From: Planctomycetota bacterium
Lineage (GTDB): Bacteria; Planctomycetota; Planctomycetia; Pirellulales; Pirellulaceae
NCBI GenBank assembly: GCA_024277285.1
Contig: JAJRVM010000093.1
Span: 1-24,038, forward strand
DNA length: 24,038 bases
Direction of reading: 5' to 3'
Positions 1 to 24,038 of this stretch are shown here, piece after piece. Within the stretch, counting starts at the first letter, position 1, and every line of letters starts with the position of its first letter. Under the pieces are notes generated by a model. The model searched no databases, was not told where the DNA came from, and saw nothing but the letters and a program-made list of their open reading frames with translations. Made by a program: the position numbers and the translations under genes.

Positions 1-15
1 GGCGCGCAGGCAAAC

Positions 16-76
16 AACTAGCAGTCGAAGTCAGGCATCGCACTTCTTCTCTTGCTCGTCATTTTCCTTGCCCTTC
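16..76 (+). repeat. Interspersed repeat, copy 1 of 3
   Basis: This stretch matches 3389-3473 in two blocks: AACTAGCAGT followed by a GAA..TCAGG..T core, then TCGTCATTTTCCTTGCCCT. The second block also appears inverted at 3626-3653. Read on the opposite strand, all three copies give KGKEN-like peptides such as KGKENDEQ, KGKEND and KGKEDYEQ. This shows repeat identity and is not evidence of a gene. The copies differ by substitutions, so the family is old or imperfect. Confidence 0.6.
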
Positions 77-141
77 AAGGAGAACCGGCAAAACGGCATC
101 CACGAGCATGAACACAGCAAAGGGGGTTTGACGCCTGGGGT

Positions 142-218
142 TTGACGCCTGCCTCCGTTTTGGCAGGGTGGGCAACCCTGAAAGTTACGTAGCGTTCCAA
201 AACGGAGGCAGGCGTCAA
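142..218. repeat. Perfect 22-bp inverted repeat with a nested hairpin
   Basis: Positions 142-163 and 197-218 are exact reverse complements, separated by 33 bp. The spacer contains a second hairpin, CAGGGT (164-169) pairing with ACCCTG (175-180). The left arm is also preceded by a partial direct copy of TTTGACGCCTG at about 127-137. The structure could act as a transcript hairpin or be a small mobile or repeat unit. No gene ends immediately beside it. Confidence 0.75.
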
Positions 219-520
219 TGGCCATCGGTGGGGAACCTGGTGCGCGTGCGAGACCGCAACGCGCGGGTGGTGCAATTCGCTTACGTGTGCCGGGCCGAAT
301 TGCGGTCGTAGTTTCGACCGAATTGTGACTGTATGGATTTGGGGGGCAAAAACGGGGTTGTACCGAATTGCTGAGAATTTTGGAGAAGTCGGCGTCGACG
401 GCGGCGCTCTGGCGGCTGTTGATATCAGCGCAATATCCGATGTCGCACCGATCGTTTTTTATTGTGAGACGTGCGTTCGAAATCGGATTGGCGGTGGCCC
501 GGCTCTTTACCGCGAAGCGG

Positions 521-564
521 TTGTACTCCAGAGCCCAGGGTCGCTCCGCGGAGCGCACCCTGGG
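521..564 (+). repeat. Planctomycete-type palindromic repeat, copy A
   Basis: The unit begins TTGTACTCCAGAGCC and runs into a near-perfect palindrome. Its inner part, 542-555, is self-complementary, and outer arms 534-541 and 557-564 pair across one extra base at 556. A related copy lies inverted at 664-733. A separate 15-bp arm at 584-598 (TACGCCGAAGGCGTT) is an exact inverse of 719-733. Confidence 0.65.
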
Positions 565-663
565 AGAGCCTCCGCGGAAACCGTACGCCGAAGGCGTTCC
601 ACAGGAAAGAGCCGAACGCCTTGGGGAACGCGCTGGTACGTACGTCATCTTTTCCAACCGTCA

Positions 664-733
664 CCTAGGGTGGCGCTTGGCCGCTACGCGGCTGCGCTTA
701 CCCCAGGCTTTGGAGTATAACGCCTTCGGCGTA
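664..733 (-). repeat. Planctomycete-type palindromic repeat, copy B (inverted)
   Basis: Read on the minus strand this copy has the same order as copy A: ACTCCAAAGCC, then a GGGT..GCGC arm, a variable GC-rich loop and a closing GCGC..ACCC-type arm. It ends with a 15-bp block that is an exact inverse of 584-598. On the plus strand the translation includes ALEYNAFGV, while copy A on the minus strand gives ALEYNRFAV. The pair could form a cruciform spanning roughly 521-733. Confidence 0.6.
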
Positions 734-888
734 AGGAATCGTCAATGGATGGCCACGCAGCGCACCCGCATCAGCACCGGCGAAGTGTTCGTGTGCCATT
801 GGCCTGGAGCCACGTCTTGATGCGGCCTGGGCAGCGCGGCGGTGTGGTGGGACGTGTTGCGCCAATGCTCGCAAGACTCGCATTGTCT

Positions 889-931
889 TCACCCTGGGCT
901 CGAATAGGGCTGTGCCTTCGGCACGTAAGAG
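889..931 (-). repeat. Degenerate third copy of the palindromic repeat
   Basis: This stretch resembles the end of copy B: a CCTGGGCT block, a GA.TA spacer and TGCCTTCGGC..GTAAGA. It is more diverged and lacks a clear palindromic core. It is called only because two intact relatives lie within 400 bp. Confidence 0.35.
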
Positions 932-1019
932 ACCAAACCAAAGCTGAGCCTTCGTGAACGTTTGCGGTTTCAACGATTCCTTGTATCCGCGTTCCTCAGC
1001 GGTTCCTCGTCTGAATGGG

Positions 1020-1047
1020 CTGTTCATGGTATTATCTCCGTGAACAG
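1020..1047. promoter_or_regulatory. Inverted repeat upstream of the M28 peptidase (possible operator or leader hairpin)
   Basis: CTGTTCATGG (1020-1029) pairs with CCGTGAACAG (1038-1047) across an 8-base AT-rich loop. Nine of ten pairs are Watson-Crick and one is G-T. It ends 109 bp before the chosen start of the peptidase, so it could be a repressor site or a hairpin in the leader. No regulator gene is adjacent. Confidence 0.4.
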
Positions 1048-1156
1048 TTACGGCCAACGTAACATCGAAGCGGTTAACAGACGCCGTAAGAGGGTTGGTT
1101 TACGACCGTGGGGGCGTCGGACTATTTGTGATCTTGAGTTGAAGGAGAACTGGGTC

Positions 1157-3010
1157 ATGCGGAATCGGCTTGTTCACGCGGCGTTCGTGATAGTTGGTTG
1201 GTGGGTGCTTGCGATCGCAACGCAATCGACTCAGGCGGCCGAACATGCAGCGGTAATCAATCGAGTTGGGAGTGATATCCAGTACCTTGCCTCCGACGCG
1301 CTGGAAGGCCGTGGTCCGGGAACAGATGGGCTGGACAAAGCCGAACAATTTATCCGCACGGCGTTCGAAAACCTGGGCATGCGCGGTGCCGGAAACGACG
1401 GTGCGTATTTGAGACCGTTTTCCATCGCGATTGGTGCGGAAGTGGTCAAGCCGAAGACGTTTCTGGTACTTCATGACCCGGAGGGGCAAGAATGGAAACT
1501 CGCGCTGGACAAGGAATTCCAACCTCTCTCGACCGATAATGCCGATCCGTTAACGCTTGATGTGATTTTTGCTGGCTACGGGATCTCGGCACCGAAACTC
1601 GATTACGATGACTACCAGGGCGTTGATGTGAAGGGCAAGGCGGTGATCGTGATCCGCCGCGAGCCGCAGCAAGCTAACGAAAAGAGCGTTTTCGATGGCG
1701 CGCAAACGTCGAAATACTCCTACATTCGAACGAAAACTCGCGCAGCCGAAAAAGCAGGGGCCGCGGCGATCCTGCTAGTGAACGATCCGTTTACGACAGA
1801 AAAGGAAAAGGCGGACCAACTGAGTCGACCTGGCGGGTTTGGCCGCGGGGTCAGCAAGATTCCCTTTTTCCAAATCAAACAAGATGTGATCGATAAGATT
1901 TTACAGCAGTCGCCGTTAAACGGGGGCGAGAACCAGTGGAAATCACTCGACGCAATTGCCGAGGCCATCGATGAACACTTGAAGCCAATCTCCCAACCGC
2001 TTGATTCATGGACGGTGGAACTGCGTTGTGCGTTTGAATCGACCAAGGACGATGTGTCAAACGTCGCTGCCGTAATCGAAGGCGAGGGGCCGCTGGCCGA
2101 AGAGACGATAATTATTGGTGCCCACTACGACCACCTTGGTTTCGGCCCGTACGGTTCACGCCGGCCGAAGCAGCGCGCGGTGCACAACGGCGCGGACGAC
2201 AACGCGACCGGTACCGCGGCGGTCATCGAATTGGCACGACGCTTTGCCGGCCGAGCGAAGAAGCCCGCACGCCGGCTTGTTTTCATCGCCTTCACCGGCG
2301 AAGAACGTGGGCTCTTGGGTAGCTACCACTACCTCAAGAACCCGCTCTTACCGCTCGACCAGACCGTCGCCATGCTGAATTTCGATATGATTGGCCATCT
2401 CGACACCGGCGGACTTTCGATCGGTGGAGTTGGTTCTGCGAAGGAATTCACCGCAATTATCGAACAGCTGAACGAGCGTGGACCGATCAGCGCCAAGCCC
2501 ACCACGGCGGCCGGCGGAAGTGATCATGCCGGATTCTATCGTAACGACGTCCCATTCCTGTTCTTCCACACCGGACTGACCGCTACCTATCACACGCCAG
2601 AGGACGATTATGAGACGATTGACGTCGGCGGTGCGGTGGCCACGATTGACTACGGCGAACAGGTAATCGACGCGTTGCTGGCGATGGCCAAACGCCCCGT
2701 CTTCACAAAAATGGCACGGAAGCCTCGCGTCACACGGGCGAGCGCGTACCTGGGCATCGTTCCCGACTACGGTGCCCAAGCCAAGGACGGAGTACGATGC
2801 ATGCAGGTCAATCCCGGCTCGCCCGCCGCGAAGGGAACGTTGCAAGTGGGGGACGTGATCGTCAAGATCGGTGACGCCAAAGTGCTGGCGCTGCCCGACT
2901 TGATCGGCGCGCTCGGCAAGTACAAGGCCGGAACGCGAGTGACCGTCGTCGTCCGCCGCGGCAACGACGAGAAATCGCTCGATGTCACGCTCGGCACGCT
3001 TGGAAAATAG
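1157..3010 (+). CDS. Exported M28-family zinc aminopeptidase with PA insert and C-terminal PDZ domain
   Basis: Predicted 617-aa exported peptidase. The ATG at 1157 is chosen over the longer frame because a purine-rich GAAGGAGA lies 8 bases upstream and a signal peptide starts there (MRNRLVHAAF, then a hydrophobic core, probable cleavage after TQA at residue 27). A protease-associated-like insert (about residues 128-300, with AGYGI and GKAVIVIRRE) sits inside the catalytic domain. The M28 zinc and catalytic residues are visible: HYDHLG (H323), ADDNATG (D347), GEERG (E382/E383), FDMIGH (D410) and SDHAGF (H457). Residues about 528-615 form a PDZ domain with LGIVPDYG and GSPAAKG..VGDVI. Family knowledge supports di-zinc release of N-terminal residues in the periplasm. 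The true substrate is unknown. It is a lone plus-strand gene with repeats on both sides. Confidence 0.93.
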   Translation: MRNRLVHAAFVIVGWWVLAIATQSTQAAEHAAVINRVGSDIQYLASDALEGRGPGTDGLDKAEQFIRTAFENLGMRGAGNDGAYLRPFSIAIGAEVVKPKTFLVLHDPEGQEWKLALDKEFQPLSTDNADPLTLDVIFAGYGISAPKLDYDDYQGVDVKGKAVIVIRREPQQANEKSVFDGAQTSKYSYIRTKTRAAEKAGAAAILLVNDPFTTEKEKADQLSRPGGFGRGVSKIPFFQIKQDVIDKILQQSPLNGGENQWKSLDAIAEAIDEHLKPISQPLDSWTVELRCAFESTKDDVSNVAAVIEGEGPLAEETIIIGAHYDHLGFGPYGSRRPKQRAVHNGADDNATGTAAVIELARRFAGRAKKPARRLVFIAFTGEERGLLGSYHYLKNPLLPLDQTVAMLNFDMIGHLDTGGLSIGGVGSAKEFTAIIEQLNERGPISAKPTTAAGGSDHAGFYRNDVPFLFFHTGLTATYHTPEDDYETIDVGGAVATIDYGEQVIDALLAMAKRPVFTKMARKPRVTRASAYLGIVPDYGAQAKDGVRCMQVNPGSPAAKGTLQVGDVIVKIGDAKVLALPDLIGALGKYKAGTRVTVVVRRGNDEKSLDVTLGTLGK

Positions 3011-3128
3011 GTTGCTGTCTGGGCTGTTAAGAGCTTGCTGAGCTGTGGGGGTTCTATTTATCCCGTTTGTAACGGTTTAGCCATCTGAAGTGGGACGTGC
3101 ACTCGAGTTCATTTTCCATCGGTCGATC

Positions 3129-3149
3129 CCCACCGCCTTGTGCGGTGGG
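3129..3149. repeat. Small GC-rich hairpin inside the MITE-like element
   Basis: CCCACCGC (3129-3136) pairs perfectly with GCGGTGGG (3142-3149) over a five-base loop. It lies about 120 bp after the peptidase stop. It may serve as a Rho-independent-like hairpin for that gene, but no T-run follows it. Confidence 0.45.
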
Positions 3150-3202
3150 TGAAGATGATTGGTACGCTACCCGTGACGTCCCATCTCCCCCCACATCCAC
3201 GG

Positions 3203-3247
3203 CCCCCTTTCCTCCCCGCCGCCTTCGGCGGCGGGGAGGAAAGGGGG
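3203..3247. terminator. Perfect 21-bp stem-loop at the centre of the element
   Basis: Positions 3203-3223 and 3227-3247 are exact reverse complements separated by TTC. The stem has a poly-C/poly-G base and a GC-rich top. It would be extremely stable as RNA on either strand. It lies 192 bp beyond the peptidase stop with no T-tract, so termination is a guess. Its main role may be structural, as the core of the repeat element. Confidence 0.4.
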
Positions 3248-3388
3248 GGAGTAGCTGGCATCGCGGGTAGCTCACCAGCCGTTTTCACCCACGGGACAAG
3301 CCCAATGGGAGTCTCTGGAAAGCGACATTACTTCATTCGGCTAAACTGTTACCCCCGTTTTGTTCCTATGTGGGGCGCACCGAGAGGC

Positions 3389-3473
3389 AACTAGCAGTGG
3401 AAAATCAGGTATCCTACGGGCAGCTACGCGGCTGGCAACACCGTTCTTTTTTGCCCGTCATTTTCTTTGCCCT
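3389..3473 (+). repeat. Interspersed repeat, copy 2 of 3
   Basis: This copy carries AACTAGCAGT at its start and GTCATTTTCTTTGCCCT at 3457-3473, matching 16-76. It has a small extra hairpin insert around CAGCTACGCGGCTGGC (3421-3435). Together with the inverted copy at 3626-3653 it brackets the 18-bp tandem array. Confidence 0.55.
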
Positions 3474-3521
3474 CCACGGAGGACAGCCAGCAGCGCCCAG
3501 TATTTGACGGGTCCACACTAC

Positions 3522-3593
3522 GAAATCGGTACAAATGGCGAAATCGGTACAAATGGCGAAATCGGTACAAATGGCGAAATCGGTACAAATGGC
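3522..3593. repeat. Four perfect tandem copies of an 18-bp unit
   Basis: The unit GAAATCGGTACAAATGGC occurs four times without mismatch or gap (3522, 3540, 3558, 3576). Because 18 is a multiple of three, frames stay open across it and give repeated hexapeptides on both strands. These frames have no start signals or homology that I recognise. Perfect identity suggests recent slippage expansion. Confidence 0.9.
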
Positions 3594-3625
3594 ACGCTGC
3601 TTCCGCAGCGCAGCCGCTTTGTTCA

Positions 3626-3653
3626 AGGGCAAAGAAGATTACGAGCAAAGAAG
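3626..3653 (-). repeat. Interspersed repeat, copy 3 of 3 (inverted)
   Basis: The reverse complement of this stretch reads CTTCTTTGCTCG, TAATCTTCTTTGCCCT, matching the second block of copies 1 and 2. With copy 2 it forms the arms of an imperfect inverted repeat around the tandem array, spanning roughly 3444-3653. A small hairpin, CGCTGC/GCAGCG, at about 3595-3610 lies just inside the right arm. Confidence 0.55.
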
Positions 3654-3763
3654 AGCGCTTGGTGGATTACGTTGCGACGAGCCAACGGTCTATCCGTACT
3701 CGAACGCAACGTGCGTCAATCGGGAACAAGAAGCGTCGTGTCAACCACGAGAAGCACGTTCGA

Positions 3764-4174
3764 TTACGCGTCACGCACGGTGTCGATCGAGGGTGGGAAG
3801 GCCAGATAGCGCAACCCCAGAAAAGTAGCGAAACCGAACGTCACGGTATTGATTGCCCATGCGACCCAATAGTTGACGGTATGCAGATCGGCAAGCAAAT
3901 AGACGCTCAGTGTGGATGCGACTGCGGTGACGCCATAGACCAATGCGGCCCACTTCAAGCTCTCTTTATAGGCGGCGTTCGAGCGAAATGTGATCCAGCG
4001 ATGGGCGGCATGGGCTTCAAACGCCCCAATGATCCACGACGGCGCCCAGACACTTAACGATTTGTACGACGAGACGTCAAGCCAATCAAAGATATAGTTC
4101 AACGCAAAGAAAAATAGCACGTTCAGCGCGCCGATGATATTGAACCGCAGGTACTCAGCGAACAGTTTGTGCAT
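3764..4174 (-). CDS. GtrA-like small polytopic membrane protein
   Basis: A 136-aa protein with about four hydrophobic segments (roughly residues 8-30, 42-60, 72-95 and 100-125) and the GtrA-type N-terminus LFAEYLRFNIIGALNVLFFFALNYIF, followed by HRWITFRS. GtrA-family proteins act in the inner membrane and are linked to transfer of lipid-linked sugars for surface polysaccharide or teichoic acid modification. The ATG at 4174 is chosen; a TTG at 4192 would add six residues, and neither has a strong ribosome binding site. No glycosyltransferase partner is adjacent and repeats flank both ends, so this may be an isolated family member. The family call is good and the substrate is unknown. Confidence 0.75.
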   Translation of the reverse strand: MHKLFAEYLRFNIIGALNVLFFFALNYIFDWLDVSSYKSLSVWAPSWIIGAFEAHAAHRWITFRSNAAYKESLKWAALVYGVTAVASTLSVYLLADLHTVNYWVAWAINTVTFGFATFLGLRYLAFPPSIDTVRDA

Positions 4175-4545
4175 GCAGTAGCCCGCGGTCAAAGGACAAT
4201 TGCCGAGGTATCGTAACCGTCCGAAAGCCTCGAAGTCGTGGACCGCTAATGAACACGACCGCTAATGAACACGACCGCTAATGAACACGACCGCTAATGA
4301 ACACGAATATGCGCTAGTACTCAAAGGAAACCGAAGATTCGCAAAGGTCTTCTTGCGGCGCGAATCGTTGGCTTTCCTGAGCCCCTCGCCAGTCGCATTT
4401 GGCACATGATACGCGCACGTTATTGGTGTTCATCAACGTCCATTTGCGGTTCACCCGTTTTGCATTTCAAACGGCGACAAGCCTTCCTTGGCATCATCGT
4501 CAATCCGGTCGGTGCGCACTTGGCCAACCGCTAGGGGGGGCAGAC
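4175..4545. other. Non-coding gap with a 16-bp tandem array
   Basis: About 370 bp between the GtrA-like gene and the stop of the lipoprotein gene. The only structure I see is the four-unit array at 4241-4304. The plus-strand frame that starts in this gap continues antisense into the lipoprotein gene and has no recognisable features. Confidence 0.6.
4241..4304. repeat. Four perfect tandem copies of a 16-bp unit
   Basis: GACCGCTAATGAACAC repeats exactly at 4241, 4257, 4273 and 4289, followed by the partial unit GA. The core CGCTAATGAACACGAA is a motif I associate with dispersed non-coding repeats in planctomycetes. The array lies 66 bp upstream of the GtrA-like start and could lie in its leader or promoter. 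Confidence 0.9.
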
Positions 4546-5355
4546 TCATTCAACAACGATTTTTGCATCTTCGATGATGATAGCGTACTTATAGCCAGCA
4601 CCGAAGTCTTTATCGAGCTGAAGTTTGCCGGTCACCAACACGATGTCGCCTTTTTTCACGGTTGCTGATGTGGTGATCGTCAGGTCGTGTGTCTTGGCTG
4701 CCGCATCGCCCGAACCATCTTGGATATGCAGCCAGTTCTTGCCGAGGATATTGGCATTGTACTTCGTGACTTTGCCACGCAGCTTGATCTCCTTGCCCTT
4801 CAGGGCGTTCTTTTCCGCATGGATCTCAGCGATCGTCTTGCCACCTTCAGCGCGTTCGACTGTGCCAACGTCAGCACTCGCGCCACCGGAGGTGTGTCCG
4901 GCGGAGGGCTGCGCGGCAGCGCCATGCCCACTCTTCGCCAATGCCGAACCATCCGGCTTCTCAAACCCGCCGACAAAGTAGACCACCTCGAATACGCGAT
5001 TGAGCGTCTTGCTCTCGAAGTTGCGCATCGGCATCGCTGTCGAGACTCCCAATTTATCCCCGACCTTCACTTTGCAAACGGGTGCCGCAGCCCAAATCTT
5101 CTCGCTGCCGGTATCGATTTGGACATAGGTGTAGGAACCGGCGTTCATCGTTTCTACCACGGCACCGACGGTAACTTCCTGACTGCCACCCATATCTGCC
5201 ATGCCGCCGCCCATACCGCCACCGGCTTCCGACTCGGACACATCGGCCGCATCTGGCAGGTCTGTACTATTGCTTTGGCCGCTGTTTCGTTTACAACCGC
5301 CGGCCAGCACGGGCAGCAGCAATACGGCGACTAACAAGATGTGATATTTCTTCAT
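4546..5355 (-). CDS. Lipoprotein with NrfJ-like domain and C-terminal OB-fold domain
   Basis: Predicted 269-aa exported lipoprotein. The ATG at 5355 is chosen because GGAG lies 8 bases upstream and a signal peptide begins there (MKKYHILLVAVLLLPVLAGGC, lipidation at C21). A low-complexity Gly/Met/Ser linker follows to about residue 60. Residues 60-130 (VGAVVETMNAGSYTYVQIDT, KIWAAAP, KVGDKLGV, MPMRNFESKTLNR.F..VYFVGGF) resemble the NrfJ-like family found near nitrite-reductase and other periplasmic redox genes. After a Ser/Gly/Ala linker, residues 170-268 look like an OB-fold (GKEIKLRGKV, WLHIQDGSGD, KKGDIVLVTGKL). No cytochrome genes are in the window. The function is unknown; surface or periplasmic ligand binding is an inference. 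Confidence 0.8.
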   Translation of the reverse strand: MKKYHILLVAVLLLPVLAGGCKRNSGQSNSTDLPDAADVSESEAGGGMGGGMADMGGSQEVTVGAVVETMNAGSYTYVQIDTGSEKIWAAAPVCKVKVGDKLGVSTAMPMRNFESKTLNRVFEVVYFVGGFEKPDGSALAKSGHGAAAQPSAGHTSGGASADVGTVERAEGGKTIAEIHAEKNALKGKEIKLRGKVTKYNANILGKNWLHIQDGSGDAAAKTHDLTITTSATVKKGDIVLVTGKLQLDKDFGAGYKYAIIIEDAKIVVE

Positions 5356-5486
5356 GCTATGGGCTCCAGATTGAGGTGATTCGGTTTGGGATGCGAATTT
5401 GAGTGTTCCGTCCGTATAGCTTAGTCCACACGGCCGAAATGGCAACGGATATGCCGCCGGAAACTCGGCTTTGGGCACAGAAACGG

Positions 5487-7166
5487 CTACGGTTGGCGCA
5501 ACACGGCACCCGTGTCGGCACTGGTCACTTGGGCGGCGTAGCGTGCCAGGTAACCGTGGTCAATTTTGGGTCCCCGCGGTTGCCAATTATCGCGGCGGCG
5601 CTGCAATTCGTCGTCGCCAACCTGCAGGTTCAAGGTGCGGTTGGGGATGTCGATTTCAATCACGTCCCCCGGCTCGACCAACGCGATCGGGCCGCCGGCA
5701 GCTGCTTCGGGACTAACGTGGCCAATGCACGCACCACGTGTGCCGCCGCTGAACCGTCCGTCTGTGATCAACGCGACGCTTTCGCCAAGTCCGCGGCCCA
5801 TGATATTGGATGTGGGAGCGAGCATTTCCTGCATTCCCGGGCCACCACGCGGTCCTTCGTACCGAATCACGACGACGTCACCTTCCTTCACGTCACCGTT
5901 GAGAATGCCGGCGGAGGCATCTTCTTCCGATTCAAAGATCAAGGCCGGTCCACTAAACTTCATCATCGACGCGGCCACGCCGCCTGCTTTGATCACACAT
6001 CCGTCGGGGGCCAGGTTGCCGAACAGAATGGCCAATCCACCGCGGTCGCTATAGGCATTGTCCAACGAGCGAATAACGTCGTCGTCCTTCACATCGGCAG
6101 CGGCGATGTTCTCGCCCAGCGTCTTGCCGGTCACGGTCATACAATCGAGGTGCAACGTACCGGTTTTCTTGCCAATTGTGTTCAGGATAGCGCTGATTCC
6201 GCCCGCGCGGTCGACATCTTCGATATGGTGATGGCCGGCTGGCGAGACTTTGCAGATGTGTGGTACGCGTTCCGCTACTTCATTCAGTTTCTGCAACTGG
6301 AATTGTTGTCCCGCTTCGTTGGCGACGGCCAGCGTATGCAACACGGTATTGGTCGAACCTCCCATTGCCATATCCAGCGCTAAGGCGTTTTCAAACGCCT
6401 CGGGCGTCAGGATGTCGCGCGGCTTGATATCCTTTGCGATCAACTGCATGATGGTCCGAGCCGCTTCCTTGTACAGCTCGTCACGTTGCGGATCGGTTGC
6501 AAGCACGGTGCCGTTGCCGGGCAATGCGAGCCCCAATGCTTCACACAAACAGTTCATACTGTTGGCGGTGAACATACCGCTGCACGAACCGCACGTCGGA
6601 CAGGCGTTTTCTTCCAACTCGGTCAGTTTCGCTTCATCAATGGTGCCCGCAGACAGTTTCCCTACTCCCTCGAACACGCTGATCAAATCGATCGTTTTGC
6701 CATCACATGGGTCGACCCCAGCTTTCATGGGCCCCCCAGAAACGAAGACGGTCGGAATGTTGACGCGCGCGGCACCCATCATCATGCCGGGCACGATCTT
6801 GTCGCAATTCGGGATGCAGATCATGCCGTCGAAACAGTGTGCTCGGAGCATGGTTTCGACGCAATCGGCAATCAGCTCGCGGCTCGAAAGGGAGTACTTC
6901 ATTCCGACGTGTCCCATCGCGATGCCGTCACACACACCGATCGTGTTGAACTCGAATGGGATCCCGCCCGCGTCGCGCACCGCCTGCCGCACCTTGACAC
7001 CCACGACGTCCAAGTGTGCGTGGCCCGGAATGATCTGATTAAAGCTGTTAGCAACGGCAACAAACGGCTTGCGAAAATCGTCTTGGTCGCGGACTACGCC
7101 CGTCGCACGCAAAAGACTGCGATGAGGAGCCCGAATGGCATCTTTCTTGATCTTGTCGCTACGCAT
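5487..7166 (-). CDS. ilvD: Dihydroxy-acid dehydratase
   Basis: A full-length 559-aa IlvD, which converts 2,3-dihydroxy-isovalerate or -3-methylvalerate to the 2-oxo acids of valine, leucine and isoleucine synthesis in the cytoplasm. Hallmarks include [22 protein letters not shown], the [18 protein letters not shown] block, [20 protein letters not shown] and the C-terminal [23 protein letters not shown]. Candidate iron-sulfur cysteines are C79, C121 and C195. The PGHAHL form is like the E. coli enzyme rather than the plant or mycobacterial type, suggesting a 4Fe-4S cluster. An AAGGA lies about 10 bases before the ATG. No other branched-chain genes are adjacent. It lies 131 bp upstream of the lipoprotein start with no evident functional link. 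Confidence 0.97.
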
Positions 7167-7869
7167 AATGTCTCGGTCCTTGGTTTGGCCAGGAAAACCC
7201 CTATCTTAGCGAAAATGTGCGCCGTTTGCATCGGGCGAGTACTTGCCGGAATCTCCCATGGTTCGGCTCCCGTTTGCGCGCCCCCGAAACTCGCGTTTCA
7301 CTGTGGCTAGGCGATCTGAGCAAACCACAGGTTTTGCTGCAATACAGGAACGCACGCGCACGAGTGCACCAACGTTGGGGACGACGCGGTCTGGGACGAT
7401 ATTGTCACATGCTCGTGGCAACTCTCGGAATTGGGTGATCGTGACAAGTTTCACTTGCCTCCAAGTCGCCTTGCTTGGCAATTCGACACTTTGGCCGTCG
7501 GTAGTTGGGCGTGTCTCGATATCTGGCATCGAGGTCTGGGAGATGGGGGCGCGATCTAATAAGCCTGGCACGAACGGTGCCATGGCGGGGCCGCTCAAGG
7601 GCTGTGGCAGTGGGCGATGCATGGACGGCCGACGGGAGCCAAACTCGGACAGGAGGGATGAAAGTGCGACCGCAGATCAGCGCTTTGTCGAGCGTTTGCC
7701 AAGCCGGGCGGCATGCTCAATCGATACGGCGATCGTCGTCGACAATTTGCCCATTTTTTCTCTCCAAGTAACGCGTCAATCCCCATTTGGCGGGAACCGC
7801 TGCCGCAACGGAGAATCTCTTTGGACGATACTGTGGCCAAGTATCGGTCATTTCCAAAATGACGTGATA
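7167..7869. other. About 700 bp without a recognisable gene
   Basis: This is the gap between the ilvD start and the stop of the last stress-protein gene. It must contain the ilvD promoter and the 3' end of the USP transcript. Frames of up to 216 codons exist on both strands, but their translations are Arg/Ser/Pro-rich, overlap each other and match nothing that I recognise. I saw no tRNA, strong terminator or repeat. A decayed gene or a small RNA cannot be excluded. Confidence 0.5.
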
Positions 7870-8781
7870 CTAGGGCGGGAAGAGCGCGTCTAGCAAGCTC
7901 AGGCCCGTTCCCTTTTTCTTCACCGCGATCAGTGGTATGTCTACCGACCTGATCAACCGCTCGGTGACGCTGCCCAGGAGCAGCGCGGCGCCAAGGGCTC
8001 TGCCTCGTGCCCCCACCACCAGCAGGTCTACCTGCTGCTCCACACTTGCTTGTGTGATCGCCTGCGACGGATTCTTCGCCAGCAACACCTGGGGCTTCAC
8101 CAAGCACCCGTTGAGGTCACGATTCTTGATGAACATTTGGCACTTGTTTTCCACGTCCGACCGCATGAGCTCCGCGAACTGTTCGTGGGAAACGTCCGAT
8201 CCCAGATAGCGACTAGGTACTTTGAAAGCGTGCAAGCATCCGATTTCCGGCACCGCACAGGCTTTGCAAAACGCGATCGCTACGTCCATCGCGTCGCTAG
8301 AGTGTTCTGAGAAATCGACGGGCACGAGAATCTTTGTTATCTGCGGCTTGGAGCCTTCGGGAACGATCATGACCGAACATGGGGCCTTCCGGGCTAGATT
8401 CTCTTGCAGCATGCCGCTCTTTTGGTGTTCTTTGGTTTTCCCGACCAGTATCAGGTCGATTTCTTTCTGCCGGGTCAGTCGTAGGATCTCCACCAGCGGT
8501 GCTCCTGCGACAACCTCAAACGCCACCTCCGTCTCCGGGTGGCAGGAGAAGCGTTCTTCGACCATTTCCCCCATTTGTTTCGCCAAATGTTCGTCGACTG
8601 GCTCGAGCAATTCAGGGTATGCTTTGCGAATCGACTCGGGAATCTCCAGACTGCGGGCAACGTGAACGAAGTAGGTTTTCTCTGCCTTCGCCATACGACT
8701 GACCATTGCAGCGTACTCGATTGTCGTTCGATCGCGTTCGGCTCCAGCGAGGCCAACGAGCAGACGTTTGTATCTGTACAT
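7870..8781 (-). CDS. Tandem universal stress protein (two USP domains)
   Basis: A 303-aa cytoplasmic protein with two USP alpha/beta domains, roughly residues 3-145 (MYRYKRLLVGLAG start, APCSVMIVP end) and 149-290 (ITKILVPVDFSEHSSDAMDVA to IPLIAVKK). The second domain keeps the canonical ATP-binding pattern G-x2-G-x9-G-S in VVGARGRALGAALLLGSVTE. The first has a degenerate loop. The ATG at 8781 is preceded by GGAAGGAG at a 7-base spacing, which rules out the longer frame. The upstream USP gene ends 44 bp before, so the two are probably co-transcribed from the candidate sigma54 promoter at 9875-9890. USP proteins bind ATP or other ligands and support survival under starvation or hypoxia; the specific client is unknown. 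Confidence 0.92.
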   Translation of the reverse strand: MYRYKRLLVGLAGAERDRTTIEYAAMVSRMAKAEKTYFVHVARSLEIPESIRKAYPELLEPVDEHLAKQMGEMVEERFSCHPETEVAFEVVAGAPLVEILRLTRQKEIDLILVGKTKEHQKSGMLQENLARKAPCSVMIVPEGSKPQITKILVPVDFSEHSSDAMDVAIAFCKACAVPEIGCLHAFKVPSRYLGSDVSHEQFAELMRSDVENKCQMFIKNRDLNGCLVKPQVLLAKNPSQAITQASVEQQVDLLVVGARGRALGAALLLGSVTERLIRSVDIPLIAVKKKGTGLSLLDALFPP

Positions 8782-8825
8782 GAGCCACTCCTTCCTGAAT
8801 TTCCACACGGCCTGAAAATGGGCGT

Positions 8826-9785
8826 TCAATTCACCGTTAAACTGATCGGCGAAACAAATCCGTCCGGTTTGACGGTCAGCACCGAACATGTCACATTCCG
8901 AAGAACGCTTTCGGCGGTATTGCCGATGAAGAAGCCGGCCACACCGGTGCGGCAGACGGTCCCCAAGACGATCAGATCAATCTGCTGCTCTTGAGCCAGA
9001 TTAGGGAGTACGTAGTCCGCATCACCTTTCACCAGGTGAACTCGCGAAATCACGGTTCCCAACTCCGAGTTATCAAGAAGTTTGCCAAGCTGCCGTTCAT
9101 GCCGTTGCCGTTCCTCACGGACCAGCGCATCCACTTTCGCTTCGTTCAGGTGCGCCTGAGCGCTTCTGAACAGAGATTCCCCGTACAGCGTCCACGCATG
9201 AACGATGTGAAGCTCGCTTTGTTCCAGTGTGGCCAGGGAGGTTGCGAGGCCCATGATCTTCGTGTTTAGCGCGTCATGCTCCACTGCAGAATCGTGCGGA
9301 TCGGTGTCGACCGCAGCCAGTATTCGAGCAAACCGTTTGCCAGGAGTGGGTTTCACGACCCAGACGGGGCAAGGGCATTTGCGCATCAGATGCAGTGACG
9401 TATTGCAAAAAAAGGGAGCCCTCAGTCCACCCTCATGTTCCGCGGTCATGATTACGAGATCATGTTGTTCGCGCAGCACTTCGCGAATGATTTCTAAGAA
9501 CGCAGTACCCGAAAGCACCTTCGTATCAACGCGCGTGCGTGCCATTCGCACGGGCGCTAGCAGTTCAGCCAACTGCTCATGCGCTGCCTGAATGACCATC
9601 TCATGCACGTCCGAAACGGACATGACTTTAGCGAATTCACGAGCTTCCCGAGGCCGCGGCCCGACCATCTTGACCACCGTTAGCTTCGCGTCGTTTTCCT
9701 TTGCTAGCGTTACGGCGCGGTCAAGAGCCGCCTGGTTGTCGGCCACAGGGGCAAGGACCAGCAGGACTTTCTTGAATCGCTGCAT
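8826..9785 (-). CDS. UspE-like tandem universal stress protein
   Basis: A 319-aa protein with two USP domains. The start MQRFKKVLLVL at 9785 is chosen by analogy with its paralogue at 11767-12699 (MKRFKNILFV) and because AGGGGG precedes it. The first domain ends in SLHLMRKCPCPVWVVKP. The second ends in LGTVCRTGVAGFFIGNTAESVL..CSVLTVKPDGF, close to the UspE signature, but with Cys in place of the second Gly of the usual GTVGRTG nucleotide loop. The gene is first in a two-gene unit with the USP gene at 7870-8781, and a candidate sigma54 promoter lies about 79 bp upstream. Its architecture fits a ligand-binding stress protein; the exact role is unknown. Confidence 0.92.
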   Translation of the reverse strand: MQRFKKVLLVLAPVADNQAALDRAVTLAKENDAKLTVVKMVGPRPREAREFAKVMSVSDVHEMVIQAAHEQLAELLAPVRMARTRVDTKVLSGTAFLEIIREVLREQHDLVIMTAEHEGGLRAPFFCNTSLHLMRKCPCPVWVVKPTPGKRFARILAAVDTDPHDSAVEHDALNTKIMGLATSLATLEQSELHIVHAWTLYGESLFRSAQAHLNEAKVDALVREERQRHERQLGKLLDNSELGTVISRVHLVKGDADYVLPNLAQEQQIDLIVLGTVCRTGVAGFFIGNTAESVLRNVTCSVLTVKPDGFVSPISLTVN

Positions 9786-9874
9786 TTCGGGGACCCCCTT
9801 TTTATCTTCCGGTTCCAATTGAAGAAGTCGCTTCTACTATGAGGCTTCGCTCTGACCGTCTTTGCACGTCTGCT

Positions 9875-9890
9875 CGCAACCCCAATGCCT
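9875..9890 (-). promoter_or_regulatory. Candidate sigma54 promoter (P3) for the two USP genes
   Basis: On the minus strand the sequence reads AGGCATTGGGGTTGCG. It has GG and GC exactly 10 bases apart and matches 8 of the 12 defined positions of TGGCACGNNNNTTGCW. The predicted start is near 9864, giving a leader of about 79 bases. It lies in the only intergenic space of this unit (9786-9956). It is the weakest of three such sites, and its meaning rests on the other two plus the nearby sigma54 activator. Confidence 0.45.
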
Positions 9891-9956
9891 CGCACCTCGC
9901 TGCGGCTTGTCGCTGTCAAATGCCACGCAAGTGGTTTCTGGACAGAGCTAGGAGTG

Positions 9957-11117
9957 TTAACGGTGTCGACCGAGCACGGGATGTCGGCCCCGAATTTCAG
10001 CTTCGATCTTCATGTCCCAAAGGTGGCGCACGATATCGTGTGCATGCTTCTCGCACTTAACCGCCTCTTCGTGTTGACCCAAACGCCGATGTGCGGCAGC
10101 CATTCCCTCCCATGCCGGAGCATACATCATGTCTCTGGTGACACATCGTTGGAATTGGTTCACGGCTTCTGCGGGAAACCCGTTTTCCAGTAGTTCATGC
10201 CCGAGCGCTAGCTGCGCCGCAAGGTTTGCGATTTCGGCGTCCAAGCGCAACCGGATCGCGTGTTCTGATTTGACCGTAACGATGGAACAGGGCATCTCCT
10301 GAGCGACGCGCCGCGTAACGCTACCGATTAAGATCCGTGAAATCTCCGTTCTTCCCACAGTACCCATGACAAGCAGGTCCGATCGGATTTCAGTGGCGAC
10401 TGCCACGATTTCTCGATGTGGTGTACCACGGCGTATGAGTTTGTCCCGGCGAACGTCGTAGAAGTCAAAACCCTCGAGGAACTGATCAAGTTGAGGCAGT
10501 TGCTCTCGTACACATTCCTCCTCTGCCACGATAGCATCAGGCGCGAAGCGACCGTAGTATTCCGGCAGGCCTTGGAGCACGGTAAGGACCGTCAATGTGG
10601 CCCGAAACTGGCGTGCCAAATGAATGGCGTTTTCGAGCGCGCAAGCGGACGAAGGGGAGCAGTCGACCGGACAAAGAATCGTCTGGACTTGAGCTGCAGC
10701 GTCTGGCTTCACGACCCAGACCGGTTTGGTTGTTCTGCGCCGAATTCTGGCCGCGGTCGTGCCCAACCGACCTGGCCCGCCATCGTCCGACTTGCCAGCC
10801 CCCATGATGACTACATTGACATCGCGTTCGGCTGCGTGCCGTTCAATCTGCTCGAATGGGACACCTCTCTCGACGACCGTCTCGACTTGCTCGATTCCCT
10901 CGGCTCGGATTCGTTGTGCGATCTCTTCCAAGTGGTTGTCGATTTTCCTTCTAAACATGCCTTGGAGATCGGAGCAGAAATCTACCGTTCCCGGCATTAC
11001 GTGAAGCAAGCATATCTGCGACTGGAATTGTTTTGCGACATAGACAGCAGTCGCGATGACGTTTTCTCCCGCCTGGGAGAAATCGGTCGGTACGAGAATC
11101 TTTTCCAAGAGTTTCAT
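9957..11117 (-). CDS. Universal stress protein fusion: USP-USP-TPR
   Basis: A 386-aa protein. USP domain 1 covers about residues 4-141 (MKLLEKILVPTDFSQAGENVIATA to TKPVWVVKPD) and has a degenerate loop. USP domain 2 covers about 144-283 and carries a canonical nucleotide loop, MGTVGRTEISRILIGSVTRR, with G-x2-G-x9-G-S. About 100 residues follow, containing at least one or two TPR-like helix pairs (LGHELLENGFPAEAVNQFQRCV and YAPAWEGMAAAHRRLGQHEEAVKCEKHA). A TPR tail suggests a protein partner for the stress sensor. GGGGAAGG precedes the ATG at 11117. It lies 95 bp after csrA and is probably co-transcribed with it from the sigma54-type promoter at 11509-11524. Confidence 0.9.
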   Translation of the reverse strand: MKLLEKILVPTDFSQAGENVIATAVYVAKQFQSQICLLHVMPGTVDFCSDLQGMFRRKIDNHLEEIAQRIRAEGIEQVETVVERGVPFEQIERHAAERDVNVVIMGAGKSDDGGPGRLGTTAARIRRRTTKPVWVVKPDAAAQVQTILCPVDCSPSSACALENAIHLARQFRATLTVLTVLQGLPEYYGRFAPDAIVAEEECVREQLPQLDQFLEGFDFYDVRRDKLIRRGTPHREIVAVATEIRSDLLVMGTVGRTEISRILIGSVTRRVAQEMPCSIVTVKSEHAIRLRLDAEIANLAAQLALGHELLENGFPAEAVNQFQRCVTRDMMYAPAWEGMAAAHRRLGQHEEAVKCEKHAHDIVRHLWDMKIEAEIRGRHPVLGRHR

Positions 11118-11212
11118 GGCCTTCCCCTTTCACGGTGGTAAGAAGACGTCGGGATCGGTCAAGCCGTGGTTCGTTTCATTCACGCCGCTCAGCGTCGCCT
11201 TGCTCAGCGTCA

Positions 11213-11443
11213 TCAACGATCGTTGTCGGTGTCCCGCGCGGCAGTCGTCGCTGCTTTCACATCCCTTAGCGCCGTTTTCGCGTTGCGACCTCTATCCCGA
11301 ATTTCGTGCCGTTGGATGGACACTTCTGGTGGGGCCGCGATTCCGAGTCGGACTCTCTTGCCGGTGATACCCAAGACCGTAACGGTTACACCACAGTCCG
11401 GCAGTACGAGTTCCTCGCCACGTTTCCGATTTAGGACTAACAT
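11213..11443 (-). CDS. csrA: CsrA/RsmA-type RNA-binding translational regulator
   Basis: A 76-aa protein. Residues 1-48 are a typical CsrA core: MLVLNRKRGEELVLPDCGVTVTVLGITGKRVRLGIAAPPEVSIQRHEI. L4 and R45 correspond to the RNA-contact residues L4 and R44 of the E. coli protein. The C-terminal tail (about 25 residues, RGRNAKTALRDVKAATTAARDTDNDR) is charged and longer than in most short CsrAs. CsrA dimers bind GGA-containing leaders and control translation or stability of mRNAs for metabolism and stress. AAAGGAAC lies 8 bases before the start, a purine-rich leader that could itself be bound. It is transcribed together with the USP-TPR gene. Confidence 0.95.
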   Translation of the reverse strand: MLVLNRKRGEELVLPDCGVTVTVLGITGKRVRLGIAAPPEVSIQRHEIRDRGRNAKTALRDVKAATTAARDTDNDR

Positions 11444-11508
11444 CGCGGAAGTTCCTTTCCTTCTCGCCGTCGAACTACGGATTGACCAAACCTCGATCAG
11501 ATAACCTC

Positions 11509-11524
11509 TGCAATTCGTGTGCCG
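11509..11524 (-). promoter_or_regulatory. Candidate sigma54 promoter (P2) for csrA and the USP-TPR gene
   Basis: The minus strand reads CGGCACACGAATTGCA, matching 10 of the 12 defined positions of TGGCACGNNNNTTGCW with correct GG-to-GC spacing. The predicted start is near 11498, a leader of about 55 bases to csrA. It lies in the intergenic space after the UspE-like gene. An 18-bp palindrome lies about 132 bp upstream of the predicted start, as expected for an enhancer site. Confidence 0.65.
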
Positions 11525-11621
11525 GACCGTGAAGTCGTGACACGTTTTGACCTAAGTACGGTCCACGCAACGAAATTACGTTCATTTGCTCACTGCGTCC
11601 GGAGGCAATGACCGTCGTTGT

Positions 11622-11639
11622 GTGTCGGCGAACTGACAC
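11622..11639. promoter_or_regulatory. Palindrome U2, candidate activator (enhancer) site for P2
   Basis: GTGTCGGCGAACTGACAC has outer arms GTGTC/GACAC that pair perfectly, one G-T, then a G-C pair. It shares 13 of 18 positions with the palindrome at 13377-13394, including GTGTC, the central A and CTGAC. Its centre is about 132 bp upstream of the predicted P2 start. Both are intergenic. Confidence 0.5.
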
Positions 11640-11665
11640 CACGTTGAAAAGCGGACGCATTCATT

Positions 11666-11682
11666 GCTAGGCAGAGCCTAGC
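11666..11682. terminator. 7-bp perfect hairpin after the UspE-like gene
   Basis: GCTAGGC pairs with GCCTAGC over an AGA loop, about 85 bases after the stop of the UspE-like gene at 11767. It could end that transcript, although no long T-run follows on the minus strand. A 4-bp CTGG/CCAG hairpin lies beside it. Confidence 0.35.
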
Positions 11683-11704
11683 TGGACAGCGCCAGTTAGC
11701 CGCC

Positions 11705-11733
11705 CAATGACGAATGACGAAACACCCAATGAC
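11705..11733. repeat. Short TGACGAATGACGAA-type direct repeat
   Basis: The stretch CAATGACGAATGACGAA followed by CACCCAATGACC contains iterated AATGAC words. I associate such (A)ATGACGA runs with dispersed non-coding repeats in planctomycetes. No function is implied. Confidence 0.4.
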
Positions 11734-11766
11734 CAAGAACGCCGGCTACCGAGGGCGCGAAACCGA

Positions 11767-12699
11767 TTACAAGACCGGCGTCAGGAAGCGATCTGGCTTT
11801 ACTGTCAGCACGGAGCACTCCACCTGCTGCAACACTTCTTCGGCAGTGTTCCCAATAAAGAAACCGGCAACCCCCGTTCGGCAAACGGTTCCCATAATCA
11901 GAAGATCTGCTCGGACGTGCTCGACCAGAGCGGGAATAACCGCTGCCGCCTTACCTTTCACAAGGTGCGTCTGAATATCCACTTCTGGCAGCGAGTACTG
12001 TTGTAGGAGTTGGTCAATCATGGTCCTGTGTCTACGATGCTCGCTCGTCACCCACTCCTCCGCGTTGTCTGCCGAGATGCGATTGCGCAGTAGTTCTTCG
12101 CCAAACAAATTCCATGCATGTACGATATGCAATGTGCTTCTTTCCATCTGGCTCAGAGATGTTGCCAAGTCCATGATCTTTGTGTCGAGGTGATTCGCAT
12201 CTTCGTTAAAAGAATCCGGATCAACCGCGGCCACGATCCGTTTGTATCGATTGTGACGCGTTGATTTCATCACCCAGACAGGGCACGGGCACTGTCGCAT
12301 GAGATGCATCGACGTACTGCCGAACAATTTTTGTTTCAAACCAGCGGCACGGTCCGTATCCTCGGTCGTCACAACCACCAAATCACGTTTCTTGCGGACA
12401 ACTTCGAGAATAATCTCCTGAAATGGTTTGCCGACAAGCACGTTCGTGTTGACGCGTGTTCCTTTCTTACGGAATGGGGCAACGAACTTCTCCAGCCGTT
12501 CCTTTCGGTCGTTCACGATCAATTGTTGCAGATCCTGAGGTGGTTTCACGGTTGCCACGATGCGCGCGCGCTGAGGCAATTCTTCGATGACATCAACCAC
12601 GGTCAATTGCGCACGGTTTGTTTTTGCCAACGCCAACGCACGTTTGAGCGCACTCCTGTCTTGGTCGGAAACGAAAAGAATGTTCTTGAATCGTTTCAT
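11767..12699 (-). CDS. UspE-like tandem universal stress protein (paralogue of the one at 8826-9785)
   Basis: A 310-aa protein with two USP domains, about residues 1-145 (MKRFKNILFVSDQDRSALKRAL to MRQCPCPVWVMKS) and 150-305. Its nucleotide loop, MGTVCRTGVAGFFIGNTAEEVLQQVECSVLTVKPDRF, is nearly identical to the paralogue, including Cys where UspE has Gly. The two genes look like products of an old duplication. AAGGAG lies 11 bases before the ATG. It is 77 bp after the receiver gene and probably in its transcript. The role is likely ligand-dependent stress adaptation, with the specific client unknown. Confidence 0.93.
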   Translation of the reverse strand: MKRFKNILFVSDQDRSALKRALALAKTNRAQLTVVDVIEELPQRARIVATVKPPQDLQQLIVNDRKERLEKFVAPFRKKGTRVNTNVLVGKPFQEIILEVVRKKRDLVVVTTEDTDRAAGLKQKLFGSTSMHLMRQCPCPVWVMKSTRHNRYKRIVAAVDPDSFNEDANHLDTKIMDLATSLSQMERSTLHIVHAWNLFGEELLRNRISADNAEEWVTSEHRRHRTMIDQLLQQYSLPEVDIQTHLVKGKAAAVIPALVEHVRADLLIMGTVCRTGVAGFFIGNTAEEVLQQVECSVLTVKPDRFLTPVL

Positions 12700-12776
12700 C
12701 GGTTATCGTTCTCCTTCTTGAGCGGTGGCCAAGGAAGTTCATTGCGTTAGAAACTAAACCGAAACGGGTTTCTGAA

Positions 12777-13175
12777 TCAGAGTGGTGGTAGCCCCAGGCG
12801 GAAAAGCTTGTTGCCCTTCCGTGCGGCCAAAGATCTGCGGATTGCGAGTTTCAATTCCGAGAGATCCTCTGACTTCTCGACACAGATGGCTGCGAGTCGA
12901 CTGCGCCGGTCGGTGAGACAATCTTCATCGTTGGCGGTAAATAGAATGACTGGAACGCCCGGGGCGAGCGCGTGGATCGCTTCAACGGCATCAAGGCCAC
13001 CGACTCGTGGCATGCGAAGATCCAGGACGACCAAATCAGGTGTTGCTTGCTCAACGATGTCAATTGCCTCCTGGCCATCGCGCGCCAGGACGACATCGTA
13101 TCCTTCATCTTCAAGTTCCTGTTTGCAGAAGTCGCGAATGCTTTTCTGGTCGTCGGCCAATAGAATCGTTGCCAT
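12777..13175 (-). CDS. Single-domain response regulator (CheY-like receiver)
   Basis: A 132-aa protein made of one receiver domain and no output domain. Key residues are present: acidic pair D8/D9 (LLADDQ), phospho-acceptor D52 (LVVLDLRMP), T80 (ILFTAND) and K101 (VEKSEDL). The C-terminal tail (RKGNKLFRLGLPPL) is short and without known motifs. AGGTGA precedes the ATG. It heads a unit with a UspE-like gene behind a strong candidate sigma54 promoter. It may be a second phosphate acceptor for the nearby kinase, or a feedback element, because it lies downstream of that kinase's own activator. Its partner cannot be settled from sequence. Confidence 0.93.
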   Translation of the reverse strand: MATILLADDQKSIRDFCKQELEDEGYDVVLARDGQEAIDIVEQATPDLVVLDLRMPRVGGLDAVEAIHALAPGVPVILFTANDEDCLTDRRSRLAAICVEKSEDLSELKLAIRRSLAARKGNKLFRLGLPPL

Positions 13176-13241
13176 GGTTCACCTATCATCTCGCCTGAAT
13201 ACCGATGTGACGTGGCCGTGATACGTTGCAGATCATCTCCT

Positions 13242-13257
13242 TGCAAACACGATGCCA
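13242..13257 (-). promoter_or_regulatory. Candidate sigma54 promoter (P1) for the receiver and UspE-like genes
   Basis: The minus strand reads TGGCATCGTGTTTGCA, with TGGCA and TTGCA blocks at exact sigma54 spacing (10 of 12 defined positions). The predicted start is near 13231, giving a leader of about 56 bases, almost the same as for P2. It is intergenic, between the NtrC-type regulator and the receiver gene. Confidence 0.65.
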
Positions 13258-13376
13258 AACCCTAACGACCAAATGCCCAGTTGGTTGCAAGTCGGGCATG
13301 TACCGCGGGATGGGACACCATAATACGCTCGGCAGCGTCTTGCAGAATGACCTGCGCGTGGCAATCGATCGACAGC

Positions 13377-13394
13377 GTGTCAGGAACCTGACGC
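13377..13394. promoter_or_regulatory. Palindrome U1, candidate activator (enhancer) site for P1
   Basis: GTGTCAGGAACCTGACGC contains a perfect GTCAGG-AA-CCTGAC core. It resembles the palindrome at 11622-11639 at 13 of 18 positions. Its centre is about 154 bp upstream of the predicted P1 start. It touches the stop codon of the NtrC-type gene, so it could instead help end that transcript, but a two-base loop makes a simple RNA hairpin unlikely. Confidence 0.5.
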
Positions 13395-14818
13395 TATTTG
13401 TCGCTTTTGGTGTGAAGGCCGTGTTTTTGCATTTTGGCATGAAGGGTGGGACGCGTCAGACCAAGCAACTGGGCTGCTCGAGTCTGATTGCCTTTGGTCC
13501 GGCGGAGGGCATCGGCCAGCAACATGCGTTCGACTTTCTCCAAGAACTGTTCGCAGGTACCGGCTCCTCCGTGCGCGTCGAGCCACCGTTGAACGATATT
13601 CAACATCCGGTCGTGGTCGAGGTCGGCCGTACCTGTCGGTCCCTGGCCACGGTCGGGAGCCAGCGTGAGTTGCAGGTCCGTCGCTTGCAGAGAACGCCCC
13701 TTGGTTTGGATTATCGCTCGCTGGATACAGTGTTGAAGCTCACGAATATTTCCCGGCCAGGAGTGGTGTTGCAGAAGCGAGACAGCATCTTCAGATATTG
13801 GCGGGCTATCGACGTTGAGTTCTCGCGCTGATCGCTCCAAGAAGTATTGGACCAGCGCGGGAATGTCCTCGCGTCTTTCTCGCAATGGAGGCACTCTGAT
13901 CGTGACGACGTCCAGGCGATAGTAGAGGTCTTCCCGAAAGGCACTTTCCGCGATGGCAATCTCCAAATCTCGATTCGTGGCGGTCAGCACGCGCACATTG
14001 ACGCGGATCGTCCGGTTACCACCGAGTCGCTCGAATTCCTGCTCTTGCAATACACGCAGGATTTTGGCCTGAATACTCAGCGGCATGTCACCGATCTCAT
14101 CAAGGAACACGGTGCCGCCGTCAGCCTGTTCGAACTTACCGATGCGGCGCGCCGTTGCTCCGGTAAACGCGCCTTTTTCATAACCGAACAGCTCGCTTTC
14201 CAGAAGCGTCTCGGGAATGGCGACACAATTGACGACGGAAAGGGGGGCATCACTGCGTAGGCTGTGTTGGTATATCGCCTGCGCGACCAGTTCCTTGCCA
14301 GTCCCCGACTCGCCCCGGATGAGCACGGTGGCATCGGTTTGCGCGACACGTCCGATGGCCTTGTAGACTTCCTGCATGGGTGCACTTTGGCCGATGATGG
14401 CATCGCTGCTCGCAACGTCGCCTTTTCGACCAAGCGCGACATGGCACTTCATGAGCCGGGCACACTGCAGTGCCTTTTCGATCGTTTGGAGCATGTCGGC
14501 CGGTTCAAACGGTTTCAGGTGGTAATCAAAGGCACCCCGTTTGGTGGCTTCTACGGCAGTCTCCATCGTTCCTTGGCCGGTCATCATGATGACCGGCAAC
14601 TTCGGATGTCCGTCCTTGATCTTCTTGAGCGCGTCGAGCCCACTCATACCCGGCATGCGGATATCCAGAATCACCAGATCGAATTGTTCGGTCTCGATGC
14701 GTTCCAAAGCCGCTTCGGCACGGCGGGCGGTGAGGACTTCATGCCCCTCGGTACCAAGTACTTCTTGGAATCCGGACAGCACGTTCCGTTCGTCGTCAAC
14801 TACCAGAATTCTGCTCAT
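13394..14818 (-). CDS. NtrC-family sigma54-dependent response regulator
   Basis: A 474-aa protein with three domains. A receiver (residues 1-120) has D8/D9, phospho-acceptor D52, T80 and K102. A sigma54-interacting AAA+ domain (about 140-370) has Walker A GESGTGKE (169-176), an intact GAFTGA loop (216-221), Walker B GGTVFLDE (234-241) and the arginine-finger region [13 protein letters not shown]-terminal Fis-type helix-turn-helix (about 443-468, [21 protein letters not shown]) binds DNA. The intact GAFTGA means it should contact sigma54. It starts inside the kinase gene (23-bp overlap), so the two are translationally coupled and form a pair. The likely targets are the three units downstream with -24/-12 promoters. 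Confidence 0.97.
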
Positions 14819-16307
14819 CGGCTTCGTTTCGCGCTATCGGAGTCCAGACTGCAAACGTCGTTCCCCGTTGGGTTGATGATTCCAATACCAGCCGTCCTCC
14901 GTGTCTCGCCATGATTTGAGCGGCGATACAAAGGCCAAGTCCCGTGCCGTCATCTTTCGTCGTGTAGAACGGTTCAAAGACGCGTTCACGAACGTCTTGT
15001 GGCATGCCGCAACCAGTATCATGAACGCGCACGACTACCATCGGACGATCGTCAGACACGCAATCCATTTCAATCGCAATCCGAATCTCACCACCTTCGT
15101 TGGTCGCTTCGACGGCATTATCAAGCACGTTGATGAGCACTTGCTTGAATTGATCGGAATCGGCCGTTACCGGCGCCAAGTGGCTAGCGTCGGCGCGGAC
15201 CAACCGCAGTTTCTTATCTTCAATCCGATGGCGGAACAGCTCCAATGTCCTATCGACAATCGCTGCCACTGACTGCTCCCCTAACTCCAGCGCCGGCGGC
15301 CGCGAAAACTCAAGGAAGTTTCGAACGATCTTCTCGAGTCGCGTGATCTCGGCGGAGACAATATCAAATTTCCGATCTAGTTCGGGAGCTTCCCCGATCG
15401 TTTTACGGATAGAGAACAACCACATCTTGACCGCAGTCAGTGGGTTGCGTATTTCATGCGCCACTCCGGCCGCCAGCTTGCCGACCACAGCCAGTTTCTC
15501 GGCATTGACCAAACGTCTGCGATTCTCCTCGAGAGCCGATCGAGCATCTGATACGTCGCACATCAGCGAACGCAAGTATTCTCCAACGGCGGGTAATTCG
15601 TCATCGGGTGAGTCCACGGCGCAAGGCGACGTCTGACGAGTGAAGCTACGGGCTTCCGCAACCATTTGCCGCAACGGTATTCGAACTTCGTGGAAGAACA
15701 GCCAGCCAAGAGCTGCACCAACTCCGATGGTCATCGCTGTGAATCCGCCGACGATCCAAGTGGCACGAGTGATGTGGCATTGTGCGCGTTCCGTGGCGGC
15801 GTCAATATAGCGTTTGTTCTCTGCAATGAAGTCCCGCGACAATTGATCGACCTGCATGGAAAGGTGACGTACTTCATTAAGGAAGAGCGCAATTGCGTTG
15901 TCTCGATCACCACGTTGGTAGCGTGAAATCATCTCGTCTCGCTTCTCGTCATATTCGCGATAGGTTCGTTCCAGTTCGCCTAGAATCTTCCTTTCGCCGC
16001 GCGTGTGAGCAGTCGCTCTCGCGCGCTCGAACGCGAGTCGGAAAGAACGCTTCTTTTGCTCCAAATCTCTGAGCCGTTCCGAATTCCCATCGTCCAGGAT
16101 GAACGAGACGACGACGCCCCGTGTTTCGAGCAGCGCAATCTCCAGTTCTTCGGCCGCACGGAGGCTTGGCAGGTTCTCCGTGACGGTATCCTGCATCAAC
16201 CCTCCGATATGCCAAGCCACAATCAAAGCAACGCCGCTGCTGGACATGGCCAAGCCGACCACACCGACGATCGCGATCGAGAATTTCGTTGCCAATGTTG
16301 AATGCAT
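14796..16307 (-). CDS. Membrane sensor histidine kinase
   Basis: A 503-aa kinase. Two membrane segments (about residues 11-33 and 183-205) flank a roughly 150-residue helical extracytoplasmic region that looks like a four-helix-bundle sensor (QDTVTENLPSLRAAEELEIALLETR...). A short HAMP-like linker follows (VRIPLRQMVAEARSF). The H-box GKLAAGVAHEIRNPL holds H284. The catalytic domain has N-box NVLDNAVEA (N393/N397), G1 DTGCGM (430-435), F-box FEPFYTT and G2 GTGLGL. The ATG at 16307 is chosen; a TTG directly before it is an alternative. The signal is unknown. It overlaps the gene of its presumed NtrC-type partner. Confidence 0.95.
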   Translation of the reverse strand: MHSTLATKFSIAIVGVVGLAMSSSGVALIVAWHIGGLMQDTVTENLPSLRAAEELEIALLETRGVVVSFILDDGNSERLRDLEQKKRSFRLAFERARATAHTRGERKILGELERTYREYDEKRDEMISRYQRGDRDNAIALFLNEVRHLSMQVDQLSRDFIAENKRYIDAATERAQCHITRATWIVGGFTAMTIGVGAALGWLFFHEVRIPLRQMVAEARSFTRQTSPCAVDSPDDELPAVGEYLRSLMCDVSDARSALEENRRRLVNAEKLAVVGKLAAGVAHEIRNPLTAVKMWLFSIRKTIGEAPELDRKFDIVSAEITRLEKIVRNFLEFSRPPALELGEQSVAAIVDRTLELFRHRIEDKKLRLVRADASHLAPVTADSDQFKQVLINVLDNAVEATNEGGEIRIAIEMDCVSDDRPMVVVRVHDTGCGMPQDVRERVFEPFYTTKDDGTGLGLCIAAQIMARHGGRLVLESSTQRGTTFAVWTPIARNEADEQNSGS

Positions 16308-16494
16308 CAAGTGCCGCTTTCGATGTGCGTCTACGCCGCCACTCTATTGGGGGCCACTGTGTTAGAGCGTGTGTTGCCATGCATATCCGATGTCAATTCG
16401 CGTGATCGTTCAAACAGGGTGACACCGCACAGCGACGTTAATTGGCGCCAGTCAAACGCGAATGTCACAATCTGAATCAGAGCCGATCGCAGTC

Positions 16495-18282
16495 TCATAC
16501 CTGCATCCCTTCATTTTCCTCGATCGTCGCCAGGAAATGATCATATTCCTGGGATGTACGCGGCGAGTAGTTGAGATTCTTTAGCAGGCCGATTTGCTTT
16601 GTGAAGTAGCTGCGTGCACTCTCTTTGTCATCGAAGTGATAGGCACGCTGCACAAGCCGCTCAATCAGTGAAAATAACTCTTGCTGCCGCTCCAGGGACG
16701 CCGAGACATCAACCGGATCGAAGGCATCTTGTTGCAAGTAGACCATATCCACTAACATCGCTTTTTGATAAACAATGAAATCATCGAGTGTAATACCTTC
16801 CTCGCCAGTGACTTGCATCATCTGAAAGACACTGTTCCCGTGCTCCAGTAATGTCAGTATGGCTTTGACCGATTCGCTCCATCCTGCGCGGACATGTTTG
16901 TCAAAAAAAGGTGCGACTTGGTCTAAGTAACGCGACCAGGACGTCAACGGATCGACAGCCGGATAGAACCGTTTGTAGGCACGTTCATACGACAACCCGA
17001 GAAATGTTTTGACGGTGCCAAGCGTGGATTGTGTCACTGGCTCCTCGAAGTTGCCACCGGCCGGTGAAACTGTGCCGATCATGGTCAGGCTGCCCGTCGC
17101 GCCATCACGGGTACGAATGACTCCAGCGCGCTCGTGAACACTCTTGATAGCCGAATCAAGATAAGCGGGAAAGGCCTCCTCGCCAGGAATCTCCTCTAAC
17201 CGGCCCGACGTTTCCCGCATAGCCTGTGCCCACCGTGATGTCGAGTCGGCCAATAGCAGGACATGGTGTCCCATTTGACGGTAGTACTCGCCCAGCGTGA
17301 TGCCCGTATAAATCGACGCTTCCCTTGCTGGAACGGGCATCGACGACGTATTGCAGATGATAATGGTACGGTCCATCAGCTTTCCTTCGCCGTGAGGGTC
17401 CTGCATCTCGGAGAACTCGACGAGTGTTTCGACGACTTCACCTGCACGTTCGCCGCAGGCCACGACGATGACGATATCGGCCGCCGAATGGCGTGCGATC
17501 AACCCCTGAAGCACCGTCTTGCCAGCGCCGAACGGCCCAGGAATACACGCCGTGCCGCCCAGGGCAATAGGAAAGAATGTGTCAATTAGCCGCGTCGTCG
17601 TGATCAGTGGCTCCGAGGGATAGAGCCGCTCGACCAAACGACGACGCAACATCGCTGCGGATAGAGGTCGTCGCACCGGCCACGTTTGTGCCATGGTGAG
17701 CGAACGCTCGTGTCCGAAGGCATCACGCACTCGGGCCACCGGCTCCTCCACGGTGTAACTGCCGCTCTTGATCCAGGTTAGTTCCAATTCACCTGGCTCA
17801 GCGAAAGGGACCATGATCTTGTGCACAACATGCAGTTCTTGGACCGTACCCAAGACGTCGCCCGCCGTGAGCATTGCACCGACTTGCTGAATTGGCGTGA
17901 AGGCCCAGCGGACTTCGCTGTCCAGCGGTTCAACGTAACGACCACGTCGGAGAAAGAAGCCGTCTTTGGCGGCGAGCGTCTTTAGAGGGTTTTGGAGCCC
18001 GTCATAGATGTTCCCCAACAACCCTGGCCCCAAACTGACCGAAAGCAATTGACGAGTGAATTCGACTCGATCGCCAACTCTTACACCTTGCGTATCTTCA
18101 AAGACCTGCAAGTCAGCGGTACGGCCGTGAATTCGCAAGACTTCGGCTTTCAATTTCTGCTCAGCAACGCAGACGTAGGCGACCTCGTTCTTCATGATAG
18201 AGCCGGTGGGAGCCACAACGCTGACGACGTTGCCAACGACTCCGCTAACGGTGGCTTCATTCGTATAGGTTGACGTATTCAC
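16495..18282 (-). CDS. atpA: V-type ATPase catalytic subunit A
   Basis: A 595-aa catalytic subunit of the V1 head. The P-loop is GPFGAGKT (249-256) and the catalytic glutamate is E278 in CGERAGEV. The A-type non-homologous region precedes it (about 115-190, with ELTWIKSG), and the SRWAQAMRE and PAYLDSAI blocks follow. The start is GTG at 18282, supported by GGAG seven bases upstream. The gene overlaps the end of the DUF2764 gene by 26 bp, so it is translationally coupled. It is the last gene of the operon, whereas in chlamydia-like loci A lies in the middle, before B. It hydrolyses ATP or makes it, coupled to ion movement through the I/K membrane part. Confidence 0.97.
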
Positions 18283-18925
18283 TTAACGACTCCATGACAA
18301 GTTGATCAAAGTACTGCCGGCCACGTGTTGCATCTCGACTAACCCAACGGTGGATGATCTCCCAACGTGTCAGATAGAGCAGCACCGCTTCGAAGGAGAA
18401 GAAATAATGCTCGGCTACCCTGTACCAATGGTCCCATGCGAATTCCAATAGCGACCGCTCAATCCGTACACAATCAGTTGTGCCGACTGTTCGCGCCACT
18501 TCGGCGATCCATGGATACTGCCAGTGTAGGCGTAACTCCGGATGCTCCCAGTTGTTTCGGATATGGTCGGTCCATTGCCCCAGCCCGGGCGCCGGTGGCA
18601 AGCCACGGCGGCGCCGCCGCAAACTACTCACAACCGCCTGAATGTCCCTTTGATAAGTCACGATGTGACGAGCCAGACGATTGTTCATACACACTATTAA
18701 ATTGTTGTAGTGCGAGGCCGCATTCTCGTCGGTCAACTCATTCGGTTGCCGGCTCCAACGGAAAAGCTCAAGAAGCTGCTTGACGACCTCGGCATCCTCA
18801 CTTGTTAGCATTTCCAGCCGTTGTTTCAGGTCGAGCAGACTGATCGGAACGTGCTCAACATCGAAATGACGCGGCAAGGCCGGTAGGCTGGCGACAAGCG
18901 TGTAATAGCTGCTGCTGTGGGGCAT
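18257..18925 (-). CDS. DUF2764 family protein of V-ATPase operons
   Basis: A 222-aa protein starting MPHSSSYYTLVASLPALP, the N-terminal signature I know from DUF2764 proteins coded next to bacterial V-ATPases (for example CT309 of Chlamydia). It is mainly helical, with Trp-rich segments (RLHWQYPWIAEV, LEFAWDHWYRVAEHYFFSFEAVLLYLTRWEIIHRW). It sits between subunits E and A, where other V-ATPase operons encode subunit C. Because no subunit C gene is present, it may substitute as the socket or stalk adaptor. That is inference. It lies 12 bp after the E gene and overlaps the A gene. Confidence 0.8.
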   Translation of the reverse strand: MPHSSSYYTLVASLPALPRHFDVEHVPISLLDLKQRLEMLTSEDAEVVKQLLELFRWSRQPNELTDENAASHYNNLIVCMNNRLARHIVTYQRDIQAVVSSLRRRRRGLPPAPGLGQWTDHIRNNWEHPELRLHWQYPWIAEVARTVGTTDCVRIERSLLEFAWDHWYRVAEHYFFSFEAVLLYLTRWEIIHRWVSRDATRGRQYFDQLVMESLSEYVNLYE

Positions 18926-18937
18926 TGTTGCATCTCG

Positions 18938-19606
18938 CTAATCGGAACCGTCCACGATTGCTCGGAAACGCGGCAGCAAGTGCTGCAGAAGAAACTCCGT
19001 GATGGCTTCTTCATTAAAAGAAATCTCGACATCCTCCTCGATCATCTTGACGCGTATGCCGGGAGTGTCATCGTCGGCTACTCCGAACGTGACTCCTTCA
19101 CGCATCATTTGGCTCGATAGCGACAGCACAAAGTGACACAAGCTACCTTCTCGAGCTGCCTGCATTTCACGACGTGCCTCCTCGGGTGGCAACACATTGT
19201 CCGGCAAAAGGAACTCCAGAGTGTGGCTGCTCTCTTTCGGCACCGCGCGGCCGGCGATTTCCAAGATCAACCGTTGCATAAACGGTTCGTCCTGCAGGCA
19301 GTGCGAAGCGAGGCGGCGCACCTGTTTGCCAAACAGATCGGACATTTCTTCCTGCAATGCCAGAAGAGTGTCGCGCGCTGCCAACCGCAAGGCTGCATCG
19401 CCCGCCGCACGAATATTCGCCGCCTCATCGCGGGCCTGTTGGAGCAGTTCGGACGCCTCCTGGCGAGCTTCGGCAAGGATCGTCGTGGCCCGTTGCCGCG
19501 CATCGTCGACGAGTGCGGCGGCCTGGGCGTGGCCTTCCTCAACACCTTTCTCTCGCAGGCGATCTATCAGCTCTTGCACGCCCGAGGATCGTTCTGTTGC
19601 GGTCAT
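18938..19606 (-). CDS. atpE: V-type ATPase peripheral stalk subunit E
   Basis: A 222-aa protein with the expected layout: a long charged N-terminal coiled coil (about 1-110, rich in Ala/Glu/Arg, LVDDARQRATTILAEARQEASELLQQARDEA) and a C-terminal globular domain ending FNEEAITEFLLQHLLPRFRAIVDG. The longer upstream frame is rejected. The ATG at 19606 begins MTATERSSGVQEL, has AAAGGA upstream and lies 25 bp after the K gene. Subunit E normally pairs with G/H. No separate G/H gene is seen, so the second stalk strand is missing from this operon or encoded elsewhere. Confidence 0.85.
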   Translation of the reverse strand: MTATERSSGVQELIDRLREKGVEEGHAQAAALVDDARQRATTILAEARQEASELLQQARDEAANIRAAGDAALRLAARDTLLALQEEMSDLFGKQVRRLASHCLQDEPFMQRLILEIAGRAVPKESSHTLEFLLPDNVLPPEEARREMQAAREGSLCHFVLSLSSQMMREGVTFGVADDDTPGIRVKMIEEDVEISFNEEAITEFLLQHLLPRFRAIVDGSD

Positions 19607-19631
19607 TCTGTCGCGGTCCTTTCTTGATACC

Positions 19632-20087
19632 CTAAGCCGCACCGGGAATGCCGGCGCTGACGACCAACGCGAAGACAAAGGCGAACACGGCGAAACCTTC
19701 GACGATCGCTGCCGGAGCGATTGATAGGCCAAACACTTCCGGTTTGGTCTTGCTGACATTGATCGCTGAGGCACAACAAGCTCCTTGCATCATTGCGCTC
19801 ATCATCAGGGCGACGCCCGACAGGAGGCCAATGGCCAAGAGGCCGGGTGCGGATTCGACCGAAACGCCACGTGTGTTCAAGGTGAACATAACGACGATGC
19901 CGTATATCGTCTGCGAAGAGGGCAACGCCGAGACACCGACGAAGCGTCCGTAACCACTTTCGATTTCGAGCATTGCCCCGCATGCGGCCTGTCCGGCGCG
20001 GGAACAGCCGAGGATGCTGCCGATGGCTCCCAATGCCACCGGAGCATAGAGGCCAGCCCACCCCAAAGAGAGAATTAAGGGTTCCAT
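19632..20087 (-). CDS. atpK: V-type ATPase proteolipid subunit K
   Basis: A 151-aa hydrophobic protein with four membrane helices (two c-like hairpins), the rotor ring of the Vo part. The ion-binding glutamate is E130 in PAAIVEGFAVFAF. Aligned to E. hirae NtpK, L55, S58, Q59, Q101 and E130 fall on the Na+ ligands L61, T64, Q65, Q110 and E139, and Y62 falls on Y68. A sodium-binding ring is therefore predicted. The first hairpin lacks a carboxylate (ALPSSQTIYG), as in V-type rings. Its ATG overlaps the stop of the I gene by one base. Confidence 0.93.
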   Translation of the reverse strand: MEPLILSLGWAGLYAPVALGAIGSILGCSRAGQAACGAMLEIESGYGRFVGVSALPSSQTIYGIVVMFTLNTRGVSVESAPGLLAIGLLSGVALMMSAMMQGACCASAINVSKTKPEVFGLSIAPAAIVEGFAVFAFVFALVVSAGIPGAA

Positions 20088-21883
20088 TATTGCGTCGCTT
20101 TCTTACTAAATGCCTCAAAAGCGTAACCTTCTTCGGGAAGGCTCCAGTTAAAAAACTCAATGCAATTCAATCGCAATCCGTGTACAACACCGCCGATTAC
20201 GGCTAGTACAAAATTCAGCCCGTGCCCCACTACAAGAATCAGAATTGCCAGCAACACACCGATGCCACGGGACTTGGCGGTGGTGCCCGCGATCTCGTTA
20301 AAAGTCGCGGCCAACTGTGAACTAGCCAGCCCCAAAGCAAACAATCGCAGATAGCTAAGCACATCGCCAAACGCCTTCGAGATACCGGTCAGTTGCATGG
20401 CCCCGTCGAGCAGGCGCATGCCCCAGGCCCTTATACCGACGGAAAAAGGACGGTCGCTGCTGAAGAACAAGACGGCGCCCCCCCCGCCCCCCAGCAGAAT
20501 CAAGCCCATCGGGCCGGTCATTTCTGACGAAGTGCCGCCGACGAGGTTCAGTCCAGCGATCAGGCCTCCCAAAATGATCGCCACCCAGCCCAATGGGGCC
20601 AGTAATCGAAAGGAACGTCGGTAACGCCACGCGGTGACAAGGTTGGCCACAATCAGGTGAATCACCCCCACGATAATCGAAACACGCATCATGCCACCCT
20701 GATCTTTGACATCGAACACCGTCAGCGAGGCGAGCGCCGAGCCTGCGGGTGGAGTTACGCCGAAGTAACTCCCTACCATGACGCCCCAGATTAACGACGC
20801 GACGACCAACGCCAAGAAGAGATTCCGCATGCGGATCGCGCTGCGATTGTTCCCCAGTTTGCGCCACATCACGGCGAGTATTCCACCCAGCACCAGTGCG
20901 TAACCGGCATCGGAGAAAATCATGGCAAAGAAGATAGCGAAAGAAAAGAATACGACCAACGAAGGGTCCCATGTGCGGTATGCGGGTGTCATGTAAAACG
21001 TCACGGTACTCTCACCGCCGGCCAGCACTTCCGGATTTTCCAGTAACGTGGGGGGAGATTCGTCCGGGAGTGGCTCGTCGGTCGTAATTGCAAGTCCATG
21101 TTCGTGTGCAAATCTCTCAAAACGAACGATCGTGCGACGAGGTGCCCACGCTTGTACGGCGAAAAGCTCTGTGTCGTCCCAGGTCTGTGACGCAGCATGT
21201 TGCCGGGATGCTTGATCATCCGCTTCCGCCATCTTCTGGGCCATGAGCGAAGCCCAACGCGCTAACTCGGCGCGACGTTGATGAAGTTGCCGTAACTCCA
21301 GTTCTATCTCTCTCTGTCGACGTATGAGCTGGGACAAGGGACGCGGGTCCAGGCTCTCCGCTTCCACGGGCATTTCTGGTGGTTCGTCCTTTTGAACGAC
21401 TACCACATAGTCGAAGCGATCATCATGCGTGACCACTTGCCACACCAAATCCGAGCTCTGGACCTTCTCCATTTGCTGGCGCGGCACCACGTAGAACCAA
21501 AACCGCAGTGAGTTGTTCCGTTCCACCAAGGGTATGTGAAACTCTCCCCACGGCCGCGTCGCGCCGATCGCCGTGGTCAGATAATCGCGCTCGTCGGTCA
21601 ACGCTTGACTTCGCTGCTGAATCAGCAACGCCTCACGCTCGACGCTGGCAAAATCAAATTCGGCTGAATTCGTCGCTTGCTGCGACTCAGTTGGACAGGT
21701 TTGCAAATACCGCAAAGCCTGGCAGGTTTCCCGTGCACAACCTCGGCCGGGTTTGCCTTTACTCTTTCCTGGCGTCAGACTGATCAAATGTGCACACCCG
21801 AGGCGTTGCAAGCCCTCAAGAACGGCCTCTTTCTGGTCGAGGGTTCCGTGCAGCGTAAATATGTTAAGGGGGACAATTGCCAT
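20087..21883 (-). CDS. atpI: V-type ATPase membrane subunit I (a-type stator)
   Basis: A 598-aa subunit. Residues 1 to about 310 are the cytoplasmic part with coiled-coil stretches (LIRRQREIELELRQLHQRRAELARW). From about residue 325, seven or so membrane helices follow (SLVVFFSFAIFFAMIFSDAGYALVLGG, with the conserved SDAGY). Near the C-terminus is GGVVHGLRLNCIEFFNW, with R571 as a candidate for the conserved arginine that faces the rotor carboxylates. It forms the ion half-channels beside the K ring. The stop of D and the start of I overlap (TAATG), as do the stop of I and the start of K. Confidence 0.95.
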   Translation of the reverse strand: MAIVPLNIFTLHGTLDQKEAVLEGLQRLGCAHLISLTPGKSKGKPGRGCARETCQALRYLQTCPTESQQATNSAEFDFASVEREALLIQQRSQALTDERDYLTTAIGATRPWGEFHIPLVERNNSLRFWFYVVPRQQMEKVQSSDLVWQVVTHDDRFDYVVVVQKDEPPEMPVEAESLDPRPLSQLIRRQREIELELRQLHQRRAELARWASLMAQKMAEADDQASRQHAASQTWDDTELFAVQAWAPRRTIVRFERFAHEHGLAITTDEPLPDESPPTLLENPEVLAGGESTVTFYMTPAYRTWDPSLVVFFSFAIFFAMIFSDAGYALVLGGILAVMWRKLGNNRSAIRMRNLFLALVVASLIWGVMVGSYFGVTPPAGSALASLTVFDVKDQGGMMRVSIIVGVIHLIVANLVTAWRYRRSFRLLAPLGWVAIILGGLIAGLNLVGGTSSEMTGPMGLILLGGGGGAVLFFSSDRPFSVGIRAWGMRLLDGAMQLTGISKAFGDVLSYLRLFALGLASSQLAATFNEIAGTTAKSRGIGVLLAILILVVGHGLNFVLAVIGGVVHGLRLNCIEFFNWSLPEEGYAFEAFSKKATQ

Positions 21884-22500
21884 TAGCGGTGCTCCAGCTG
21901 CCTTACCTTCCGTTGACGTTTAGCTTTTACCAGCTTCGAGCGAACCACCCCCGCACGCTCCGCGTCACCCAGGTAGATGCGGATGCGATGGATGTTCTTC
22001 TGAGCGGTTGGAATCAACACTTTTTCAAATAGATTGACTCGCTGCGTAATTCGACGCACCGCGTCGTCCAAACGCGAAGTCCGCTCTCGGTCAACTTGCG
22101 CGCGAACCTGAAGCGTGACCATTTTCTGCAGATACTCCACCAACGTATCGATCCAAAAGGGAGTCGCCAACGTGGAATAATCTTCCACCACGCATTCCAA
22201 GTCACGCAGAACCGGAAGCCGGACACCGACAATGTTCTCCTCGTCGATCACCACGGTTCGGATTTTCACGTAGTTGGCAAAGTCCATCGTTGTCGCGCCT
22301 AAGAGCGACTGTAATCCCGTTAGCGATGACTCAAGTTCATCGATGTGCTGGCGCGTGGCAGCCAACGTTCGTTGCGCTTGTTTGAACTCAACCATCAACT
22401 GTTTACGCTTGAGGTCCAATGATGGCAGGAAACGCTGAAACGTCTTCAACCGATCACGCTCGTTCTTCAACGAACTCTTGTTAAGCGACAGAGTCTCCAT
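21883..22500 (-). CDS. atpD: V-type ATPase central stalk subunit D
   Basis: A 205-aa rotor shaft protein with the family N-terminus METLSLNKSSLKNERDRLKTFQRFLPSLDLKRKQL and C-terminal helix RRITQRVNLFEKVLIPTAQKNIHRIRIYLGDAERAGVVRSKLVKAKR. The long N- and C-terminal helices pair to form the antiparallel coiled coil in the A3B3 head. The gene lies 7 bp after B, and GGGTGA, overlapping the B stop, may serve as its ribosome binding site. It overlaps I by one base. Confidence 0.95.
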   Translation of the reverse strand: METLSLNKSSLKNERDRLKTFQRFLPSLDLKRKQLMVEFKQAQRTLAATRQHIDELESSLTGLQSLLGATTMDFANYVKIRTVVIDEENIVGVRLPVLRDLECVVEDYSTLATPFWIDTLVEYLQKMVTLQVRAQVDRERTSRLDDAVRRITQRVNLFEKVLIPTAQKNIHRIRIYLGDAERAGVVRSKLVKAKRQRKVRQLEHR

Positions 22501-22507
22501 TACCTGG

Positions 22508-23860
22508 TCACCCGGTATTCTGTAGTGTGTTGGCCGGCGCCGGCGTCGGATAGTATTTGTCCACCAACTCCTGCTTCATCAACAGTTCCTCTGGCTCGAA
22601 ACATTCGGCCAGCGTCTCCCAGCAGAGGTTCAGGGCTTCGTCCAAAGCCATCGACACCTCCAGATTCATGAACCGATCGTAGAACAGCTGGCCGAATTTC
22701 GCCGCCTTGTGGTCAAAGGAGGACAACTCGAATGCCATCGCCTTCTTCTGCTCTGCTTCCTTGGCCGCCGAGTAGAATCGGATCATCGTGTTCATGATTT
22801 GGGCGTGATCCTCACGCGTCACCTTGCCGATTACCTGTTGCTTCAGACGTGACAACGATCCGAACGGGTCAATCGTACCGTTGTGAAGGTAGAACTGACC
22901 TTCGGTAATGTAACCCGTGTTGTCTGGCACCGGATGCGTGACATCGTCTCCAGGCATGGTAGTCACGGCTAGAATCGTCACCGATCCGGCGCCCTTGTAA
23001 TCACACGCGCGCTCGTAACGTTGGGCCAGTTGGCTGTATAGATCGCCAACATAGCCGCGATTCGCCGGCACGCGTTCAAGGGTGATCCCGATTTCTTTCA
23101 ACGCGTCGGCGTAAGCCGTCATATCGGTTAGTAATACTAACACCCGTTTTGATTGCTCGACGGCGAATCGCTCGGCTACCTTCAACGCCATGTCCGGAAT
23201 CAACAACCGTTCAACGAGCGGGTCGGACGCCTGATTCACAAACATCACGACTCGTGAAAAGACACCCTCCTCTTCAAACCTCGTGCGGAACAAATGGTAG
23301 TCGTCGAAGATTAGCCCCATACCGCCAAAGACGATAATGTCAGCGTCAGCCTGGATTCCGATGCGCGCCAAGAGCGGGTTGTATGGCTCTCCTGCAATCG
23401 AGAAAATTGGTAACTTTTGACTCTCGACCAAACAGTTGAACAGGTCAATCATCGGGATCTTCGTATGGATCATGTGCTTCGGCAAAACACGCATCGTCGG
23501 ATTAACGGCCGGGCCGCCGATGTCGATGTGGGGGTCGCCCGATAGCGACGGACCTCCGTCCAAAGGCTCGCCAGAACCGCCAAAAATGCGGCCCAGGATA
23601 TTCGATGAGTGCGCTACCTGCGTCGGGTGGTCAAAGAGACGGACTTTGGCATCCGTGGAGATGCCTCTTCCTCCCGCGAACACCTGCAATGAAACCTCGT
23701 CACCGTCAAGTTGGATCACTTGGGCTAACGATTGCTCGCCGTCACGGCTCTCTACCATCGCCAAGTCGCCAAAACCGGCGCCCTTGGCACGCACCTTGAG
23801 AATGTCGCCCACAATAGCCAGTACTCGTGTGTGTCGAACCAATGCACCGAACATATTCAT
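22508..23860 (-). CDS. atpB: V-type ATPase regulatory subunit B
   Basis: A 450-aa non-catalytic subunit that alternates with A in the V1 head. It lacks a P-loop, as expected, and has PMIDLFNCLVESQKLPIFSIAGEPYNPLLARI, VVMFVNQASDPLVERLLIPDMALKVAERFA, VLLTDMTAYADALKEI and AVTTMPGDDVTHPVPDNTGYITEGQFYL. It ends close to the family's KYYP. The ATG at 23860 is used; M3 at 23854 has the same ribosome-site support (GGGGAA). It is the first gene of the operon in this window, with no V-ATPase gene in the 178 bp before it. Confidence 0.96.
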   Translation of the reverse strand: MNMFGALVRHTRVLAIVGDILKVRAKGAGFGDLAMVESRDGEQSLAQVIQLDGDEVSLQVFAGGRGISTDAKVRLFDHPTQVAHSSNILGRIFGGSGEPLDGGPSLSGDPHIDIGGPAVNPTMRVLPKHMIHTKIPMIDLFNCLVESQKLPIFSIAGEPYNPLLARIGIQADADIIVFGGMGLIFDDYHLFRTRFEEEGVFSRVVMFVNQASDPLVERLLIPDMALKVAERFAVEQSKRVLVLLTDMTAYADALKEIGITLERVPANRGYVGDLYSQLAQRYERACDYKGAGSVTILAVTTMPGDDVTHPVPDNTGYITEGQFYLHNGTIDPFGSLSRLKQQVIGKVTREDHAQIMNTMIRFYSAAKEAEQKKAMAFELSSFDHKAAKFGQLFYDRFMNLEVSMALDEALNLCWETLAECFEPEELLMKQELVDKYYPTPAPANTLQNTG

Positions 23861-24038
23861 ATTCCCCGAGGAGCAAACGTCACAAATCCACTAGGCTTTG
23901 TCTCAAAACGCCCTTTCGCGCGGCAAAGCCATGTCATTCTCAGCAGATTACGCGAAACGCAAGGTGTAAATACGAGTTTTGAGACGAAGCCGAAGGCAAG
24001 AACACAATGAGACACCAGCACAGCGAAGCAGTTGAAAC
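23861..24038. promoter_or_regulatory. Upstream region of the V-ATPase operon with an inverted repeat
   Basis: No gene is visible in these 178 bp. GGCTTTGTCTCAAAAC (23894-23909) and GTTTTGAGACGAAGCC (23976-23991) are inverted with one mismatch across 66 bp. The operon promoter must be here or beyond the window, but I see no convincing -35/-10 or sigma54 motif. The repeat may be part of another interspersed family continuing past the edge. Confidence 0.55.

Follow-up and report, generated by a model that had tools for sequence, protein, structure and literature searches.

A probable local sigma54 regulon of universal stress protein, receiver and csrA genes beside an NtrC-family two-component system in a planctomycete

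Several described systems come close to the locus reported here. In Myxococcus xanthus, the NmpRSTU system has an NtrC-like regulator with dyads of the form GCGCA-N5-TGCGC and sigma54 promoters; in five of seven bound promoters the dyads lie 14 to 15 nt apart, and a bound promoter is also found before a putative nmpR-containing operon (PMC11841059, available sections). The ZraSR system responds to metal stress, often works with sigma54 and can regulate itself (PMC12316311, available sections). The same article reports that predicted sigma54 promoters in Planctomycetia are enriched before genes for universal stress proteins (Usp; COG0589) and CsrA (COG1551), places CheY-like receivers (COG0784) among the prominent classes, names csrA of Pirellula sp. 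strain 1 and cites Studholme and Dixon 2004. For Desulfovibrio vulgaris, the available sections on its sigma54 regulome assign targets to NtrC-family regulators, including general and envelope stress units (PMC4641369).

The window analyzed here is a planctomycete contig stretch of 24,038 nucleotides, which carries the following genes:

16495..23860, minus strand: V-type ATPase operon encoding B, D, I, C/K, an unassigned protein, a DUF2764 protein and A; lies upstream of the kinase
14796..16310, minus strand: membrane sensor histidine kinase (Pfam 4HB_MCP, HisKA, HATPase_c)
13394..14818, minus strand: NtrC-family response regulator, putative activator of P1 and P2 (GAFTGA, Fis-type HTH, TRPTLHAKM helix)
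12777..13175, minus strand: stand-alone receiver (REC by Pfam, with its phospho-acceptor residues), opening the P1 unit
11767..12699, minus strand: two-domain universal stress protein, UspE-like (Pfam, NCBIfam), second gene of the P1 unit
11213..11443, minus strand: CsrA (PF02599), first gene of the P2 unit
9957..11117, minus strand: Usp-Usp protein (Pfam) with a TPR-like C-terminus (TPR matches under the Pfam cut-offs)
8826..9785, minus strand: two-domain universal stress protein, UspE-like (Pfam, NCBIfam)
7870..8781, minus strand: two-domain universal stress protein (Pfam), start inferred at the MYRYKRLL methionine

Pfam confirms the gene content given in the preliminary description (four two-domain Usp proteins, CsrA and one receiver), and sequence and Pfam domains bear out both the NtrC-family activator with its GAFTGA loop and the membrane kinase next to it. 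Matches over the cut-offs to REC, Sigma54_activat and HTH_8 models (PF00072, PF00158, PF25601, PF02954) give the regulator the receiver, AAA+ sigma54-interaction and Fis-type HTH domains of the family. Its best NCBIfam matches are NtrC and AtoC, followed by ZraR, all below cut-off: 506.7 bits against 558.6 for NR(I)/NtrC proper (TIGR01818), 456.1 against 714 for AtoC and 401.5 against 760 for ZraR. The kinase, which matches its counterparts in L148 and L002 at 70% and 71%, likewise has AtoS and ZraS as its best NCBIfam matches, all below cut-off. The locus thus resembles ZraSR and AtoSC but fits no member model of either, and its targets would be a receiver, CsrA and Usp genes. CsrA scores 62.7 bits with PF02599 (cut-off, 27) and falls under the NCBIfam csrA equivalog cut-offs. 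At 181.7 and 183.2 bits against the 227 of the UspE equivalog NF008380, the UspE-like proteins classify as tandem Usp proteins, not UspE proper; a plasmid search with a UspE-like protein gave 114 records, all at <60% identity. No RNA family was found in the window by Rfam at the gathering threshold.

The regulatory features on which the argument turns are these:

13377..13394, minus strand: putative enhancer dyad 1 of P1, GCGTCAGGTTCCTGACAC, which overlaps the NtrC-family gene at its end
13358..13375, minus strand: putative enhancer dyad 2 of P1, CTGTCGATCGATTGCCAC, right arm weak, start 19 bp from that of dyad 1
13242..13258, minus strand: P1, -24/-12 promoter TTGGCATCGTGTTTGCA, before the receiver gene, with equivalents in relatives
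11641..11658, minus strand: putative enhancer dyad 1 of P2, GCGTCCGCTTTTCAACGT, a weak site at 6.1 bits under the model from relatives
11622..11639, minus strand: putative enhancer dyad 2 of P2, GTGTCAGTTCGCCGACAC, a perfect GTGTC-N8-GACAC
11509..11525, minus strand: P2, -24/-12 promoter CCGGCACACGAATTGCA, before csrA
9875..9890, minus strand: third reported motif, AGGCATTGGGGTTGCG, without dyads

Three -24/-12 motifs had been proposed, one for each intergenic space among the Usp and csrA genes that could start a transcript. All three (TGGCATCGTGTTTGCA, CGGCACACGAATTGCA and the 9875 motif) are found as placed, each with GG-N10-GC spacing, and the predicted leaders of 56, 55 and 79 nt are reproduced when +1 is set 12 nt past the GC. 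"Each intergenic space" was an overstatement, since 12700-12776 and 11118-11212 contain none of the 30 best sites (at least 7.8 bits), which agrees with operon-internal genes there. When an approximate sigma54 weight matrix was run over the window, P1 ranked first among all sites (15.7 bits) and P2 third (14.6 bits), but the 9875 motif ranked only 40th (6.8 bits). By chance, 0.007 sites of at least 14 bits and 0.45 sites of at least 7 bits are expected in the 884 bp of coding-strand intergenic DNA. P1 and P2 therefore combine the correct spacing with a consensus context above chance, whereas the 9875 motif has the spacing with a chance-level score. An equally good score within coding sequence, named beforehand as counting against the motifs, occurs once, at 9327 (rank 2, 15.1 bits). 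The plain consensus with at most three mismatches is mildly enriched, with 136 occurrences in the window against a shuffle mean of 109 (136 was reached in 0 of 100 shuffles). A local alignment of P2 with P1 scores 25.0, a value matched by 3 of 1,000 shuffles and 2 of 912 random window segments, which is no more than suggestive of P2 being a duplicate of P1.

Stronger evidence than the promoter motifs comes from dyad pairs that the preliminary description did not contain. Two 18-bp dyads in tandem, 19 bp apart, stand 96 to 99 bp upstream of P1 and likewise of P2. The first dyads were chosen by eye, and dyad 1 of P2 was picked because it starts 19 bp from dyad 2. A dyad model built from L001 and L002 returns the P1 and P2 regions as the top two in the window (22.0 and 19.3 bits; next, 10.2). 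Conversely, a model of the window sites gives 29.6 and 21.6 bits at the L001 and L002 places, where the runners-up reach 11.4 bits, from a shifted match overlapping that very site, and 9.6 bits. With a model built from other relatives, dyad 1 of P1 is the best dyad in the window (24.2 bits). In a joint test requiring a dyad of at least 12 bits (nine-site model from six other relatives) and a sigma54 site of at least 12 bits within 75 to 150 bp, the window has two occurrences, where 500 shuffles average 0.002, and 137 other loci (1.61 Mb, some overlapping) have none. The 9875 motif was rejected as a promoter of the regulon on its low score and its lack of dyads. A promoter may still lie there, since L002 has a strong sigma54 motif (16.8 bits, at 11210), likewise without dyads, 3' of the same Usp-Usp-TPR gene.

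The layout recurs near orthologues of the regulator. Among eight new orthologues outside the dyad model, a sigma54 site of at least 12 bits is found in six, compared with 4 of 23 paralogue controls (P = 0.006), and a dyad of at least 14 bits in four, compared with 0 of 23 (P = 0.002). Of the eight, L206 has neither promoter nor dyad. The others without a strong dyad are L209 and L212, which have a sigma54 motif but no dyad, and L211, which has weak dyad sites only (10.1 bits). In the first orthologue set, no dyads adjoin the promoter of L154 or that of L156, although a dyad is present in L154 at +817, distant from a promoter; L157 has neither. The gene order kinase-NtrC-receiver-CsrA is found in 8 of 18 orthologous loci, with CsrA near the regulator in 10 of the 18. 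All four related genomes searched contain rpoN.

We consider it likely that P1 and P2 belong to a local regulon in which the NtrC-family two-component system acts through the tandem dyads on sigma54 promoters. The proposal of a sigma54 regulon under the adjacent regulator is strongly supported for P1 and P2, which have dyads and counterparts in orthologous loci, but not for the third promoter, with its low score and lack of dyads. It is unlikely that both promoters are real but driven by another enhancer-binding protein, the dyads being that regulator's and the neighboring protein incidental. Relatives do encode many NtrC-like proteins (47 to 214 candidates per matching genome in a loose first look). 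Furthermore, the regulator was not found at E <= 1e-120 in G001, the bin with the dyad-bearing V-ATPase promoter of L001. Against this, 9 of 19 orthologous loci have a dyad no more than 30 bp from the NtrC stop codon, while the 23 paralogues have no dyad of at least 12 bits within 500 bp downstream. The dyads also accompany the recognition helix of the cluster's own regulator: a dyad is present in 12 of 14 loci whose regulator has an RPT[LF]H helix, and 0 of 5 loci with other helices have a promoter-paired dyad. Among loci outside the model, the association (6 of 8 versus 0 of 2) is not significant (P = 0.13).

Still less probable is that the dyads are RNA features rather than enhancers, such as a weak terminator hairpin past the NtrC-family gene. 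At the NtrC stop, the segment GTCAGGTTCCTGAC forms a perfect inverted repeat and scans as terminator-like, but on the opposite (plus) strand only, and the gene strand lacks a T run after this dyad. Sites are paired 19 to 21 bp apart in many loci, including at Usp and V-ATPase genes, their letters recur beyond mere pairing, and terminator-like sites show no excess (11 versus 10.0 in shuffles). That the motifs match by chance, with the genes transcribed from ordinary promoters, is very improbable, because although the 9875 motif is at chance level and the 9327 coding site scores close to P1, the intergenic strand holds two sites of at least 14 bits, the joint dyad-promoter occurrences far exceed shuffles and only one sigma70-like site lies in 7600-16600, compared with 3.9 in shuffles.

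The sequence itself shows the promoter-like motifs, the dyads, their recurring geometry, their recurrence across loci and their association with the helix; that the regulator binds and activates, how far the operons extend and what the receiver and CsrA do is inferred. The membrane kinase would relay a signal to the NtrC-family regulator, which, once phosphorylated, would assemble on the dyad pairs, between about -125 and -163, and remodel sigma54 polymerase at P1 and P2. P1 would then drive the receiver gene and a UspE-like gene, and P2 would drive csrA and the Usp-Usp-TPR gene, with the last two Usp genes probably reached by read-through. One sensor system would thus probably switch on Usp proteins, receiver and CsrA together. 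Negative feedback may arise if the receiver draws phosphate off the kinase, and CsrA would carry the response on to mRNAs.

The description of the regulon as self-contained appears too narrow. The dyad-pair and promoter layout is also found before an L002 Usp gene and, in two related genomes, before V-ATPase operons: that of L001, and a Usp/V-ATPase operon in L103, on the same contig as L002, where the tandem dyads have a 19-bp offset and the sigma54 motif follows after 99 bp. With the six-relatives model, 0 of 300 shuffles are as good as the L103 layout, and 136 background loci contain no such pair. From L001, only the V-ATPase promoter region is used; the locus was set aside as proof of whole-cluster regulation because its contig joins atpI, kinase and Usp pieces in a manner resembling deletions or misassembly. 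The V-ATPase operon of the window lies directly upstream of the kinase. No promoter for it was found in 23860-24038, at the window end; a placement like that in L001 would fall beyond the window. A whole-genome search for the enhancer code matched 76 of 246 genomes, compared with 46 of 246 for a reversed control pattern, and 3 of 9 genomes with a second gap range. Already known orthologous or V-ATPase contigs account for five and two of the respective matches; the matches are mostly chance-like, and no distant targets are claimed.

The likeness to NmpRSTU lies in the NtrC-like response regulator, the paired dyads, the sigma54 promoters and a Usp gene among the targets; the dyad sequence and spacing differ, the targets described there concern oxygen use, and the main text contains neither "csrA" nor "V-type ATP." The D. 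vulgaris regulome similarly ties NtrC-family regulators to stress units in its available sections, and its main text lacks "universal stress" and "csrA." The Planctomycetia study, in its available sections, describes neither an activator-specific enhancer motif nor a kinase-NtrC-receiver-CsrA module, and the term "V-type" is absent. The arrangement had been called undescribed; the module as such was indeed not found, but an enrichment of predicted sigma54 promoters before Usp and CsrA genes is already in print there. Within the reach of the literature searches, what is new is the module together with its enhancer code and its link to the V-ATPase.

More tentatively, a broader reading is possible, and its likelihood is raised by the finding of the layout at a second operon, of Usp and V-ATPase genes. 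A single kinase-NtrC pair, patchily distributed among planctomycetes, may couple sigma54 transcription directly to post-transcriptional control, with the dyad code directing it to CsrA, a feedback receiver, proteins of the BON or Usp type and the V-ATPase operon located upstream of the kinase genes. The outcome might be a switch for energy stress or dormancy in which the V-ATPase operon gives positive and the receiver negative feedback.

To our knowledge, little regulation has been worked out in the phylum Planctomycetota. The module turns a general statistic, the commonness of predicted sigma54 promoters before planctomycete Usp and csrA genes, into a named regulator, a DNA code and a testable list of targets, and so offers a handle on planctomycete stress signaling. 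If the proposal is true, enhancer-dependent promoters would jointly govern stress proteins together with CsrA and, in some of the species, an ATPase that pumps ions.

Genes of interest in the cluster all lie on the minus strand of the window, in the following groups.

V-type ATPase operon, minus strand: subunits B, D, I and C, an unassigned protein, a DUF2764 protein and subunit A
Signaling genes, minus strand: membrane histidine kinase, then NtrC-family response regulator (13394 to 14818), then stand-alone receiver
Stress and RNA-binding genes, minus strand: UspE-like two-domain stress protein, then CsrA
Usp genes, minus strand: Usp-Usp protein with a TPR-like end, then two further two-domain Usp proteins

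The window also contains two perfect tandem repeats, at 3521-3593 (18 bp × 4.1) and 4241-4306 (16 bp × 4.1).

The three motifs with GG-N10-GC spacing that the preliminary description had proposed as sigma54 promoters are all present in the sequence. However, only two stand out when the entire window is scanned with an approximate matrix based on the published consensus: the site before the receiver gene (P1, 13242-13258, minus strand) ranks first and that before csrA (P2, 11509-11525, minus strand) third, whereas the motif at 9875, downstream of the Usp-Usp-TPR gene, ranks fortieth. Because chance alone would place 0.007 sites of at least 14 bits and 0.45 sites of at least 7 bits in the relevant intergenic strand (884 bp), P1 and P2 are well above chance and the 9875 motif, which is not, is unsupported as a promoter. 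One equally good site does occur within coding sequence (9327, 15.1 bits), and the motif score by itself would therefore not decide. This site (9327-9343) lies in the sense direction of a Usp gene, lacks dyads, and is probably due to chance.

Tandem 18-bp dyads, inverted repeats proposed as enhancer sites for the regulator, have starts 19 bp apart and lie about 100 bp upstream of both P1 and P2. The same arrangement recurs in L001 and L002, loci from the related genomes G001 and G002 that represent Planctomycetota bins and are the nearest among named records.

Tandem dyads and associated promoters
P1: GCGTCAGGTTCCTGACAC and CTGTCGATCGATTGCCAC; about -127 to -163 from the predicted start
P2: GCGTCCGCTTTTCAACGT and GTGTCAGTTCGCCGACAC; about -124 to -160 from the predicted start
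L001, upstream of V-ATPase B gene: GTGTCAGCTTCCTGACGG, CTGTCGGGCGACCGACAT; promoter CTGGCACGTCGATTGCA; gap 100
L002, upstream of Usp gene: CTGTCGGATTTCTGGCGT, CTGTCGGTTGACGGACGT; promoter TCGGAACGGCATTTGCT, 11.6 bits; gap 110

The P1 and L001 pairs came from a pattern search blind to spacing, the weak P2 dyad was chosen for its 19-bp distance from the strong one, and the L002 pair was spotted by eye. When a dyad model is built from the L001 and L002 sites only, exactly the P1 and P2 pairs score highest among tandem places in the window; conversely, a model from the window sites only puts exactly the listed pairs on top in L001 and L002. The similarity between the P1 and P2 regions slightly exceeds chance, which would fit duplication.

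A search of 147 relatives of G001 found the regulator in one genome at 85% identity and at eight other locations, spread over six genomes, at 56 to 64%; none of the remaining matches exceeded 51% identity along the whole length or 54% along part of it. In the roughly 500 bp that follow the regulator gene, L148, L151, L152, L153, and L158 each contain both a dyad and a sigma54 motif. The dyads of L155 accompany a weak promoter (9.9 bits), a promoter stands without adjoining dyads in L154 and L156, and L157 has neither element. Nine dyads from six of these orthologous loci, with the window, L001, and L002 sites left out (one L155 site happens to equal an L001 site), formed a relatives' model that ranks 13377, in the P1 pair, first in the window (24.2 bits) and 11622, the strong P2 dyad, second (13.0 bits), followed by a third site at 8.6 bits. 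Since the best dyad per shuffled window averages 11.9 bits (95th percentile, 15.6), the P2 dyad is not significant alone. A dyad of at least 12 bits together with a sigma54 motif of at least 12 within 75 to 150 bp was found at two places in the window versus a mean of 0.002 in 500 shuffles, and at none in 137 other loci (1.61 Mb in total, some overlapping). On these sequence comparisons, the prediction of P1 and P2 as sigma54 promoters with enhancer pairs is well supported.

Additional regulator searches (E ≤ 1e-145) gave matches in 3/397 genomes of the class, 13/396 of the order, and 9/196 relatives of G002, these sets overlapping. Eight new orthologues (L205 to L212; 58 to 63% identity), none used for the dyad model, were compared with 23 paralogue controls (46 to 50% identity) over the 500 bp after the regulator gene. 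Dyads of at least 14 bits were present in four of the eight (L205, L207, L208, and L210) versus 0/23 controls (p = 0.002), and sigma54 motifs of at least 12 in six of the eight versus 4/23 (p = 0.006), with a fifth control just below 12. Spacing within dyad pairs was 19 in L205 and L210, 20 in L208, and 19 in L211, where the sites are weak.

Of the 19 orthologous loci, the window counted, 14 encode a regulator whose recognition helix has the sequence RPT[LF]H; the helix deviates in L154, L156, L157, L206, and L212. Within 3 kb downstream of the regulator (less at contig ends), 12/14 RPT[LF]H loci have a dyad of at least 12, the exceptions being L209 and L211 (only 10.1). Among deviant-helix loci, only L154 has such a dyad, at +817 and without an adjoining promoter; promoter-paired dyads thus number 0/5, which differs from the RPT[LF]H loci under that definition (p = 0.002). 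Six of the 12 dyad-positive loci were sources of the dyad model, and outside the model loci the association (6/8 versus 0/2) is not significant.

The same layout precedes V-ATPase genes. The stretch L001:3248-3401 holds tandem dyads together with a sigma54 promoter that is nearly perfect (19.7 bits). It ends about 228 bp short of the start of V-ATPase B and points to sigma54 control of this ATPase; the window counterpart would fall about 50 bp past the window end. Elsewhere in L001 (5735-8361), the contig fuses N- and C-terminal atpI parts, 28 kinase residues, and a hybrid of two Usp genes, joins that look like internal deletions or a misassembly. L103 covers G002 sequence that lies upstream of L002 on its contig. 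Here the nine-dyad model detects a single tandem pair, TCGTCCGTATTCTTACAG and CTGTCGAGCAACTGGCAC, which has the 19-bp spacing and scores 18.0 bits against 1.8 for the runner-up; a sigma54 motif, GTGGCATGCCGATTGCG (13.4 bits), follows after a 99-bp gap. The whole element (L103:3823-3975) precedes a Usp gene, after which come a gene without assignment, a DUF2764 gene, and the V-ATPase A gene. Its joint score was matched by 0/300 shuffles of L103, and no 19-bp dyad pairs of at least 8 bits occur in 136 background loci (1.60 Mb, with some overlap), pairs near sequence ends excepted. Because L103 and L002 share one contig, the order in G002 is enhancer, promoter, Usp, V-ATPase, kinase, regulator, receiver, enhancer, promoter, and Usp genes. 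Usp and Usp-Usp-TPR genes also adjoin V-ATPase genes in three Bacteroidota loci (L010, L011, and L012; two Marinoscillum records and a Cytophagales bin), so the association extends beyond planctomycetes.

Other sigma54 motifs accompany Usp genes. Strong divergent motifs at L115:6017-6033 (18.0 bits) and L115:6206-6222 (17.9 bits) sit between a different NtrC-like gene (44%) and a Usp gene, a second type of sigma54-Usp pair, and a near-perfect motif, CTGGCACGCCAATTGCA (L111:2612-2628; 19.7 bits), precedes a UspE-like gene. According to excerpts of PMC12316311, genes of COG0589 and COG1551 in Planctomycetia are enriched for predicted sigma54 promoters in front of them; for csrA of Pirellula, Studholme and Dixon (2004) are cited there. 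Excerpts of PMC2754498 discuss Rhodopirellula baltica rpoN, and the term “universal stress” is absent. The closest worked example in kind, from excerpts of PMC11841059, is NmpR of Myxococcus, with its paired dyads, sigma54, and a Usp target. Among the titles and abstract openings listed by literature searches, none described the present module, its dyad, or a V-ATPase link.

Among the best 120 of 3578 regulator homologues, the few close ones named by organism are mostly from Pirellulales, Pirellulaceae, Thermoguttaceae, and other planctomycetes, and Handelsmanbacteria (65%) and Bryobacteraceae (63%) proteins are also listed. All four related genomes searched encode rpoN. Most likely, the phosphorylated regulator would bind the dyad pairs and activate sigma54 polymerase at P1 and P2. 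The receiver may compete for phosphate, since its acidic pair, acceptor aspartate, and lysine are all present by eye, and CsrA would act on mRNAs. Near the regulator, a receiver is found in 13/18 orthologous loci and CsrA in 10/18, some contigs ending early. In L148, L209, L210, and L211, BON domains come after CsrA or form part of the same protein (above the Pfam cutoff in the last two), and L148 further encodes STAS, hemerythrin-like (just below the cutoff), release-factor-like, and Usp proteins. Because the order kinase, regulator, receiver, CsrA recurs in eight of the 18 orthologous loci besides the window (L148, L152, and L207 to L212), the window appears to be a Usp-rich version of the module, with a UspE-like gene between receiver and csrA and with csrA under its own predicted promoter, P2. 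The kinase-regulator-receiver-CsrA cluster would thus be a recurring planctomycete regulatory unit.
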